A stretch of DNA of 64,000 nucleotides from Klenkia soli. Lineage in GTDB: Bacteria; Actinomycetota; Actinomycetes; Mycobacteriales; Geodermatophilaceae. The notes under the pieces are model-generated. The model did no database searches. It was given only the letters and a program-made list of their open reading frames with translations, and was not told where the DNA came from. The number at the start of each line of letters is the position of its first letter. Position 1 is the first letter of the stretch. A program made the position numbers and the translations under genes. Where the stretch lies: assembly GCF_900103975.1 (NCBI RefSeq), contig NZ_FNIR01000003.1, positions 310,001 through 374,000 on the forward strand, read 5' to 3'. Positions 1-64,000 of this stretch are shown piece by piece.

Positions 1-474
1 GGGGCTGAGCAGGCCGTACTGCACGCAGTCGGCCAGCTGGGCGTCGTCGAGGTCGGCGGCGGCGGCGAGCTCGGCCGCCGTCATCGGCTCGCCCTGCTCG
101 GAGGCCGCGGCCGGCACCGGTGCCGGCGCCGGGACCTCGGGGCGGACCGGGAGCGTCGCCGGGGTCTCACCCCGGTCGAGCGCGTCCAGCTGCTCCTTGA
201 TCACCCGCAGCGGCAGGTACTGGTCGCGCTGGGCGGCCAGCACGAAGCGCAGCCGGTCGGTGTCGGCGGTGGAGAACTTGCGGTAGCCCGACGGCGTGCG
301 CTGCGGGTGGACCAGGTCCTCGCCCTCGAGGTAACGGATCTTGGAGATCGTCACGTCGGGGAACTCGTCGCGCAGGTCGGCGAGCACCTCGCCGATGGTG
401 AACCGGGGCCGGCTGTCGCCCGCACCCGGCCCGGACGCCGGCTCAGGTGCTCCGGACCGGGCCGCCGCGGTCAC
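1..474 (-). CDS. ftsR: MerR-family regulator FtsR-like (3' end outside window)
   Basis: The product begins [12 protein letters not shown] and then has a winged-helix MerR DNA-binding domain (about residues 25-95), including [10 protein letters not shown], a recognition-helix region near TISKIRYLE and the wing [13 protein letters not shown] Pro/Ala-rich linker and the start of a second helical segment follow before the window edge cuts the gene. The GTG start at 474 overlaps the garA stop as GTGA, so the two are coupled. MerR proteins next to garA and gcvH correspond to mycobacterial Rv1828 and corynebacterial FtsR, which regulates ftsZ; that role is inferred from synteny and family. The stop codon and C-terminal domain are not visible. 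Confidence 0.85.
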
Positions 475-989
475 GACGAGACGGGGTCGCCGGTGCGCGG
501 GCCGGTGAGGTAGACCAGCCGGAACTTGCCGATCTGGACCTCGTCGCCACCGGCCAGCGACGCCACGTCGACCGGCTCGCGGTTGACGTAGGTGCCGTTG
601 AGGCTGCCGACGTCGTGCACGGTGAAGCCACCGCCCTCACGGTGGAACTCCACGTGCCGGCGGCTGACGGTCACGTCGTCGAGGAAGATGTCGCTGTCGG
701 GGTGCCGACCGGCGGTGGTGACCTCCTGGTCGAGCAGGAAGCGGCTGCCCGCGTTCGGGCCGCGCTTGACCACGAGCAGGGCCGAGCCCGCGGGCAGGGA
801 CTCCACGGCGCCGGCGTGGGCGTCCAGGGGCGTCTCGCCGGTGGCCGGGGCCTCGCCGGAGTCCTCGCCGCCGACCTTGGGGATCACGCTGGTGGACTCG
901 CCCACCCGCTCCGGGGAGAGGGCCGAGCCGCACTGCGCGCAGAAGCGACTGCCCTCGGGGTTCTGGTGTCCACAGCGAGTGCAGTGCAC
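471..989 (-). CDS. garA: FHA-domain protein GarA with N-terminal zinc ribbon
   Basis: This 172-residue protein matches the GarA/OdhI family, which binds and inhibits 2-oxoglutarate-dependent enzymes and is switched off by Ser/Thr-kinase phosphorylation. The FHA signature is complete: G94-R95, S109-x-R-H112 and N131-G132. The motif around ESTSV (residues 31-35) corresponds to the phosphorylated ETT/ETS motif of mycobacterial GarA. Unlike that protein, this one opens with a four-cysteine zinc ribbon (C3, C6, C17, C20). The GTG start at 989 was chosen because GGAGGA lies 7 bases upstream and the longer reading frame upstream has no family similarity. It lies downstream of gcvH and is translationally coupled to the MerR gene. 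Confidence 0.93.
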
Positions 990-1265
990 GGTGTCTCCTC
1001 CGGTGAGCAGGCGGCACCGCCGCGGACTGCGTGTGCAGGCCGCGGCCGGCCGGCGGACGACGGACCGGATGGTCCGTCGTGGGTCGGCCGCCGCGTCAGC
1101 GGGCGGGCCGGGGTCATGGAACCAGTCGGCCGACCCGAGGGTCAACCGGACGTCGAGGCTGAGGGTGGGTCCGTCGCGGCGCTGGTGGGCACCGCCCCGG
1201 ATCACTCCCGACGAGCATAGTGATCGCCGCACGCGGGGCACCCGGGGGTGGGCACCCGCCGCGGC
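990..1265 (-). promoter_or_regulatory. gcvH-garA intergenic region with inverted repeat
   Basis: There is no gene in these 276 bases. On the minus strand a possible -10 element (TATGCT, about 1214-1219) lies between the arms of a perfect 7-bp inverted repeat, GATCACT at 1200-1206 and AGTGATC at 1219-1225. This could be a separate promoter and operator for garA-ftsR, about 220 bases upstream of the garA start. No convincing -35 was found, so the promoter call is weak. Confidence 0.25.
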
Positions 1266-1670
1266 TCAGCCCTGGTCGACCAGGGCCTGGTAGGCCTGGG
1301 CGTCCAGCAGCTCGGCGGTGGGGTCGTCGGTGTCGCCGGTGACCTCGATCTCCAGCAGCCAGCCCTCGCCGTAGGGGTCGGAGTTCACCGTCTCGGGCGC
1401 CTCGCCCAGGGCGGTGTTGACCGCCGACACGGTGCCGGCCAGCGGGGCGTACACGTCGGACACGCTCTTGGTCGACTCGACCTCGCCGATCGGGTTGCCC
1501 ACGGTCAGCTCGTCGCCGACCTCGGGCAGCTGGACGAAGACGATGTCGCCGAGGGCGTCCTGGGCGTGGTCGGTGATGCCGATGCGCACCACCGTCGCCG
1601 CGCCCGCGGAGCCCTGTACCTGGGCCCACTCGTGCTGGTCGGTGTAGCGGCGGTCGTCGGGCGTGCTCAT
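1266..1670 (-). CDS. gcvH: glycine cleavage system H protein
   Basis: This is the lipoyl carrier of the glycine cleavage complex, shuttling the aminomethyl group between P, T and L proteins. At 134 residues it has the usual family length. The lipoylation site is in GEVESTKSVSDVYAP, with the acceptor lysine at residue 68, and the DPYGEGWLLEIE segment is typical. An AAGGAC-like ribosome site precedes the ATG. It lies 13 bases downstream of the DUF881 gene in the actinobacterial order DUF881-gcvH-garA-merR. No other gcv gene is present nearby, and no glycine riboswitch was seen. Confidence 0.97.
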   Translation of the reverse strand: MSTPDDRRYTDQHEWAQVQGSAGAATVVRIGITDHAQDALGDIVFVQLPEVGDELTVGNPIGEVESTKSVSDVYAPLAGTVSAVNTALGEAPETVNSDPYGEGWLLEIEVTGDTDDPTAELLDAQAYQALVDQG

Positions 1671-1683
1671 GCTCGTCCTTCTC

Positions 1684-2550
1684 TCAGTTGCCGTCGGGTT
1701 CTGCGTACTGGGGGTCGTCGAGGGGGCGCAGGGCGTCGACGACCACCTCGTCGGACTGGACGATGCGGACGTCGCCGCCCACCCGCCGGACGGTGGCGCT
1801 CACCCCGCCCGGGATGTCCATCGCCGTGGCCAGCACCTGCGGGTCGCCGATCACGACGACGACGTAGGGCGCGGTGATGCCCTGCCCGTCGATGCTCAGC
1901 GCACCGTCGGACCCCGTCACCGCGCTGCTGACCCCGATCCGGACGTCGTCGACCTGCATCGTCTCGGCGCCGGCCCCGCGCAGCTCCTGGATCGTGTTGA
2001 GCAGGATGGCTGCCGAGACCTTGCCCTCCGGGTCGGTGATCGTCATGGTCAGCCCCTGGCCCTGCGCGGCCAGGCTGCCGTTGAGGATGCCCAGCTCGGT
2101 GGCCCGCTGCTGGGCCTCGGCCAGCGCCGCCGCGGCCTGGCTGTCGGTGTCGCTGAGCTGCTCGAGCGCGGTGCGCTGCTCGGCGATCTGCTGGCGCAGC
2201 CGGTTCTCGCGGGCGTTGAGGTTGTCGAGGATGGTGACGAGGTCCTCCTCGCGGGCGCCGGTGTAGGTCTGGTCGCTGTCGGTGCTGCGCACCTGGACGG
2301 CGAAGGCGAAACCGAGCAGCAGGGTGAGCACCCCGATCAGGGCGGCGGCCAGCCGGTCGCGCCGCCCGTGCCGGATGAGGTGCCACACCGAGGGAGCCGG
2401 CTCCGCCGGGGTGGTCCCCGCGGTGGGGGGCGTGTCGGCAGCGGGCGTCTCGGCAGCGGGCGTCTCGGCAGCGGCCGTCTCGGCAGGAGTCGTGGCGGCG
2501 GGCTCGTCGGCCGGGGTGTCCTCGCGCGCGGTGGGGGTGTCGTCGGCCAT
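1684..2550 (-). CDS. DUF881 membrane protein (distal copy)
   Basis: This 288-residue protein has a low-complexity Ala/Thr/Pro cytoplasmic N-terminus (residues 1-52), one transmembrane helix (about 67-87, AALIGVLTLLLGFAFAV), a coiled-coil stretch rich in Glu/Gln/Arg (about 105-150), and an extracytoplasmic DUF881 domain. It is one of two DUF881 proteins flanking the small basic protein, a layout conserved in actinobacteria and distantly like the YlxW/YlxX genes near the division cluster of firmicutes. The biochemical function is unknown; a cell-envelope or division role is inferred from the family. The N-terminal tail is encoded by four 15-bp tandem repeats. Confidence 0.9.
   Translation of the reverse strand: MADDTPTAREDTPADEPAATTPAETAAAETPAAETPAADTPPTAGTTPAEPAPSVWHLIRHGRRDRLAAALIGVLTLLLGFAFAVQVRSTDSDQTYTGAREEDLVTILDNLNARENRLRQQIAEQRTALEQLSDTDSQAAAALAEAQQRATELGILNGSLAAQGQGLTMTITDPEGKVSAAILLNTIQELRGAGAETMQVDDVRIGVSSAVTGSDGALSIDGQGITAPYVVVVIGDPQVLATAMDIPGGVSATVRRVGGDVRIVQSDEVVVDALRPLDDPQYAEPDGN
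2431..2490 (-). repeat. 15-bp minisatellite in DUF881 coding sequence
   Basis: Four tandem units of CGTCTCGGCAGCGGG (plus-strand reading, last unit diverged) encode AETPA-type pentapeptide repeats in the cytoplasmic tail of the DUF881 protein. The repeat stays in frame, so copy-number change would only lengthen or shorten the tail. Confidence 0.7.
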
Positions 2551-2561
2551 CGGTCGCCTCC

Positions 2562-2894
2562 TCAGGCCCGGAAGAGGTGCCGGCGGATGGCGGCGGCGTT
2601 GCCGAAGATCCGGATGCCCAGGACCACGACCACCGCGGTCGACAGCTGCGCGCCGACCCCCAGCTGGTCACCGAGGAACACGATCAGGGCGGCGACGACG
2701 ACGTTGGACACGAAGGACACCACGAAGACCTTGGCGTCGAAGATCCCGTCGAAGCGGGCCCGGATGCCGCCGAACACGGCGTCCAGCGCGGCGACGACCG
2801 CGATCGGCAGGTAGGGCTGCAGCCAGACCGGGACGCTGGGGTCCAGCAGCAGGCCGAGCACCACGCCCACCGCGAGGCCGAGGATGGGGATCAC
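2562..2894 (-). CDS. sbp: small basic family protein (DUF1290, Sbp)
   Basis: This 110-residue integral membrane protein has three hydrophobic segments (about 3-17, 25-45 and 55-75). The family pattern is complete: an N-terminal helix with GLLLDPSVP, then YLPIAVVAALDAVFGGIRA, then SFVSNVVVAALIVFLGDQLGV. It matches the Sbp/DUF1290 family found between two DUF881 genes in actinobacteria and near division genes in firmicutes. The function is not known. It starts with ATG 4 bases after the upstream DUF881 stop, so it is almost certainly cotranscribed. Confidence 0.93.
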   Translation of the reverse strand: MIPILGLAVGVVLGLLLDPSVPVWLQPYLPIAVVAALDAVFGGIRARFDGIFDAKVFVVSFVSNVVVAALIVFLGDQLGVGAQLSTAVVVVLGIRIFGNAAAIRRHLFRA

Positions 2895-2898
2895 CGGG

Positions 2899-3837
2899 TC
2901 AGTCTCCGTCGTCCGTGGTGCTGCCGGCAGCCGGGGTGCCGTCGTCCGGCGTGCCGCCGGTGGGCGCGACCTCGACCGGCCGGGCCGAGCGCAGCTCGGT
3001 GCTCCCGGCCCCGGGCAGGCTGAGGTCGTCGCTGCGGACGAAGTCGAACACCCAGTCGTAGGTCAGCTGCAGCCCCACCAGGTAGCGGGCCTCGGGCGAG
3101 GTGAGGAACCCGTTGTTGAGCGCATCGGGGTCGCCGATCGCCTGGACCTCGTACGGGCTGGTCACGGGCCGGAGGTCGACCAGGATCGCGCCGCCGGCCT
3201 GCCGGATGGTGGTGGTGGGGCCCAGCCGTTGGCCGTCGACGCTGATCGCCTCGGCACCGGCGGCCCACAGCGAGTTGACCAGCAGCTGCAGGTCGCGGTC
3301 GAGCACCTGGTCCACCTCGTCGTCGGTGGTGCCGGTGGCCACCGGGTCGTCGTCGGCCGAGGGCAGCGCGTTGCCCAGGTGGACGACCAGGCCGGGCCCG
3401 GACACCGGCACGGCGGCGGCGCCGGCCTCCTGCGCGGCGAGGTCGTCGAGGGCCTGCTGGCCCTCGGTGGTGGCCGACAGCGCCTGCTCGCGCGCGGTGC
3501 CGACGTCGGTCTGCAGCTGCGCGAGGCCGGCCACCAGGTCGTCGGTGACCGCCGACTCGCGGTCGATGTCGGCGATCAGCGCCGTGCGCCGTTCCTCGCG
3601 TGCCGGTGACGCCGCGGAGGCCTCGCTGTAGGTGAGCGCGGCCAGCAGGCCGGCCAGCACCATGACCACCGCGACCAGCGCCTGCCACCCCCGCTGGGTG
3701 CGCCGGGGCCGCTCGCGACCGGCCGCCCGGGCCGCCGCGGCCTGGGCGTAGGCCGGGTCGACGGTCTCGGCCAGCACCTGGTCCAGCAGCGAGGCGCCCA
3801 GCGACCGGGTGCGGGAGGTCTGCTGCGCCTGGTTCAC
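2899..3837 (-). CDS. DUF881 membrane protein (proximal copy)
   Basis: This 312-residue protein has a basic cytoplasmic N-terminus, one transmembrane helix (about 53-70, LVAVVMVLAGLLAALTY), a short coiled coil and an extracytoplasmic DUF881 domain containing GPGLVVHLGNALP and AISVDGQRLGPTT. The GTG start at 3837 overlaps the TGA of the phosphatidyltransferase gene as GTGA, which fixes the start; the longer frame upstream is that neighbour read out of frame. It pairs with the second DUF881 protein around Sbp. The C-terminal 35 residues are disordered and acidic. Confidence 0.9.
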   Translation of the reverse strand: MNQAQQTSRTRSLGASLLDQVLAETVDPAYAQAAAARAAGRERPRRTQRGWQALVAVVMVLAGLLAALTYSEASAASPAREERRTALIADIDRESAVTDDLVAGLAQLQTDVGTAREQALSATTEGQQALDDLAAQEAGAAAVPVSGPGLVVHLGNALPSADDDPVATGTTDDEVDQVLDRDLQLLVNSLWAAGAEAISVDGQRLGPTTTIRQAGGAILVDLRPVTSPYEVQAIGDPDALNNGFLTSPEARYLVGLQLTYDWVFDFVRSDDLSLPGAGSTELRSARPVEVAPTGGTPDDGTPAAGSTTDDGD

Positions 3838-4451
3838 CGCTCGGCCCGGCTCTGCCGCACCAGGCCGACGGCCTGCACGACGTAGAGGACGGCGGAGACC
3901 AGGTAGAGCGCCCCGCCCCAGATCGCCAGCGCGTAGGCCGGCGGTGCGATGACGGTGGCCAGCCACCCGGTGCCGTCGGCCATCAGCAGCCCCGGGAAGG
4001 CGTAGAGCAGGATGAACGTGGCCGCCTTGCCGAGGTAGTGCACCTGCAGCGGTGGCCAGCCGTGGACGCGCAGCACCAGCAGGACGACGGCCAGCAGCAG
4101 CTCGCGGGCCACGATCACCGCCACGAACCAGACCGGGACGACGTCGCGCAGCACGAAGGCCACCAGCGTGGCGACGATGTAGAGGCGGTCGGCGGCCGGG
4201 TCGAGCAGCGCCCCCAGCCGGCTGGACTGCCCGAGCACCCGGGCCAGCTTGCCGTCGGCCCAGTCGGTCACCCCGGAGACCATGAGGACGACGACCGCCC
4301 ACCCGTCGGCCTGGGGACCCAGCAGCAGCCACAGGAACAGCGGCACCCCGAGCAGCCGGAGCACCGACAGCGCGTTGGGGATGGTCCACACCCGGTCGCC
4401 CAGGTCGTCGCGGGAGACCTGGGCGGTGTCCTGCGAGCCAGCCGTCGTCAC
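3834..4451 (-). CDS. CDP-alcohol phosphatidyltransferase family protein
   Basis: This 205-residue integral membrane enzyme has the full CDP-OH-P signature D-G-x2-A-R-x8-G-x3-D-x3-D, spanning ADGKLAR to LLDPAADR. It therefore transfers a phosphoalcohol from or to a CDP-diacylglycerol-type substrate. Four to five hydrophobic helices follow. Position ahead of DUF881-sbp-DUF881-gcvH-garA matches the actinobacterial PgsA-like gene in this cluster, but the acceptor alcohol (glycerol phosphate or another) cannot be told from sequence. The GTG at 4451 was chosen over the longer frame because GGAGGGAGGG lies just upstream. It is probably first in the left-hand operon. Confidence 0.9.
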   Translation of the reverse strand: MTTAGSQDTAQVSRDDLGDRVWTIPNALSVLRLLGVPLFLWLLLGPQADGWAVVVLMVSGVTDWADGKLARVLGQSSRLGALLDPAADRLYIVATLVAFVLRDVVPVWFVAVIVARELLLAVVLLVLRVHGWPPLQVHYLGKAATFILLYAFPGLLMADGTGWLATVIAPPAYALAIWGGALYLVSAVLYVVQAVGLVRQSRAER

Positions 4452-4600
4452 GCGCCCTCCCTCCGTCCGCCTGCCCGTCGAGGGCGGCACCCAGGCTAGT
4501 GCCCGGGTCCGACAGGACCGGGGTGCCCGGGCCGTCCCGGTGACCGGCCGGGACGACGCCGCGTGGCCGACCCACCGGACCGGGGGGTGCACGCCCTACC

Positions 4601-5410
4601 GTGTGCCCCGTGGACCCGCTCCGCAGGAACGCCGTCACCGTCACCGGCAGCCCCGACGGGGTCCCGGTCGTCTTCGTGCACGGGTTCGGCTGCGACCAGG
4701 GGATGTGGCGGCACGTCGCCCCGGCGTTCGAGGCCACCCACCCGGTGGTCACCCTCGACCACGTGGGGGCCGGCGGTTCGGACACCTCCGGGTACGACCG
4801 GGAGCGGTACTCCTCGCTGCAGGCCTACGCCGACGACCTGGTCGAGGTGCTCGCCGCGTCGGGTCTCCCGCCGGTGGTGCTCGTCGGGCACTCGGTGAGC
4901 GCCACGATCGGGGCGCTGGCCGCGATCGCCCGCCCCGAGGTGGTCCGGCAGCTGGTCATGGTCGCGCCCAACCCCCGGTTCGTCGACGACGACGGCTACC
5001 GCGGCGGGTTCGGTGCCGACGAGGTCGACGAGCTGCTGGAGACGATGGAGGGCAACCACCTGGGCTGGTCGGCCGACATCGCACCGGTGATCATGGGCGC
5101 ACCCGACCGCCCCGAGCTCGGCGAGGAGCTCACGCGCAGCTTCTGCCGGACCGACCCCACGATCGCGCGGGACTTCGCCCGGGTCACCTTCCTGTCCGAC
5201 CACCGGGCCGACCTCGCGCACGTGCCGGTCCCGACGCTCGTGCTGCAGTGCTCGGACGACGCGCTGGCCCCCCTCGAGGTCGGCGCCTTCGTGCACGACC
5301 AGCTGCCCGACAGCGAGCTGGTGGTCCTGGCCGCCACCGGGCACTGCCCGAACCTGAGCGCACCCGCCGAGCTGGTCGGTGTGCTGCGCGCCCACCTCGA
5401 CCGCGGGTGA
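4601..5410 (+). CDS. rsbQ: alpha/beta hydrolase, RsbQ-like
   Basis: This 269-residue protein closely follows Bacillus RsbQ, the hydrolase that activates the RsbP phosphatase in energy-stress signalling. Family landmarks: FVHGFGCDQGMWRHVAPAFE, nucleophile Ser98 in GHSVSA, PDRPELGEELTRSFCRTDP, LQCSDDALAP supplying the catalytic Asp, and TGHCPNLS supplying His. The same fold includes the plant karrikin and strigolactone receptors. GTG 4601 is used; GTG 4610 in frame is also possible, since no strong ribosome site favours either. The stop overlaps the start of the phosphatase gene as GTGA, strongly implying a functional pair. Confidence 0.9.
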   Translation: MCPVDPLRRNAVTVTGSPDGVPVVFVHGFGCDQGMWRHVAPAFEATHPVVTLDHVGAGGSDTSGYDRERYSSLQAYADDLVEVLAASGLPPVVLVGHSVSATIGALAAIARPEVVRQLVMVAPNPRFVDDDGYRGGFGADEVDELLETMEGNHLGWSADIAPVIMGAPDRPELGEELTRSFCRTDPTIARDFARVTFLSDHRADLAHVPVPTLVLQCSDDALAPLEVGAFVHDQLPDSELVVLAATGHCPNLSAPAELVGVLRAHLDRG

Positions 5411-6930
5411 GCGCCCCCGACGACTGGACCGCGGCGCCCTGCGGCTTGCTGGTCCTCGACCCCGCCGGCACCGTCGTCCGGGTCAACGACCAGCTGCTGG
5501 CCTGGGCGGGTCGACCGGCCGCCGACGTCGTCGACCGGGTGCGGTTCGGGGACCTGCTGTCGGTCGGTGGCCGCCTCTACTGGGAGACCCACCTCGCGCC
5601 GCGGCTGCAGCTCGAGGGCCGCCTGCAGGAGATCAGCGTGGAGCTGCGGAGCCCGGACGGTCGGGTGCCGGTGCTGCTGTCGGCCGCGGTCGTCCCCGGC
5701 AGCGGGCACGTCCGGGTGGCGCTGCACGGTGCCCGCGACCGGGTGCGGTTCGAGCGCGAGCTGCGCGCGGCGCGCGAGCAGGCCCAGCACGCGGTCGACC
5801 GGCTGAGCACGCTGCAGGCCGTCACGTGGGGGCTGTCCCGGGCGACCGGGGTCCGCGAGGTCGTCGAGGCGGTGCTCACGGCCGCGACCGGGCCACTGGG
5901 AGCTGCGACGGCGGCGGTGTGGACGTCGGTCGAGGGGCACCTGCAGCTGCACTCCGCCCGCGGCGAGGGCCCCGTCCCCGCCCCGTCGGCCCCCGACCTC
6001 GCCGCCGGCCCCGCGCCCCGGTCCGCCGACGGCCGGTTCGAGGTCCCGCTGCCCGGTGCGGCCGGGTTCCCCGGCGTGCTGGTGCTGGCCGGCGTCGACC
6101 CGGTGCCCGACACCGACGTGCTCGCCGCGGTCGCGCAGCAGGCGGGGCTCGCCCTGGACCGGGCCCGGCTGCACGAGCAGAGCGCCGGGGTCGCGCACGC
6201 CCTCCAGCACGCGATGCTCGCCGTCCACCCCCCGGTCGACCCCCGCTACGCCGTGGGTGCGACCTACCGGGCCGGCGTGGAGATGCTCGAGGTGGGCGGG
6301 GACTGGTACGACGTCTTCCTCGTCGGCCCGGGCACGCTCGGCGTCGTCGTCGGGGACGTCGTGGGGCGGGGTCTGGTGGCGGCCAGCGCGATGGGGCAGC
6401 TGCGCAGCGCCGTCCGGGCCGTCTCCGAGCCGGGGGCGGGCCCCGCGACGGCGCTGACCCGGCTGGACCGGTTCGTGGAGCAGGTGCCGACCGCGCAGAT
6501 GGCGACCGTCGCCTACGCCGAGCTCGACCTGGCCACCGGGGTCCTGCGGTACGCGTGCGCCGGCCATCCCCCGCCGCTGCTGCTGCCGGCCGACGGCCCC
6601 GACCACTACCTGTGGGGCGGCCGGTCGACCCCGCTGGGCGCCGTCGTCGAGGGGGTCCCGCGCACGGGGACCAGCCTGCAGCTGCGGGCCGGCGACCGGG
6701 TGCTGCTCTACACGGACGGCCTCGTGGAACGGCGCGACCGCGGGCTGGACGAGGGCATGGCCGCGCTCGCCCTGGCCGCCGAGCAGGTCCGCGGTCGGTC
6801 GCTCGGCGACACCACCGAGGCGGTGACCGCCGTGATGCTGCAGGGCGAGGTGGTCAGCGACGACGTGTGCGCCCTGCTGCTGCGGTGGTCGGGGCCCCCG
6901 CAGCAGGGCGGGGTGGCGGCGTCCGGGTGA
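5407..6930 (+). CDS. rsbP: PAS-GAF-PP2C (SpoIIE/RsbP-like) serine phosphatase
   Basis: This 507-residue signalling phosphatase has three parts: a PAS domain (about 8-105) with GLLVLDPAGTVVRVND, a GAF-like domain (about 140-270), and a C-terminal SpoIIE/RsbU PP2C domain (about 290-500). Metal-ligand motifs are present: GGDWYDVF with Asp299, VGDVVGRG, and the terminal DDVCALLL. Family knowledge says such enzymes dephosphorylate an anti-anti-sigma factor and free a stress sigma factor. Coupling to the RsbQ-like hydrolase parallels Bacillus RsbQ-RsbP, with a GAF domain added. No anti-sigma or anti-anti-sigma gene is in the window. Its 3' end overlaps the convergent VanZ gene by 77 bases. Confidence 0.92.
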   Translation: MSAPDDWTAAPCGLLVLDPAGTVVRVNDQLLAWAGRPAADVVDRVRFGDLLSVGGRLYWETHLAPRLQLEGRLQEISVELRSPDGRVPVLLSAAVVPGSGHVRVALHGARDRVRFERELRAAREQAQHAVDRLSTLQAVTWGLSRATGVREVVEAVLTAATGPLGAATAAVWTSVEGHLQLHSARGEGPVPAPSAPDLAAGPAPRSADGRFEVPLPGAAGFPGVLVLAGVDPVPDTDVLAAVAQQAGLALDRARLHEQSAGVAHALQHAMLAVHPPVDPRYAVGATYRAGVEMLEVGGDWYDVFLVGPGTLGVVVGDVVGRGLVAASAMGQLRSAVRAVSEPGAGPATALTRLDRFVEQVPTAQMATVAYAELDLATGVLRYACAGHPPPLLLPADGPDHYLWGGRSTPLGAVVEGVPRTGTSLQLRAGDRVLLYTDGLVERRDRGLDEGMAALALAAEQVRGRSLGDTTEAVTAVMLQGEVVSDDVCALLLRWSGPPQQGGVAASG

Positions 6931-7486
6931 CCGGCGGCGCGGGTGTGCCGGGGTGCAGGGCCAGGGCCCGGAGCCCCCGGGCGACGGCGGGTACCCGGCG
7001 CGCGCCGAGGAGCAGCGCGTAGCCGAGTGCGGCGCCCGCGGTGTTCGCGAGCCAGTCGTCGACGTCGGCGACGTGGCCCCCGGCGAGGGTGAGGGCGTTC
7101 ACGAACTGGACGACCTCCATGGCCAGGCTGAGTGCCGCCCCGGCGGAGACGACCCGGACGGCCGACGCGCGGCGCAGCAGCAGCGGCAGCAGGAAGCCGA
7201 GCGGGAGGAACACCACCACGTTCCCGGCCGCGTCGACGAGCTCCGTGCCGCTCAGCGGGACCAGGTCCAGGTAGACCTGCCACGGCGTGGTCCGACGCCG
7301 GCCCAGCACCATCGGCCACACGGTGTTCGCGACCACGCCGGCCAGGTACACGCAGGCCGTGGCCACCAGCAGCGCCCGGGGGCCGGTCAGCACGCCCCGG
7401 CGACGCATCCGGTGCAGCAGCAGGGCGCAGGCCACCGCGGTCAGCGGGACCACGACCGGCCACATCGGCACGGCCTGCCCCGTCAT
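6854..7486 (-). CDS. VanZ-family membrane protein
   Basis: This 210-residue protein has about four transmembrane helices and the VanZ pattern: NTVWPM, LVPL, NVVVFLPLGFLLPLLLRR, ALSLAMEVVQF and DVDDWLANTAGAALGY. VanZ proteins are linked to low-level teicoplanin resistance in enterococci, but most actinobacterial members have no known role. The disordered C-terminal tail (about 170-210) is the part that overlaps the phosphatase gene on the other strand, and such tails are often poorly conserved. Confidence 0.85.
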   Translation of the reverse strand: MTGQAVPMWPVVVPLTAVACALLLHRMRRRGVLTGPRALLVATACVYLAGVVANTVWPMVLGRRRTTPWQVYLDLVPLSGTELVDAAGNVVVFLPLGFLLPLLLRRASAVRVVSAGAALSLAMEVVQFVNALTLAGGHVADVDDWLANTAGAALGYALLLGARRVPAVARGLRALALHPGTPAPPVTRTPPPRPAAGAPTTAAAGRTRRR

Positions 7487-7625
7487 CGGGCGAGCCGGAG
7501 GGCGCGGTGGGCGGGGGTCACGGAGGCATCATCGGCCGCCCCCGGCGGCCGCCGGATCCACCGCCGGGAGGAGATCTCCTCGTCCTCGGGTCCCGCCCGT
7601 CCGCGGCAGCCGGCCGGGAGCGGGA

Positions 7626-9017
7626 TCAGACCAGGCCCTGCGCCTCGGTGAGGGTCGCCCGCAGGATCTGCTCCATCTCGTCGAACTCCGCCTGGCCGCA
7701 GATCAGCGGCGGCGCGACCTGGACGACGACGTCCCCGCGGTCGTCGGGCCGGCAGTACAGGCCGTTGGCGAACAGCGCGCCGGGCAGGAAGCCGCGCACC
7801 AGCGCCTCGCGCTCGGCCGCGTCGAAGGTCTGCCTGGTGGCCTTGTCCTTGACCAGCTCGACGGCCCAGAAGTACCCGTCGCCGCGGACGTCGCCCACGA
7901 TCGGCAGGTCCAGCAGCTTGCGCAGCGTGGCGCCCAGGGCCTCCTCGTTGTCCAGCACGCGCTGGTTGAGACCCTCGCGCTCCATCAGGTCCAGGTTGGC
8001 CAGCGAGATCGCCGCGGACACCGGGTGGCCGCCGAAGGTGTAGCCGTGCGGGAACGCCACCCCGGGGCGGAGGAAGGGCTCGATGACCTTCTCCGAGGCG
8101 ATCATCGCCCCGATCGGCCCGTAGCCCGAGCTCATGCCCTTGGCGCAGGTGATCATGTCCGGCAGGTAGTCGAACTTCTCGCAGGCGAACATCGTCCCGT
8201 GCCGGCCGAAGGCGCAGATCACCTCGTCGGAGACCAGCAGCACGTCGTGCCGGTCGCAGATCTCCCGCACGCGCTGGAAGTAGCCGGGCGGGGCGACCAG
8301 GCACCCGCCGGAGTTCTGCACCGGCTCCAGGAACACCGCCGCGACGGTGTCGGCGCCCTCGAAGAGGATGGCCTCCTCGATCCGGTCGGCCGCCCACAGC
8401 CCGAACGCCTTCTCGTCCTCGGCGAACTCGGGGTGCCGGTAGATGTTGGTGTTGGGGGCCCGGAACCCGCCGGGGGTCAGCGGCTCGAAGTCCTTCTTCA
8501 TCGCCGGCAGGCCGGTGATGGCCAGGGCACCCTGCGTCGTCCCGTGGTAGGCCACGGCCCGGGAGATGACCTTGTGCTTGCCGGGCTTGCCCTGCAGCTT
8601 GAAGTACTGCTTGGCGGCCTTCCACGCGGTCTCCACCGCCTCGCCGCCCCCGGTGGTGAAGAAGACCCGGTTGAGGTCGCCCGGCGCCAGGTGCGCCAGC
8701 CGCTCGGCCAGCTCGGCCTGCCCCGGGGTGGTGTAGCCCCAGACCGGGAAGAAGGCCAGCTCGCCGGCCTGCTTCGCGGCCACCTCGGCGAGCTCCCGGC
8801 GCCCGTGCCCGGCCTGGACCACGAACAGCCCCGACAGCCCGTCGAGGATGCGGCGGCCCTGGTTGTCCCAGATGTGGGCACCCTCGCCGCGGGTGATGAC
8901 CGGGACCGGCACCTCGGGGTGACGGCCCTGGCGGGCGAAGTGCATCCACAGGTGGTCCGCCGCGCGCTGGGCGGTGCGGTCCGGCACGCCGGCCGGGGGG
9001 TGCTCGATCGAGGTCAC
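7626..9017 (-). CDS. class III PLP-dependent aminotransferase
   Basis: This 463-residue aminotransferase has the class III layout: an N-terminal HIWDNQGRRILDGLSGLFVV, the phosphate-binding GGGEAVETAWKAAKQY, VSDEVICAFGRHG with the cofactor-binding Asp, and the Schiff-base lysine in TCAKGMSSGYGPIGA. Relatives move the omega-amino group of beta-alanine, GABA or polyamine-derived amines to pyruvate or 2-oxoglutarate. Its neighbours are methylmalonate-semialdehyde dehydrogenase, a PucR regulator and an FAD amine oxidase, so oxidation of an omega-amino compound through a semialdehyde is likely. The exact substrate is not determinable. It starts with GTG 52 bases after mmsA. Confidence 0.92.
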   Translation of the reverse strand: MTSIEHPPAGVPDRTAQRAADHLWMHFARQGRHPEVPVPVITRGEGAHIWDNQGRRILDGLSGLFVVQAGHGRRELAEVAAKQAGELAFFPVWGYTTPGQAELAERLAHLAPGDLNRVFFTTGGGEAVETAWKAAKQYFKLQGKPGKHKVISRAVAYHGTTQGALAITGLPAMKKDFEPLTPGGFRAPNTNIYRHPEFAEDEKAFGLWAADRIEEAILFEGADTVAAVFLEPVQNSGGCLVAPPGYFQRVREICDRHDVLLVSDEVICAFGRHGTMFACEKFDYLPDMITCAKGMSSGYGPIGAMIASEKVIEPFLRPGVAFPHGYTFGGHPVSAAISLANLDLMEREGLNQRVLDNEEALGATLRKLLDLPIVGDVRGDGYFWAVELVKDKATRQTFDAAEREALVRGFLPGALFANGLYCRPDDRGDVVVQVAPPLICGQAEFDEMEQILRATLTEAQGLV

Positions 9018-9069
9018 GGTGCAGGCTCCAGGCGGGAGAGGGATCGGCGGGAGAGGGAGTGGTGGGAGG

Positions 9070-10566
<1,497 letters not shown>

Positions 10567-10658
10567 GGCCCCATCCTCGGTGGCCGGGGTGGCTGTCGAG
10601 CAGTCGATCTGTCGGAGATGTGCGGTCCGGCCCGACGATCCGTCACCCGCGCGCAGGT

Positions 10659-10680
10659 CGGTCCGCAGGGCGGCGGACCG
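10659..10680. promoter_or_regulatory. inverted repeat in mmsA-pucR divergent promoter
   Basis: A perfect 8-bp inverted repeat, CGGTCCGC and GCGGACCG, is separated by 6 bases between the divergent mmsA and PucR genes. A second CGGTCC half-site-like sequence lies around 10623-10629. Position and symmetry suggest an operator for the adjacent PucR regulator; this is not proven. Confidence 0.4.
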
Positions 10681-10744
10681 TACGCTCGGGCCGCCCCTGA
10701 CCGGCAGTCCGTCGGGCGGGACGACGACCCGCGGAGGGATGCGC

Positions 10745-12331
10745 ATGAGCGCGGTGACCGTCTCCCAGGTGCTGGCGATGGAGCCGTTGCGCGGCGCCGG
10801 GCCCACCGTCCTGGCCGGCGCGGCGGGGCTGGGTGCCGCCGTCCGGTGGGTGCACACCACCGAGCTGGTGGACATCGCCTCCCTCCTGCGCGGTGGTGAC
10901 CTCGTGCTCAGCACCGGCATCGCGCTCCCCGACGACGCGGCGGGGCTCTCGTCGTTCGCGCGGAGCCTGCACGCGAGCGAGGCGACCGGGCTGGTCATCG
11001 AGCTGGGGCGTCGGTGGTCGCGGGTGCCCGACGCCCTGGTGGTGGCCTGCGAGGAGCTGGACCTGCCGCTGGTGGCCCTGGACCGCGAGGTGCGCTTCGC
11101 GGCGGTGGCCCAGGCGGTCGGCGAGCGGATCGTCGACGAGCAGGTCGACGAGCTGCGGTCGGCCCAGCGGGTGCACGACGTGTTCACCCAGCTGGGCATG
11201 GCCGAGGCCGGCCCGGCGCAGATCCTGGAGGCCACCGCGCGGCTGGCCGGCGCGACGGTCGTCCAGGAGGACGACCGGCACGGCGTCGTGGACTACCGAC
11301 CGGGCCCCGACGGCGCCTCCGCGTTCCTGGCCGACTGGACCGTGCGGTCGCGCACCGCGGTGCTGGACGACCGCACCGGGTGGGATGCGGCGCGGGGCTG
11401 GTTGGTCACCCGGATCGGCCGACCCGAGCGCGGCTGGGGCCGGTTGGTGCTGCACTGCCCCGAGGCCCCGTCCCAGCGCGCCACCGCGATCGTGGAACGG
11501 GCGGCCGCGGCGCTGGCCCTGCACCGGCTGCACGACCGCCACCGCGACGGCCCGGTCCGGCGCGCGCACTCCGAGCTCCTGCTCGGCCTGCTGGCCGACC
11601 CGACGTCCCCGGAGCTCCTGGAGCGCTGCCAGGTGGCCGGCCTGCCCGTGGCCAAGCGCCAGTTCGTGGGTCTCGCCGTCCGGCCGGCCACGGCGCCCGA
11701 CGGCACCCGGCCGGACACCGACGAGGTGCTCGCCGCCGTCGTGCACAGCGTGCACGAGGCCCGGGTGCCGGCGCTGGTCGCGGCGGTGGACCGCGACGTC
11801 CGGGTGCTGCTCTCCCTCGCCGTCGGGTCCGACGCGGAGCGGGCCACCGACGACCTGGCCCGTCGGGTGCAGCGGCGGCAGCGCGCGGTGGTCGGCGCGG
11901 GGCGGGTGGCCACCCGGGTGGGCGAGCTGGACCGCACGCTGCACGAGTCCCGGCACGTCCTGGACTCGGTGCCGGCGGGTGCGGCCGGTGAGCACGTCCT
12001 GCGGCTGGCCGACGTGCACCTGCGGGGGCTGCTGGCGATGCTCGCCGACGACGACCGGGTGCGCATGTTCGTGCGCCGCGAGCTGACCGCGCTCCGCGAG
12101 CACGACGAGCGCGAGGGCGACGGGTTGGTCGACGTGGTCCGCGCGCTGGTGCTGCACCCGCGGAGCAGGTCGGACGCGGCCGCGAGCCTGCACCTGTCCC
12201 GCGCGACGTTCTACGACCGCCTGGCCAAGGTGCAGCGCGTGCTGCACGCCGACCTGGACGACCCCGACGTCCGGGTCTCGCTGCACGTGGCCCTGCTGGC
12301 CGAGGAGATCGCGTCGACGAGGGCGCACTGA
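10745..12331 (+). CDS. PucR-family transcriptional regulator
   Basis: This 528-residue regulator has an N-terminal PucR ligand domain (about 1-125; VSQVLAMEPLRGAGPTVLAG, LSTGIALPDD) and a C-terminal helix-turn-helix (about 465-525) with SDAAASLHLSRATFYDRLAKVQ. Family members control catabolism of purines, GABA, proline and similar nitrogen compounds, usually from a divergent position as here. Of two in-frame ATGs, the second (10745) was chosen because GCGGAGGG lies 6 bases upstream; the first is only one base from that site. Its 3' end nearly meets the convergent amine oxidase gene. Confidence 0.9.
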   Translation: MSAVTVSQVLAMEPLRGAGPTVLAGAAGLGAAVRWVHTTELVDIASLLRGGDLVLSTGIALPDDAAGLSSFARSLHASEATGLVIELGRRWSRVPDALVVACEELDLPLVALDREVRFAAVAQAVGERIVDEQVDELRSAQRVHDVFTQLGMAEAGPAQILEATARLAGATVVQEDDRHGVVDYRPGPDGASAFLADWTVRSRTAVLDDRTGWDAARGWLVTRIGRPERGWGRLVLHCPEAPSQRATAIVERAAAALALHRLHDRHRDGPVRRAHSELLLGLLADPTSPELLERCQVAGLPVAKRQFVGLAVRPATAPDGTRPDTDEVLAAVVHSVHEARVPALVAAVDRDVRVLLSLAVGSDAERATDDLARRVQRRQRAVVGAGRVATRVGELDRTLHESRHVLDSVPAGAAGEHVLRLADVHLRGLLAMLADDDRVRMFVRRELTALREHDEREGDGLVDVVRALVLHPRSRSDAAASLHLSRATFYDRLAKVQRVLHADLDDPDVRVSLHVALLAEEIASTRAH

Positions 12332-12365
12332 GCCGGCTGCCCTGCGACGTGGGTCCCGCCGGGGG

Positions 12366-13754
12366 TCAGCTGTCGAAGCCGAGGCCGAGGCGGTCCAGGG
12401 CGCGCATCCACAGGTTGCGTCGCCCGGTGGCGTCCTCCCGGTTCAGCGACCACCGGGTCAGCTGGATGCCGATCCAGGCCAGCGGCTCGGGCGGGAAGGG
12501 CAGCGGCCGGCGCCGGACCATCTCCAGCCGGGTCCGCTCGGTCGCACGACCCGAGAGCAGGTCGAGCAGCACGTCCGCGGCGAACCGGGAGGCGCCCACC
12601 CCCAGCCCGGTGAAGCCCAGGGCGTAGGCCACCCGTCCCCGCCAGGAGGAGCCGAACATCGCGGCGAACCGGGTGGAGGTGTCGATGACCCCGCCCCACC
12701 GGTGGGTGAAGCGGACACCGGCCAGCTGCGGGAAGGTCTCGTAGAACTGCTCGGCGAGCAGCCGGTGGGTGGCCCGGCGGTCCTCCAGCGCGCTGTCGAT
12801 GCGCCGCCCGAAGTGGTAGATCGCGTCGTAGCCGCCCCAGAGGACGCGGTCGTCGTCGGTGAGCCGGTAGTAGTGGAACTGGTTGCCCGAGTCGGCGATG
12901 CCCTGGCGGCCCTCCCACCCGATCGACGCCAGCTGCTCGGCGCTGAGCGGCTCGGTGGCCAGCACGTAGTCGTAGACCGGCACGGTGTGGAACCGCAGCC
13001 GGGCCAGCAGCGGGCGGAAGGCGTTGGTGGCCAGCACGACGTGGGCGGCGGTGACGGTGCCCGACGAGGTGGTCACCCGCAGCTGGCCGGACCGCCGGGT
13101 GAGGTCGGTGACCCGGGTGCCCTCGGCGATGTGCACGCCCAGGGACTCCGCTGCCCGGGCCAGCCCCCAGGCGAGGCGGGCGGGGTCGACCAGGGCCGAG
13201 CCCTCGGGGACGACCCGGCCGGCCAGGTAGGTCGGCGAATGCACGAGAGCCCGCACGGCGGCGGCGTCGAGGAACCCGGGCGTACCCGGTTCCAGCCCGG
13301 CGACCTCGTGCGGCCTGGTCGCGACCGTGAGCATGCCGGGCAGGGAGAACCCGCAGTCGATGCCGTAGCGCTGGACGGTGTCGCCGATGCCGGCCAGGTT
13401 CTCCAGCCCGAGCCGCTGCAGCTGGTCGAACTCGGCCGGCCACCGCTCGCGGCCGTTGACCTCGCCGTGGGTGAGGCTGGCCTCGCAGAACCCGCCGTTG
13501 CGACCGGTGGCGTGCTCGGCGATCCGGTCGGCCTCCAGCAGGAGCACCCGGCGACCGGGCTCGCGCTCCACGGCCCGCAGCGCCGTCCACAGCCCGGTGA
13601 ACCCTCCGCCGACGACCACCAGGTCGGTCTCGGTGTCGCCGTCCAGCGGCGGGCGCGGTGCCGGCCGCTGGTCGGTGTCCAGCCACGGCGACTGCGGCAC
13701 CGCCCGGTCGAGGTCGTCGTCGACGGTGGTGGGGCGGTGGGTCTGGTCGGTCAC
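12366..13754 (-). CDS. FAD-dependent amine oxidoreductase (DAO/PuuB type)
   Basis: This 462-residue protein has the Rossmann FAD site VVVGGGFTGLWTALRAVE with the acidic end LLLEADR, then GRNGGFCEASL, typical of gamma-glutamylputrescine oxidase and related DAO-fold enzymes, and the C-terminal FAD contact LGFTGLGVGASRFAADVLLDLL. It probably oxidises an amine or amino acid to an aldehyde or imine, feeding the aminotransferase/MmsA steps nearby. It is convergent with the PucR gene and divergent from a small cupin gene. The substrate is inferred only from context. Confidence 0.88.
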   Translation of the reverse strand: MTDQTHRPTTVDDDLDRAVPQSPWLDTDQRPAPRPPLDGDTETDLVVVGGGFTGLWTALRAVEREPGRRVLLLEADRIAEHATGRNGGFCEASLTHGEVNGRERWPAEFDQLQRLGLENLAGIGDTVQRYGIDCGFSLPGMLTVATRPHEVAGLEPGTPGFLDAAAVRALVHSPTYLAGRVVPEGSALVDPARLAWGLARAAESLGVHIAEGTRVTDLTRRSGQLRVTTSSGTVTAAHVVLATNAFRPLLARLRFHTVPVYDYVLATEPLSAEQLASIGWEGRQGIADSGNQFHYYRLTDDDRVLWGGYDAIYHFGRRIDSALEDRRATHRLLAEQFYETFPQLAGVRFTHRWGGVIDTSTRFAAMFGSSWRGRVAYALGFTGLGVGASRFAADVLLDLLSGRATERTRLEMVRRRPLPFPPEPLAWIGIQLTRWSLNREDATGRRNLWMRALDRLGLGFDS

Positions 13755-13898
13755 GGGGTCCTACCTCCTCGGGTGCCGCGGTCGTCGGCCACCCGTCCTG
13801 AGTGAACGCCACCGCGCCGGCCCTGGACCCCAGCAGATCGTCGGGAGAACGCCGGTCCGGCGACAGATCGCCCCCGGTCGGGGGTGCACCATCGGCGA

Positions 13899-14264
13899 GT
13901 GACCGACGCCAGCGACGCCCCGAGGACCACTGCCGACGCCCGCCTGCTCAGCCCGGCTGCCGCCGCCGAGCCGCTGGAGGAGCTCCCGCTGGCGGAGGGC
14001 ACCGTGCTGGCCGGCGCGCCGCGGGCCGGTCACCGCACCCTGCTCGACGACGGCACCGCCGTCGGCGTGTGGGAGCTGACCACCGGCACCGTGACCGACG
14101 TCGAGGTCGACGAGGTCTTCGTCGTCCTCGCCGGGGCGGGCTCGGTGACCTTCGCCGACGGCTCCGCGGTGCTGCTCGCCCCCGGGGTGGTGGTCCGGTT
14201 GCGGGCCGGCGACGCGACGACGTGGGTGGTCACCGAGACCGTCCGGAAGGTCTACGTCGCCTGA
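13899..14264 (+). CDS. small cupin-fold protein
   Basis: This roughly 121-residue protein has a single cupin barrel (DUF861/EutQ-like): GVWELTTGTVTDVEVDEVFVVLAGAGSV followed by LLAPGVVVRLRAGDATTWVVTETVRKVYV. Members of this family often accompany PuuB-like oxidases. GTG 13899 is used, because it begins where the sequence becomes family-like; an in-frame GTG at 13884 would add five residues. The catalytic role is not known. It lies divergent from the amine oxidase, 144 bases apart. Confidence 0.75.
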   Translation: MTDASDAPRTTADARLLSPAAAAEPLEELPLAEGTVLAGAPRAGHRTLLDDGTAVGVWELTTGTVTDVEVDEVFVVLAGAGSVTFADGSAVLLAPGVVVRLRAGDATTWVVTETVRKVYVA

Positions 14265-14403
14265 GGTGCCCGGACCGCCGGAGATCCCGGGGTCACCCGG
14301 TCGGGGGATCCCGGCCCGGTCCCGCTCAACCCGCTCCTTCCCCGCGCCAATCCGGGACCCGGATATACGGAACCGATTCGTATGCAAGTGCACAGGAGGA
14401 TCC

Positions 14404-15336
14404 GTGCCGCTCGCCCGCTCGTCCGCCCACGCCGCCTTCGCCGCCGCGTCCCGCAGCACCCTCGCCGACCTGTCCACCGGAGGGCAGTTCGACCTCTTCC
14501 TCGTCGCCCGTGCCACGGACCGCTGGTGGACGCCGCTGACCGCCGTCCGCGCCACGGACGCGCTGCCCGTGCACCTGGGGACCCACTTCCCGGTCGAGAC
14601 CACCGCGTGCCACCGGTTGCTCGTCGACCGCCGTCCGGTGGTGTCCCGGGACCTGCACCGGCACGGTGACCCCCAGGTGCGGGTGAGCTCCCGCGCCCAC
14701 CACGTCGCCGGCTACGCCGGTGCGGCCATCCGGCGGCCGGACGGACGCCTGCTGGGCACCCTCTGCGCCTTCTCGGCCAGCCGGTTCGAGGGCGACGTCG
14801 ACCCGATCGCCGCCCGGCTGCACGAGGGGGCCGACCGGCTCGCCCGTGACCTGGGGACGGCGCTGGACGTCGTCGCCGACGAGCGGCGGGCGAGCTACGA
14901 CCACGCCCTGCGCAGCTCCGACGCCGCGACCCGGCTACCCGACCGACGGGGCTGGGGGCTGATGCTCCGCGACGAGGGGGAGCGCTCGCGCGACCTGGCC
15001 CAGGACGCCGCCGTCGTCCTGGTCGACACGGGGCTGGTCCGCACCACCCGAGGCGTGCGACGGGCCGCCGACGTCGTCCGGGACGTGGTCGGCGACCTGC
15101 CGGTGAGCCGGGTCAACGGCCGGCAGTTCGGCCTGCTCCTCGCCGGGGACGACGACCTGGACCCGGGCACGACCGCCGGAGACGTGCAGGACGCGCTCCG
15201 GACCGCCGGGTACAGCGCCACGAGCGGGTGGGCGGCCCGGGAGCCGGCCGGCGGCATGGCCGACACCTGGTTGCGCGCCGAGGACGCCCTCATCGGGGTC
15301 CGCTCGCAGCCGGGTCGCTCCCGGCTCGGCGCCTGA
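14404..15336 (+). CDS. GAF-domain protein with degenerate GGDEF domain
   Basis: This 310-residue protein has an N-terminal GAF sensor (about 20-165; AGYAGAAIRRPDGRLLGTLCAF) followed by a remnant diguanylate-cyclase-like domain. The remnant starts with TRLPDRRGW, the usual GGDEF-domain entry, but has VNGRQFGLLLAG where GGDEF should be. It is therefore unlikely to make cyclic di-GMP and may sense a ligand or bind nucleotide. GTG 14404 was chosen for the AGGAGG sequence just upstream. The 139 bases before it are unusually AT-rich around GGATATACGG and probably hold the promoter. Confidence 0.75.
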   Translation: MPLARSSAHAAFAAASRSTLADLSTGGQFDLFLVARATDRWWTPLTAVRATDALPVHLGTHFPVETTACHRLLVDRRPVVSRDLHRHGDPQVRVSSRAHHVAGYAGAAIRRPDGRLLGTLCAFSASRFEGDVDPIAARLHEGADRLARDLGTALDVVADERRASYDHALRSSDAATRLPDRRGWGLMLRDEGERSRDLAQDAAVVLVDTGLVRTTRGVRRAADVVRDVVGDLPVSRVNGRQFGLLLAGDDDLDPGTTAGDVQDALRTAGYSATSGWAAREPAGGMADTWLRAEDALIGVRSQPGRSRLGA

Positions 15337-15394
15337 CCGGACCGGTGCGCGTGCCGGGCCGTGAGGTCGTCCTCGTCCCTGCTCGTCGGGTGGG

Positions 15395-16192
15395 TCACCG
15401 CAGCGCGCCGGCCTCGACCGGGGGCGGCTGGTCGCGCTTGCTGACCGCCAGGTAGGCCACCACGGCGACGATCGTGGCCAGGAACAGCACGCTGGTCAGC
15501 GTCGTGCCCAGACCGAGGCCGCCGTCCACCCGGTCCTGGGAGAACCCGTCGCCCAGCGAGGCACCCAGCGGGCGGGTGAGGACGTAGGCGATCCAGAAGG
15601 TGAGCACCGCGTTGGCCCTGAACACCAGGTGGCTGGCGGCGACGGCGCCGATGAGGGCGGCGAACAGCAGGGCCGACAGCCAGTACCCGGCACCGAGCTT
15701 CTCGGCCACGAGGTCGCCGGCGGCGGTGCCGAGGGCGAAGGTGAACAGGATGGCCAGCCAGTAGCAGGCCTCCCGGCGGCGGGTCACGACGGAGTGGATC
15801 GACAGCGTCCGCTCCGCGGCGTACCAGCCGGCGAAGGTCAGGGCCAGCGCCACGGTGAAGACCGCGGTGGTGACCTCCAGCGGCACACCCAGGTTGTCGG
15901 TGAGGTTGTCGGTGATCAGGGTGCCGACGACGCTGATCAGCACCACGGTGGCCCAGTACAGCGGCGGGACGTACCGGCGGGCGCGGAACTGGAAGCCGAG
16001 CACGACCAGGAAGACCGCGCCGACGACGACCGTGGTGCCGGTCAGCCCGAACCCCAGGGTGTCGTCCAGGTAGTCCGCGGCGGTCTCCCCGACCGTGGTG
16101 GCCAGGATCTTGATGACCCAGAACCAGAGGGTGACCTCGGGGACCTTGTTCAGCAGCGCGCGCCCCGTCGAGGGGGCCAGAGGTGTGATCAT
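15395..16192 (-). CDS. COG4705-type integral membrane protein, copy 1
   Basis: This 265-residue protein has about eight hydrophobic segments and the COG4705 features KVPEVTLWFWVIKILATTVGETAADY, IHSVVTRRREACYWLAILFTFALGTAAGDL and AYVLTRPLGASLGD. The function is unknown. It is divergent from the response regulator gene, and an 18-bp OmpR-type direct repeat lies 23 bases upstream of its ATG. A paralogue sits at 19120-19971 on the other side of the two-component system, with the same repeat upstream. Confidence 0.85.
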   Translation of the reverse strand: MITPLAPSTGRALLNKVPEVTLWFWVIKILATTVGETAADYLDDTLGFGLTGTTVVVGAVFLVVLGFQFRARRYVPPLYWATVVLISVVGTLITDNLTDNLGVPLEVTTAVFTVALALTFAGWYAAERTLSIHSVVTRRREACYWLAILFTFALGTAAGDLVAEKLGAGYWLSALLFAALIGAVAASHLVFRANAVLTFWIAYVLTRPLGASLGDGFSQDRVDGGLGLGTTLTSVLFLATIVAVVAYLAVSKRDQPPPVEAGALR

Positions 16193-16214
16193 GGCGGCAG
16201 CGTCGGACGGGGCA

Positions 16215-16232
16215 CCTGCACACGACCTGAAC
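16215..16232 (-). promoter_or_regulatory. OmpR-type direct repeat, site 1
   Basis: Minus-strand GTTCAGGTCGTGTGCAGG holds two heptamers whose starts are 11 bases apart (the second has one mismatch to GTTCAGG). It lies in the 91-base gap between COG4705 copy 1 and the response regulator, reading towards COG4705. The same element precedes dedA and COG4705 copy 2. The 11-bp spacing is what OmpR/PhoP-family dimers bind. Confidence 0.65.
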
Positions 16233-16283
16233 GCTCCGCGCCGACGGGGCAACGCAGACGGTCCGGTCACCCATGATGGGGCC

Positions 16284-16967
16284 GTGAGCGAACTGCAGCC
16301 CCGGGTCCTGGTCGTCGAGGACGACCACGGCCTGCGCGACGTGCTGGCCCGGGGCCTGCGGGAGCACGACGTCACCGTGGTCACCGCCCGGGACGGCGCG
16401 GGCGCGCTGGGCGCAGTGCGCGGCTCGGGCGCGGACGGCTTCGACGCGGTGGTGCTGGACATCGGGCTGCCCGACTCCGACGGCCGCGACGTCTGCCAGG
16501 CACTGCGCGCCGCCGGCCTCACCGCGCCCGTGCTGTTCCTGACCGCCCGGGACCAGCTGCACGACGTGCTGTCCGGGTTCGCCGCCGGTGCCGACGACTA
16601 CCTGGCCAAGCCGTTCCACCTCAGCGAGCTGCTGGCCCGGTTGCGGGTGGCCCTGCGCCGGAGCGCGGCGGCGCACCCGGTGACCACCGGGCTGGTCCTG
16701 GACCCGACCACGCATGCACTGGTCGGTCCGACCGGGAGGCAACGGCTGACCCCGACCGAGTTCCGGGTCCTCGCCGCGCTCATGGCTCGCCCGGGCGCAG
16801 TGGTCCGCCGACGGGACCTGCTGGCTGCCGGCTGGCCCGACGGCGCGCAGGTCGCCGACAACACCCTGGACCAGTACGTCGCCCGGCTGCGCCGCAAGCT
16901 CGACGCCGCCGGCGACCCGGGCCGGTCGATCGGGACCGCGCACGGCGTGGGCTACACGTTCACGTGA
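16284..16967 (+). CDS. OmpR/PhoB-family response regulator
   Basis: This 227-residue regulator has a receiver domain (1-118) with acidic pocket E12-D13-D14, phospho-acceptor Asp59 in LDIGLPD, Thr87 and Lys109, then a winged-helix effector domain (about 130-227; LTPTEFRVLAALMARPGAVVRRRDLL, NTLDQYVARLRRKLD). GTG 16284 gives a start right at the receiver fold. Its stop overlaps the kinase start as GTGA. Three nearby copies of an 11-bp-spaced direct repeat are its most likely targets (inference). Confidence 0.93.
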   Translation: MSELQPRVLVVEDDHGLRDVLARGLREHDVTVVTARDGAGALGAVRGSGADGFDAVVLDIGLPDSDGRDVCQALRAAGLTAPVLFLTARDQLHDVLSGFAAGADDYLAKPFHLSELLARLRVALRRSAAAHPVTTGLVLDPTTHALVGPTGRQRLTPTEFRVLAALMARPGAVVRRRDLLAAGWPDGAQVADNTLDQYVARLRRKLDAAGDPGRSIGTAHGVGYTFT

Positions 16968-18298
16968 GCGGGCGGTGCGCGCGCACGAGCCTGCGCACCC
17001 GGCTGTCCTGGTCGGCCACGCTGGTCGTCGCGCTGTGGGTGCTGCTGCTCGCGGTCGGCGCCAACGCGCTGCTGGCACGGGTCCTGGCCGGCCAGGCCGA
17101 CGACGTCCTGCAGGCCCGCGCCGAGGCGGTCGCGCAGACCGTGGACGTGGCCACCGACGGAACGGTGACGGTACTGGACGCCCGGGACGACCAGGCGCTG
17201 GACGTCGGCACCTGGATCATCGACGGCGCCGGCGGCATCGTGGAGCGCCCGCCCGGCAGCACCGACACGCTGGATCGCCGGGCCGTCGACCTCGCCGCCC
17301 AGGGCGCCGGCACCGTCGACGTCGACACCGGTCAGACGGTGCGGCTGCGGGCTCTGCCGCTCAGCGACGACGGACAGCAGGTGGCCGCCGTCGTGACCAG
17401 CACATCGCTGTCGCCCTACCAGCAGATCGAGCGGACCGCCCTGCTGGGCAGCATCGGGGTGGCCCTGCTGCTCGTCGTCGTCGTGCACCTGGTGCTGCGC
17501 GCCAACGTCACCCGCGCCCTCCGCCCGGTCCAGGACATGAGCACCCAGGCCGGTCGGTGGAGCGCCGACGACACCGACCGGCGGTTCGGCGACGACCCCC
17601 GCCCGGCCGAGCTCGCCGAGCTGGCCGGCACCCTCGACCAGCTCCTGGACCGCCAGGCCGCCGTCCTCCGGCACGAGCAGCGCTTCACCGAGGAGCTCTC
17701 CCACGAGCTGCGCACCCCGCTGGCCCGGGCGCAGGCCGAGATCGACCTGCTGCGCGCCCAGCCCCGCGACGCCCGCGAGCTCGCCGACGCGCACGCTGCC
17801 GTCGACCGGTCCACCCGCGCGATGGCGTCGATCCTGGAGACGATGCTGTCCGCGGCCCGCAGCTCCGAGGCCGTCAGCCCCGGTCGTGCGCGGCTGGTGG
17901 ACGCGCTAGCACCCCTGGCGGACCCGGACGCCCGCGTGCCCGTCGTCCTCACCGGCGACCCGGACCTCGTCGTCGGGGTGGACGCCGACGTCGTGGTCCG
18001 TGCGCTGGCGCCGGTGGTCGACAACGCCGTCCGGTTCGCCGCCACCCGGGTCGAGGTCCACGGCGAGGCCCGGGCCGGCCGCGTGGTCGTGACCGTGCTG
18101 GACGACGGCACCGGCCTGACCCCGCAGGTCGCCGCCCGGGTCTTCGACCCCGGTTTCCGCGGTGACCCCGCCGACGGCCACGGCGGTGCCGGGCTCGGGC
18201 TGGCGCTCACCCGGCGGCTGGCGCTCGCCGCCGGCGGGACCGTCGTCGCCGTCCCCGGCGACCACGGTCGGGTGGAGGTCACCCTGCCCCGCGGGTGA
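16964..18298 (+). CDS. sensor histidine kinase
   Basis: This 444-residue kinase has a transmembrane helix (about 16-38), an extracytoplasmic sensor of roughly 120 residues, a second helix (about 160-180), a HAMP segment, a HisKA domain with phospho-acceptor His247 in ELSHELRTPLARAQAEI, and a HATPase domain with VVDNAVRFA (N box), DDGTGLTP (G1) and GGAGLGLALTRRLA (G2). It is the partner of the response regulator immediately upstream. The sensor region has no recognisable ligand domain, so the stimulus is unknown. Confidence 0.93.
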   Translation: MSGRCARTSLRTRLSWSATLVVALWVLLLAVGANALLARVLAGQADDVLQARAEAVAQTVDVATDGTVTVLDARDDQALDVGTWIIDGAGGIVERPPGSTDTLDRRAVDLAAQGAGTVDVDTGQTVRLRALPLSDDGQQVAAVVTSTSLSPYQQIERTALLGSIGVALLLVVVVHLVLRANVTRALRPVQDMSTQAGRWSADDTDRRFGDDPRPAELAELAGTLDQLLDRQAAVLRHEQRFTEELSHELRTPLARAQAEIDLLRAQPRDARELADAHAAVDRSTRAMASILETMLSAARSSEAVSPGRARLVDALAPLADPDARVPVVLTGDPDLVVGVDADVVVRALAPVVDNAVRFAATRVEVHGEARAGRVVVTVLDDGTGLTPQVAARVFDPGFRGDPADGHGGAGLGLALTRRLALAAGGTVVAVPGDHGRVEVTLPRG

Positions 18299-18309
18299 GC
18301 CCACCCGCC

Positions 18310-18327
18310 GTTCAGGCGGTGTTCAGG
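18310..18327 (+). promoter_or_regulatory. OmpR-type direct repeat, site 2
   Basis: GTTCAGGCGGTGTTCAGG contains two perfect GTTCAGG heptamers with starts 11 bases apart. It lies between the kinase stop and the dedA ATG (18351). A GGGGAG ribosome site follows at 18343-18348. Of the three sites in this locus it is the best match to the shared pattern. Confidence 0.65.
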
Positions 18328-18350
18328 GCCCGGCGGCGACCGTGGGGAGC

Positions 18351-18962
18351 ATGAGCGGCTTCCTGGACCCGACCACCCTCATCAACACCTTCGGACTGGT
18401 CGGGATCATGGCCGTCCTGTTCGCCGAGACCGGGCTGCTGGTCGGGTTCTTCCTGCCGGGTGACTCCCTGCTCTTCACCGCCGGCCTGCTCGCCGCGGGG
18501 GGCCTGGTGGCGCCGTTGTGGGTGCTGCTGCTCCTGCTGCCCGTCGCGGCGGTCGCGGGCAACCTGGTGGGCTACTGGATCGGCCGGAAGGCCGGCCCCG
18601 CGGTCTTCCACCGCCCCGACAGCCGGTTCTTCAAGGCCGAGTACGTCGACCGGTCCCAGGCCTTCTTCGACCGCAACGGCGCCCGCACGATCGTGGTCGC
18701 CCGCTTCGTGCCCGTCGTGCGCACCTTCGCGGCGGTCATGGCGGGCGCCTCCCGGATGGACCTGCGCCGGTTCGCCCTGTACTCCGTCGTCGGCGGCGTC
18801 GCCTGGGCCGTCGGGGTCACCCTGCTCGGCTTCTGGCTGGGCCAGGTCGCCGTCGTGCGCGACCACGTCGAGCTGTTCGTCCTGGGCGTCGTCGTGCTGT
18901 CCCTGGTCCCCGTCGCCGTGGAGGTCCTCCGGGCCCGGTCGGGCAGCCGGGCCCGTGGGTGA
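18351..18962 (+). CDS. DedA/SNARE-associated (VTT) family membrane protein
   Basis: This 203-residue DedA protein has NTFGLVGIMAVLFAETGLLVGFFLPGDSLLF, the family glycine-rich turn AGNLVGYWIGRKAG, and the conserved loop RFVPVVRTFAAVMAGASRM. DedA proteins are lipid-scramblase-like and support membrane homeostasis and proton-motive-force-dependent processes; some carry undecaprenyl phosphate or phosphatidylethanolamine. It is downstream of the two-component system and has its own OmpR-type box. Confidence 0.93.
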   Translation: MSGFLDPTTLINTFGLVGIMAVLFAETGLLVGFFLPGDSLLFTAGLLAAGGLVAPLWVLLLLLPVAAVAGNLVGYWIGRKAGPAVFHRPDSRFFKAEYVDRSQAFFDRNGARTIVVARFVPVVRTFAAVMAGASRMDLRRFALYSVVGGVAWAVGVTLLGFWLGQVAVVRDHVELFVLGVVVLSLVPVAVEVLRARSGSRARG

Positions 18963-19087
18963 GCGGGTCGCGGAGGACCTGGGGCTGACGGTGCTGGCGT
19001 TCGCCGCCTCGGTGGCCGCCGTGACCGCCCTGGCCCTGCGGTGGGGACGGTCCTGGCGGGAGGCGGGGCCCGAGGACCCCGTCGGGC

Positions 19088-19105
19088 GTTCAGGTCCTGG
19101 TCAGG
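19088..19105 (+). promoter_or_regulatory. OmpR-type direct repeat, site 3
   Basis: GTTCAGGTCCTGGTCAGG has a perfect GTTCAGG and, 11 bases on, GGTCAGG with one mismatch. It ends 14 bases before the ATG of COG4705 copy 2, so transcription could be leaderless or start very near the ATG. Confidence 0.6.
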
Positions 19106-19119
19106 ACTCCCGGCGCACC

Positions 19120-19971
19120 ATGACCGCGGCCGTCACCGACGGTGCACCGACCGCCGGGCTCAGCGCCGAGCTCCCCCCGCCTCGTCGCCACGCCCTGGAG
19201 CAGCCCGTGCCGCAGCACGCCCCGTACACCCGCCACCGCGTCCCGGGCGCGGCCGTCAAGGTCCCGGCCGTGACCGCGGTGTTCTGGCTGGTCAAGGTGC
19301 TCACCACCGGGACCGGTGAGGCCGCCGCAGACGGAGCCGCGGCCTGGGACCTGCCGGTCGCGGTCGCGGTGTCCGGCCTCGGCCTGGTCGCCGCCCTGTG
19401 GTGGCAGCTGCGCGCCGACCGGTTCCACCCGGGCCGCTACTGGACCGCGGTCACGATGGTCGCGGTGTTCGGCACCATGGTCGCCGACGGTCCGCACGTG
19501 CTGCTCGGCCTGCCCTACCCGGTCACCGCCGGGCTCGCCGCCCTCGCGCTGGCGGTCGTGTTCGCCGGGTGGCACCGGCTCGAGGGCACCCTCGACGTGC
19601 ACAGCATCACCACCCGCCGGCGCGAGCTCCTCTACTGGGCGGCCGTGCTGACCACCTTCGCCCTGGGCACCGCGCTGGGTGACCTGGCCGCCGTGGTCTG
19701 GCGCCTGGGCTTCGCCGGGTCGATCGTGCTGTTCGCCGCGGCGATCGTGGTCCCGTGGGTCGGCTGGGCCCGGTTCGGGCTCCCGCCCGTGGTCGCCTTC
19801 TGGGCCGCCTACGTGCTCACCCGTCCGCTGGGCGCCTCGGTCGCCGACTGGCTCGGCAAGCCCGCGCACCCGGCCGGCGGCCTCGGCCTCGGCGACGTCC
19901 CGGTCGCCGCCGCCGGGCTCGTGCTCATCGCCGTGCTGGTGACCGGCACCGCCCGGCGGACGAACCGGTGA
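19120..19971 (+). CDS. COG4705-type integral membrane protein, copy 2
   Basis: This 283-residue paralogue of the 15395-16192 protein shares VKVPAVTAVFWLVKVLTTGTGEAAAD, VHSITTRRRELLYWAAVLTTFALGTALGDL and AYVLTRPLGASVADWLG. It has about eight membrane segments behind a soluble N-terminus of about 45 residues. ATG 19120 is used because the OmpR-type box ends just before it. The frame stays open upstream to a GTG at 18955 that overlaps the dedA stop region and would add a hydrophobic helix, so a longer form cannot be excluded. Function unknown. Confidence 0.82.
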   Translation: MTAAVTDGAPTAGLSAELPPPRRHALEQPVPQHAPYTRHRVPGAAVKVPAVTAVFWLVKVLTTGTGEAAADGAAAWDLPVAVAVSGLGLVAALWWQLRADRFHPGRYWTAVTMVAVFGTMVADGPHVLLGLPYPVTAGLAALALAVVFAGWHRLEGTLDVHSITTRRRELLYWAAVLTTFALGTALGDLAAVVWRLGFAGSIVLFAAAIVVPWVGWARFGLPPVVAFWAAYVLTRPLGASVADWLGKPAHPAGGLGLGDVPVAAAGLVLIAVLVTGTARRTNR

Positions 19972-20073
19972 GCTGGTTCGAGGCCCCGCTCGACGTCCCG
20001 GCGGTGCTCGGGTCGGGTCACCACCAGGCCTACGACTCCCCCACGGCCGCCGAGACGCGACCCCGTCGCCGAG

Positions 20074-20688
20074 TCACGAGTCGACGGGTTGCAGGAGGTC
20101 GACCAGCACCTGGGGCAACAACTCGTCGTGCACCGCCGACGGGTCGGGCAGCGCCTCCATGGCCAGGCCTCCGGAGAGCGCCAGCAGCACGACGGTGATG
20201 TCACCTGCCCGCCAGCCAGCACGTACGGGGTGATCGGCCATGAACCGCTCGACGACCCCGGTGATGCGGGCGCGCAGCTCGCGACGCGACGTCACCAGCG
20301 CCGCCCGGACCTCGGGCTCGCGCAACGCCCGCTGGACGAACTCCAGGTACAGCACCTGCCACAGCGGGTCGCGGCGGGACAGCTCCCCACCCACGGCCAC
20401 CAGTGCACCGGCCAGGTCTGTCGTCTCGCTCAGCGCCCGTTCCACCGCCTGGATCCGCGCGGCCGACTCGGCCTCCAAGAGCGCGATGAAGAGGTCGTCC
20501 TTGCTGCGGAAGTTCGAGTAGACAGCGCCCTTAGTGAACCCTGCTGCAGCTGCGACGTGGTCGGTGGTCGCGCCGGCGAACCCCCGCTCGGCGAAGACCT
20601 GCCGCGCGGCGGCCAGCACCTGCCCCCGGACCTGGTCCCGCCGCGGTCGAGGGCGGAGCGGCACGTTCTCGGGGGTGGCCCGGCTCAT
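20074..20688 (-). CDS. TetR-family regulator
   Basis: This 204-residue regulator has an N-terminal helix-turn-helix (about 18-62: RGQVLAAARQVFAERGFAGATTDHVAAAAGFTKGAVYSNFRSKDDLF) and a C-terminal ligand domain resembling the TetR_C group that follows AcrR-type proteins. ATG 20688 places the HTH at the usual distance from the N-terminus; an upstream ATG would add 18 unlikely residues. No obvious target gene is adjacent except the epoxide hydrolase, which points away from it. Confidence 0.88.
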   Translation of the reverse strand: MSRATPENVPLRPRPRRDQVRGQVLAAARQVFAERGFAGATTDHVAAAAGFTKGAVYSNFRSKDDLFIALLEAESAARIQAVERALSETTDLAGALVAVGGELSRRDPLWQVLYLEFVQRALREPEVRAALVTSRRELRARITGVVERFMADHPVRAGWRAGDITVVLLALSGGLAMEALPDPSAVHDELLPQVLVDLLQPVDS

Positions 20689-21027
20689 GCCGATCAGCGT
20701 ACTGACCCGTATCCGATTCGCGGTATCGACGCTGCAGGACACCCTGACGGGCTCGACGAACCCGGCCGCGGGGACAGCCGGTCAGTGCGCCCGGTGTGCG
20801 GTCACGAACGCCCGGACGGCGGCGTCGAACTCGGCGTCCTCCGGGGAGGAGCCGCCGAACCCGCCGCGGGGCACCGCGCCGCAGGACACGGCAGCAGCCG
20901 CCGGTCCTCCCGGGGTTGGCCGGGCAGGCGCTGGTGGCCGCCGAGATGGGCAATGGCGAGGCCGTCGAGGTCGTGCGGTGGCTGTCCTCGGCGGGCGGGC
21001 CGGCGTCGGCGGGGGCAGGGTCGGGGC
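20689..21027. other. TetR-epoxide hydrolase intergenic region
   Basis: This is 339 bases with no complete gene. Near the TetR start the sequence is AT-richer (GTATCCGATTCGCGGTAT, about 20709-20726) and could hold the TetR promoter. On the minus strand a short open stretch ending at 20782 reads PEDAEFDAAVRAFVTAHRAH before its stop; it resembles the tail of a real protein and may be a gene remnant, but I cannot assign a family. Confidence 0.3.
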
Positions 21028-22128
21028 ATGACCGACAGCACAGTGGTCCCGTTCCGCGTCGAGGTGCCGCAGGCGGAGGTCGACGACCTGCGTGACCGGC
21101 TGGCTCGCACCCGGTGGGCACCGGAGCAGGACCTGGACGGCGACCGCGGCGTCGAGACCGACCTGGTGCGCCGGCTGGCGCAGCGGTGGGGCGGGGAGTG
21201 GGACTGGCGGGAGCACGAGGCCGCGCTCAACCGCTTCGACCAGGTCACCACGACCGTCGACGGCACCCGCCTGCACGCGCTGCACGTGCGGTCGGCCCGG
21301 CCGGACGCCCCGGTGCTGGTGCTGCTGCACGGCTGGCCGGGCTCGGTCGTGGAGTTCCAGCAGGTGGTCCAGCCGCTGGCCGAGACCATGCACGTCGTGG
21401 TGCCGTCGCTGCCCGGCTACGGCTTCTCCGGCCCCACCCCCGACGGCGGCTGGACGTCGCAGCGCATGGCCCGCGCGGTGGCCGAGCTCCTGGCCCGGCT
21501 GGGGCACGACAGGTACGCCGTGCACGGCGGTGACTGGGGGGCGCGGGTGGCGCGCGACCTCGCCGTCCTGGACCCCGACCACGTCGCCGGGATCCACGTG
21601 ACGATGACCAACGGCCTGGAACCGGCGGACGGCGGTGACGAGCGGGCAGCGGCGCGGGCGAAGCGCCAGGCCGAGGAGCTGTTGGGCTACATGAAGACGC
21701 AGGCCACCAAGCCGCTGTCGCTGGCCTACGGGCTCACCGACTCCCCAGTCGGCCAGCTGGCCTGGATCGCGGAGCGGTTCCGGGACTGGACCGACCCGGC
21801 GTCGGACGTCTTCGGCCCCGGCACGGTGGACCTGGTCCTGGCCAACACGGCCGTCTACTGGTTCACCCGCACGGCCGGGTCGTCGTCCCAGCTGTACTGG
21901 GAGCGCCGCATGCACCCCGCCGACGAGTGGTCGCGCACCGTGCCCACCGCGGTGTGCGTGCTGCCGCACGACCTCCGGCTGCCGGTGCGCACGGCCGTGG
22001 AGCCGGCGGTGGACCTGGTGTCGTGGACCGAGCTGCCCCGCGGTGGCCACTTCCCGGGCATCGAGGTCCCCGTCCTGCTCGTCGCCGAGCTCCGCCGCTT
22101 CGTCCACGAGGACCTCCCCGCCCACTGA
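21028..22128 (+). CDS. epoxide hydrolase (EHN-type alpha/beta hydrolase)
   Basis: This 366-residue enzyme starts with the epoxide-hydrolase N-terminal helical region (FRVEVPQAEVDDLRDRLARTRW) and continues into the alpha/beta fold. Catalytic features: oxyanion motif HGWPGS, nucleophile Asp169 in HGGDWGARVAR, lid tyrosine candidates near VYWFTRTAGSSSQLYWE, and catalytic His341 in RGGHFPG. It would open an epoxide by water addition; the physiological substrate is unknown. It lies just outside the left boundary of the integrated island. Confidence 0.92.
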   Translation: MTDSTVVPFRVEVPQAEVDDLRDRLARTRWAPEQDLDGDRGVETDLVRRLAQRWGGEWDWREHEAALNRFDQVTTTVDGTRLHALHVRSARPDAPVLVLLHGWPGSVVEFQQVVQPLAETMHVVVPSLPGYGFSGPTPDGGWTSQRMARAVAELLARLGHDRYAVHGGDWGARVARDLAVLDPDHVAGIHVTMTNGLEPADGGDERAAARAKRQAEELLGYMKTQATKPLSLAYGLTDSPVGQLAWIAERFRDWTDPASDVFGPGTVDLVLANTAVYWFTRTAGSSSQLYWERRMHPADEWSRTVPTAVCVLPHDLRLPVRTAVEPAVDLVSWTELPRGGHFPGIEVPVLLVAELRRFVHEDLPAH

Positions 22129-22180
22129 GCCCGGCCGGTCGAGTCAGGGCGCGGCGCGGTACAAAGCAGCGCAGAAGGAA

Positions 22181-22212
22181 GAGGGACCTCGCCCATCCGG
22201 ACGAGGCCCCTC
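22181..22212 (-). terminator. hairpin downstream of the truncated tRNA-Pro copy
   Basis: GAGGGACCTCG and CGAGGCCCCTC form an 11-bp stem (one mismatch) with a 10-base loop. Read on the minus strand, it follows the tRNA 3'-half copy at the position of a tRNA terminator. The run after the stem (TTCCTTCTGC) is only weakly T-rich. This is probably the original terminator of the tRNA gene before island insertion. Confidence 0.55.
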
Positions 22213-22272
22213 TGACCTGCTGCTTCTCTGTCGGGCTGACAGGATTTGAACCTGCGACCCCTTGACCCCCAG
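22209..22272. repeat. left attachment site: copy of tRNA-Pro 3' half
   Basis: These 64 bases match 45231-45294 with two differences (at 22221 and 22223). Positions 22231-22272 are identical to the 3' 42 bases of tRNA-Pro, from the anticodon loop to the discriminator base. The remaining 5' half is absent, so it cannot be a working tRNA. A duplicated tRNA 3' end is the usual trace of tyrosine-integrase insertion and marks the left end of the island. Confidence 0.85.
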
Positions 22273-22377
22273 CTTGCTCCAGGGAGTCCGCCAGTGTCCG
22301 CGCACGTGCTGTTTGCGCTGGTCAGCGCGGTTCAGCGTTCGTGGTCATCCGCGGCGGACGGTCGTCGTCCGTCTGGC

Positions 22378-22397
22378 GTTGCTACACCGGTTGCTAC
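22378..22397. repeat. tandem GTTGCTAC motif inside left island end
   Basis: GTTGCTACACCGGTTGCTAC lies 106 bases inside the left attachment site. The same 20-mer with one change is found at 44944-44963 near the right end, in the same orientation. Paired octamers near attachment cores look like integrase arm-type binding sites; that role is inferred. Confidence 0.55.
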
Positions 22398-22514
22398 ATC
22401 GGCGACCTGGCCCGATATCGGTCGTAGATCTCCCGGCAATGCCCTGCTCGCACAACGGTCACGACGAGTGCCTGGTCGAGGACGTCGTCGAGGACCCGGC
22501 GGCGCGCCGGTCAT
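22394..22514 (-). pseudogene. collapsed RelE-type toxin gene
   Basis: An ATG overlapping the antitoxin stop (ATGA at 22514-22511) begins what should be the toxin gene, but the family-like protein appears only in another frame: RRVLDDVLDQALVVTVVRAGHCREIY and a few residues to the TAG at 22394. This is the C-terminal quarter of a RelE/ParE fold (strand, strand, basic HCREIY end). The N-terminal three quarters are missing, consistent with an internal deletion that also shifted the frame. No active toxin can be made. Confidence 0.6.
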
Positions 22515-22774
22515 CCGGCGAGCTCATCCCGGAGTTCGGCCAGCGGCACCCGCTCCCCGTCGTCTTCAGCCTTGGCCGCCCGGTACGCCGTCACGTCCTG
22601 CGCCATCTCCAGCTCTTCGAGCGCCTCCAGGTCTGCCACCCCGACGACGACGGCGGCCAACGTGCCGTTGCGGGTCACCCCGATGCGCTCCCCGCCATCC
22701 ATCACCCGGCCCAGCACGTCCGAGAGCCGATCGCGCAACTCCCGGGCGGTGACCATGTCGGAAATGGTGTCCAT
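22511..22774 (-). CDS. Phd/YefM-family antitoxin (orphan)
   Basis: This 87-residue protein has the Phd/YefM DNA-binding fold: MVTARELRDRLSDVLGRVMDGGERIGVTRNGTLAAVVV, followed by an acidic, probably disordered toxin-binding tail (EELEMAQDVTAYRAAKAEDDGE). ATG 22774 was chosen to start just ahead of the fold. Its partner toxin directly downstream is a remnant, so the antitoxin may persist as a repressor or be decaying. It lies just inside the left island end. Confidence 0.8.
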   Translation of the reverse strand: MDTISDMVTARELRDRLSDVLGRVMDGGERIGVTRNGTLAAVVVGVADLEALEELEMAQDVTAYRAAKAEDDGERVPLAELRDELAG

Positions 22775-23197
22775 GGCGCGAGGGTCCAGCACAAGACCAA
22801 CCATGTAAACGGACGTCGCGTCCAGGCGTCGCGCGTCGTCTCGAGCTCGGTTGCGATGGACGTCTTGGTGCGCAGCTGCTGGCCACACAGTTCAGAAGTC
22901 GTCGGTCCGTCCAGCAGTCCCGACCCAGGCCACAGCGGTGTCGATCCACAACCTGCGCGGGATGGGTTTGTGGTCCGTTGATTCCGGAACGGGTTTCGGT
23001 CACCGACCGGGCGCCGCGACCTGCGGTTTGCTGAAGTCATTCGAACGCGCCTCCAGCGGCTCACGAACAGGGGTTTGTGGGCCGCACGGGTGCATGCTGG
23101 GTCGTCGTCTATACGACTTGATCGACTTTCGGGCGGCCGGGCCCGGGCCCTGACGAACATTGCGTCTTCTGCGACCGACCAGCGCCCTGCCTGGCGT
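22775..23197. other. gene-poor stretch with degenerate island repeats
   Basis: This is 423 bases with no convincing gene. Two stretches (about 22968-23003 and 23055-23088, the latter with GGGGTTTGTGGGCCG) resemble parts of the 47-bp repeat found at 33243, 41342 and 43346. Reading frames here lack family similarity or ribosome sites. Confidence 0.35.
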
Positions 23198-23548
23198 TCA
23201 GTCGGTGAGCTGACGCGTCGTTGCTGGATCGGTAGCCGCCTGATCGGTGCGCATGAGGACGGGCTCGCCGAAAGTGTTGTGGTGGGTGCCGGGTACGACG
23301 CACCGCTGGGCGACTCGTTGCCAGGCTGCGTAGTGGGGTGCGGCGCGATGTTCGGTGTAGAAGGCGTGCTCGTCGAGGTAGACCTCGTGGAGGAAGAACC
23401 GGAAGGGTTCGTCGCGTCGGCGGTGGACGTCAAAGCGCAGGCAGCCGGCTTCGTCGCGTAGGGAGGCGCGTGCGTTGGCCCGGATGCCAGTGATGAATTC
23501 GTCCATGTGTTCGGGGTGGATGGTCAGGTCGACCAGCACGGTGAACAT
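23198..23548 (-). CDS. LsrG-like antibiotic-biosynthesis-monooxygenase fold protein 1
   Basis: This 116-residue ABM-fold protein has FTVLVDLTIHPEHMDEFITGI, ANARASLRDEAGCLRFDV, FFLHEVYLDEHAF and HRAAPHYAAW. The pattern is closer to LsrG, the isomerase of phosphorylated autoinducer-2, than to heme or quinol monooxygenases. In this cluster an isomerase or decarboxylation-assisting role on a phosphorylated sugar acid is plausible but unproven. Its ATG shares one base with the aldolase stop (TGATG). A paralogue sits at 29791 in the other arm of the cluster. Confidence 0.85.
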   Translation of the reverse strand: MFTVLVDLTIHPEHMDEFITGIRANARASLRDEAGCLRFDVHRRRDEPFRFFLHEVYLDEHAFYTEHRAAPHYAAWQRVAQRCVVPGTHHNTFGEPVLMRTDQAATDPATTRQLTD

Positions 23549-24189
23549 CAGCGGGTGCCAGCGCGCAGCCGATCGGCCTGCTCGCGGGTCAGCGGCCGGG
23601 TGGGGTGGCCGGACAGCAGCAGGAACAGCTTGGCCGTCTCCTCAAGTTCCTCGATGGAGTCGGCTGCGGCGGCCAGGTCGGTGCCGGCGACGACGGGGCC
23701 GTGGTTGGCCAGCAGGAATGCCTTGTGGGTGGCCGCGGTCTGTTGGGCCAACGGTTCCAGGGTGAGGTCACCGGGTGCGTGGTAGGGCAGTAGCGGCAGG
23801 GTGCCCACGCGCATGACGTAGTAGGCGGTCAGTGGGGGCAGCAGGTCGTCAGGGTTGAGTCCGTCGAGGCAGGAGATCGCGACGGAGTAGGTGCTGTGCA
23901 GGTGCACGACGGCGTTGGCGTCGGGGCGGGCACGGTAGACCGCGGCGTGCAGGAACGCTTCCTTGGATGGCTTGGGCCCGTCGATGTGCTGGCCGGTGGT
24001 GTCGATGACCGACAGGTCGGTGAGCGCGCCGAGGCTGGCGCCGGTGGGGGTGATCAGGATTTTCTCCCCGGCTCGGACGCTGATGTTGCCGGTGCGCCCG
24101 AAGGTGAGCCGGCGGTGGAACAGCGAGGCCCCCAGGGCAATTACGTCGTCGGTGAGCCGGGCAGTGGGGTCGGTGGTGGGGTGTGTCAT
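23548..24189 (-). CDS. otnC: class II aldolase-family decarboxylase, OtnC-like
   Basis: This 213-residue class II aldolase/adducin-fold protein has FGRTGNISVRAGEKILITPTGASLG, PSKEAFLHAAVYRARPDANAVVHLHSTYSVA with metal-ligand histidines, and FLLANHGPVVAG with another. It directly follows an OtnK-type kinase gene (ATGA overlap), the arrangement of 3-oxo-tetronate 4-phosphate decarboxylase, which yields dihydroxyacetone phosphate and CO2. Assignment as OtnC rests on this pairing plus family similarity. Confidence 0.85.
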   Translation of the reverse strand: MTHPTTDPTARLTDDVIALGASLFHRRLTFGRTGNISVRAGEKILITPTGASLGALTDLSVIDTTGQHIDGPKPSKEAFLHAAVYRARPDANAVVHLHSTYSVAISCLDGLNPDDLLPPLTAYYVMRVGTLPLLPYHAPGDLTLEPLAQQTAATHKAFLLANHGPVVAGTDLAAAADSIEELEETAKLFLLLSGHPTRPLTREQADRLRAGTR

Positions 24190-25514
24190 GGGGTGGCTCC
24201 TTCCACAGCGCGCACGAGGAGATCGGGGCGTCCGAAGTTGCCGGACTTCAGCAACAGGGCCAGGTGGGGCTCGGTGGTGGTGTGGCACCAGGGGACGCCG
24301 GGGTCGGCTTCCGGGCCGACCAGCAGCGATCGCAGGCTCAACGCCTTAACGACGGCGCCGGAGGTCTCCCCGCCGGCGACGATGATGCGGCGGCGCCCCG
24401 CCTCGCGGGCATTGTTCGCCAGCGTGGCGAGGGTCGTTTCCAGGACGGTGGCGGTGTCGGGGCCCATCGCGGCCTGGCCCGCGGCGCGGGCATCGGCTGG
24501 CGCCGAGGCATAGATCAGTACTGCTGGCTCGCTCCGGTGCTTGTGCAGCCAGTCCTGGGCGCGGGTGAGCAGCTGGTGTGGGTCGGGGGTGAGTGCGGGG
24601 TCGAGCTGGTGGGCGGGCATGACCTCTCGGGCGCGGGCGACCTGCTCAAGGGTGGCCGTCGAGCAGCTGCCGGCCAGCACGAGTGCGGGACCGGCGGGCA
24701 GGTGGTCCTCGGTGGCGGCGCGGGCGGCGGTGCTGCGCAGGTGGGCGCCGAGCGCGCGGGCCAGACCAGCACCGCCGGTCAGCAACGGCCGATCGGCCAC
24801 TGCTGCGGCGAGCGCGGCCAGGTCGGTGTCGTCGGCGATGTCGGTGATTAGGTGCCGCACACCGGCTTCGGTGGCCTGCTGCAGTGCTGCGCGCACAGCG
24901 TCAGGTCCGGACCGCAGCTGCTGCAGGGGCAGGGCGGCGACCGGGTGCGGGGTCTGGCGGGCAAGCACTCGCACCAGGTCCGGGTCGGTCATCGGGGTCA
25001 GGGGGTGGTGAGCCATCGAGGACTCCGACAGGAGCTGGGACCCGACGAACAGGTGGCCCTGGTAGACGGTGCGGCCGTGTTCGGGGCTGGCCGGGCAGAT
25101 GATGGCCGGCGCGCCACCGACGGCGTCGAGCAGTGCGTCGGTGACCAGTCCGATGTTGCCGGCATCGGTGGAGTCGAAAGTGGAGCAGTACTTGAAGTAG
25201 AAGCGGGTGACGCCATGGTCGGCCAACCACCGCTGGGCCCGCAGCGACTGCTCGATCGCCTCAGCGGCGGGGATGGTGCGGCTCTTGAGGGCAACGACGA
25301 TCGCGTCGCAGTCGGGCAGGGCCATTTTCTTGATCGGGGTTCCGATGAGCAGCAGGACCTGCAGTCCCACACGTCGCAGCCCGGCGGCGACGTCGGTTGC
25401 GCCGGTGAAGTCGTCGGCCAGGCAGCCCAACATCGGATGGGCGCCCCCCGTCCGGCCCGCAGCTACTGCGGTGCTGGGCGCCGGGCCCGGGGCATCAGTG
25501 GGCGTTGATGTCAC
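24186..25514 (-). CDS. otnK: DUF1537-family kinase, 3-oxo-tetronate kinase-like
   Basis: This 442-residue protein has the DUF1537 N-terminal half (MLGCLADDFTGATDVA, DAIVVALKSRTIP, KYCSTFDSTDAGNIG, PASPEHGRTVYQGHLFVG) and the C-terminal nucleotide-binding half (ALVLAGSCSTATLEQV, IIVAGGETSGAVVKAL, LLKSGNFG). Members phosphorylate four-carbon oxo-acids with ATP at the 4-hydroxyl. Pairing with an OtnC-type decarboxylase indicates the tetronate/erythronate-type pathway, although the usual LtnD/DenD dehydrogenase and OtnI isomerase are absent here. Confidence 0.9.
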   Translation of the reverse strand: MTSTPTDAPGPAPSTAVAAGRTGGAHPMLGCLADDFTGATDVAAGLRRVGLQVLLLIGTPIKKMALPDCDAIVVALKSRTIPAAEAIEQSLRAQRWLADHGVTRFYFKYCSTFDSTDAGNIGLVTDALLDAVGGAPAIICPASPEHGRTVYQGHLFVGSQLLSESSMAHHPLTPMTDPDLVRVLARQTPHPVAALPLQQLRSGPDAVRAALQQATEAGVRHLITDIADDTDLAALAAAVADRPLLTGGAGLARALGAHLRSTAARAATEDHLPAGPALVLAGSCSTATLEQVARAREVMPAHQLDPALTPDPHQLLTRAQDWLHKHRSEPAVLIYASAPADARAAGQAAMGPDTATVLETTLATLANNAREAGRRRIIVAGGETSGAVVKALSLRSLLVGPEADPGVPWCHTTTEPHLALLLKSGNFGRPDLLVRAVEGATP

Positions 25515-26188
25515 CGGCGGTCCAGCTGGACGGCGATGGCCTCGGCAGCCAGGTGCGGAGGACTGAGCACCGGGATCGACACCGCCGCGGCCGCCGCTGC
25601 GACCGCGGGGCTGAGGGAGAACTGGCCGATGACGATGAGGTCGGCATCTGCCGCCGCGGCCTGGGCTGCGGTGGTGACGGCGTGCTCGAGGTCTGCCGGT
25701 CCCTGGCCGGGATTGACGACGGTCCCGGTGACCGTGGCCCCGGTCAGACCTTGGGTGTCCAGGTACTCGCCTAACCGGGTGTTGGTGTCGCGCACCGCGG
25801 TGGGGTTGGGGCTGAGCACCGCAATTCGTCCGGGCGCCAGCTCAACGACCCGGGCGAACAGCGCGTCGTCCGAGCCCAGGACCGGGATGGTCCAGTCGGC
25901 CGGGCTGTCTTGGACCACCGACCCGTACATCGAGCAAGTCAGCAGCACCGCATCGGCGCCACCGGCGGCTGCGTGGTCGATGAGGTGCTCCATCCGTCGC
26001 CGGAGCGGGTCGGTGAGCCCGCCGGCCTGCTCGGCCTCGGTGATCAGGCGGTCGTCGAGCAGGTTCCACAGCGTGGCGCCGGGGAACCTGTCGAGAAGAG
26101 CCCCCCGGGCCGGGGCCATGGCCGCCGGGGTCGCGTGGATCAGCGCCACCATGGGTGCGCCGGTGACTGGAGCGTTCGGGCTGCTCAC
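25511..26188 (-). CDS. Asp/Glu/hydantoin racemase-family protein
   Basis: This 225-residue protein has the racemase fold with two pseudo-symmetric cysteine positions; one is visible in LLTCSMYGSVVQD, while the second half has VIGQFSLSPAV, where the second cysteine of true racemases is replaced. That suggests an isomerase or other activity rather than a two-base racemase. GTG 26188 overlaps the dehydrogenase stop as GTGA and its own stop overlaps the kinase start, so it is embedded in the catabolic operon. The substrate is unknown. Confidence 0.75.
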   Translation of the reverse strand: MSSPNAPVTGAPMVALIHATPAAMAPARGALLDRFPGATLWNLLDDRLITEAEQAGGLTDPLRRRMEHLIDHAAAGGADAVLLTCSMYGSVVQDSPADWTIPVLGSDDALFARVVELAPGRIAVLSPNPTAVRDTNTRLGEYLDTQGLTGATVTGTVVNPGQGPADLEHAVTTAAQAAAADADLIVIGQFSLSPAVAAAAAAVSIPVLSPPHLAAEAIAVQLDRR

Positions 26189-27294
26189 CGGGTCGGCGCC
26201 CCGGCGGTTGCCTGCAGCTGGGGGGTGTTGATGTTGTCGGCCACTGCGTCGGCGAACTGGTCGGTGGTGGCCTGACCACCCAGGTCGCGGGTGCGTGCGC
26301 CGGGGTCGGCGATGGTCGCGTCCACCGCAGCCTCGATGGCGCGGGCGGCCTCGCCGAAGGCGGCCTGTCCGGTGCGGGTGCCCCACCAGGACAGCAGCAG
26401 CGCCGAGGACAGGATAAGGCTGGTCGGGTTGGCCACCCCCCGGCCGGCGATGTCGGGTGCCGATCCGTGGGCCGCGTTGGCCGCGGCGTGGTCGTCACCG
26501 ACGTTCAGCGCTCCGGCCAGGCCCAGGCCCCCGGCCAGTGCTGCGGCCTCGTTGGACAGGATGTCGCCGAACATGTTGGTGGTCAGCAGGACATCGAAGC
26601 GGTCCGGGCGCAGGTACAGGTCGGCAGCCATGGCATCGACGTCGATCTCGCGCCAGGTCACGTCGGGGTAGTCGGCGGCGACCTCGGCGACAGCGGCCAT
26701 GAACAGTCCGTCGGTGACCTGCAGGACGTGCCGCTTGCCTACCACGGTGACGTGGTTGCGACGCTGGCGTGCCTGCTCGAAGGCCACCCGGGCGATGCGC
26801 CGGGAGGCCGAGGTGGTGATCAGTCGCAGCGACATCGCAGTGTCGGGGGTGGGCCGGAACTCCCCGTAGCCCTCGAACAGGCTGCGGTCGGCGTAGAAGC
26901 CCTGGGTGTTCTCGCGCACGACCAGCACGTCGAGGCCCTCCCTGCTCAACGGGACCCCCGCGCGGTGGCGGGAGGGGCGCAGGTTGGCGTAGAGGTCCAG
27001 CCGCTTGCGGATGGTGCCGGGGATGTTGATCCCGCCCTCGCTGACCGGCGGGTAGGCGGTCATGCCGCCGGGGCCCAGGATGACACCGTCGGCGGCCAGG
27101 CAGGCGGCCACTGCGCTGTCGGGCAGGGTCGTGCCGCTGGTGGTCAGCGTGGCGACGCCGACCTGGTGGACGTCGAAGTCCAGGCCCAATCCGAACGCGG
27201 CGTCGGCGCGAGTGAGCACGGCCTGAGTGGCCCCGCTGATCTCTGGGCCGATGTCGTCGCCGGGCAAGAGGGCGATCTTCATGCCGTGCACCAT
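26185..27294 (-). CDS. isocitrate/isopropylmalate dehydrogenase-family enzyme
   Basis: This roughly 369-residue protein belongs to the beta-decarboxylating 2-hydroxyacid dehydrogenases: IALLPGDDIGPEISGA, LDLYANLRPSRHR, VVRENTQGFYADRS, VTVVGKRHVLQVTDGLF, DVLLTTNMFGDILSNEAAALAGGLG and HGSAPDIAGRGVANPT. The substrate loop differs from LeuB and Icd and resembles tartrate/D-malate dehydrogenases, so it may oxidise the hydroxyacid entering this pathway. ATG 27294 is used; ATG 27282 is an alternative. It is first in the minus-strand operon, behind two GGTATACC operators. Confidence 0.87.
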   Translation of the reverse strand: MVHGMKIALLPGDDIGPEISGATQAVLTRADAAFGLGLDFDVHQVGVATLTTSGTTLPDSAVAACLAADGVILGPGGMTAYPPVSEGGINIPGTIRKRLDLYANLRPSRHRAGVPLSREGLDVLVVRENTQGFYADRSLFEGYGEFRPTPDTAMSLRLITTSASRRIARVAFEQARQRRNHVTVVGKRHVLQVTDGLFMAAVAEVAADYPDVTWREIDVDAMAADLYLRPDRFDVLLTTNMFGDILSNEAAALAGGLGLAGALNVGDDHAAANAAHGSAPDIAGRGVANPTSLILSSALLLSWWGTRTGQAAFGEAARAIEAAVDATIADPGARTRDLGGQATTDQFADAVADNINTPQLQATAGAPTR

Positions 27295-27358
27295 CGTGGG
27301 TCCGCCGTTCGCGTCGGGAGGCCTCACCTCTACTGGATGAGCACGCTCCATCTGTATG

Positions 27359-27377
27359 GGTATACCAAAGGTATACC
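27359..27377. promoter_or_regulatory. double GGTATACC operator upstream of catabolic operon
   Basis: Two perfect GGTATACC palindromes (27359-27366 and 27370-27377), 11 bases start to start, lie between the dehydrogenase gene and the GntR gene. A CATACA -10-like element on the minus strand (27353-27358) abuts them. The same core occurs in the GntR/transporter promoter at 28146-28159, so this is very likely the GntR binding site. Confidence 0.7.
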
Positions 27378-27418
27378 GGATAGGAGTTGGGCACACCACT
27401 CCCAGGGCGGGCGGGGCA

Positions 27419-28123
27419 CTACTGGACGAGAAGTTCGGTGTTGCTGTCCAGCAGTCGTCGGAAGATGGAGCTCGCGACGTGCTGGAGGTGCTCGACCATC
27501 GCAGCGGCGGCCTCCTCGGCCTGGCCGTCAAGCACGGCCTGGCACATGCGGATGTGTTCCCCGATGGACTCCTGCAGCCGTGAGGTGTCGGCATGGGCGA
27601 TGTGCCGCAGTCGGGCGCTGTGTGGGCGCAGCTCGAGGATGGACCGGCTGAGGTACTCGTTCGGTGCATGGTCGGCCAGCAGGGCATCGAACTGCCCGGT
27701 GGCGGCTGTAAAAGCCTCTTGGAACGCCGGCGAGTACTCCTGGCCCTTCAGGCGGCCGAAAGTGCTCAGCAGTGTTTCGATGGCCTGTCGCAGGTCCCCG
27801 GCTCCGACCTCGCGGGTGGCCACCATGCTGATGGCCACCGGCTCCAGGACCTGCCGGAACTCGAACAGCTGCCGCGCACTGCGCAGGGAGATCCGCGAGA
27901 CCATCGGTGCCCGGCGCGGTTCCAGGTCGATGAGCCCTTCTGCGGCCAGCCGTCGTACTGCCTCGCGCACCGGGGTGCGCGAGGCGCCGGTGTAGGCGAC
28001 CAGTTCGGTCTCGGGCAGCGTGCGCCCGGGGGCGAGCACTCCGGACACGATCTCTGCACGCAGCTGGACGTAGACCTGGTCGGCCTTGCCCAGGCGAGCA
28101 CCGTCGGTCACAACAACCGTCAT
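27419..28123 (-). CDS. GntR-family (FCD type) regulator
   Basis: This 234-residue regulator has an N-terminal winged helix (about 12-78: VYVQLRAEIVSGVLAPGRTLPETELVAYTGASRTPVREAVRRLAAEGLIDL) and a C-terminal all-helical FCD ligand domain with metal-ligand histidines in the RLRHIAHAD and IGEHIRMC regions. It sits between the two arms of the sugar-acid catabolic cluster and is divergent from the transporter. Palindromes of the GTATAC type on both sides suggest it represses both arms and itself until a pathway acid is bound. Confidence 0.92.
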   Translation of the reverse strand: MTVVVTDGARLGKADQVYVQLRAEIVSGVLAPGRTLPETELVAYTGASRTPVREAVRRLAAEGLIDLEPRRAPMVSRISLRSARQLFEFRQVLEPVAISMVATREVGAGDLRQAIETLLSTFGRLKGQEYSPAFQEAFTAATGQFDALLADHAPNEYLSRSILELRPHSARLRHIAHADTSRLQESIGEHIRMCQAVLDGQAEEAAAAMVEHLQHVASSIFRRLLDSNTELLVQ

Positions 28124-28139
28124 GGCCGGATCCTAATGG

Positions 28140-28168
28140 TTGCCAACAGGTATACCTGTCTGCATACT
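28140..28168 (+). promoter_or_regulatory. transporter promoter with operator in the spacer
   Basis: TTGCCA (28140-28145) and CATACT (28163-28168), 17 bases apart, make a reasonable -35/-10 pair. The palindrome ACAGGTATACCTGT (28146-28159) fills the spacer. A repressor there would block RNA polymerase directly. The core GGTATACC matches the double operator at 27359-27377. Confidence 0.65.
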
Positions 28169-28211
28169 CACCCGGACCAGTGAGGCAGACCACTCCCCTG
28201 AGAGGGCAACG

Positions 28212-29696
28212 ATGCTCGTATTCCTAGGCTTCGCGATGATCGCGGTGTTCCTGTACTTGGTGATGGCCAAGAAGGTCACCCCCATCGCCACGCTGATCCT
28301 GGTACCAGTGGTGTTCGGGATCGTGGCCGGCGCCGGCCTGAGCATCAGCGACATGGTGGTGGAATCGCTGCTGAACCTGGCCCCGACTGCTGGGCTGCTG
28401 TTCTTCGCGATCATCTTCTTCGGCACCATGATTGACGTCGGCCTGTTCGATCCGCTGATTCGGCTCATCCTCAAGTCGGTGGGCAACAGCCCCACCAAGC
28501 TGGTGATGGGCACCGCGCTGCTGACCACCATCGTCAGCCTCGACGGCGACGGGTCGACGACGTTCATCATCGTGACCTCGGCGTTCCTGCCGCTCTACCT
28601 GCGGCTGGGCATGAGCCCGGTGACCCTGACCGTCATCGCGGCCATGAGCAACGGCGTGCTCAACACCGTGCCCTGGGGCGGTTCTACCTCCCGGGCCTCG
28701 GCCGCGCTCAACGTCTCCCCCATCGACATCTTCGTGCCGATGATCCCCTCGATCGTCGCCGGCCTGGCCACGGTCATGGTGCTGGCCTTCTTCCTGGGCC
28801 GACGTGAGTCACGACGTCTGGGTCAGCTGGAGCTCACCGACTCCTCCCCCGGCCTGCTGCGCCGTGCCCGGGCTGACAGCAACGAGGACACCAACGGCGG
28901 CGTGACCGTCGGCGCCCCGGTCGGCGGCGGCGATGCCACCGGTGGCGCCACTGCCGGCAGCCCCGCCGGCGGCGGCACCCGCGAAGCCCGGGTTCCCCAG
29001 GGCTCCTCAGTGGTCATCACCAACGACTTCGCCGCCCCGGTGTCCGAGGACGGTCAACACCTCATCGACCGGCCCAACGCCCGCCCCAAGCTGATCTGGA
29101 TCAACCTGGTGCTCACCCTGGCCGTGATGACGATCCTCGTGGTCGACATCATCGAGCCGGTCCTGATCTTCATGGTCGCCGCCGCCACGGCGCTGGTGCT
29201 GAACTTCCCGAAGGTCCAGGAGCAGTCCGCCCAGATCAAGGCGCACGCCAGCTCGGTCATCTCCGTGGTCGGCATGGTCTTCGCCGCCTCGGTGCTCACC
29301 GGCGTGCTGTCAGGCACCGGCATGGTCGATGCGATGGCCAACTGGCTCGTCGACATCATCCCCGCCGCGCTCGGGCCCTACCTGCCCATCATCGCCGGCG
29401 TCCTGAGCATCCCGCTGACGTTCATCATGACCAACGACGCGTTCTACTTCGGGGTCCTGCCGATCTTGTCCCAGACCGCGGAGTTCTACGGCATCGCGCC
29501 CGTGGAGATGGCCCGGGCCTCCCTGGTCGGGCAGTCCCTGCACCAGTCCAGCCCGCTGGTGGCCTCCTTCCTGCTGCTCATCGGCCTGGCCAACGTCAGC
29601 CTGGGTGACCACTTCAAGAAGGTGATCTGGCGCGGCACGATCGTGGCGCTGGTGATGCTCGCCGTCGGCACGCTGTTCGCCTACCCCTTCGGCTGA
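28212..29696 (+). CDS. CitMHS-family carboxylate transporter
   Basis: This 494-residue transporter has about 12 membrane segments and CitMHS features such as VSLDGDGSTTFIIVTSAFLPLYLRLG, NTVPWGGSTSRASAAL and MTNDAFYFGVLPI. CitMHS proteins import citrate-metal complexes or related hydroxycarboxylates with protons. An unusual glycine-rich low-complexity segment of about 60 residues (within 205-290) expands the central cytoplasmic loop. ATG 28212 follows the GntR-controlled promoter. It is probably the uptake system for the acid degraded by this cluster. Confidence 0.92.
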   Translation: MLVFLGFAMIAVFLYLVMAKKVTPIATLILVPVVFGIVAGAGLSISDMVVESLLNLAPTAGLLFFAIIFFGTMIDVGLFDPLIRLILKSVGNSPTKLVMGTALLTTIVSLDGDGSTTFIIVTSAFLPLYLRLGMSPVTLTVIAAMSNGVLNTVPWGGSTSRASAALNVSPIDIFVPMIPSIVAGLATVMVLAFFLGRRESRRLGQLELTDSSPGLLRRARADSNEDTNGGVTVGAPVGGGDATGGATAGSPAGGGTREARVPQGSSVVITNDFAAPVSEDGQHLIDRPNARPKLIWINLVLTLAVMTILVVDIIEPVLIFMVAAATALVLNFPKVQEQSAQIKAHASSVISVVGMVFAASVLTGVLSGTGMVDAMANWLVDIIPAALGPYLPIIAGVLSIPLTFIMTNDAFYFGVLPILSQTAEFYGIAPVEMARASLVGQSLHQSSPLVASFLLLIGLANVSLGDHFKKVIWRGTIVALVMLAVGTLFAYPFG

Positions 29697-29701
29697 CCAC
29701 T

Positions 29702-29769
29702 CAGCCGGCGCTCCTGCGCCGGCTGGGTGCTGCCCCTGCCGGCCGCCTGCCCACCGCAGGCGGCCGGCA
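29702..29769. terminator. two tandem strong hairpins after the transporter gene
   Basis: CAGCCGGCGC/GCGCCGGCTG (29702-29725, 4-base loop) and TGCCGGCCGCCTGC/GCAGGCGGCCGGCA (29737-29769, 5-base loop) are perfect stems of 10 and 14 bp. Neither is followed by a T-run. They may terminate part of the transcription or protect the transporter mRNA 3' end, lowering expression of the enzymes downstream. Confidence 0.55.
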
Positions 29770-29790
29770 CTACGACTCTCTGGAGACACC

Positions 29791-30102
29791 ATGTTCAGCC
29801 TGATCGTGCACCTGCACGTCGACCCCGCCGGCCGCGAGGAGTTCCTGGCCGCGATCACCGTCAACGCACAGGCCTCGGTCCGCGACGAGCCCGGCTGCCA
29901 GCGCTTCGATGTCTGCTCCGTCGACGGTGACCCCGACCGGTTCGTCCTCTACGAGCTCTACGACGACGCCGAGGCCTTCGCCGCCCACAAAGCCGCCCCG
30001 CACTTCGCCGACTGGCGCGCGGTGGCCTCCCGCGTCGTGCTCGAGCAGAACAACACCCCCGGCCAGCTGCTGGCCACCAACACTTCGGAGGTCACCGCGT
30101 GA
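29791..30102 (+). CDS. LsrG-like antibiotic-biosynthesis-monooxygenase fold protein 2
   Basis: This 103-residue paralogue of the 23198-23548 protein has FSLIVHLHVDPAGREEFLAAI, NAQASVRDEPGCQRFDV, FVLYELYDDAEAF and HKAAPHFADW, again closest in pattern to LsrG. The two copies sit in opposite arms of the same cluster, suggesting paired or hetero-oligomeric function, or two related substrates. It overlaps the cupin gene by GTGA. Confidence 0.85.
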   Translation: MFSLIVHLHVDPAGREEFLAAITVNAQASVRDEPGCQRFDVCSVDGDPDRFVLYELYDDAEAFAAHKAAPHFADWRAVASRVVLEQNNTPGQLLATNTSEVTA

Positions 30103-30563
30103 GCACCCCCACCACCCCCGGCGCGCAGCCCACCAACCCCTGCCTGGTCCTGCGCCCGCAGGAGATCAACCGCTTCGACCGCGGCAACGGCGTGGTCACC
30201 CTGCCCTTCGTCGGCAAGTGGAACACCCCGGCGAACGAGACCAACCGCGTCACCACCGGCATGACCGTCTTCTCCCCAGGCACCGGTATCCCTTTGCACT
30301 CCCACAACGTCGAGGAGACCGTCCTGGTCTTCGAAGGCGAGGCCACCGCCGTCATCGGCGACGAGGAGTTCGAGCTCACCGCCGGGCAGGCCACCTGGGT
30401 GCCCGCCGGCATCCCGCACTGTTTCCGCAACCGCGGCACCGACACCATGACCATCTACTGGGTGTACGGCGGACGCGACATCACCCGCACCGTCACCGCC
30501 ACCGGCGAGACCTTCACCCACCTGTCCGAGTCCGACCGCGGCGCCACCCCCGCCGCCAGCTGA
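30099..30563 (+). CDS. cupin-domain protein
   Basis: This 154-residue single-domain cupin has the two conserved motifs: GTGIPLHSHNVEETVLVFEGEATAV (metal-ligand His, His, Glu) and ITLTAGQ-like AGQATWVPAGIPHCFRN with the last His. It may be a metal-dependent isomerase, epimerase or dioxygenase acting on the sugar acid. The GTG start overlaps the LsrG-like gene stop. The 91 bases to the next gene contain a good ribosome site (AAGGAG) but no clear terminator. Confidence 0.85.
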   Translation: MSTPTTPGAQPTNPCLVLRPQEINRFDRGNGVVTLPFVGKWNTPANETNRVTTGMTVFSPGTGIPLHSHNVEETVLVFEGEATAVIGDEEFELTAGQATWVPAGIPHCFRNRGTDTMTIYWVYGGRDITRTVTATGETFTHLSESDRGATPAAS

Positions 30564-30654
30564 CCTGCCGGTCACCGGTCACCACGGTGACCCACCCGCC
30601 CCGACGCCGCCACCGGCCCGGCGCCGACGAACCCAGCCCCAAGGAGCGCACCCC

Positions 30655-32067
30655 GTGACCACGGTCGTCACCATCAACCCCGCCACCGGCGAGGAACTCA
30701 ACCGCTACCCCACCCACGACGACGCCGAGATCGAAGCCATCCTCGACCAGGCCGTCACCGCCCAGCGTCAGTGGGCCGCGCTGTCCCTGGCCGAGCGGGC
30801 CACCGTGCTGCGCCAGACCGCGCAGCTGCTGCGCGCCGACAGCGCCGACCTGGCCCGGCTGATCACCCGGGAGATGGGCAAGCCGCTGGCCGAGGCCACC
30901 GCCGAGGTCGAGAAGTGCGCGACCGCCTGCGACTACTACGCCGACAACTCCGACCGCATCCTCGCCGACGAGCCGGTGGCCACCTCTGCTGACCGCAGCT
31001 GGATCAGCTATGAGCCCATCGGCGTGGTGCTGGCCGTCATGCCGTGGAACTTTCCGCTGTGGCAGGTGCTGCGCTTCGCCGCCCCCGCCCTGATGGCCGG
31101 CAACGCGGCACTGCTCAAGCACTCACCCAACACCACCGGCTCCGCGCTGGCCGTGCAAGACATCCTGGACCGCGCCGGGGTCCCAGCCGGCCTGTTCACC
31201 GCCCTGGTCATCGCCGAGCCCGACGTCCCCGCCGTCACCTCCCGGCTGATCGCCGACCCGCGCATCGGCGCGGTCACCGTCACTGGCAGCGAGCGCGCCG
31301 GCACCGCCGTCGGCGCAGCCGCCGGCCGCGCGGTGAAGAAGTCGGTGCTCGAACTGGGCGGCAGCGACCCCTTCGTCGTACTCCCTGACGCCGACGTGCC
31401 CGCGGTCGTGGCGATGGCGGTCAAGGCCCGGTACCTCAACGGCGGCCAGTCCTGCATCTCGGCCAAGCGGTTCATCGTCGACGCCTCCATCGCCGACACC
31501 TTCACCGCCCAGCTCGTCACCGCCGTGGAAGCCCTCGTCGTCGGCGACCCCGAGGCGCCAGGCACCGAGGTCGGCCCGATGGCCCGCGCCGACCTCGTCG
31601 ACGGGCTGCACGCCCAGGTCGAGGCCTCCGTCGCCGCCGGCGCCACCCTGGCAACCGGCGGCAAGCCCCTGGGCGGCGCGGGCAACTTCTACGCCCCCAC
31701 CGTGCTCACCGACATCACCCCCGGCATGCCCGCCTACGACGAGGAGATCTTCGGCCCCGCCGCCGCGGTCATCGTCGTCGACGGCGACGACGACGCCGTC
31801 CGGGTCGCCAACGACACCCGCTTCGGCCTGGGTGCCAGCGTGTGGACCGCCGACCCTGACCGGGGCCTGGCCGTCGCCCGCCGGATCCGCTCGGGTGCGG
31901 TGTTCATCAACGCCGTGGTCGCCTCCGACGTGCGGATGCCCTTCGGTGGGACCGGAGTCTCCGGCTACGGCCGGGAGCTGGCCGCCGCCGGCATGCGCGA
32001 GTTCGTCAACACCCGCACCTACTGGCTACTCGACGAGCCCGCCAGCACCGCCCCGGTCTCGGAGTGA
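30655..32067 (+). CDS. NAD(P)-dependent aldehyde dehydrogenase (succinate-semialdehyde type)
   Basis: This 470-residue ALDH has VLAVMPWNFPLWQVLRFAAPALMAGN, the general base Glu in VLELGGSDPFVVLPDAD, the nucleophile Cys in NGGQSCISAKRF and the C-terminal MPFGGTGVSGYGRE. It is closest to the YneI/GabD group of semialdehyde dehydrogenases. In this pathway it would oxidise an aldehyde intermediate. GTG 30655 is preceded by AAGGAGCGCACC. Its stop overlaps the next gene start as GTGA. Confidence 0.93.
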   Translation: MTTVVTINPATGEELNRYPTHDDAEIEAILDQAVTAQRQWAALSLAERATVLRQTAQLLRADSADLARLITREMGKPLAEATAEVEKCATACDYYADNSDRILADEPVATSADRSWISYEPIGVVLAVMPWNFPLWQVLRFAAPALMAGNAALLKHSPNTTGSALAVQDILDRAGVPAGLFTALVIAEPDVPAVTSRLIADPRIGAVTVTGSERAGTAVGAAAGRAVKKSVLELGGSDPFVVLPDADVPAVVAMAVKARYLNGGQSCISAKRFIVDASIADTFTAQLVTAVEALVVGDPEAPGTEVGPMARADLVDGLHAQVEASVAAGATLATGGKPLGGAGNFYAPTVLTDITPGMPAYDEEIFGPAAAVIVVDGDDDAVRVANDTRFGLGASVWTADPDRGLAVARRIRSGAVFINAVVASDVRMPFGGTGVSGYGRELAAAGMREFVNTRTYWLLDEPASTAPVSE

Positions 32068-33161
32068 CCGCCATGACCACCACCCAGAACACCCCCGCCG
32101 GCACCGCGGCTACTGACCGCATCGACCGCAGCGAGCTGGTCGACTTCGCCGCCGGCATACTCACCGCCCTCGACGTCCCCGACGCCGACGCCCACCTGGT
32201 CGCCGACAGCCTCGTGCAGGCCGACCTATGGGGGCACTCCTCCCACGGCCTGCTGCGGCTGCCCTGGTACGCCGCCCGGCTGCGCAGCGGCGCCATGACC
32301 GCCGCCACCGCCCCCGAGACCGTCGCCGATACCGGTGCGCTGGTCGTCCTGGACGGCCATCACGGCATTGGACAGGTGCTCACCGACCGCGCTCGCACTC
32401 TCGCCGTTCAGCGGGCCCGCGCCCACGGCGTCGGCATGGTCGGGATCCGCAACTCCAACCACTTCGGCACGGCCATGTACTTCACCCGTGCCGCCGCCGC
32501 CGAGGGCTGCGTGGCGATGCTGACCACCAACGCCAGCCCCGCGATGGCCCCCTGGGGTGGCAACCAGAAGATCCTGGGCACCAACCCGTGGTCCATCGCT
32601 GCACCGGCCCCCGACGGCAAGGTCGTCGCCGTCGACATCGCCAACACCGCGGTGGCCCGCGGGAAGATTTACCTGGCCAAGAACCGCGGCGAGACCATCC
32701 CCGACACCTGGGCGCTCAGCCCCGACGGCGCCCCCACCACCGACCCCGCCGAGGGCGTGCTCGGGGTCATCCTGCCGATGGCCGGGCACAAGGGCTACGC
32801 CATCACCTTCATGATGGACGTCATCTCCGGCGCCCTCACCGGCAGCGGCGTCGGCACCCAGGTGCACGGGCCCTACGAAGCCGACCAGCACAGCAACTGT
32901 GGGCACCTGTTCCTGGCCGTCGACCCCGCCGCCTTCGGCGACGTCGCCGGCTACCACGCCCGCGTCGGGGAGCTCATCAACCAGGTCAAGGACGTCCCGC
33001 TGGCCCAGGGCTACGACGAGGTCTTCTACCCCGGTGAGCTCGAGGACCGCACCGAGGCCACCAACCTCGCCGCCGGCGGGGTGGCCCTCACCGCCCAGAC
33101 CCGCCAGGAGCTGCAGCAGCTCGCCACCCAGCTCGGTCTGCCGACCGGCGTCAGCGGCTAA
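32064..33161 (+). CDS. malate/L-lactate dehydrogenase (Ldh_2) family protein
   Basis: This 365-residue NAD(P)-dependent 2-hydroxyacid dehydrogenase of the non-Rossmann Ldh_2 family has DLWGHSSHGLLRLPWY, VGIRNSNHFGTAMYFTRAA, NPWSIAAPAP and MAGHKGYAITFMMDVISGALTGSG. Relatives act on malate, sulfolactate, ureidoglycolate or 2,3-diketogulonate. GTG 32064 overlaps the ALDH stop; ATG 32073 in frame is an alternative. It is last in the plus-strand arm of the catabolic cluster and is followed by the 47-bp island repeat and a strong hairpin. Confidence 0.92.
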   Translation: MTAMTTTQNTPAGTAATDRIDRSELVDFAAGILTALDVPDADAHLVADSLVQADLWGHSSHGLLRLPWYAARLRSGAMTAATAPETVADTGALVVLDGHHGIGQVLTDRARTLAVQRARAHGVGMVGIRNSNHFGTAMYFTRAAAAEGCVAMLTTNASPAMAPWGGNQKILGTNPWSIAAPAPDGKVVAVDIANTAVARGKIYLAKNRGETIPDTWALSPDGAPTTDPAEGVLGVILPMAGHKGYAITFMMDVISGALTGSGVGTQVHGPYEADQHSNCGHLFLAVDPAAFGDVAGYHARVGELINQVKDVPLAQGYDEVFYPGELEDRTEATNLAAGGVALTAQTRQELQQLATQLGLPTGVSG

Positions 33162-33242
33162 GCGTCTCGCGCCGGGGCCTCACACAAGAGTTTGCTGCAT
33201 CCAACGGTTCCAGTCTCGTTCCACGTCGACGTTGTGGTCCGA

Positions 33243-33289
33243 GTTGTGAGCCAAATTTTGCAGGACCGCAAACGGGGGTTTGTGAGCCG
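33243..33289. repeat. 47-bp dispersed island repeat, copy 1
   Basis: It begins GTTGTGAGCCAAATTTTGC and ends GGGGGTTTGTGAGCCG, with the core CAGGACCGCAAACG. It matches copy 2 (41342-41388) at 37 of 47 positions and shares TTCCAGTCTCG-like flank upstream. It starts 82 bases after the Ldh_2 stop. Copies 2 and 3 also follow the ends of transcription units. Confidence 0.7.
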
Positions 33290-33308
33290 ACGGGGACCAC
33301 GTGGGTCC

Positions 33309-33344
33309 ACCGCGGCCGCGGACCCATGGGTCGGCGGCCGCGGT
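33309..33344. terminator. bidirectional hairpin between Ldh_2 and AKR genes
   Basis: ACCGCGGCCGC at 33309-33319 pairs with GCGGCCGCGGT at 33334-33344, enclosing the palindrome GACCCATGGGTC. It lies between convergent gene ends (33161 plus strand, 33349 minus strand), so it fits a shared terminator. There is no T-run. Confidence 0.6.
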
Positions 33345-33348
33345 CCCC

Positions 33349-34404
33349 TCAGAACAACTCGCCGATGGCCTGATCGCTGGAGTCCAGGTAGCGCTCGCGC
33401 TGCTTGGTGCCGAACGGCCCGTACGGGTAGTCGTTCGGGGTGGGGGCGCTGACCTCGTCGAGACGGGCGGTTTCCTCAGCACTCAGTGTCAGGTCACCGG
33501 CGACGAGGTTCTGCTCGAGCTGGTGCAGCGTGCGGGCACCGATGATCGGGGCGGTCACGCCGGGCCGGTTGGTCACCCAGCTGTAGGCGACCTGGCCCGA
33601 GGTGACGTCGTGTGCCGCAGCGACCTCCCGGACGACGTCCAGGGTGGCCCAGTTCTGGTCCTTGGCGGCGAGGTCACTGAAGATGTGCTCGTTCATCGGG
33701 TTGCCGGCCCCGGCGCGGGTGTCGGTTCCGGCCTGCTCGCCCTTGCGGTACTTGCCGCTGAGGAACCCCGACGCCAGCGGGGACCAGGGCAGAAGGCCCA
33801 GGCCGTTGTGCAGCGCAGCCGGCACGATCTCGTACTCGATCTCACGTGAGACCAGGCTGTACTGCGGCTGCAGCGTCACCGGCACCGCCAGGCCCAGGGC
33901 GCGGGCGGTGCTGACGGCGAGCTGCACCTGCCATCCGGTGAAGTTCGACAACCCGACGTGGAGCACCTTGCCGGCGCGCACGGCGTCGTACAGGGCCCGC
34001 AGGGTCACCTCGATCGGGGTGAGCGCATCCCAGCCGTGCAGCTGGTAGAGGTCGACGGTGTCCCTGCCGAGTCGGCGGAGCGAGGCGTCCAACGCGCGGG
34101 TCAGGTTGCGCCGCGAGGTGCCGGCCTCGTTGGTGTCCGGCCCGGTGCCGAAACGGGCCTTGGTGGCCAGCACGACGCGGTCGGTGACCTCGGCGGGGCG
34201 GCTGGCGAACCAGCGGCCCAGCAGCTCCTCCGACGTCCCGGCACCGTAGACGTTGGCGGTGTCGACCAGGTTGCCCTCGGCCTCGACGAACCGGTCGAGG
34301 ATCGCGAAGGCCTCGGCCTCATCGGTCTCGGTGCCGAAGCCCATGGTCCCCAGGGCGAGGTTCGAGACGGCGATGCCGGTCCCGGGCAGCAGGCGGTACT
34401 GCAT
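33349..34404 (-). CDS. aldo/keto reductase 1
   Basis: This 351-residue NADPH-type TIM-barrel reductase has the tetrad Asp and Tyr in NLVDTANVYGAGTSEELLG, Lys in VLATKARFG, the family segment VDLYQLHGWDALTPIE, and GLSNFTGWQ. ATG 34404 has AAGGAG 7 bases upstream. It lies 32 bases behind the SDR gene on the same strand, so the two probably share the MmyB-type operator at 35295-35312. The substrate is unknown. Confidence 0.93.
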   Translation of the reverse strand: MQYRLLPGTGIAVSNLALGTMGFGTETDEAEAFAILDRFVEAEGNLVDTANVYGAGTSEELLGRWFASRPAEVTDRVVLATKARFGTGPDTNEAGTSRRNLTRALDASLRRLGRDTVDLYQLHGWDALTPIEVTLRALYDAVRAGKVLHVGLSNFTGWQVQLAVSTARALGLAVPVTLQPQYSLVSREIEYEIVPAALHNGLGLLPWSPLASGFLSGKYRKGEQAGTDTRAGAGNPMNEHIFSDLAAKDQNWATLDVVREVAAAHDVTSGQVAYSWVTNRPGVTAPIIGARTLHQLEQNLVAGDLTLSAEETARLDEVSAPTPNDYPYGPFGTKQRERYLDSSDQAIGELF

Positions 34405-34436
34405 GGTGGAGCTCCTTGTTGGTAGGTCGTGGGGGG

Positions 34437-35204
34437 TCAGGCCTGCGAGGTGGGCATGGCCCACAGCTCGGCGATCGATGACCGGCGGGGGCGGGTCACC
34501 ATGTAGGCGATGGACTCTGCGATGTCCTCGGGCTGCAGCCGCTCGGGGATGTTCTCGGCGTCGGAGGCGGCCAGCTGGTCCTGCACGGCCTGGTTGTTGC
34601 GGGAGACCAGCTCGGTGGCCACTGCGCCGGGCTCCAGGACCCCGACTCGCACGTGCTTCTGGGTGACTTCCTGGCGCAGGGCCGAGGTGAAGCCCTGCAC
34701 GCCGAACTTGGTCATGCTGTAGACGCCGAACTGGGGGTAGGCCTCACGGCCGGCGATGGAGGAGACGTTGACGATGTCGGCGACCCCGCGCAGGTCGTCC
34801 TCGGCGGCGGCGAGCAGGTGCGGCAGGGCGGCCTTGGTCAGGTAGAGCAGGCCCTTCTGGTTGACCGAGATCATCCGTTCCCACTCCTCGACGTCCTGGT
34901 CCAGGACGGTGCCCAGCAGCATCAGACCGGCGTTGTTGACCAGGACGTCGAGCCGGCCGAACCGGTCGAGGACGGTCTGCACGACGGCCTCGGCCTGCGC
35001 ACGGTCGCCGATGTCTGCGGCCACAGCGAACGCGGTGCCCCCGGCGGCCTCGATGGTGGCGACCACGGTGTCGAGCCGGTCCGCGCGGCGGGCGACGACG
35101 GCGACGCTGGCGCCGAGGGCGGCGAGCTCCCTCGCGGTGGCCTCCCCGATGCCGCTGCTGGCACCGGTGACGATCGCGACGGTCTTCTCTAGTGGGGAGG
35201 GCAT
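34437..35204 (-). CDS. short-chain dehydrogenase/reductase 1
   Basis: This 255-residue classical SDR has TGASSGIG (cofactor), NNAG, catalytic Ser in NVSSIAG and YSMTK with Tyr and Lys. The C-terminus is typical of the family annotated as NADP(+)-dependent serine/3-hydroxyacid or clavulanate-like reductases. ATG 35204 was chosen at the start of the family-like sequence. It is first of a two-gene unit with the aldo/keto reductase, 90 bases from the shared operator. Confidence 0.93.
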   Translation of the reverse strand: MPSPLEKTVAIVTGASSGIGEATARELAALGASVAVVARRADRLDTVVATIEAAGGTAFAVAADIGDRAQAEAVVQTVLDRFGRLDVLVNNAGLMLLGTVLDQDVEEWERMISVNQKGLLYLTKAALPHLLAAAEDDLRGVADIVNVSSIAGREAYPQFGVYSMTKFGVQGFTSALRQEVTQKHVRVGVLEPGAVATELVSRNNQAVQDQLAASDAENIPERLQPEDIAESIAYMVTRPRRSSIAELWAMPTSQA

Positions 35205-35294
35205 GTGCGGGGGCTCCGTCCGGTGACGGCCTGGGGGTGTCCCTGGGCTCATGTCCAGTGGACGCCGGACCTGGGCTGCGTGGCAGAGCCTGTC

Positions 35295-35312
35295 GAGAGG
35301 GGGTACTGACAG
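35295..35312 (+). promoter_or_regulatory. MmyB-type operator, site A
   Basis: GAGAGGGGGTACTGACAG is identical over 18 bases to site B (37592-37609) and close to site C (39471-39487). It lies between divergent SDR1 and the metallophosphoesterase gene. As in the other sites, the oxidoreductase gene is transcribed from the opposite strand to the motif reading given here. Confidence 0.7.
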
Positions 35313-35329
35313 GGTCTGTCTTGCGACTG

Positions 35330-36496
35330 GTGCTCTGCCGGACCGTCGGCTGGGTGTCCGCACTGGTCTTCTACGCATTGCTCGCTGCCGTCCTGATCGG
35401 CGCGCTCGCGCTGTTGTGGGTGCGGCTGGTCCGGGACACGACGAGGCCGGGGTGGGTCCGTCGGACCGCCACGGTCGTGCTGGTGCTGCTGATGGCGAGC
35501 TCGGTCGCTGCCGATGCCGGGCGTCAGGTGTTTCCCAGGCAGGCGCAGCAGCCGTTGGACGTGGTGGGCTTCGGTTGGCTGGGTGCGTTGGTCTACCTGG
35601 TGCTGGCGCTGGTCGTCCTGGAGCCGGTGCGGTGGTGGCTGCGCCGACGCATCGCGACATCGGGCCCCGCCGAGGAGGTCGACGTCTCTCGCCGGCTGTT
35701 CCTGTTGCGGTCTCTGGCAGTCGGCGCCGGGGTCATAGCAGCGGGCACGGTCGGGTACGGCACGTGGGCGGCGGCCGCCCCGCCGGTCATCCGGCGGGTG
35801 CGCATCGCCGTCCCGGGTCTGGCCCCGGAGCTCGCCGGCTACCGGATCACGACGTTCTCCGACGCGCACCTGTCCTCCCTGTACGGCAGGGACCGGTTCG
35901 CTCGACTGGTCGGCATGGTCAACACCACCGAGCCCGACGTGGTTGCCGTCGTCGGGGACCTCGTCGACGGTTCGGTCGCCGACCTCCGGCGCGACGTGGC
36001 GCCTCTGGGCGACCTAGCCGCCCGGGACGGCGCGTTCTTCGTCACCGGCAACCACGAGTACTACGTGGACACCGCCGAGTGGATGGCGCACCTGCCCACG
36101 CTGGGGGTCGACGTGCTGCGCAACGAGCGGGTGACCCTCTCCCGCGGGGCGGGGTCCTTCGACCTCGCCGGCATCGATGACGCGACCGCCGGGGGTTCAG
36201 GGGTCCGCGGGCACGGCGCGGACCTGACCGCGGCACTGGCGGGCCGGGACGCCACCACCCCGGTGGTGCTGCTGGCCCACCAGCCGGTCCAGGTCGAGCA
36301 GGCCCGTGCTGCCGGGGTGGACCTGCAGCTGTCCGGGCACACCCACGGCGGTCAGCTGTGGCCCTTCCCGTACCTGGTGGGTCTCGAGCAGCCGGCGGTG
36401 CAGGGTCTGTCCAGGCACGGTGACACCCAGCTGTACGTCACCGCCGGGGTCGGGTACTGGGGCCGCCGATGCGGGTCGGGGCCCGGCCCGAGCTGA
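35330..36496 (+). CDS. membrane-anchored metallophosphoesterase, frameshifted C-terminus
   Basis: This roughly 388-residue protein has three or four N-terminal transmembrane helices and an extracytoplasmic calcineurin-like phosphoesterase domain: TFSDAHLSSL, VVGDLVDGS, GNHEYY, LAHQP and SGHTHGGQLWP. It resembles YkuE/Rv-type phosphohydrolases. The end reads GYWGRRCGSGPGPS and stops, whereas the next frame reads PPMRVGARPELTVIEL, the usual family ending. One missing G in the run at 36459-36462 would explain this. The start is uncertain: GTG 35330, TTG 35321 and GTG 35354 are in frame. Confidence 0.82.
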   Translation: MLCRTVGWVSALVFYALLAAVLIGALALLWVRLVRDTTRPGWVRRTATVVLVLLMASSVAADAGRQVFPRQAQQPLDVVGFGWLGALVYLVLALVVLEPVRWWLRRRIATSGPAEEVDVSRRLFLLRSLAVGAGVIAAGTVGYGTWAAAAPPVIRRVRIAVPGLAPELAGYRITTFSDAHLSSLYGRDRFARLVGMVNTTEPDVVAVVGDLVDGSVADLRRDVAPLGDLAARDGAFFVTGNHEYYVDTAEWMAHLPTLGVDVLRNERVTLSRGAGSFDLAGIDDATAGGSGVRGHGADLTAALAGRDATTPVVLLAHQPVQVEQARAAGVDLQLSGHTHGGQLWPFPYLVGLEQPAVQGLSRHGDTQLYVTAGVGYWGRRCGSGPGPS

Positions 36497-36532
36497 CCGT
36501 CATCGAGCTCCGCAGGGCTGCGGGCACATCGG

Positions 36533-37513
<981 letters not shown>

Positions 37514-37591
37514 GTCGTGCTCCTGACGGGTCGATCGGTCGCGGTCGTCCGCGACGATGCTCGCCCGTGCCATCAGGAGGCAGCCCCTGCT

Positions 37592-37609
37592 GAGAGGGGG
37601 TACTGACAG
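37592..37609 (+). promoter_or_regulatory. MmyB-type operator, site B
   Basis: GAGAGGGGGTACTGACAG lies 41 bases ahead of the MmyB regulator 1 start and 79 bases ahead of AKR2 on the other strand. It is an exact 18-base match to site A. The position suggests control of the reductase and autoregulation. Confidence 0.72.
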
Positions 37610-37649
37610 TGACTCTCTCCCGGACGTGGGCGGCCCTAGCCTCGGGTGC

Positions 37650-38543
37650 ATGGTCGACAAGGACGCTGCCCGCGCCGCTCTGCGCGCCTACCTGGGCAGC
37701 CGCCGCGAGAAGGTCTCCCCCGAGCAGGCCGGACTGTCCTTCGTCGGGACCCGCCGACGGGTGACCGGGCTGCGCCGCGAGGAGGTCGCGATGCTGGCCG
37801 GGATCAGCGCCGAGTACTACGTCCGCCTCGAACGCGGCCTGGCCACCGGCCCCTCCCCCAGCGTCGTGGACGCCGTCGCCGCGGCCCTGCACCTGGACGA
37901 CGACGAACGCGCGCACCTGGACCGGTTGCTCGCCGAGCTCACCCCCGAGGCCCGCAAGCACCGCCGCCGCCCGGTCACCGAGACCGTCAGCGCCGGCGTG
38001 CAGGTGGTGCTCGACGCCCTGACGACGCTGCCCGCGGTCGTGCTCAACGCCCGACTGGACGTGCTGGCCACCAACGCCCTAGGCAGGGTGCTCTACACCC
38101 CGGTCTTCGACATGGAGGGGACTCCGAACACCGCGCGCTTCCTGTTCCTGGACGAGCACCGGGCCCGGCAGCTGTTCCCGCACTGGGAGCGGATCGCCGA
38201 CGACACAGTCGCTCTGCTGCGCATCGAGGCCGGCCAGCACCCCGACGACCGGGCCCTCGTCGAGCTCATCGGGCAGCTGTCCACCCGCAGCGCCACCTTC
38301 CGCACCCGCTGGGCCCGCAACGACGTGCGGGCGCACGCCGCCGGGGTCAAGGTGTTCCGTCACCCGGCGGTCGGCGAGCTGGCGCTGCCCTACGAGAACC
38401 TGCTGGTCGACGCTGCCGCCGACCACACCCTCACCGTGTTCGCACCCCACCCCGGGTCGCCCGCGCACGACGCCGTCCAGCTGCTCGCCAGCTGGAACGC
38501 CGAGTCACGGGCTGCCGTCTCCCCCCAGGACCAACTGGACTAA
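37650..38543 (+). CDS. XRE/MmyB-family regulator 1
   Basis: This 297-residue regulator has an N-terminal XRE helix-turn-helix (about 30-85; [30 protein letters not shown]) and a C-terminal MmyB-like, PAS-related ligand domain (about 110-280; [46 protein letters not shown]-type end). MmyB regulators commonly sit beside SDR or AKR genes in actinobacteria and bind small ligands such as fatty acids. It meets regulator 2 tail to tail with a 4-base overlap. Confidence 0.93.
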
Positions 38544-39418
38544 CCCGTCGGGCCGCTGGGCTGCGCAGTGACGACCAGGCTGGCCAGCAGCTGGAGCGAG
38601 TCGTGTGCCGGTGACCCCGGTTGCGGGGTGAAGACGGTCAGCACCTGGTCCCCCGCCGCGTCGACGGTGAGGTTCTCGTAGGGCAGCTGCAGGTGGCCGA
38701 CCAGAGGGTGGTCGAAGGTCTTGACCCCGCCCCGGTGGGCTCGGACGTCGTTGGCCGCCCAGCGGGTGCGGAACGCCGCACTCCGGGTGGACAGCTGCCC
38801 GACCAAGGTGGTCAACGCGGGGTCGTCGGGACGTCGTCCGGCCTCCACCCGCAGCACCGACACGGCGTCGTCGGCCAGGTCCTCCCAGTCCGGGACGAGC
38901 GTCCGGAACCGCTGCTCCTCCAGGAAGAGCAGCCGAGCGGTGTTCACCGGGCCCTCCTCGGGGAGCACCGAGGCGTAGAGCGCGCGAGCCAGCGGGTTGA
39001 ACGCCAGCACGTCCAGCCGTGGGTTGAACACCATCGCCGGCAGGTGGGTGAGGGCGTCCAGCAGCACCTGCATCCCGAGGCTCAGGGCCTCCTTGGGCGG
39101 GCCCGGCCGTCGGCGGGGGCCGGGCACGAGAGCGGCCAGCACCCGGTCCAGGTGGGTCCGCTCGTCCTCGTCCAGGCGCAGCACCCGGGCGATCGCCTCC
39201 ACCACGCCGGGCGAGGGGCCGGTCGCCTGACCGCGCTCCAACCGCACGTAGTACTCCGGGCTGATCCCGGCGAGCAGGGCGACCTCCTCGCGGCGCAGCC
39301 CCTTCACCCGCCGCCGGGTGCCGGTCGCCGGCAGCCCGACGTCGGCGGGAGAGATCCGCTCACGCCGGGTGCTGAGGAAGTCCTGCACCGCGGCGCGCGC
39401 CCGTTCCCTGTCGTCCAC
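38540..39418 (-). CDS. XRE/MmyB-family regulator 2
   Basis: This 292-residue paralogue of regulator 1 has the HTH segment [30 protein letters not shown] and the ligand-domain segments FNPRLDVLAFNPLARALYAS and NTARLLFLEEQRFRTLVPDW. GTG 39418 matches the start position of regulator 1. It is divergent from SDR2 with operator site C between. The near-identical recognition helices of the two regulators suggest they read the same operator. Confidence 0.92.
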   Translation of the reverse strand: MDDRERARAAVQDFLSTRRERISPADVGLPATGTRRRVKGLRREEVALLAGISPEYYVRLERGQATGPSPGVVEAIARVLRLDEDERTHLDRVLAALVPGPRRRPGPPKEALSLGMQVLLDALTHLPAMVFNPRLDVLAFNPLARALYASVLPEEGPVNTARLLFLEEQRFRTLVPDWEDLADDAVSVLRVEAGRRPDDPALTTLVGQLSTRSAAFRTRWAANDVRAHRGGVKTFDHPLVGHLQLPYENLTVDAAGDQVLTVFTPQPGSPAHDSLQLLASLVVTAQPSGPTG

Positions 39419-39470
39419 GGCACAGAGCGTAGGAGCGGCCGACCACCCCCCGGAACACCCGAGGGAGTCA

Positions 39471-39487
39471 CTGCCAGTACCCCTCTC
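39471..39487 (-). promoter_or_regulatory. MmyB-type operator, site C
   Basis: On the minus strand GAGAGGGGTACTGGCAG matches sites A and B apart from one missing G in the run and one A-to-G change. It lies 53 bases from the MmyB regulator 2 start and 112 bases from SDR2. Seen from the oxidoreductase gene, the motif is in the same orientation at all three sites. Confidence 0.65.
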
Positions 39488-39598
39488 CAGCGGGTCTGGT
39501 TGCCCACCACCGATCGGCGTTCCCTGGCCTCCGGCGACACCGAGGCGCACCCGCCCCGCAGCAGCAGGGCCCGCCTCGACCGCCAGGAGGAGACCACC

Positions 39599-40438
39599 GT
39601 GTCCGAGAAGAAGGTCGTACTCGTCACCGGAGCCGCCCGCGGGCTGGGCGTCGACCTCGCCCGCGCCGCCCTGACCGCCGGCCACCAGGTCGTCGCCACC
39701 GCCCGCGACGCCGCCCGCGTCACCGCAGTGCTCGGTGCGTCCGACGACGTCCTCGCCGTCGCCCTCGACGTCACCGACCCGACCAGCGTGCAGGCCGCCG
39801 TGGACGCCGCCGTCCAGCGGTTCGGTCGGATCGACGTGCTGGTCAACAACGCCGGGTCCTTCCAGGCCGGGTTCTTCGAGCAGATCAGCCCCGAGCACTT
39901 CCAGGCCCAGATGAACACCAACTTCACCGGCCCGCTGAACGTCACCCGTGCGGTCCTGCCGCTGCTGCGCGCCCAGCGCTCGGGCGTGGTCGTCACGATC
40001 ACCTCGACCGCGGGCATCGTGGGCGGCGCCTTCACCTCGGCCTACGCGGCCTCCAAGTTCGCCCTCGAGGGCTTCATGGAGTCCCTGGCCCCCGAGGTCG
40101 CCCCGTTCGGCATCCAGACGCTGACCGTGGAGCCCGGCTTCTTCCGCACCGAGCTGCTCACCCCGCAGTCCACCACCGTCCCCGACTCCACGATCGAGGA
40201 CTACGCCGCCGGCACCGAGGCCACCGTCGCCGCCTTCGCCGGGATGAACGGCCAGCAGGTCGGCGACCCGGCCAAGCTCGCCACAGCCCTCATCGACCTC
40301 GCCACCCGCGAGCAGGTCCCCGCCCGCTTCGTCGCCGGCGCCGACGCCATGGCCGGCATCGAGGCCCGGATGGCGACCCTGCAGACCGAGGTCGACGCCC
40401 TCCGCGAGCTCAGCTCGTCCCTCTCCCACGACGCCTGA
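39599..40438 (+). CDS. short-chain dehydrogenase/reductase 2
   Basis: This 279-residue classical SDR has VTGAARGLG (cofactor), NNAGSFQAGFFEQ, catalytic Ser in TSTAGIVGG and YAASKFALEGFMESLAPEV with Tyr and Lys. The GFFRTELL segment and the extended C-terminus are common among actinobacterial SDRs next to MmyB regulators. GTG 39599 follows CAGGAGGAGACC. It is followed 21 bases later by the F420-type reductase gene. Confidence 0.93.
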   Translation: MSEKKVVLVTGAARGLGVDLARAALTAGHQVVATARDAARVTAVLGASDDVLAVALDVTDPTSVQAAVDAAVQRFGRIDVLVNNAGSFQAGFFEQISPEHFQAQMNTNFTGPLNVTRAVLPLLRAQRSGVVVTITSTAGIVGGAFTSAYAASKFALEGFMESLAPEVAPFGIQTLTVEPGFFRTELLTPQSTTVPDSTIEDYAAGTEATVAAFAGMNGQQVGDPAKLATALIDLATREQVPARFVAGADAMAGIEARMATLQTEVDALRELSSSLSHDA

Positions 40439-40459
40439 ACCCAGCAGAGGACCCCCGCC

Positions 40460-41233
40460 ATGACCGCACCCTCGACCACCCCCACGACCACCCCGCTCGG
40501 CATCATCGGCGCCGGGGCGATCGGCAGCACGCTCGCCCGCCTCGCTGTCCGCGCCGGCCTCGATGTCGTCATCGCGAACTCCCGCGGCCCGGAGACCCTG
40601 ACCGACCTGGTCGCGGAGCTCGGACCGCAAGCCCGCGCCGCCACGGCCGCCGAGGTCGCCCGGCAGGCCGACGTCGTCATCGCCGCGATCCCGCTCATCG
40701 CGCACAGCTCGCTGCCCGTCGACGAACTCGCCGGCAAGACCCTCGTCGACACCACCAACTACTACCCCCAGCGCGACGGGCAGATCGCCTCACTCGACGA
40801 GCAGCAGATGACGGCCAGCGAACTCGTCCAGGCCCACCTCCCCGAGACCCGAGTGATCAAGGCGTTCAACAACATCACCTTCGCCAGCCTCGGCAACGGT
40901 GCCCGCGCCGCCGGCGCCGATGACCGCAGCGCCCTGCCCATCGCCGGGGAGGACGCCGACGCCAAACAGCAGGTGACCGCGCTGCTCGACGTCCTGGGCT
41001 ACGACGCCGTCGACATCGGAGGATTGGCCGACAGTTGGCGAACCGAACCGGGCACCCCCGCCTACTGCGACCCCTACATGCCGGCCTGGCCTACCGAGAA
41101 GCTCAGCCTGGACGAGCTCGTCGGCTGGCTGCTCGCCGCCCCGGTGATCCCGATGTCCACGTCCGAGCTGACCGAACTGGTCTCCTCAACCACCCGCGGC
41201 CCGGCAGGGGGCTACTTCCCGGAAACCACCTGA
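40460..41233 (+). CDS. NADPH-dependent F420 reductase-family protein
   Basis: This 257-residue protein has an N-terminal NADP-binding fold (GIIGAGAIGSTLARLAVRAGLDVVIANSRGPE), DTTNYYPQRDGQ and AFNNITFASLG, matching the F420-dependent NADP reductase-like family. Many members are ordinary NADP oxidoreductases that do not use F420. It lies downstream of SDR2 and is probably cotranscribed under site C. A perfect 14-bp hairpin follows the stop. Confidence 0.88.
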   Translation: MTAPSTTPTTTPLGIIGAGAIGSTLARLAVRAGLDVVIANSRGPETLTDLVAELGPQARAATAAEVARQADVVIAAIPLIAHSSLPVDELAGKTLVDTTNYYPQRDGQIASLDEQQMTASELVQAHLPETRVIKAFNNITFASLGNGARAAGADDRSALPIAGEDADAKQQVTALLDVLGYDAVDIGGLADSWRTEPGTPAYCDPYMPAWPTEKLSLDELVGWLLAAPVIPMSTSELTELVSSTTRGPAGGYFPETT

Positions 41234-41237
41234 CGTT

Positions 41238-41270
41238 CGCTCGCGCGCGACCTCGCGTCGCGCGCGAGCG
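41238..41270. terminator. strong hairpin after the F420-type reductase
   Basis: CGCTCGCGCGCGAC and GTCGCGCGCGAGCG form a perfect 14-bp stem with a 5-base loop, starting 5 bases after the stop codon. There is no T-run, as is common in high-GC actinobacteria. Confidence 0.65.
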
Positions 41271-41341
41271 TCACGTCGCCACGGGCCGCGTCGGCGACGA
41301 CTCCCAGGAATCGTGCAGAAGGCATTCCAGTTTCGGACCAG

Positions 41342-41388
41342 GTTGTGAGCCGGATTCCGTAGGACCGAATACCGGGGTGTGTGAACCG
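41342..41388. repeat. 47-bp dispersed island repeat, copy 2
   Basis: It begins GTTGTGAGCCGGATTCCG and ends CCGGGGTGTGTGAACCG, with the core TAGGACCGAATA. It is 37 of 47 identical to copy 1 and lies about 70 bases past the terminator of the redox operon. The upstream flank TTCCAGTTTCG resembles that of copy 1. Confidence 0.68.
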
Positions 41389-41450
41389 CTGAGCACGGCC
41401 GGTCTGAACTGAGGCTGACAAACCCGGCACAGCCATGACACGGTGGGGTC

Positions 41451-41492
41451 ATGACTGATCTGCAGATGGAGTCCTCCCCGTCGCGTGGCTGA
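41451..41492 (+). other. possible short leader ORF before the unknown gene
   Basis: ATG 41451 opens a 13-residue frame (MTDLQMESSPSRG) whose TGA overlaps the GTG start of the following gene. GGTGGGG lies a few bases upstream of the ATG. It could couple translation into the next gene, or the true gene start could lie elsewhere. Confidence 0.25.
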
Positions 41493-42858
41493 GCCGCGAC
41501 GCACTCTCCGCCCGGGATACCTCGGCCTCCACCGTGGCCGGCTTTGGGTGGTCGATTACCTGCAGCCCACAGCTGCACTGGTGGATCCCGGCTCAGGTGC
41601 CGTGATCGACCAGGTGTCGTGGGCCCAGCTGCCACCGGCCGCCGATCCTGACCCGTTCGATCCCGACGGGCAGTGGCGGATCAACATCAGCGATGCCGGG
41701 GTGTGGGTTCAACAACGCTCAGGTCCGGTAGCGGCGGTGGCGGGCATGGGCCTGACCGGGGCCGCCTACAGCGCCGGCCGAAGGTTGACCGCCCGCAGCG
41801 CGCACGGCCTGTGGTGCCTGCCGGCCACGCCCCGCCCAGACCTCGCCGCCCGCCACGACGCACCACCGCGCTACCGCGGCAACCGCACCACCGTGCGCTT
41901 GATCAGCACTGGTCCAGACCCATCCAGGACCATCTCCGTCGACACCGGTGCCGTGCACGATGCTCGCTCGACCGGCGGTGACCTTCACCTGCTCATCGAA
42001 GAACGCACTGGCGCCCGCACCTCACTGGGACCGGACTCCTGGATCTACCGCCCGGCCCTGCAATGGGTCCGCGTCGCAGCCGATCATCCGGTTCCCGACC
42101 AACTGGAGCGGCACGACCTGATCAACAGTGAAGAACCCCCGGTGACGCTGTCGCAACGCAACGGCGGCCGGCTGTGGTCGACCCACCCCGAGCACCCTCG
42201 CCCGCGCACCGAACCCGCCGGCGGTCTGCACTGGCGCATCGCTCACGACGGTGGCCCACCCGGTCCGACCCGACGCGCCCAGGCCTGGCCCACTGCCCCC
42301 GATGCCGCCACCGACCTCGGCGGCAGGCATGTCGACCTGGGCCCCGGCGAGCCAGTCGCTGTCCTCGGCACCGCTGGACACCTGTGGGTGGCGATCGAGC
42401 AACCGCGTCTGCGCAACACCTACACCCGACCCGCTGCCACCGCGCTCGTGCGGGTCAACCCCAGCACCGGTGAGGTGACGACTGTGATGCCCGCCGACAG
42501 CCTGGACACCACCGCTCAATCCTGGCCCCTGGGACCCGCCCCGCTCGACGCCGAGGACTACGCCCGCTACTGGCATGCCTTCATGTCCGCACCCATGACC
42601 AACCACGAGCGACCCCTGGCCACCGGGGTCCGCAACGGACGGGCCGAGGTGGTCGGCACCTGGCCCGACACCGAGATCCACCTGACCTTCGACCTCGATA
42701 CCCACCCCGACACCCGGCTGCGCCGGATCGTTCCGCTCTACGACGAACTGGGACGACCCAGCCCCCCAGACCACGCCATCTCCCACCTACGGGAGCAGAT
42801 CGAAACCCGCCAGCTCCCCCACCCCTTCCCCATCGGCGCCGGCCATGTCGATGTCTGA
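41485..42858 (+). CDS. unknown protein, possibly beta-propeller
   Basis: I do not recognise a family in this 457-residue protein. Repeated short motifs of the form G-x-L-W (GRLWVVDY near residue 20, HGLWCLPA near 110, GGRLWSTHP near 230, GHLWVAIEQP near 300) spaced roughly 70-120 residues apart suggest a beta-propeller-like repeat. There is no signal peptide or membrane helix. It overlaps the DUF6221 gene by 14 bases, so the two form a unit. Base composition is slightly lower in GC than the flanking housekeeping genes. Confidence 0.6.
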   Translation: MAEPRRTLRPGYLGLHRGRLWVVDYLQPTAALVDPGSGAVIDQVSWAQLPPAADPDPFDPDGQWRINISDAGVWVQQRSGPVAAVAGMGLTGAAYSAGRRLTARSAHGLWCLPATPRPDLAARHDAPPRYRGNRTTVRLISTGPDPSRTISVDTGAVHDARSTGGDLHLLIEERTGARTSLGPDSWIYRPALQWVRVAADHPVPDQLERHDLINSEEPPVTLSQRNGGRLWSTHPEHPRPRTEPAGGLHWRIAHDGGPPGPTRRAQAWPTAPDAATDLGGRHVDLGPGEPVAVLGTAGHLWVAIEQPRLRNTYTRPAATALVRVNPSTGEVTTVMPADSLDTTAQSWPLGPAPLDAEDYARYWHAFMSAPMTNHERPLATGVRNGRAEVVGTWPDTEIHLTFDLDTHPDTRLRRIVPLYDELGRPSPPDHAISHLREQIETRQLPHPFPIGAGHVDV

Positions 42859-43324
42859 GGCGCGGGTTCCGGGACACAGCCGACAACACCACGAGGCCAC
42901 CTCGCCAGACGCCGAACTCGTCGCGTTCCTCCTCGACCGCCTCGACGAGGAACGCACAGCAGCCGAAGCCGCCACCCGCACCCCCGACGGTGACCGCATC
43001 CCAGGTTGGTACTGGTCCAGCGCTGGCGAGGCTGTTTTCCTCGACGGCACAGCCACCTGCGTGGCGTCCGGCCCGTGGAAACAACCGGCCCACCGACCAT
43101 GGGCGCGCCACATCGCCCGGTGGGACCCACGACGGGCGCTGCTGACCTGCTCCCTTCTGCAACAACTCATCGACCAACACCGCCAACCAGCTACTGACCA
43201 CTGCACCGGCTGCGGACACACCAACGCACCGATGACAGAGCAACGCCCAGCGCGATGCTCAACCCTGCGCGACATGGCTCGACTCTTCGACGTCCACCCG
43301 GACTACCGAAGCGAATGGGTTTGA
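42845..43324 (+). CDS. DUF6221-family protein
   Basis: This 159-residue protein fits the DUF6221 pattern of actinobacteria and their mobile elements: DAELVAFLLDRLDEERTAAEAATR near the start, HIARWDPRRAL in the middle, and an end resembling LRDMARLFDVHPDYRSEWV. A C-x2-C pair (CTGCG) lies before the C-terminal motif. No function is known. ATG 42845 or ATG 42851 could be the start. It overlaps the gene upstream and is followed by repeat copy 3. Confidence 0.75.
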   Translation: MSMSEARVPGHSRQHHEATSPDAELVAFLLDRLDEERTAAEAATRTPDGDRIPGWYWSSAGEAVFLDGTATCVASGPWKQPAHRPWARHIARWDPRRALLTCSLLQQLIDQHRQPATDHCTGCGHTNAPMTEQRPARCSTLRDMARLFDVHPDYRSEWV

Positions 43325-43345
43325 CGGTGGCTGGTTCTGGTCCGC

Positions 43346-43392
43346 GTTCTGGGCCGAATGTCGCAGGACCGTATACGGGGGTTCTCGGTCGG
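43346..43392. repeat. 47-bp dispersed island repeat, copy 3
   Basis: It begins GTTCTGGGCCGAATGTCGC and ends GGGGGTTCTCGGTCGG, with the core CAGGACCGTATACG. It is more diverged than copies 1 and 2 but has the same 47-base length. It starts 22 bases after the DUF6221 stop. Confidence 0.6.
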
Positions 43393-43428
43393 GTCGGAGG
43401 TCTTTCGGGGTGACCGGATCCCGCTAGG

Positions 43429-43749
43429 TCAGTGGGCGGCGCCGAGTTCGATGAGTAGGACGCCGGCGACGATGGCGGCGATGCCGGCGGCCATGAGCTT
43501 GGTGAAGGGTTCACCGAAGAGGAACTTGGTGGCCACGGCGGTCATGGCGACTCCGGCGGCGGCCCAGATGCCGTAGGCGACGCCGAGTCCGATGCCCTCG
43601 GCCAGGACGAGGGCGAGCATCGTGAAGGCGACGAGGTAGCCGATGACGACCGGGATGTACCAGCGCCGGGAGCCGTGGGCGGCTTTGCGCAGGGACAGGG
43701 TGGCGGCGACCTCGCTGACGATGGCGGCGGCCAGGAAGACGTAGCCCAT
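43429..43749 (-). CDS. SMR multidrug efflux subunit B
   Basis: This 106-residue protein has four transmembrane helices and the SMR signature: the membrane-embedded Glu in YVFLAAAIVSEVAATLSLRKA (Glu13 region), then GVAYGIWAAAGVAMTA and FGEPFTKLMAAGIAAIVAGVLLIE. Its ATG shares one base with the stop of the other SMR gene (TGATG). Paired SMR genes usually make heterodimers with opposite membrane orientations that export cationic compounds or guanidinium-like ions. Confidence 0.92.
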   Translation of the reverse strand: MGYVFLAAAIVSEVAATLSLRKAAHGSRRWYIPVVIGYLVAFTMLALVLAEGIGLGVAYGIWAAAGVAMTAVATKFLFGEPFTKLMAAGIAAIVAGVLLIELGAAH

Positions 43750-44123
43750 CAGAGTGCTCCTCGCATGGTGGTAGAGGACTCGGTGGTGGCTCGCGCCTCT
43801 GTGGCCTTCTGGGAGCCGATCTCGACGGCGAGGACGCCGACGATGATCAGCCCGATGCCGGCGAACATGACGCCGGTGAGGGGCTCGTCGAAGAGCAGGG
43901 AGGACAGGATGGCGGTGGCGGCGACGCCGGAGGCTCCCCAGATGCCATAGGCGACGCCCAGGGGCATGCCGAGCTTGAGGACCTTGATGATCAACGCGAA
44001 GGCGGCGAGGTATCCGGCTGCGACCAGGGCGTAGAACGCCGGGGTGTCCTGGGCTGCCTTCAGCGACAGGGACGCGGTGACCTCGGCGACGATGGCTGCG
44101 CCCAGGACGATCCACTTGGTCAT
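43749..44123 (-). CDS. SMR multidrug efflux subunit A
   Basis: This 124-residue partner SMR protein has four helices with AAIVAEVTASLSLKAA (conserved Glu), GVAYGIWGASGVAATAI and FDEPLTGVMFAGIGLIIVGVLAVEIG, plus a soluble tail of about 20 residues. It is coupled to the TetR gene upstream (ATGA overlap) and to subunit B downstream. The substrate is unknown. Confidence 0.92.
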   Translation of the reverse strand: MTKWIVLGAAIVAEVTASLSLKAAQDTPAFYALVAAGYLAAFALIIKVLKLGMPLGVAYGIWGASGVAATAILSSLLFDEPLTGVMFAGIGLIIVGVLAVEIGSQKATEARATTESSTTMRGAL

Positions 44124-44650
44124 GGCTCGAGTCCTTCCACGAGTTCGGTGACGGCGGCCAGCACGTGCGGGCGCTCATCGGGGGTGAGGGTCAGGTAGTC
44201 CCCGGCGTCGCCGAGCCAGGCGCCGTCGGCGAGCATCCGGACGGCGGTCAGGCGGCCGCGGACGGCGGGGTCGGTGATGTCGTGCAGGTCGACCCAGGGG
44301 TGCATGCGCTGAACCCAGCGCTCGGTCAGGGGTCCGCGCAGACGTGCGTCGGCAAGCATCGCCAGGTCCGCCCCACCGAAGCCGCCCCGCAGGCTGACCA
44401 CGGCATAGGCCCGCATCCGCTGAACCGCGCTGGCCTCGGCCGGGTCCCCGACCTCTGCGACGAGCTGCGTCTCCAGTGCGTCGACCGAGGCGTCGACCAG
44501 GGCGAGCATCAGGTCCTGCTTGGTCGCGAAGTAGTGCATGAGGCCGGGCTTGGTCAGCCCGACCGCACGGGCCACCGAGTCCAGGCTGACGACCTGATCG
44601 GTGGCCAACAGCTCCTGGGCGGCAGCGAGGACGTCTGCTCTGTTCGCCAT
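44120..44650 (-). CDS. TetR-family regulator of the SMR pair
   Basis: This 176-residue TetR regulator has an HTH at about 5-48 (DVLAAAQELLATDQVVSLDSVARAVGLTKPGLMHYFATKQDLM) and a helical ligand domain. ATG 44650 was chosen because the palindromic operator sits directly upstream and the longer frame would translate through it. It heads the operon tetR-smrA-smrB and probably derepresses it when a toxic cation binds. Confidence 0.9.
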   Translation of the reverse strand: MANRADVLAAAQELLATDQVVSLDSVARAVGLTKPGLMHYFATKQDLMLALVDASVDALETQLVAEVGDPAEASAVQRMRAYAVVSLRGGFGGADLAMLADARLRGPLTERWVQRMHPWVDLHDITDPAVRGRLTAVRMLADGAWLGDAGDYLTLTPDERPHVLAAVTELVEGLEP

Positions 44651-44660
44651 GCCGACTAAG

Positions 44661-44678
44661 CTACCTTCCGAAAGGTAG
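44661..44678. promoter_or_regulatory. TetR operator of the SMR operon
   Basis: CTACCTT and AAGGTAG form a perfect 7-bp inverted repeat around CCGA, 10 bases upstream of the TetR ATG. Position and symmetry are typical for TetR autoregulation. Confidence 0.7.
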
Positions 44679-45201
44679 GTCGCGCAAGGCAAGATGGGTG
44701 CCTCTCGCACATGCTCCTATGAGGTCACGACCGCCCGCTCGGACGCGCGCAACAGCACCACCGGCAGCCGCCGACTGATCTCAGCCAAGGCAGCAACCGC
44801 GTCAGTCGGCACACCGGGTCAGACGACCCCCGATGGCGCCGCCCCCATCTTCACGGTCCGGCTGCATCCGCCTGGGGGCAGGCGGGGCGGATGCTGCCGG
44901 CGGGCGGCTGTTCCCTCGTGCACATTCGGCGGCCGTCGATCTGGTTGCTACACCCGTTGCTACGCGCTTGATTGCGCGCTCGATCCGCGCCACCGCAGAC
45001 CATGGCGCTGACCTGCACTTTCGCGTCAGATGAGGCCCTGCAGAAGCAACATTCGACAGCGACTACAGGTGAGGTCGACGTGCGCGCCACTCGGTCGGGC
45101 ACCTGGTCGATCCGACGAATTCAGCCCTGACCTGGGCATTCGCAATCACGCGCCTCCCGACGGCGGCCGATGACCCCTTGTCACACGGTCAGGAGATACA
45201 G
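44679..45201. other. gene-free right flank of the island
   Basis: This is about 520 bases with no supported gene. It includes the second GTTGCTAC tandem motif at 44944-44963. A minus-strand open frame across the motif reads ERAIKRVATGVATRSTAAECAR, which looks like the tail of some integrases but has no preceding integrase body. Nothing else was recognised. Confidence 0.4.
44944..44963. repeat. tandem GTTGCTAC motif inside right island end
   Basis: GTTGCTACACCCGTTGCTAC differs from the left copy (22378-22397) at one of 20 positions and has the same orientation. It lies 289 bases inside the tRNA-Pro gene. It is a possible integrase arm-type site. Confidence 0.55.
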
Positions 45202-45230
45202 AAAAGCGGGCCGTCCAGATGGACGACCCG

Positions 45231-45231
<1 letters not shown>
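45202..45231 (-). terminator. tRNA-Pro terminator
   Basis: GCGGGCCGTCC (45206-45216) and GGACGACCCGC (45221-45231) form an 11-bp stem with one G-U-type mismatch, followed on the minus strand by TTTTCTGT. This is a classic intrinsic terminator directly downstream of tRNA-Pro. It differs in sequence from the hairpin at the left att copy. Confidence 0.8.
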
Positions 45232-45326
<95 letters not shown>

Positions 45327-45401
45327 AGCTCGCGACGCCAGGGGCGCCGGTGAGCTGCGTCGAGAAGGTTACCCGACGCCGATCGGCCTCCGAGGGGTGG
45401 G

Positions 45402-46748
45402 TCAGCCCTTGTGGAAGTCCTTCGCCTTGGACTCCCGGACCTTCACCGAGACCTCGATCGGGGTGCCCTCGAAGCCCCACTTCTCCCGCAGCTTGCGCTC
45501 CAGGAACCGCCGGTAGCCGGCCTCGAGGAAGCCGGTGGAGAACACCACGAACCGCGGCGGGCGGACGTCGGCCTGGGTCACGTACTTGATCTTGGGGGCC
45601 CGGCCGCTGCGGGGCGGCGGCGGGGTCTCCTGCACCAGGGCGCGCACGTAGTTGTTCAGCTCCGCGGTCGGCACCCGGAACTCCCACGACGCGAGCGCGC
45701 CGCGCAGGTGGTCGGCGAGCTTGTTCACGCCGCGGCCCTTGAGCGCGGAGATGTTGACCCGGTGCGCCCACTGGATGCGGGCCAGGTCGCGCTCGATCTC
45801 CTTCTCCAGCTGGGCGTGCCGGTCCTCGTCGAGGGTGTCCCACTTGTTGATCGCGATCACCACGGCGCGGCCGGCCTCGATCACCTGGGTGATCACCCGC
45901 TGGTCCTGCTCGCTGATCACCTCGTCGGCGGCCAGCAGCACGATGGCCACCTCGGCGGCCTCGATGGCGGCCTCGGTGCGCAGGCTGGCGTAGTACTCGG
46001 TGCCGCTCGCCGTCCCGACGCGGCGGCGCAACCCCGCGGTGTCGACGAACTTCCAGTCCTCGCCGTCCAGCCGCACGATCGAGTCGACCGGGTCGACCGT
46101 GGTGCCGGCGACGGAGTCGACGACCGAGCGCTCGGCCTTCGACAGCCGGTTGATCAGGCTGGACTTGCCCACGTTGGGCCGCCCCACCAGAGCCACCCGG
46201 CGCGGACCACCCAGCTCCAGGGACTCCCGCGGCGCCTCGGGCATCGAGTCCAGCACCAGGTCCAGCAGGTCACCGGCCGAGCGGCCGTGCAGCGCGCTCA
46301 CCGGGAACGGCTCCCCCAGGCCCAGCGACCACAGCTCGGCGGCACCGGCCTCGGCGCGCTCGTCGTCGACCTTGTTGGCCACGACGATGACCGGGGTCTT
46401 CGACCGGCGCAGCACCTTCGCCGCCGCCAGGTCGGTCTCGGTCACCCCGACCTGGGCGTCGACGACGAGCACGATGACGTCGGCGGTCCTCATCGCGTAC
46501 TCGGCCTGCCGGGCGATCGCCGCGGCCATGCCCGACGCCTTGGGCTCCCAGCCGCCGGTGTCGACGACGGTGAAGGTCTTGCCGTTCCACAGCGCCTCGT
46601 AGGAGATCCGGTCGCGGGTCACCCCGGGGATGTCCTGGACGACGGCGGCGCGGCGGCCGATGAACCGGTTGACCAGCGTGGACTTGCCGACGTTGGGGCG
46701 TCCGACGACGGCCACGACGGGCAGCGGGCCGGTGGGTGTGGTGCTCAC
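45402..46748 (-). CDS. der: ribosome biogenesis GTPase Der (EngA)
   Basis: This 448-residue protein has two GTPase domains in tandem, each with GRPNVGKS (first at 16-23), DTGGWE / DTAGLRRR switch motifs and NKVD / NKWD base-specificity motifs, then a C-terminal KH-like domain ending KAKDFHKG. It acts in 50S ribosomal subunit assembly. GTG 46748 overlaps the cmk stop as GTGA. Order cmk-der matches the mycobacterial cluster. Confidence 0.97.
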
Positions 46749-47425
46749 GTGTTCGCTCTCTCTCGGGCCAGCCCGACGATCGCGGCGATCGTCTGGTGCC
46801 GTTCCCAGTGGGTGCTGTCCACGGTGACCGCGTCGGTCGCCGGGCGCAGCGGGGAGTCGGTGCGGGTGCTGTCGTAGGTGTCGCGGCGGCGCAGGTCGGC
46901 GGCGATCGCGGCGATCTTCGCCGGGTCGGTCACGCCGAGCTGGGCGGCCCGCCGCTCGGCGCGCGCCTCGGGCTCGGCGGTCAGGTAGACCTTGAGCGTG
47001 GCGTCGGGCAGGACGACGGTGCCGATGTCCCGGCCCTCGACCACCACCGCGACGGCGTCGCCCACGAGGGACCGCTGGGCGTCGACCAGCAGCCGACGGA
47101 CGGCGGGCACCGCGGACACCGGCGAGACCGCACGGGTGACCTCGCTGCCGCGGATCCGGTCGGTGACGTCGACGTCGTCCACCGTGACCTGCTCGGTGGC
47201 CGCGTCGGTGCCGATGCCGATGACGGCCTCGGTGACCGCGCGGGTGATGCCGTCGGCGTCGTCCAGGTCGACCCCGGCGTCGAGGACGGCGACGGTGGCC
47301 GCCCGGTACATCGCGCCGGTGTCCAGGTAGGCAGCACCCAGCTCGAGCGCGACCGCCCGGGCCACGCTGGACTTCCCGGTGCCCGACGGGCCGTCGAGCG
47401 TGACGGCTCCGGAGAAGGCGGTCAC
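46745..47425 (-). CDS. cmk: cytidylate kinase
   Basis: This 226-residue kinase has the P-loop [48 protein letters not shown] and [14 protein letters not shown], all characteristic of CMP/dCMP kinase. It makes CDP and dCDP for nucleotide metabolism. GTG 47425 overlaps the AroH stop as GTGA and puts the P-loop at the usual distance from the N-terminus. Confidence 0.97.
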
Positions 47426-47784
47426 TGGGCGATGTCCTTGCGGAGGGCGACGGCGCCGCGCAGGTACACGTGCGCGATCTCGGCGCGGGGGCGGTCGGTG
47501 GCCACGTGCGCCATCAGCCGCAGCACCCGCGGCAGGGCGTGCGGGACGGCGATCTCGGTCGCGCACATCAGCGGGACGTCGCCCAGCCCCAGCTCGCGGG
47601 CGGCCAGCGCGGGGAACTCGCTGACCAGGTCCGGCGTGGCGGTGAACAGGATGCTGATCAGGTCCTCACCGGTCAGCCCGTTGCGGTCGAGGACCTCGGC
47701 GACCAGCTCGCGGGTCGCCGCCAGCACCTGCTCGCGCTCGTCGGCGTCGACCTGCGTCGCGCCCCGGATGGCTCGGACGGCCAC
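47422..47784 (-). CDS. aroH: chorismate mutase, AroH type
   Basis: This 120-residue monofunctional chorismate mutase has [46 protein letters not shown] with the active-site Cys/Glu region, and [14 protein letters not shown]. It converts chorismate to prephenate for Phe and Tyr synthesis. GTG 47784 was chosen because CAGGAG lies 7 bases upstream; the GTG 6 bases earlier would sit on the ribosome site. It lies between rluB and cmk. Confidence 0.95.
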
Positions 47785-47846
47785 GTGCACTCTCCTGTCG
47801 TGTGCGGTCCCTCCCGGGACCTCGATCGGTGGTGTCGGGCGCCCCG

Positions 47847-48707
47847 TCAGAGGCCGACGAGCTCCTGCAGCTGGCCGACCTCGGCCCGGGTGAGCTTGCG
47901 GATGACGCCGGTGCGCATGCGGGCCAGCTCCAGCGTGCCGACCTTGGTGCGGGTCAACCGCGAGACCGGCAGCCCCACCTCGGCCAGCAGCCGGCGGACG
48001 ATGTGCTTGCGGCCCTCGTGCAGCACGACCTGGACGACGGACTGCCCGGCGTGCTGGTCGACCAGCTCGAAGTGGTCGACCTTGACCGGGCCGTCCTCGA
48101 GGTCGATGCCGGCCCGCAGGCGGCGGTCCAGGTCGCGGGCGACCGTGCCGGAGACCTGGGCGAGGTAGGTCTTGGACACCTCGTAGGAGGGGTGCGCCAG
48201 CCGGTGCGCCAGCTCGCCGTCCGTGGTGAGGATCAGCAGGCCCTCGGTGTCCTGGTCCAGCCGGCCGACGTGCACCAGGCCCTTGGCCAGGTCGCCGACC
48301 ATGTCGCCGACGCAGGGCCGGCCGCGGTCGTCGCTCATCGCGGTCAGCACGCCGAAGGGCTTGTTGAGGGCGTAGGTGACCCGGTCGTTGCGGATCTCGA
48401 TGCGGACGCCGTCGACGGCGATCTGCGCGGTCGCGGGGTCGACCCGCATGCCCTGCACGAGCACGACCTTGCCGTCGACCGAGACCCGGCCCTCGGCGAT
48501 CATGTCCTCGGAGACCCGGCGGGAGCCGACGCCGGCGCGGGCGAGCACCTTCTGCAGCCGCTCGCCCTCGCCCTCGGCCACCGGGGTGCTCTCGCGCTCG
48601 CCTGGGTGCGCGGGGGCCAGCTCCATGTCCTCGGACCAGACGCCGTGCTCGTCGCCCTGCAGACCGGTGTCGTCGGCGGGGTTCTCGGGGGTGGTGCTGT
48701 CGGTCAT
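47847..48707 (-). CDS. rluB: 23S rRNA pseudouridine synthase RluB
   Basis: This 286-residue protein has an acidic N-terminal extension (1-48), an S4 RNA-binding domain (about 49-95; RLQKVLARAGVGSRR) and the RsuA/RluB catalytic domain with GRLDQDTEGLLILTTDG (catalytic Asp) and NKPFGVLTA. It modifies a uridine of 23S rRNA near the peptidyl-transferase centre. It lies 9 bases downstream of scpB, as in mycobacteria. Confidence 0.95.
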   Translation of the reverse strand: MTDSTTPENPADDTGLQGDEHGVWSEDMELAPAHPGERESTPVAEGEGERLQKVLARAGVGSRRVSEDMIAEGRVSVDGKVVLVQGMRVDPATAQIAVDGVRIEIRNDRVTYALNKPFGVLTAMSDDRGRPCVGDMVGDLAKGLVHVGRLDQDTEGLLILTTDGELAHRLAHPSYEVSKTYLAQVSGTVARDLDRRLRAGIDLEDGPVKVDHFELVDQHAGQSVVQVVLHEGRKHIVRRLLAEVGLPVSRLTRTKVGTLELARMRTGVIRKLTRAEVGQLQELVGL

Positions 48708-48716
48708 CAGGTCCTT

Positions 48717-49586
48717 CTAGGAATCGGGGCGTTCGGCGATCACGGTGCGGGTCTCGGGCAGCAGCGGGCCGAGCTCGGGGAGCTCGGCGAGCCCGGTCAG
48801 GCCCAGCCGTTCCAGGAAGAGCGGGGTGGTGGCGTACAGCCCCCCACCGCTGTCGGGGTCGGTGCCGCACTCGTACACCAGTCCCCGGGATGCCAGGGTA
48901 CGCACCACGGCGTCCACGCCGACCCCGCGGATGGCCGAGACCCGGGACCGGGTGACCGGCTGGCGGTAGGCGATGACGGCCAGCGTCTCGAGCGCGGCCT
49001 GGGTCAACCGGCTGCGCTGGCCGTCCAGCAGGTGCCGCTCGACGACCGCGGCGTGCTCCTCGCGGGTGTAGAGCCGCCACCCCTCGCCCACCCGGCGCAG
49101 CACCACCCCGGCCCGCCGGGCGTCGTACTCGGCGCCCAGCTCGGCAAGCGCGGCGCGCACCTGGCCGACGGTGCAGCGCAGGGTCTCGGCCAGCGTGACG
49201 TCGTCCACCGGGGTGTCGACGACGAACAGCAGCGCCTCGAGCCCGCCGCGCAGCTCCCACGGGTCGGCGACCTCGGGCTCGTCGGCGGGCTCGTCGCCGG
49301 CGGCCGGGTCGGCCTCCTCGACGGGCACCTCGTCCAGCGGCCGCAACGGCACGTCCGGCGCAGTCGCATTGCCGGGAACCGCGGTCTCCGGCAGCTCCGC
49401 GGGCTCGTCGGGCACCGGCGGTGGTCCGGGTGCGGGTGGTGGCGCAGGGGTGGACGCCGGGGTGAGGGAGCGGGCCAGCGCGGCGGCCGCGTCGTCCCAC
49501 CCCCGCGCCTCCTCGGCAGCCGCGGCCTCCTCGGCGGCGGCGAGCTCGGCGGCCAGCTGCTCCCACGAGATGGGGCCCTCGCTCAC
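48717..49586 (-). CDS. scpB: segregation and condensation protein ScpB
   Basis: This 289-residue kleisin-associated protein has tandem winged helices in its C-terminal two thirds (GGLEALLFVVDTPVDDVTLAETL, RLTQAALETLAVIAYRQPVTRSRVSAIRGV). The first about 110 residues are Ala/Pro/Glu-rich and disordered, longer than in well-studied ScpB. It works with ScpA and SMC in chromosome compaction. Its start overlaps the scpA stop. Confidence 0.94.
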   Translation of the reverse strand: MSEGPISWEQLAAELAAAEEAAAAEEARGWDDAAAALARSLTPASTPAPPPAPGPPPVPDEPAELPETAVPGNATAPDVPLRPLDEVPVEEADPAAGDEPADEPEVADPWELRGGLEALLFVVDTPVDDVTLAETLRCTVGQVRAALAELGAEYDARRAGVVLRRVGEGWRLYTREEHAAVVERHLLDGQRSRLTQAALETLAVIAYRQPVTRSRVSAIRGVGVDAVVRTLASRGLVYECGTDPDSGGGLYATTPLFLERLGLTGLAELPELGPLLPETRTVIAERPDS

Positions 49587-50425
49587 GCGTACTCCTCGGC
49601 CGCCGCGGCCACCGCGTCGTCGTCCTCACCGGGCAGCCGGCCACCGACCAGCTGCGGCCCGGTCCACGACACGACCAGCTCGCCCAGCGGGGTCTCCTGC
49701 GCGACGTCGACCAGCTGCTGCCGGTACAGCTCCAGCAGCACCAGGAAGCGGGCGACCACCTCGAGGGTGTGCCCGCAGTCGGCGGTGAGCGAGGCGAAGG
49801 TGGTGCGGCCGCGCTCGGCGACCCGACGGCGCACCAGCAGCAGCTGCTGGCCGACGTCGACGGTCGAGGTGTGCAGGTGGGTGACGTCGACCGTCGGCGG
49901 GGGCTTGGGCGTGAGCGCCTGCCGGGCCAGGTCGGCGAACTGCTCGGGGGTGACGCCCAGCAGCACCTCGGGCAGCAGCTGCGCGAACCGCGGCTCGAGG
50001 GCGACGTCCCGGGGGAAGCGGCGGGCCGCCTCGGACTCCCGCTCGCGCAGGAAGCCCACCACCTGCTGGTAGGCCCGGTACTGCAGCAGCCGGGCGAACA
50101 GCAGGTCACGGGCCTCGAGGACGGCGAGGTCGTCCTCGTCGTCGACCTCGGCCGCCGGCAGCAGCCGGGCCGCCTTGAGGTCGAGCAGGGTGGCCGCCAC
50201 GAGCAGGAACTCCGAGGCCTGGTCGAGGTCGAGCTCGTCGCCGAGGGCGTGCAGGTGCGCGATGAAGTCGTCGGTCACCTGCGAGAGCGCGATCTCGGTG
50301 ACGTCGAGCTGGTGCTTGCCGATCAGCTGGAGCAGCAGGTCGAACGGGCCCTCGAAGTTCGTCAGCCGGACGCGGAACCGCCCGTCACCGGCATCGGCGA
50401 CGGGCGGTTCCGCAAGGCTGGTCAC
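49583..50425 (-). CDS. scpA: segregation and condensation protein ScpA
   Basis: This 280-residue kleisin has the N-terminal SMC-binding region FRVRLTNFEGPFDLLLQLIGKHQLDVTEIALSQVTDDFIAHL, the middle AAARRFPRDVALEPRF and a C-terminal winged-helix-like part. It bridges SMC heads together with ScpB. The GTG start is 9 bases after the ribbon-helix-helix gene stop. Confidence 0.95.
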   Translation of the reverse strand: MTSLAEPPVADAGDGRFRVRLTNFEGPFDLLLQLIGKHQLDVTEIALSQVTDDFIAHLHALGDELDLDQASEFLLVAATLLDLKAARLLPAAEVDDEDDLAVLEARDLLFARLLQYRAYQQVVGFLRERESEAARRFPRDVALEPRFAQLLPEVLLGVTPEQFADLARQALTPKPPPTVDVTHLHTSTVDVGQQLLLVRRRVAERGRTTFASLTADCGHTLEVVARFLVLLELYRQQLVDVAQETPLGELVVSWTGPQLVGGRLPGEDDDAVAAAAEEYA

Positions 50426-50434
50426 TGCACGAGA

Positions 50435-50923
50435 TTACTTCGACAAGTTCCTGACCAGCACGGAGTTCTCGCCGTGGGCGTCGAGGTCGGCCAGCAGGAC
50501 GGCGATCGCCTCGCGGACGATGCGCCCCCGGTCGGCCACCACGCCGTGGTCGCCGCGCAGGTTCAGCCGCGCCGTCTCCAGCGCCAGCAGCTCCTCGGCC
50601 GAGCAGTAGACGGTGATCTTCTCCTCGTGCTTCACCCGGGTGCGGGTGCGGGAGCTGGGCAGGGTGCGCAGGGTGGCCAGCTCGTCGCGGGCGGAGCCCT
50701 GGATCAGCTGCAGCGGGGCGGGGGCGGCGGAGTCCTCGGCCGGCAGCACCGGCTCGGCGGGCCGCCGGTGCGCGTTGCCGCGCAGCGACGGGCTGGCCGC
50801 CGCGGCGGCCAGCGAGGGCAGCTGCGAGACCGGGGCGGCGTTGCCGGTGTCGGTGTCGGCGGCGGCGTCGGTGCGCCGGAAGAACAGCTCGCTCGCGCCG
50901 GGGAGGACGGGGCGTCGTGTCAC
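50435..50923 (-). CDS. small protein with ribbon-helix-helix-like C-terminus, ParA partner
   Basis: This 162-residue protein has a disordered Ala/Pro-rich N-terminus (1-90) and a C-terminal segment (about 98-150) of the form strand-helix-helix: EEKITVYCSAEELLALETARL then DRGRIVREAIAVLLADL. That resembles a ribbon-helix-helix DNA-binding fold such as ParG or CopG; the assignment is tentative. GTG 50923 overlaps the parA stop as GTGA. A ParA with a small DNA-binding partner suggests a partition-like pair sitting in the scpAB operon. Confidence 0.65.
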   Translation of the reverse strand: MTRRPVLPGASELFFRRTDAAADTDTGNAAPVSQLPSLAAAAASPSLRGNAHRRPAEPVLPAEDSAAPAPLQLIQGSARDELATLRTLPSSRTRTRVKHEEKITVYCSAEELLALETARLNLRGDHGVVADRGRIVREAIAVLLADLDAHGENSVLVRNLSK

Positions 50924-51837
50924 AGGGCCAGAACCTCCTTGGCGAGATCGCGGTAGGCCTGCGCGCCGGTGGAGGTCGAGGCCCAGGTGGTGATCGGCTG
51001 CCCGGCGACGGTGGTCTCGGGGAAGCGCACGGTGCGGGTGATGACGGTCTGGAACACGGTGTCCCCGAACGCCTCCACCACCCGGCTGAAGACCTCGCGG
51101 GCGTGCACGGTCCGTGAGTCGTACATCGTGGCGAGGATGCCGTCGACCTCCAGGGAGGGGTTGAGGCGCTCCTTGACCTTGTCGATGGTGTCCACCAGCA
51201 GGGCCACGCCGCGGAGGGAGAAGAACTCGCACTCCAGCGGGATGATCACGCCCTGCGCGGCGGTCAGCGCGTTGACGGTCAGCAGGCCGAGCGAGGGCTG
51301 GCAGTCGATGAGCACGTAGTCGTACTCCTGGCGCACCTCGGCCAGCACGCGCAGCAGCGACTGCTCGCGGGCGACCTCGCTGACCAGCTGCACCTCGGCG
51401 GCGGACAGGTCGATGTTCGACGGCGCCAGGTCCAGCCCGCGCACGTGCCCGACGTTGCGCACGATGACGTCGCGCAGCGTGGTGTGCCGCTCCATCAGGG
51501 CGTTGTAGACGGTGCGCTCGAGCTGTTGGGACTGGATGCCCAGCCCGACCGACAGCGCGCCCTGGGGGTCCAGGTCCACCAGCAGCACCCGGCGGCCGTG
51601 TTCGACCAATGCGGCGCCCAGGTTGATGGTGGACGTCGTCTTGCCGACCCCGCCCTTCTGGTTGCACATGGCCACGATGCGGGCGGGGCCGTGCCGGTCC
51701 AGCGGCTTGGGCGTGGGCAGCGGGCGCTGCCGGGCCTTGGCCGGGTCGGTGCGGCCGGCGGGGGCGCCCATCTCCACGTCCGCCGCCTCCGCGCGCGGTC
51801 GCGCGGTCGCGGTCCTCGTCACGACGGGTGTCGCCAT
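50920..51837 (-). CDS. ParA/Soj-family ATPase
   Basis: This 305-residue ATPase has the deviant Walker A motif KGGVGKTT at 61-68, Walker A' VDLDPQGALSVGLG, and Walker B YVLIDCQPSLGLLTVNAL. The first 50 residues are disordered. Position ahead of scpA corresponds to mycobacterial Rv1708, distinct from the origin-proximal parA. ATG 51837 was chosen; the upstream frame adds unlikely sequence. Its role alongside ScpAB is unknown. Confidence 0.92.
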   Translation of the reverse strand: MATPVVTRTATARPRAEAADVEMGAPAGRTDPAKARQRPLPTPKPLDRHGPARIVAMCNQKGGVGKTTSTINLGAALVEHGRRVLLVDLDPQGALSVGLGIQSQQLERTVYNALMERHTTLRDVIVRNVGHVRGLDLAPSNIDLSAAEVQLVSEVAREQSLLRVLAEVRQEYDYVLIDCQPSLGLLTVNALTAAQGVIIPLECEFFSLRGVALLVDTIDKVKERLNPSLEVDGILATMYDSRTVHAREVFSRVVEAFGDTVFQTVITRTVRFPETTVAGQPITTWASTSTGAQAYRDLAKEVLAL

Positions 51838-52029
51838 CCTCGGTGCCTCTTCCCTCGGTCGAACGTCCGGTCCTGGAGCGGTCCTGCGACCCGGCGCTTC
51901 CCCGGCGCCGTGTCGACTTGTCGCCCTACGACCCATCCATCGGCAGTTGTCGCCCGGGGTGTGACCCCGTCCTGCCCCACCGATCCCAGGGGCACCTACG
52001 AGGTGGTCAGCGCAGGGCGCGGCGCCGTG

Positions 52030-52974
52030 TCAGCGCAGGGCGCGGGGGTGGCTGGTCGCGTAGACCTCGCGCAGCCGGTCCACCGTGACCAGCGTGTAGA
52101 CCTGGGTGGTGGTCACCGAGGCGTGGCCGAGCAGCTCCTGCACCACCCGCACGTCGGCCCCGCCGTCGAGCAGGTGCGTGGCGAACGAGTGCCGCAGGGT
52201 GTGCGGCGACAGGTCGGCGAGGTCGGCCAGGCCGGCGCGCTCGGCCGCCGTCCGCAGGATCGCCCAGGCCGACTGCCGGGACAGCGGCCCGCCCCGGGAG
52301 TTCAGGAACAGCGCCCCGCGGACGGCGCGGCCGGTCACCAGGGCCGGCCGGGCCCGCACCAGGTAGTCCTGCACGGCCCGGACGGCGTAGCTGCCCACCG
52401 GCACGACCCGGTGCTTGCCGCCCTTGCCGGCCAGCCGCACCACGCCCGACCCCGCGTCGAGGTCGTCCACGGCCAGCCCCACGGCCTCGGAGATGCGGGC
52501 GCCCGTGCCGTACAGCACCTCCAGCAGCGCCCGGTCGCGCAGCGGGCGCGGGCCGTCCCCCGCCCCGGCGGCGTCCAGCAGGGCCTCGACCTGGTCGACG
52601 GTGATCGCCTTGGGCAACCGCCGGGCGGGGGTCGGCGGACGCACCTCGGCCGCGACGTCGTCGCCGACCAGGCCGTCCAGCAGCGCGAACCGGTGCAGCC
52701 CGCGCACGGCGACCACCGCGCGCGCCGCCGAGGACGCCGACAGGGGCGGGTGCTCGTCGTCTCCGCTGCGCAGCGCGACGAGGAAGGCGGCGACGTCGGA
52801 CTCCCCCACCTCGCCGAACCCGCGGACCCCGCCCGCCTCGAGGAACCCGGCGTAGCGGCGCAGGTCCCGCCGGTAGGAGCTGATCGTGTTGGTGGCCAGG
52901 CCGCGCTCGACGGTCAGGTGGTCCAGGTAGCCGGTGATCACCCTCGCCACCGCCACCGCCGTCGCCACCACCAC
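52030..52974 (-). CDS. xerD: tyrosine recombinase XerD
   Basis: This roughly 314-residue recombinase has the SAM-like N-terminal domain ([26 protein letters not shown]) and the catalytic domain with Arg in [10 protein letters not shown], Lys near [12 protein letters not shown]-x2-R in [17 protein letters not shown] and the nucleophile Tyr in [17 protein letters not shown]. It resolves chromosome dimers at dif with XerC. GTG 52974 is preferred for the GGGGGAG upstream; a start at 53007 would fall inside the palindrome described next. This is a housekeeping recombinase, not the island integrase. Confidence 0.93.
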
Positions 52975-52995
52975 CCCACTCTCCCCCGCCCTCCC

Positions 52996-53063
52996 CCCGG
53001 TGATCACGGACCTGTGCGCCGGACACGCCGGGACCCGGTGTCCGGGGGTCCGTGATCACCGGG
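52996..53063. repeat. nested palindrome between xerD and a divergent membrane gene
   Basis: Outer arms of 17 bp (CCCGGTGATCACGGACC and its complement) enclose a second perfect stem, CCGGACAC at 53019-53026 with GTGTCCGG at 53038-53045. The sequence is in the 5' region of two divergent genes, so it is not a normal terminator. It could be a protein-binding site, a cruciform or a dispersed palindromic repeat. Confidence 0.7.
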
Positions 53064-53096
53064 TGGGACCGGCTCGGCACCCGCACGATCGCACCC

Positions 53097-53717
53097 ATGC
53101 GCCTCTACGCCGACCGGCCGGTCCTCCGCACCCGGCAGCTCACCGCCGACCTGCTGCTGCTGGGCTGGGCGCTGCTCTGGGTGCTGGTCGCCCGCGCCGT
53201 GCACGCCGCCGTCCTCGTGCTGGCCGAGCCCGGGGTGCAGCTGGAGTCCCTGGGCCGGTCGATCGGCGACACGATGGGCGACGCCGCCGGGGTGGCCGGC
53301 GACGTCCCGCTGGTCGGGGACGACCTGTCCTCGCCGTTCCGGTCCCTGGGCGAGTCCGGCGACGGCGTGGCCGGCGCCGGGCAGGGCCTGCAGGACGCCG
53401 TGCACACCCTGGCCTGGGTCCTCGCCGTCGCGCTGGTGGTCATCCCCGTCGGGTGGGCGCTGGTCCGCTGGGCCACCTGGCGGCTGGGCTGGGCCCGCGA
53501 GGCGACCGCCGCCGGCGGTCTGGACGTCGAGCTGCTCGCCGCCCGGGCGGTGGCCACCGCCCCGCTCCCGGCGCTGGCCGGTCTGCCGACCGGCACCGGC
53601 GCCGCGTGGCGCGCCGGGGACGCGAGCGCCGTCCGGGCCCTGGCCGACCTGGAGCTGCGCCGGCTGGGCCTCCGACCGGGATCAGAAGCCGGTGTCGACG
53701 GCGCGCAGCTGCGGTGA
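53097..53717 (+). CDS. predicted two-helix membrane protein
   Basis: I recognise no named family in this 206-residue protein. It has a hydrophobic helix near the N-terminus (about 13-40; LTADLLLLGWALLWVLVARAVHAAVLVL), an extracytoplasmic segment of about 55 residues rich in Gly and Asp, a second helix (about 98-120; LAWVLAVALVVIPVGWALV) and a cytoplasmic tail. The 3' 36 bases overlap the convergent Nudix gene. Divergent from xerD. Confidence 0.75.
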   Translation: MRLYADRPVLRTRQLTADLLLLGWALLWVLVARAVHAAVLVLAEPGVQLESLGRSIGDTMGDAAGVAGDVPLVGDDLSSPFRSLGESGDGVAGAGQGLQDAVHTLAWVLAVALVVIPVGWALVRWATWRLGWAREATAAGGLDVELLAARAVATAPLPALAGLPTGTGAAWRAGDASAVRALADLELRRLGLRPGSEAGVDGAQLR

Positions 53718-54259
53718 CGCCGAGCGGTGCGCCGCGGCAGCCAGGATGCCGATGACGGCCAGCGCGTTGCGCACCGTGCCGTCGAAGACCATCTGCAGCG
53801 CCCGGTCGAGCGGCACCCGCTCGACGGTCATGTCCAGCTCCTCGTGCTCGACCACGAAGCCCTCGGGCCGGTCGACCGGCGACAGGCCCTCGGCGAGGTA
53901 GAGGCCGACCAGCTCGTCGCAGAAGCCCGGGGTGGACAGCGAGGTGGTGAGCAGCTGCCACCGCGCCGCGGCCAACCCGACCTCCTCGGCCAGCTCGCGC
54001 TTCGCCGTCTCGAGCGGGGGTTCGCCGGCGGCGTCGCGCAGGCCGGCCGGCAGCTCCCACAGGTGCTCGCCGATGGCGTGCCGGTACTGCTTGAGCATCA
54101 CGACCGCGCCGTCGTCGTCCAGCGCGAGGACGCCGACCGCACCCGGGTGGGCGACGACCTCGCGCACCGACGACCCGCCCTCGGGCATGGCGACGGTGTC
54201 GCGGCGCAGCGAGATCACCCGGCCGGTGTAGATCTCCTCGCTGGCCAGGACCTCGTACA

Positions 54260-54260
<1 letters not shown>
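53682..54260 (-). CDS. Nudix hydrolase, ADP-ribose pyrophosphatase-like
   Basis: This 192-residue protein has the Nudix box ending REL-AEEVGL (GEPPLETAKRELAEEVGL), with the upstream ELPAG motif and the downstream YLAEGL typical of ADP-ribose pyrophosphatases. It hydrolyses ADP-ribose or related nucleoside diphosphate sugars. The ATG shares a base with the pyrG stop (TGATG), matching the mycobacterial order pyrG-nudix-xerD (Rv1699-Rv1701). Confidence 0.93.
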
Positions 54261-58339
<4,079 letters not shown>

Positions 58340-58343
<4 letters not shown>

Positions 58344-59443
58344 GGGACCGGGCCGAGGAGCTCGCGGTAGACGGCGACCAGCGACCGGGCGGTCCCCGCC
58401 TCGTCGGGCCACGTCGCGGCCCGGGCGCGGCCCGCCTCGGCCAGCGCCGCGGCGCGGACGGGGTCACCGAGCAGGGCGCCGACCGCGGCGGACAGGGCGG
58501 CCGGGTCACCGGGCGGGACCAGCTCGGCCGCGTCGCCGACCAGCTCCGGGATGCCCCCGACCCGGGTGGCCACGAGCGGGGTGCCCGACCGCAGGGCCTC
58601 CTGGGCGGTGAGCGACCGGGCCTCCCACACCGACGGCAGCACGCAGAGGTCGGCGGCGCCCATCAGGTCGGCGACGTCGGTGCGGCGGCCCAGCAGCCGC
58701 ACGGGGAGGCGCTCGGCCGTGATCCGGGCGGTCAGCTCGGCCGCCAGCGGTCCGTCGCCGGCCACCGCGACCCAGGGGCCGTCGGTCCACCCGGCAGCGG
58801 CGTCGAGCAGGGTGTCGTAGCCCTTCTGCGGGTGCAGCCGCCCGACCGCGAGCACCAGCGGTCGTCCCTGCGGCACCCCGAGCTCGGCGCGGACCTCGCC
58901 GCGGGACCGGGTGACCGGCGGCAGCGGGGGCGCCGACACCGGTGCCACCCGGACGTCGCGGGCCCCGGCCGCCCAGGCGTTCTCGGCCAGGTCGCCGGAG
59001 GCCGCCAGCACCAGGTCGGCGGCCCGGATGGTGGCCGCCTCGACCCGGCCCAGCAGCGCCTGCTTCGCTCCGGCGCCGGGTTGCAGCGCGTTGTGCAGGG
59101 TGAGCACCAGGGGCGCGCCGCCGTGCCCGGCCGCCCGGGCGAGGGCGGCGACCAGGCCGGCCCGCAGCCCGTGGGCGTGCACCAGCTCGGCGCCGGCGGT
59201 GGCCCGGGCCAGGGCCAGCACGGCCCGGGGATCACCGGGCACGGCCGAGATCTGCACCGGCCGGAACGCGGCCGCGGACGAGAACCCGAACAGCGAGTCG
59301 GTGGCGGCCGGGCCGCAGACCCGGGTGCGCGCCCCGGCCCGGGCCAGCGCGGGCAGGAGGGAGCGCACGTGCGTGCCCACCCCGCCGGTGCTGGTGGCCA
59401 GCACCGCCGCGATCCGTCGTCCCTCCAGCTCTGCCCCGCTCAC
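58340..59443 (-). CDS. GT4-family glycosyltransferase
   Basis: This 367-residue GT-B enzyme has the N-terminal LATSTGGVGTHVRSLLPALARAG, the linker ELVHAHGLRAG, the donor-binding VLAVGRLHPQKGYDTLLDA and the E-x7-E motif in PSVWEARSLTAQEALRSGTPLVATRVGG. It transfers an unspecified sugar from a nucleotide-activated donor. GTG 59443 follows GGGAGGCC and overlaps the MurJ-like stop. It presumably extends a lipid-linked intermediate made by the transferase at 61139. Confidence 0.92.
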
Positions 59444-61137
59444 CGGGCCTCCCCCGCCGTCGACCGCTCCGCTGACCCCGCCGATGTCCCGCTGCCCGGT
59501 GTCCCGCTGCCCGGTGTGCCGTCGCCCGAGCCCCGCAGCCCGGCCACGGCGGCCAGCAGCGGTCGGCGTGCCAGTGCCATCATGACCGCCCCCGCCACGA
59601 CCAGGACGACGACGCCCGCCACCATGCCAGTGCCGACGGCTGCCAGCACCCCACCGGTGGGCACCGGGTCCGCGCCCAGCGCCCGCGAGACCGCCAGGCC
59701 CGCGGCACCGCCCAGCAGGCCGGCGAGGACGGCGACGCCGGCCACGCGCGGGAGGCCCGTGAGCGCAGCGGCACCGACCGTGCGGCCGACCACGACCAGC
59801 AACCCGACTCCCGCGACGGTCACGCCGGTGGTGTGCCCCAGGGCCAGGGCGACCGCCCGGTCGTCCGCGGGCAGCACCGCGGACAGCACCAGGTCGGCCA
59901 CCACGGCGACCAGCCAGCCCCCGGCCACGCACACGGTGGGCGACCGCCACGACCCGCGGGCGTACAGCGCCCGGGTGAGCACCGCCACCAGGCCGTAGCC
60001 CAGCAGGCCCGGCACGAACGCGACGATGGTCGGGGCCAGCCGGACCGCCGACGCGGCGTTCTCCGGCGACGCCAGGTAGACCCGGGCCATCGGCCCGGAG
60101 ACCGCGACCAGCCCGGCGGCCGCGACCGCCGACAGCGCGACGACCAGGACCACGACCGGGGCCAGCACGCGCCGGAACCCCTCGTCGTCGCCGACCGCGG
60201 CGCGCTCGCTCAGCCCCGGGTAGGCCGAGGTGGCCAGCGGCACGGCCAGGGCGGCCCAGGGCAGCAGGAACAGCGTCATCCCGGCGAAGTACACGACCTG
60301 GGTGCCGTCCGGGACGGCACCGGCGTTGGCCAGCCGGATGGCGACGACGGCGACCAGCTGCTGACCGGCCAGCGTGATGACCCCGGCCAGGGCCAGCCGG
60401 CGGACCGCCGGTGCCGCACCCACCGGGAACCGCAGCCGGGGCCGCAGGCCCAGCCGCAGCCCCTGCAGCGGCAGCAGCAGGCACCCGGCGAGGGCGACGA
60501 CACCCAGCGTCGTGCCGACCCCGAGCACCAGCTCGGCCGGCCGCGACAGGTCCTCGACGTCCCGGCCGCCCCCGATGCCGGCGAAGGTCAGGTAGGCCCC
60601 GGCGACGACGACCGAGGACAGCAGCGGGGCCAGGGCGGGCCCGGCGAAGCGGCGGTGGGCCTGCAGCACGCCGGTCAGCACGATGCCGATGCCGTAGAGC
60701 ACGACCTGCGGGGCGAAGACCACCAGGAACCGCGCCGCGAGGTCGACCTTGCCCGGGTCGGCGGCGTCGTCGCCCAGCAGCGCACCGGCGATCGGCCGGG
60801 CCAGCAGCGCCAGGGCGACGGCCAGCGGGGTGAGCACCAGCAGCGCCCAGCCCAGCAGCGCCGAGGCGGTCTGGCGGACCTGCTCGCGGTCACCCGCCGC
60901 GATGCCGCCGGCCAGCATCGGCACGACCAGGCTGGCCAGCGCCCCGCCGGCCACCACCTCGAAGACGATGTTGGGCACGTTGTTGGCTGCGAGGTAGGTG
61001 TCGCCGGTGGACGCGGCGCCCACGGTGTTGGTGAAAACCACGCTGCGGCCGAAACCGGCCACGCGGGCGAGCACGGTGAGCACGGCGATCAGCGCCGCCG
61101 CACCGGCCACCCCGCGGACGGCCTGCTGGCGGGTCAC
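59440..61137 (-). CDS. MurJ/MviN-like lipid flippase
   Basis: This 565-residue protein has about 14 transmembrane helices and MOP/MurJ features: VLARVAGFGRSVVFTNTVGAASTGDTYLAANNVPNIVFEVVAGGAL at the N-terminus, QVVLYGIGIVLTGVLQAHRRF and LPWAALAVPLATSAYPGLSE. It lacks the large cytoplasmic domain of actinobacterial MviN. Grouping with a polyprenyl-phosphate transferase and a glycosyltransferase suggests it flips a lipid-linked glycan, not necessarily lipid II. One base separates it from the gene upstream. Confidence 0.9.
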   Translation of the reverse strand: MTRQQAVRGVAGAAALIAVLTVLARVAGFGRSVVFTNTVGAASTGDTYLAANNVPNIVFEVVAGGALASLVVPMLAGGIAAGDREQVRQTASALLGWALLVLTPLAVALALLARPIAGALLGDDAADPGKVDLAARFLVVFAPQVVLYGIGIVLTGVLQAHRRFAGPALAPLLSSVVVAGAYLTFAGIGGGRDVEDLSRPAELVLGVGTTLGVVALAGCLLLPLQGLRLGLRPRLRFPVGAAPAVRRLALAGVITLAGQQLVAVVAIRLANAGAVPDGTQVVYFAGMTLFLLPWAALAVPLATSAYPGLSERAAVGDDEGFRRVLAPVVVLVVALSAVAAAGLVAVSGPMARVYLASPENAASAVRLAPTIVAFVPGLLGYGLVAVLTRALYARGSWRSPTVCVAGGWLVAVVADLVLSAVLPADDRAVALALGHTTGVTVAGVGLLVVVGRTVGAAALTGLPRVAGVAVLAGLLGGAAGLAVSRALGADPVPTGGVLAAVGTGMVAGVVVLVVAGAVMMALARRPLLAAVAGLRGSGDGTPGSGTPGSGTSAGSAERSTAGEAR

Positions 61138-61138
61138 C

Positions 61139-61969
61139 TCAGGTGGCGCGCCGGCCGAGCCGGTCGAGCTCGCGCAGGCCCGGGGTGGACTCGATGACCT
61201 GGGTGAAGCTGACCTTCTCGCTGGCGAGGGTCAGGCCGGTGATGAGCGCCAGGGCCGTCACCCGGGCCGGGCGCGACCGTCCCGCGGCCAACCGCAACCC
61301 GAGCACGGCGCCCAGGGCGTTGGCGCCGGCGTCGCCGAGCATGACCCGCTCGCCCAGGTCGGTGGGCAGCACGGCCAGGGAGGCGCCCAGCGGGCCGGCC
61401 ACCAGGCCACCCGAGGGGCCGGCGAGCAGGCCGGCCGCGAGCAGCGACCCGGCCTTGGCCGCGCGACCGGGGCGCAGGTCGAGCAGGTTCACCAGGTTGG
61501 CGGTGCCGGCCACCAGCCCGGTGGTGAGCACGCCGTCCGCGAGGGCGCCGACCCCGCGGCCCCGGCGGGTCAGGACGGCGGCGACCAGCCCGGCCGCACC
61601 GATCCCGGCCACCTTGACCGCCCCCGCGGACACCCTGCCCTCGCGCAGCGCGGCGAGGTGCCCGGCCAGGCCCTTGTCCCGGGCCTGGTCGGGGCGGGCG
61701 CCGGCGAGGTCGTCGTAGCCGCCGACGACCCCGGAGACCGCGCCGACGACGGCCGCGGCGGACCCCCACCCGGTGGGTGCCCCGGCCGCGGCGGTCGCGG
61801 TGGCGGCGGCCGCCAGCACCGGGCCGCCGAGCAGGGTGAGCGGACGCCCGGCGTAGTTGACCCGCCGCCACCGGGCAGCGCCCGGGCGGTCGGCGGAGCT
61901 CAGCGCACCGGCCAGCCCGGCCCGGGCCAGCGCCGCGCCCGCCGCGGCCAGCGCGAGCCGGGAGGCCAT
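61139..61969 (-). CDS. glycosyltransferase family 4 (WecA/MraY-like) membrane protein
   Basis: This 276-residue protein has several membrane helices and the PNPT-family motifs GGYDDLAG (Asp pair), NLVNLLDLRPGRAAK and VMLGDAGANALG. Relatives transfer a sugar phosphate from a UDP-sugar to undecaprenyl phosphate. It is shorter than MraY and WecA (about 320-360 residues), lacking some N-terminal helices, so activity is uncertain. Its start and stop are fused to its neighbours by one-base overlap or gap. Confidence 0.85.
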   Translation of the reverse strand: MASRLALAAAGAALARAGLAGALSSADRPGAARWRRVNYAGRPLTLLGGPVLAAAATATAAAGAPTGWGSAAAVVGAVSGVVGGYDDLAGARPDQARDKGLAGHLAALREGRVSAGAVKVAGIGAAGLVAAVLTRRGRGVGALADGVLTTGLVAGTANLVNLLDLRPGRAAKAGSLLAAGLLAGPSGGLVAGPLGASLAVLPTDLGERVMLGDAGANALGAVLGLRLAAGRSRPARVTALALITGLTLASEKVSFTQVIESTPGLRELDRLGRRAT

Positions 61970-62952
61970 CAGTTGCCGGCCCCGCTCCCGGCGGTGGCCG
62001 GGATAGGCGGCACCGGCTGGGCGTCGTCCCCTGTGCCGAACTTGCCCGACGTGCCCTCGCCCTCGGTGGACAGCGCCAGCACGGTGCTGATCCGGCCCTC
62101 GGGGGCGTTGGCGTTGTCCACCGTGGAGACCAGGGTCGAGGCCTCGGTGTCGGCCCGGATCGTGCCGACCAGCCCGCCGTCGGCAGCGGCCCCGGCGTCG
62201 CCGGAGACCACGGTGCCCGAGCCCTGCCGGTCCAGGGCGGTGACCAGCTGGACCAGGGTCGCGTTGCGCTCAGCGGCGTCGTCCCCGGTCAGCGAGCCCG
62301 AGGTCAGGAAGATCGCGTAGTCCGCGGCGACGACGCTGGCGCTGTCCTGGGTGAGGACGCCCAGGGTGGAGAGACCGCCGAGCACCTGGGCGGTGGCGGT
62401 GGTGGCCGGGGCCTCGGACGTGCTGCCCTCGGCGGCCCGCGGGATCATCAGCACCTGCGCCAGCAGGCTGGCCACCAGCTCACCGGTGTCGCTGGTCTCG
62501 GTGGGCAGCTCGACCCCGGCCGGCAGGGCGCCCTGGGTGGCGAGGTAGTTCTGCAGGCTCGACGCGGACCCGGGGTCGCTGTAGGCCGGGTTGAGCCGGA
62601 CGGTGCCGTTGACCGTGGCCCCCGCGTCGCCCAGCAGCGAGGTGATCTCGTCGACGGCGTCGGTGTCGACGTCCTCGTTGCCCACGACCAGCAGCACCGA
62701 GCGCCCGGTGAGGGTGCCGGCCACGAGCGCGGGCCCGACCTCCTCGGCGAAGCCGCCGGTGGAGTCCAGCTGCGCCTGCAGGCCCTGGTTGGTGTCCTCC
62801 AGCGACCGCTTGTCCTCCTGCAGCCCGCTCACCTGGGTCTGCAGGTTGTCCAGCAGACCGCCGTTGAGCGCGGTCGTGCCGATCACGATGCCCAGCGCCA
62901 CGGCCAGGAAGACCGCGATCAGGGAGACGAGGTGGTAGCGGAAGTCGATCAC
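61969..62952 (-). CDS. mctB: copper-export/outer-envelope protein, MctB-like
   Basis: This 327-residue protein has an N-terminal membrane anchor (FRYHLVSLIAVFLAVALGIVIGTTAL), a coiled coil (LLDNLQTQVSGLQEDKRSLEDTNQGLQAQLD) and an extracytoplasmic domain, as in mycobacterial Rv1698 (MctB, copper efflux). Many actinobacterial homologues have no proven copper link. GTG 62952 overlaps the SteA stop. It corresponds to the Rv1697-Rv1698 gene pair. Confidence 0.9.
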   Translation of the reverse strand: MIDFRYHLVSLIAVFLAVALGIVIGTTALNGGLLDNLQTQVSGLQEDKRSLEDTNQGLQAQLDSTGGFAEEVGPALVAGTLTGRSVLLVVGNEDVDTDAVDEITSLLGDAGATVNGTVRLNPAYSDPGSASSLQNYLATQGALPAGVELPTETSDTGELVASLLAQVLMIPRAAEGSTSEAPATTATAQVLGGLSTLGVLTQDSASVVAADYAIFLTSGSLTGDDAAERNATLVQLVTALDRQGSGTVVSGDAGAAADGGLVGTIRADTEASTLVSTVDNANAPEGRISTVLALSTEGEGTSGKFGTGDDAQPVPPIPATAGSGAGN

Positions 62953-64000
62953 GAGAAGAGGTTCTCCAACCAGAACACGAGGCTTTCCCACTGGTCGACG
63001 AGCAGGTCGACGTAGATGCGGCCGGCGGTGGACACGGCCAGCGCCGCACCGATCGAGACGAAGGCGGCCAGCACCAGCAGGACGAGGGCGAGGGTCGAGA
63101 TGCGGCTGCGGTAGAGCCGGGACACGCCCTTGGCGTCCACCAGCTTGCCGCCCAGCCGCAGCCGGGTGAGGAAGGTCGAGGCCATGCCGCCGCGCCCCTT
63201 GTCCAGGAACTCGACCAGGGTGGCGTGCGTGCCCACGGCCACGATGAGCGTGGCGCCCTTCTCGTCGGCCAGCAGCATCGCGATGTCCTCGCTGGTCGCC
63301 GCGGCCGGGAAGGTGATCGCCTCGACCCCCAGGTCGAGCACCCGCTGCAGGCCGGGGGCCCGGCCGTCGGCGTAGGCGTGCACGACCACCTCGGCGCCGC
63401 AGCGCAGCACGGCGTCCGAGACGGAGTCCATGTCGCCGATGATCATGTCCGGCTGGTAGCCGGCCTCGATGAGCGCGTCGGCCCCGCCGTCGACCCCGAT
63501 CAGCACCGGGCGGTAGTCGCGCACGTAGGACCGCAGCGCGCCGAGGTCCTCCTTGTAGTCGTAGCCGCGGACCACGATGAGCACGTGCCGACCGTCGATC
63601 TCGGTGCGGACGTCGGGGACGCCGACCCCGTCGAGCAGGAGGGCCCGCTCGGTCTTCATGTACTCCATCGTGTTGGCCGCGAAGGCCTCGAGCTGGGTGG
63701 ACAGCCCGGCGCGGGCCTCGGTCATCGCCTCGGCGATGGTGGCCTCGGTCTGCTCGGTGCCGGTGGCCACCGCGACGTCGTCGACCAGCAGCGCGTTGCC
63801 CTCGAGGCGAACCGTCGTGCCCTCCTTGACGGCGGCGAAGACCTCGCGCCCGACGCCGTCGACCAGCGGGATGCCGGCCGCGGCCAGGATGCCCGGGCCC
63901 AGGTTCGGGTAGCGGCCCGACGTGCTGGCGGCGGCGTTGACGACCCCGCCGACCTTGCAGGAGACCAGGGAGTCCGCGCTCACCCGGTCGATGTCGACGT
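62949..64000 (-). CDS. steA: SteA-like septation protein (5' end outside window)
   Basis: At least 350 residues are visible: a thiamin pyrophosphokinase-like fold (VLIVVRGYDYKEDLGALRSYVRDYRPVLIGVDGGADAL, DMIIGDMDSVSD) and a C-terminal membrane helix (ISTLALVLLVLAAFVSIGAALAV). It matches corynebacterial SteA (mycobacterial Rv1697), which acts with SteB in daughter-cell separation. The frame stays open to the window edge (VDIDRVSADSL), so the start is missing; a GTG at 63983 is internal. Confidence 0.9.
   Translation of the reverse strand, partial: VDIDRVSADSLVSCKVGGVVNAAASTSGRYPNLGPGILAAAGIPLVDGVGREVFAAVKEGTTVRLEGNALLVDDVAVATGTEQTEATIAEAMTEARAGLSTQLEAFAANTMEYMKTERALLLDGVGVPDVRTEIDGRHVLIVVRGYDYKEDLGALRSYVRDYRPVLIGVDGGADALIEAGYQPDMIIGDMDSVSDAVLRCGAEVVVHAYADGRAPGLQRVLDLGVEAITFPAAATSEDIAMLLADEKGATLIVAVGTHATLVEFLDKGRGGMASTFLTRLRLGGKLVDAKGVSRLYRSRISTLALVLLVLAAFVSIGAALAVSTAGRIYVDLLVDQWESLVFWLENLFS

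Follow-up and report, generated by a model that had tools for sequence, protein, structure and literature searches.

The window, 64,000 nucleotides of the Klenkia soli genome, carries eleven genes in two divergent operons at positions 23198-33161, as delimited by open reading frame positions and annotated by Pfam and NCBIfam profile scans (Table 1). With the start codons of the window genes set by our own choice, neighbouring genes overlap by 1-4 bases at six of the eight junctions inside the operons. Every gene named in an earlier note on this DNA was found in its place by these scans, and the citrate-type transporter that it had read here scores above the cut-off of its family model. The IPMDH-like enzyme, the ALDH, the Ldh_2 dehydrogenase (solved relatives 1vbi and 2x06) and ABM1 score below all the curated equivalog cut-offs used for comparison; ABM2 was scanned with Pfam only.

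Table 1. Genes and operator candidates of the locus, with positions in the window.
Feature	Position	Strand	Evidence
ABM1, LsrG-like ABM protein	23198-23548	-	Pfam ABM 69 bits
OtnC	23548-24189	-	NF043034 263.5 bits, cut-off 250; Aldolase_II
OtnK, 3-oxo-tetronate kinase, DUF1537 family	24186-25514	-	NF043035 504.5 bits, cut-off 350; SBD_N + NBD_C
Asp/Glu-racemase-fold protein (Race), one conserved Cys	25511-26188	-	Pfam Asp_Glu_race
Isocitrate/isopropylmalate-dehydrogenase-like enzyme (IPMDH-like)	26185-27282	-	Iso_dh
Operator candidate 1, palindrome GGTATACC	27359-27366		precedes IPMDH operon
Operator candidate 2, palindrome GGTATACC	27370-27377		one of 3 genome copies
GntR/FCD regulator	27419-28123	-	Pfam GntR + FCD
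Operator candidate 3, palindrome GGTATACC	28149-28156		divergent GntR/CitMHS promoter
CitMHS citrate:proton symporter family permease	28212-29696	+	TIGR00784 461.7 bits, cut-off 259.7
ABM2, second LsrG-like ABM protein	29791-30102	+	Pfam ABM 72 bits
Single-domain cupin	30099-30563	+	Cupin_2
Succinate-semialdehyde-dehydrogenase-like (SSADH-like) ALDH	30655-32067	+	PRK09406 539 bits, cut-off 730
Ldh_2 family dehydrogenase (sulfolactate/ureidoglycolate/malate type)	32064-33161	+	sulfolactate dehydrogenase model 295 bits, cut-off 500

The 4.76-Mb draft genome contains three copies of the palindrome GGTATACC, each adjoining the GntR gene in one of the two promoters, and because it is confined to these promoters genome-wide, the two operons look like one regulon. 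A sigma-70-like site (28140-28168, 9/12 match) overlaps operator candidate 3. The core GTATAC recurs in related loci, with three of the five sites of the Rhodococcoides locus falling in its three corresponding intergenic stretches and both Rhodococcus opacus sites in the two corresponding ones, all of these stretches having been delimited only after the sites had been seen. The Rhodococcoides kyotonense locus (L033) holds one more GGTATACC elsewhere, and the operator candidate was not found in the promoters examined of L027, L028 or the proteobacteria.

Occurrence of the set and missing standard enzymes

OtnK and OtnC both exceed their NCBIfam equivalog cut-offs, which supports the OtnK/OtnC route read by the earlier note, here leading to DHAP from a non-standard front end. 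The usual OtnI and LtnD, which it had reported absent, could not be recovered in the genome either: the best match to the OtnI model reaches 179 bits against a cut-off of 325, and the best match to LtnD, with the E. coli YgbJ protein as only query, 97 bits at 28% identity. These two matches are neighbours and adjoin a Gcl-like gene, and read by eye the pair appears to be glxR and hyi. The OtnI model picks up remote TIM-barrel isomerases poorly (that of L051 scores 43 bits), and the OtnI-type gene of L031 reaches just 244 bits.

The set is less peculiar than it had seemed from the window, since neighbourhood comparison found it in other genomes. All of its parts are present in Rhodococcoides kyotonense, and other actinobacteria as well as plasmids of proteobacteria have partial sets. 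In G028, one short contig holds IPMDH-Race-OtnK and a second one OtnC (cut)-Ldh2-ABM-cupin-ALDH. The IPMDH-Ldh2-ALDH-cupin module accompanies citrate-type and tricarboxylate transporters. A second aconitase, lactonases, amidohydrolases and tricarballylate genes were also seen in related loci, a content that fits a plain tetronate substrate poorly.

Candidate enzymes of the front end

The solved sequence nearest to the IPMDH-like enzyme is homoisocitrate dehydrogenase 3asj, and the family also includes tartrate dehydrogenase 3flk, on whose model TIGR02089 the enzyme scores 216.7 bits, under the cut-off of 470.4. The alignment retains the Arg triad, Tyr, Lys and two Asp; the third metal-ligand Asp is replaced by Asn, and the Lys-Ala-Asn position reads Lys-Arg-His. 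Arg triad, Tyr and Lys presumably hold the malate part of the substrate, with the Asp residues binding Mg. In the tree, the enzyme groups with those of Rhodococcoides and Lichenicola in a separate clade, and supported branches part it from the D-malate dehydrogenase DmlA, tartrate dehydrogenase not being among the sequences of this tree.

Because the malate-holding residues are retained, which fits a transporter of citrate type, a hydroxy-(poly)carboxylate is the likely substrate, and we propose entry oxidation of a malate-type substrate as the role suggested by the sequence. The hydroxy-dicarboxylate start suggested earlier is upheld to this extent, but its tartrate version is not, since reaching 3-oxo-tetronate from tartrate would require a carboxylate to be reduced to CH2OH. 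On general chemical grounds, IPMDH-type oxidative decarboxylation of tartrate would yield a C3 product, hydroxypyruvate or glycerate.

For the isomerase step, which had been regarded as simply missing, the ABM proteins are candidates, and we propose ABM1 as the replacement of the 2-oxo-tetronate isomerase OtnI. LsrG (2gff) is its nearest solved sequence (4e-12) and ranks first against its predicted structure (Z 17.2, rmsd 1.4, 96 aligned), with the ABM proteins 2omo, 3qmq and 3kkf, to which no role is assigned, within 1 Z of it; on the LsrG model ABM1 scores 55 bits, under the cut-off of 135. ABM2 was aligned with LsrG as well, and the ABM tree is weakly resolved. No Lsr genes were seen among the genes around ABM1.

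The distribution of both families points in the same direction. Among 51 loci with OtnK+OtnC or Ldh2+ALDH, seven have only ABM, 38 only the OtnI family, none both and six neither (Fisher 1.5e-5, a value that overstates independence because a single actinobacterial gene order, retrieved via the racemase, accounts for 29 of the 38 OtnI loci). That order, PGDH, OtnI, Race, OtnK, OtnC, is present in 29 of 61 racemase loci, and L033 reads IPMDH-ABM1-Race-OtnK-OtnC; likewise, Ldh2-OtnI-like-ALDH in L134 and L141 stands against Ldh2-ABM-ALDH in L126 and L128, the Ldh2 of L134 and L141 being just 37% identical to that of the window. The Dactylosporangium genome of L027 has OtnK, OtnC and ABM and nothing above 46 bits on the OtnI model, which leaves room for a TIM-barrel isomerase given the insensitivity of that model. 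Of the nine loci combining IPMDH and OtnK, six (the window, L027, L028, L033, L051 and L078) have an ABM or TIM-barrel isomerase-type gene. The other three, L125, L129 and L143, which also encode the racemase, show no LsrG-like ABM and no OtnI-family gene in their surroundings, and their whole plasmids, the replicons searched, gave zero OtnI-model matches, so that these loci may use a different isomerase or do without one. L032 combines IPMDH, Race and Ldh2 with an aconitase in a genome where OtnK was not found above cut-off; IPMDH and Race therefore do not always feed OtnK.

The racemase-fold protein does lack one catalytic Cys, as had been noticed: C85 is kept, and the second site is a Gln, Q189, both invariant in 31/31 aligned sequences (window and 30 relatives). 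A further alignment of 32 rows also keeps C85 throughout and shows His instead of Gln in L129. The predicted structure (pLDDT 94.4) matches Asp/Glu/hydantoin/allantoin racemases, arylmalonate decarboxylase and maleate isomerase with Z 15-20, the best match having Z 19.7 over 213 aligned residues at rmsd 3.4. The protein accompanies OtnI in 29 loci and is therefore no OtnI replacement there; we propose it as a C2 epimerase of 3-oxo-tetronate.

Proposed pathway and alternatives

Taken together, the operon pair probably breaks down a plant-type organic acid via the known four-carbon acid-sugar route, with unrelated enzymes probably doing the work of two of its standard ones. Our confidence is evenly poised on a single regulon for a hydroxylated di- or tricarboxylic acid, which the CitMHS permease would import. 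The IPMDH-like enzyme would oxidise this malate-type substrate, probably with decarboxylation, to 2-oxo-tetronate, ABM1 would shift the keto group from C2 to C3, and the one-Cys racemase-fold protein would set the C2 configuration of 3-oxo-tetronate before OtnK phosphorylates O4 and OtnC decarboxylates the product to DHAP. We thereby infer that an isocitrate-dehydrogenase-like enzyme replaces LtnD/DenD and that ABM proteins replace OtnI-type isomerases. Ldh_2, ABM2, the SSADH-like ALDH and the cupin make up another portable module, where ABM2 once more takes the position that an OtnI/Hyi-type isomerase has in other bacteria. The target of this module is probably a different stereoisomer of the substrate or a second fragment of it, which it would oxidise. 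More tentatively, LsrG-like ABM proteins could be a second, unrelated ketol isomerase family replacing OtnI/Hyi in acid catabolism of Actinobacteria and Proteobacteria, combined, in a pathway so far undescribed, with IPMDH-like oxidative decarboxylation of a branched C5-C6 hydroxy-polycarboxylate into the tetronate route to DHAP. A lactone-forming acid of the 2-(hydroxymethyl)tartrate type would be an example of such a substrate.

It is rather unlikely that the ABM proteins are instead true cofactor-free oxygenases or quinol monooxygenases and that isomerisation falls to the racemase-fold protein or the genome's Hyi. The ABM1 model does match SnoaB (3kg0), for which a cofactor-independent oxygenase function is described, with Z 14.8, the genome has the Hyi-like gene of 179 bits, and L125, L129 and L143 do without an LsrG-like ABM; however, LsrG comes first by sequence and by structure, ABM and the OtnI family exclude each other and swap in two gene orders, the racemase stands alongside OtnI, and the L027 result also speaks against this account. 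Tartrates and threonate are ascorbate breakdown products, and the island might handle several such C4 acids in parallel, with IPMDH and Ldh_2 converting tartrates to C3 compounds, ABM2 supplying the ALDH with tartronate semialdehyde made from hydroxypyruvate, and tetronates being handled separately by OtnK/OtnC. We consider this unlikely: tartrate dehydrogenase belongs to the IPMDH family, in L134 and L141 the gene separating Ldh2 from ALDH encodes an OtnI/Hyi-type isomerase, and the stretches viewed of L126, L127, L128 and L133 contain Ldh2, ALDH and cupin but no OtnK; against it, one genome-unique palindrome joins both operons, G028 has both gene groups, albeit on two short contigs, and supported branches separate the window IPMDH from DmlA.

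PdxA2 acts on phospho-threonate in the way required by a further account, in which no isomerase is needed and the IPMDH-like enzyme oxidises the tetronate C3 hydroxyl directly to 3-oxo-tetronate, decarboxylation being suppressed by the Asp-to-Asn change. This Asn is found in the window, L033 and L125, all of them OtnK loci, the L125 stretch has no ABM or OtnI-family gene, and the order IPMDH-Race-OtnK makes Race next in line. The same Asn nevertheless occurs in L130 and L135, where OtnK is not annotated in the stretches viewed, Asp is kept in L027, L028, L019 and L129, most IPMDH+OtnK loci have an isomerase-type gene and the Arg triad is retained, which makes direct oxidation quite improbable.

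Significance and comparison with known systems

With probable unrelated stand-ins for two usual steps, the locus indicates replacement enzymes that are open to direct test, and it could help to name the substrate of the recurring IPMDH-Ldh2-ALDH-cupin module. ABM proteins are often annotated merely as putative monooxygenases; if this branch consists of sugar-acid isomerases, genes of plant- and soil-associated bacteria would be re-annotated. What is new is the proposed variant front end of IPMDH-like and ABM proteins on a known tetronate pathway, whose OtnK/OtnC end was already known.

That L-threonate/D-erythronate pathway was reportedly worked out by Zhang et al. 2016, with DenD as alternative to LtnD. 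Its L-threonate steps are LtnD, OtnI, OtnK and OtnC, as given in PMC12540250. OtnK, an OtnC of the 3-oxo type (Aldolase_II) and the DHAP product are common to it and the window, whereas in the window neither LtnD nor OtnI was found, and IPMDH-like, racemase-fold and LsrG-like ABM proteins occur with a citrate-type permease. PMC12540250 also cites 2024 work on an OtnI-free three-step bypass; like the window it does without OtnI, but its 2-OtnC has an F_bP_aldolase domain, whereas Pfam assigns the window OtnC to Aldolase_II only.

With the isocitrate/homoisocitrate/isopropylmalate/tartrate dehydrogenases the IPMDH-like enzyme has the Arg triad, the Tyr, the Lys and two of the three metal-ligand Asp in common, and it differs in the Asn at the third, in its sub-cut-off scores and in its separate clade. 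LsrG, according to PMC8016206, is the P-DPD isomerase of autoinducer-2 degradation and isomerises a hydroxyketone; closest to ABM1 by sequence and by model, it is only 30-34% identical in structural alignments, and ABM1 scores under its cut-off. Asp/Glu racemases have the fold of the window protein but two catalytic Cys in place of its one. The actinobacterial PGDH-OtnI-Race-OtnK-OtnC clusters, several of them with a GntP-like permease where the window has CitMHS, carry Race, OtnK and OtnC in the same order as the window, and a 2-hydroxyacid dehydrogenase and OtnI where it has IPMDH and ABM.

Gene content and recurrence of the cluster

The cluster holds 11 genes: two operons that diverge from each other, and a gene for a GntR/FCD regulator where they part. 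The minus-strand operon encodes an isocitrate/isopropylmalate-dehydrogenase-like protein (IPMDH), an Asp/Glu-racemase-fold protein, the 3-oxo-tetronate kinase OtnK, OtnC and the LsrG-like protein ABM1, with overlaps of 1-4 bases at all four junctions. The plus-strand operon comprises CitMHS, a second LsrG-like protein (ABM2), a cupin, an SSADH-like aldehyde dehydrogenase (ALDH) and Ldh_2, with 4-base overlaps at two of four junctions. All genes that the earlier note had named are among these. OtnK and OtnC pass the NCBIfam equivalog cut-offs, as CitMHS passes its subfamily cut-off. IPMDH, ALDH, Ldh_2 and ABM1 lie under every equivalog cut-off and are assigned at family level only, and the assignment of ABM2 comes from a Pfam scan only.

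Features of the locus and its flanks (window positions)
Feature	Position	Strand	Remark
Flanking genes	20074-22128		Read by eye as TetR regulator and epoxide hydrolase
Cluster	23198-33161	both	
IPMDH	26185-27282	minus	
GGTATACC, copy 1	27359		Before IPMDH operon
GGTATACC, copy 2	27370		Before IPMDH operon
GGTATACC, copy 3	28149		Divergent GntR/CitMHS promoter
CitMHS	28212-29696	plus	Mid-protein Gly/Ala-rich low-complexity stretch; family model match split in two pieces
Flanking genes	33349-37660		Two aldo/keto reductases and a short-chain dehydrogenase, read by eye

A racemase profile search yielded 61 named loci. The genome-neighbourhood comparison proposed by the earlier note recovered the complete set, plus a lactonase, in Rhodococcoides kyotonense (L033; 76% identity for IPMDH, 66% for ALDH, 65% each for CitMHS and Ldh_2), and elsewhere only partial sets or sets with replacements. 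Dactylosporangium (L027) and Acrocarpospora (L028) carry IPMDH-Race-OtnK-OtnC-Ldh2-ABM together with an aconitase, the second in each of these genomes. In genome G028 two short contigs share the genes, one with IPMDH-Race-OtnK and the other (L148) with a cut OtnC, Ldh2, ABM, cupin and ALDH. IPMDH, a racemase-fold gene and OtnK are also found together on plasmids, in Lichenicola (L125), Pantoea (L129) and Cupriavidus taiwanensis (L143), joined by OtnC in L129 and L143 and accompanied by amidohydrolases in all three, lactonases in L125 and L129, an aconitase in L129 and PrpF in L143. On the L143 plasmid, which also has the cupin and ALDH genes, the OtnK frame is short (921 bases) and adjoins a transposase, and the kinase is therefore possibly truncated. 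Ldh2, ABM, ALDH and cupin occur together without OtnK in L126, L127 and L128. In L133, L134, L139 and L141, Ldh2, ALDH and IPMDH accompany tricarboxylate transporters; all but L133 also have an OtnI-type gene, and all but L141 a cupin. This recurrence across genomes and plasmids shows that the gene set is portable. In a sample of 396 genomes of the phylum, 11 have the racemase (E up to 0.001), 10 IPMDH (E up to 1e-75), five a close OtnK (E up to 1e-60) and four Ldh_2 (E up to 1e-85), each count including the window's own genome.

L127, on the Rhodococcus opacus plasmid pR1CP1 (7863-16874), has Ldh2, ABM2, ALDH, cupin, CitMHS and GntR as in the window, but carries a lactonase and a CitE/RipC-like lyase where the window has IPMDH, OtnK and OtnC. 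L149 (genome G013) holds Ldh2, a cupin, tripartite tricarboxylate transporter genes and, farther along, a methylisocitrate-lyase-like gene by reading; no ABM, OtnI-family gene or OtnK was seen in this stretch. Names given to genes of loci without annotation (Gcl, Hyi, GlxR, TctABC, PGDH, PrpB-like) are by-eye readings of translations.

A palindrome at both promoters

The palindrome GGTATACC, an operator candidate with the core GTATAC, occurs three times in the window against 0.03 expected from shuffles, and these are the only copies in the entire genome; a sigma-70-like site overlaps the third. The core lies in all three corresponding intergenic stretches of L033 (three of the five sites of that locus, where one full GGTATACC also falls outside them) and in both of L127 (two of two sites), the stretches having been delimited after the sites had been seen. 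The location of all three genome-wide copies at the two promoters, together with the cores in L033 and L127, argues that both operons of the window are very probably under one signal. The palindrome is not common to the promoters of L027, L028 or the proteobacterial loci examined.

The isomerase step and the racemase-fold protein

The canonical route runs through LtnD/DenD, OtnI, OtnK and OtnC to DHAP. Throughout the window's own genome (4.76 Mb, 25 contigs, 99.98% complete as listed) no OtnI scored over the cut-off (best 179 of 325 bits) and no good LtnD was found with the E. coli YgbJ query (best 97 bits, 28% identity). The two top matches are adjacent genes beside a Gcl-like gene, read as hyi and glxR, in a region resembling the purine/allantoin type (L025, G000:C18:379001-399000). 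On these searches, the lack of the usual OtnI and LtnD first noted in the window thus extends to the whole genome, in which no complete ltnD/otnI pair co-regulated with the cluster came to light. One query, run without a positive control, gave no match to a PF10282-type lactonase in this genome.

For the isomerase slot, we counted co-occurrence over 83 loci, a set drawn up apart from L148, L149, L112-L118 and the own-genome loci. Fifty-one qualified by OtnK (150 bits) plus OtnC (100 bits) or by Ldh2 (150 bits) plus ALDH (300 bits); L125 has no OtnC and hence falls outside. With presence limits of 70 bits for ABM and 100 bits for the OtnI family, seven of the 51 have an LsrG-like ABM alone, 38 an OtnI-family gene alone, none both and six neither (L020, L081, L085, L129, L133, L143; the ABM of L133 belongs to another clade). 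Of the remaining 32, none contains an LsrG-like ABM and seven contain an OtnI-family gene. Fisher's test gives 1.5e-5 for this exclusion, ignoring relatedness, with 29 of the 38 OtnI loci sharing one actinobacterial gene order. L148, outside the count, agrees with the pattern, and L149 shows neither gene.

Swaps within gene orders add weight to ABM in the isomerase slot: PGDH-OtnI-Race-OtnK-OtnC in 29 loci stands against IPMDH-ABM1-Race-OtnK-OtnC in L033, and where Burkholderia (L126) and Robbsia (L128) have Ldh2-ABM-ALDH, Ensifer (L134) and Sinorhizobium (L141), with an Ldh2 only 37% identical to that of the window, have Ldh2-OtnI-like-ALDH. On the models for hydroxypyruvate isomerase and OtnI, the TIM-barrel genes of L031, L134 and L139 reach 212-246 bits, under the cut-offs, and those of L051 and L078 are closer to an epimerase model. 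In the L027 genome nothing exceeded 46 bits with the OtnI model, a search in which a distant TIM-barrel isomerase could go unnoticed (that of L051 scores 43 bits).

The nearest solved relative of ABM1 is LsrG, both by sequence (2gff, 4e-12) and by predicted structure (Z 17.2, rmsd 1.4, 96 aligned), where ABM structures with no assigned function are level with it to within 1 Z. LsrG isomerises P-DPD, a hydroxyketone phosphate (PMC8016206); the conversion of 2-oxo- to 3-oxo-tetronate is a reaction of this kind. Taken together, this is good circumstantial evidence, though not proof, that an ABM protein replaces the OtnI-type isomerase. In the open-licence literature searched, no description came up of an ABM/LsrG protein acting as a tetronate or hydroxypyruvate isomerase.

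The racemase-fold protein was also considered as the OtnI substitute and is ruled out in this role for the 29 loci, where both genes are present. Its position there, between isomerase and OtnK, suggests instead that it sets C2 of 3-oxo-tetronate. All 31 sequences of one alignment have C85 and Q189; in a second set, of 32 rows, C85 is again invariant and L129 carries His instead of Gln. The model (pLDDT 94.4) matches glutamate, aspartate, hydantoin and allantoin racemases, arylmalonate decarboxylase and maleate isomerase alike at Z 15-20, so the fold does not pick a function.

Entry enzyme, substrate and relation to known routes

The window IPMDH forms a clade with the Rhodococcoides and Lichenicola enzymes (support 100/100), nested in a wider group that accompanies tricarballylate, tricarboxylate-transporter and Ldh_2 genes. 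It keeps two metal Asp and the three Arg, Tyr and Lys that we take to bind the malate moiety of the substrate, which makes a substrate with two carboxylates likely; within the clade (window, L033, L125) the third metal-ligand Asp is Asn and Lys-Ala-Asn is Lys-Arg-His. On plasmids L130, L131, L136 and L140, a same-family IPMDH lies beside tricarballylate TcuA and TcuB, a PrpF-like tautomerase and tripartite tricarboxylate transporters.

If the IPMDH product is 2-oxo-tetronate, family chemistry would point to a 2-(hydroxymethyl)tartrate as the one simple precursor; alternatively, the IPMDH-like enzyme may oxidise a tetronate directly. The tartrate start that the earlier note had raised as an example fails on chemistry, as tartrate would give a C3 product that cannot feed OtnK. 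Citrate, isocitrate and hydroxycitrate were considered because of CitMHS, the second aconitase and the lactonases, and no route of known steps to 3-oxo-tetronate could be written for them. For itatartarate/2-hydroxyparaconate, on which papers exist, the route that could be drawn stops one hydroxyl short.

The OtnK/OtnC path is published in four-step and OtnI-free three-step versions (PMC12540250). The three-step version uses an OtnC of the F_bP_aldolase type, to which the window OtnC does not belong. No description of the window gene set was found in the open-licence literature searched. The last steps are those of the published OtnK/OtnC path, and what we rate as new here is a proposed enzyme replacement, open to test, within that known route.
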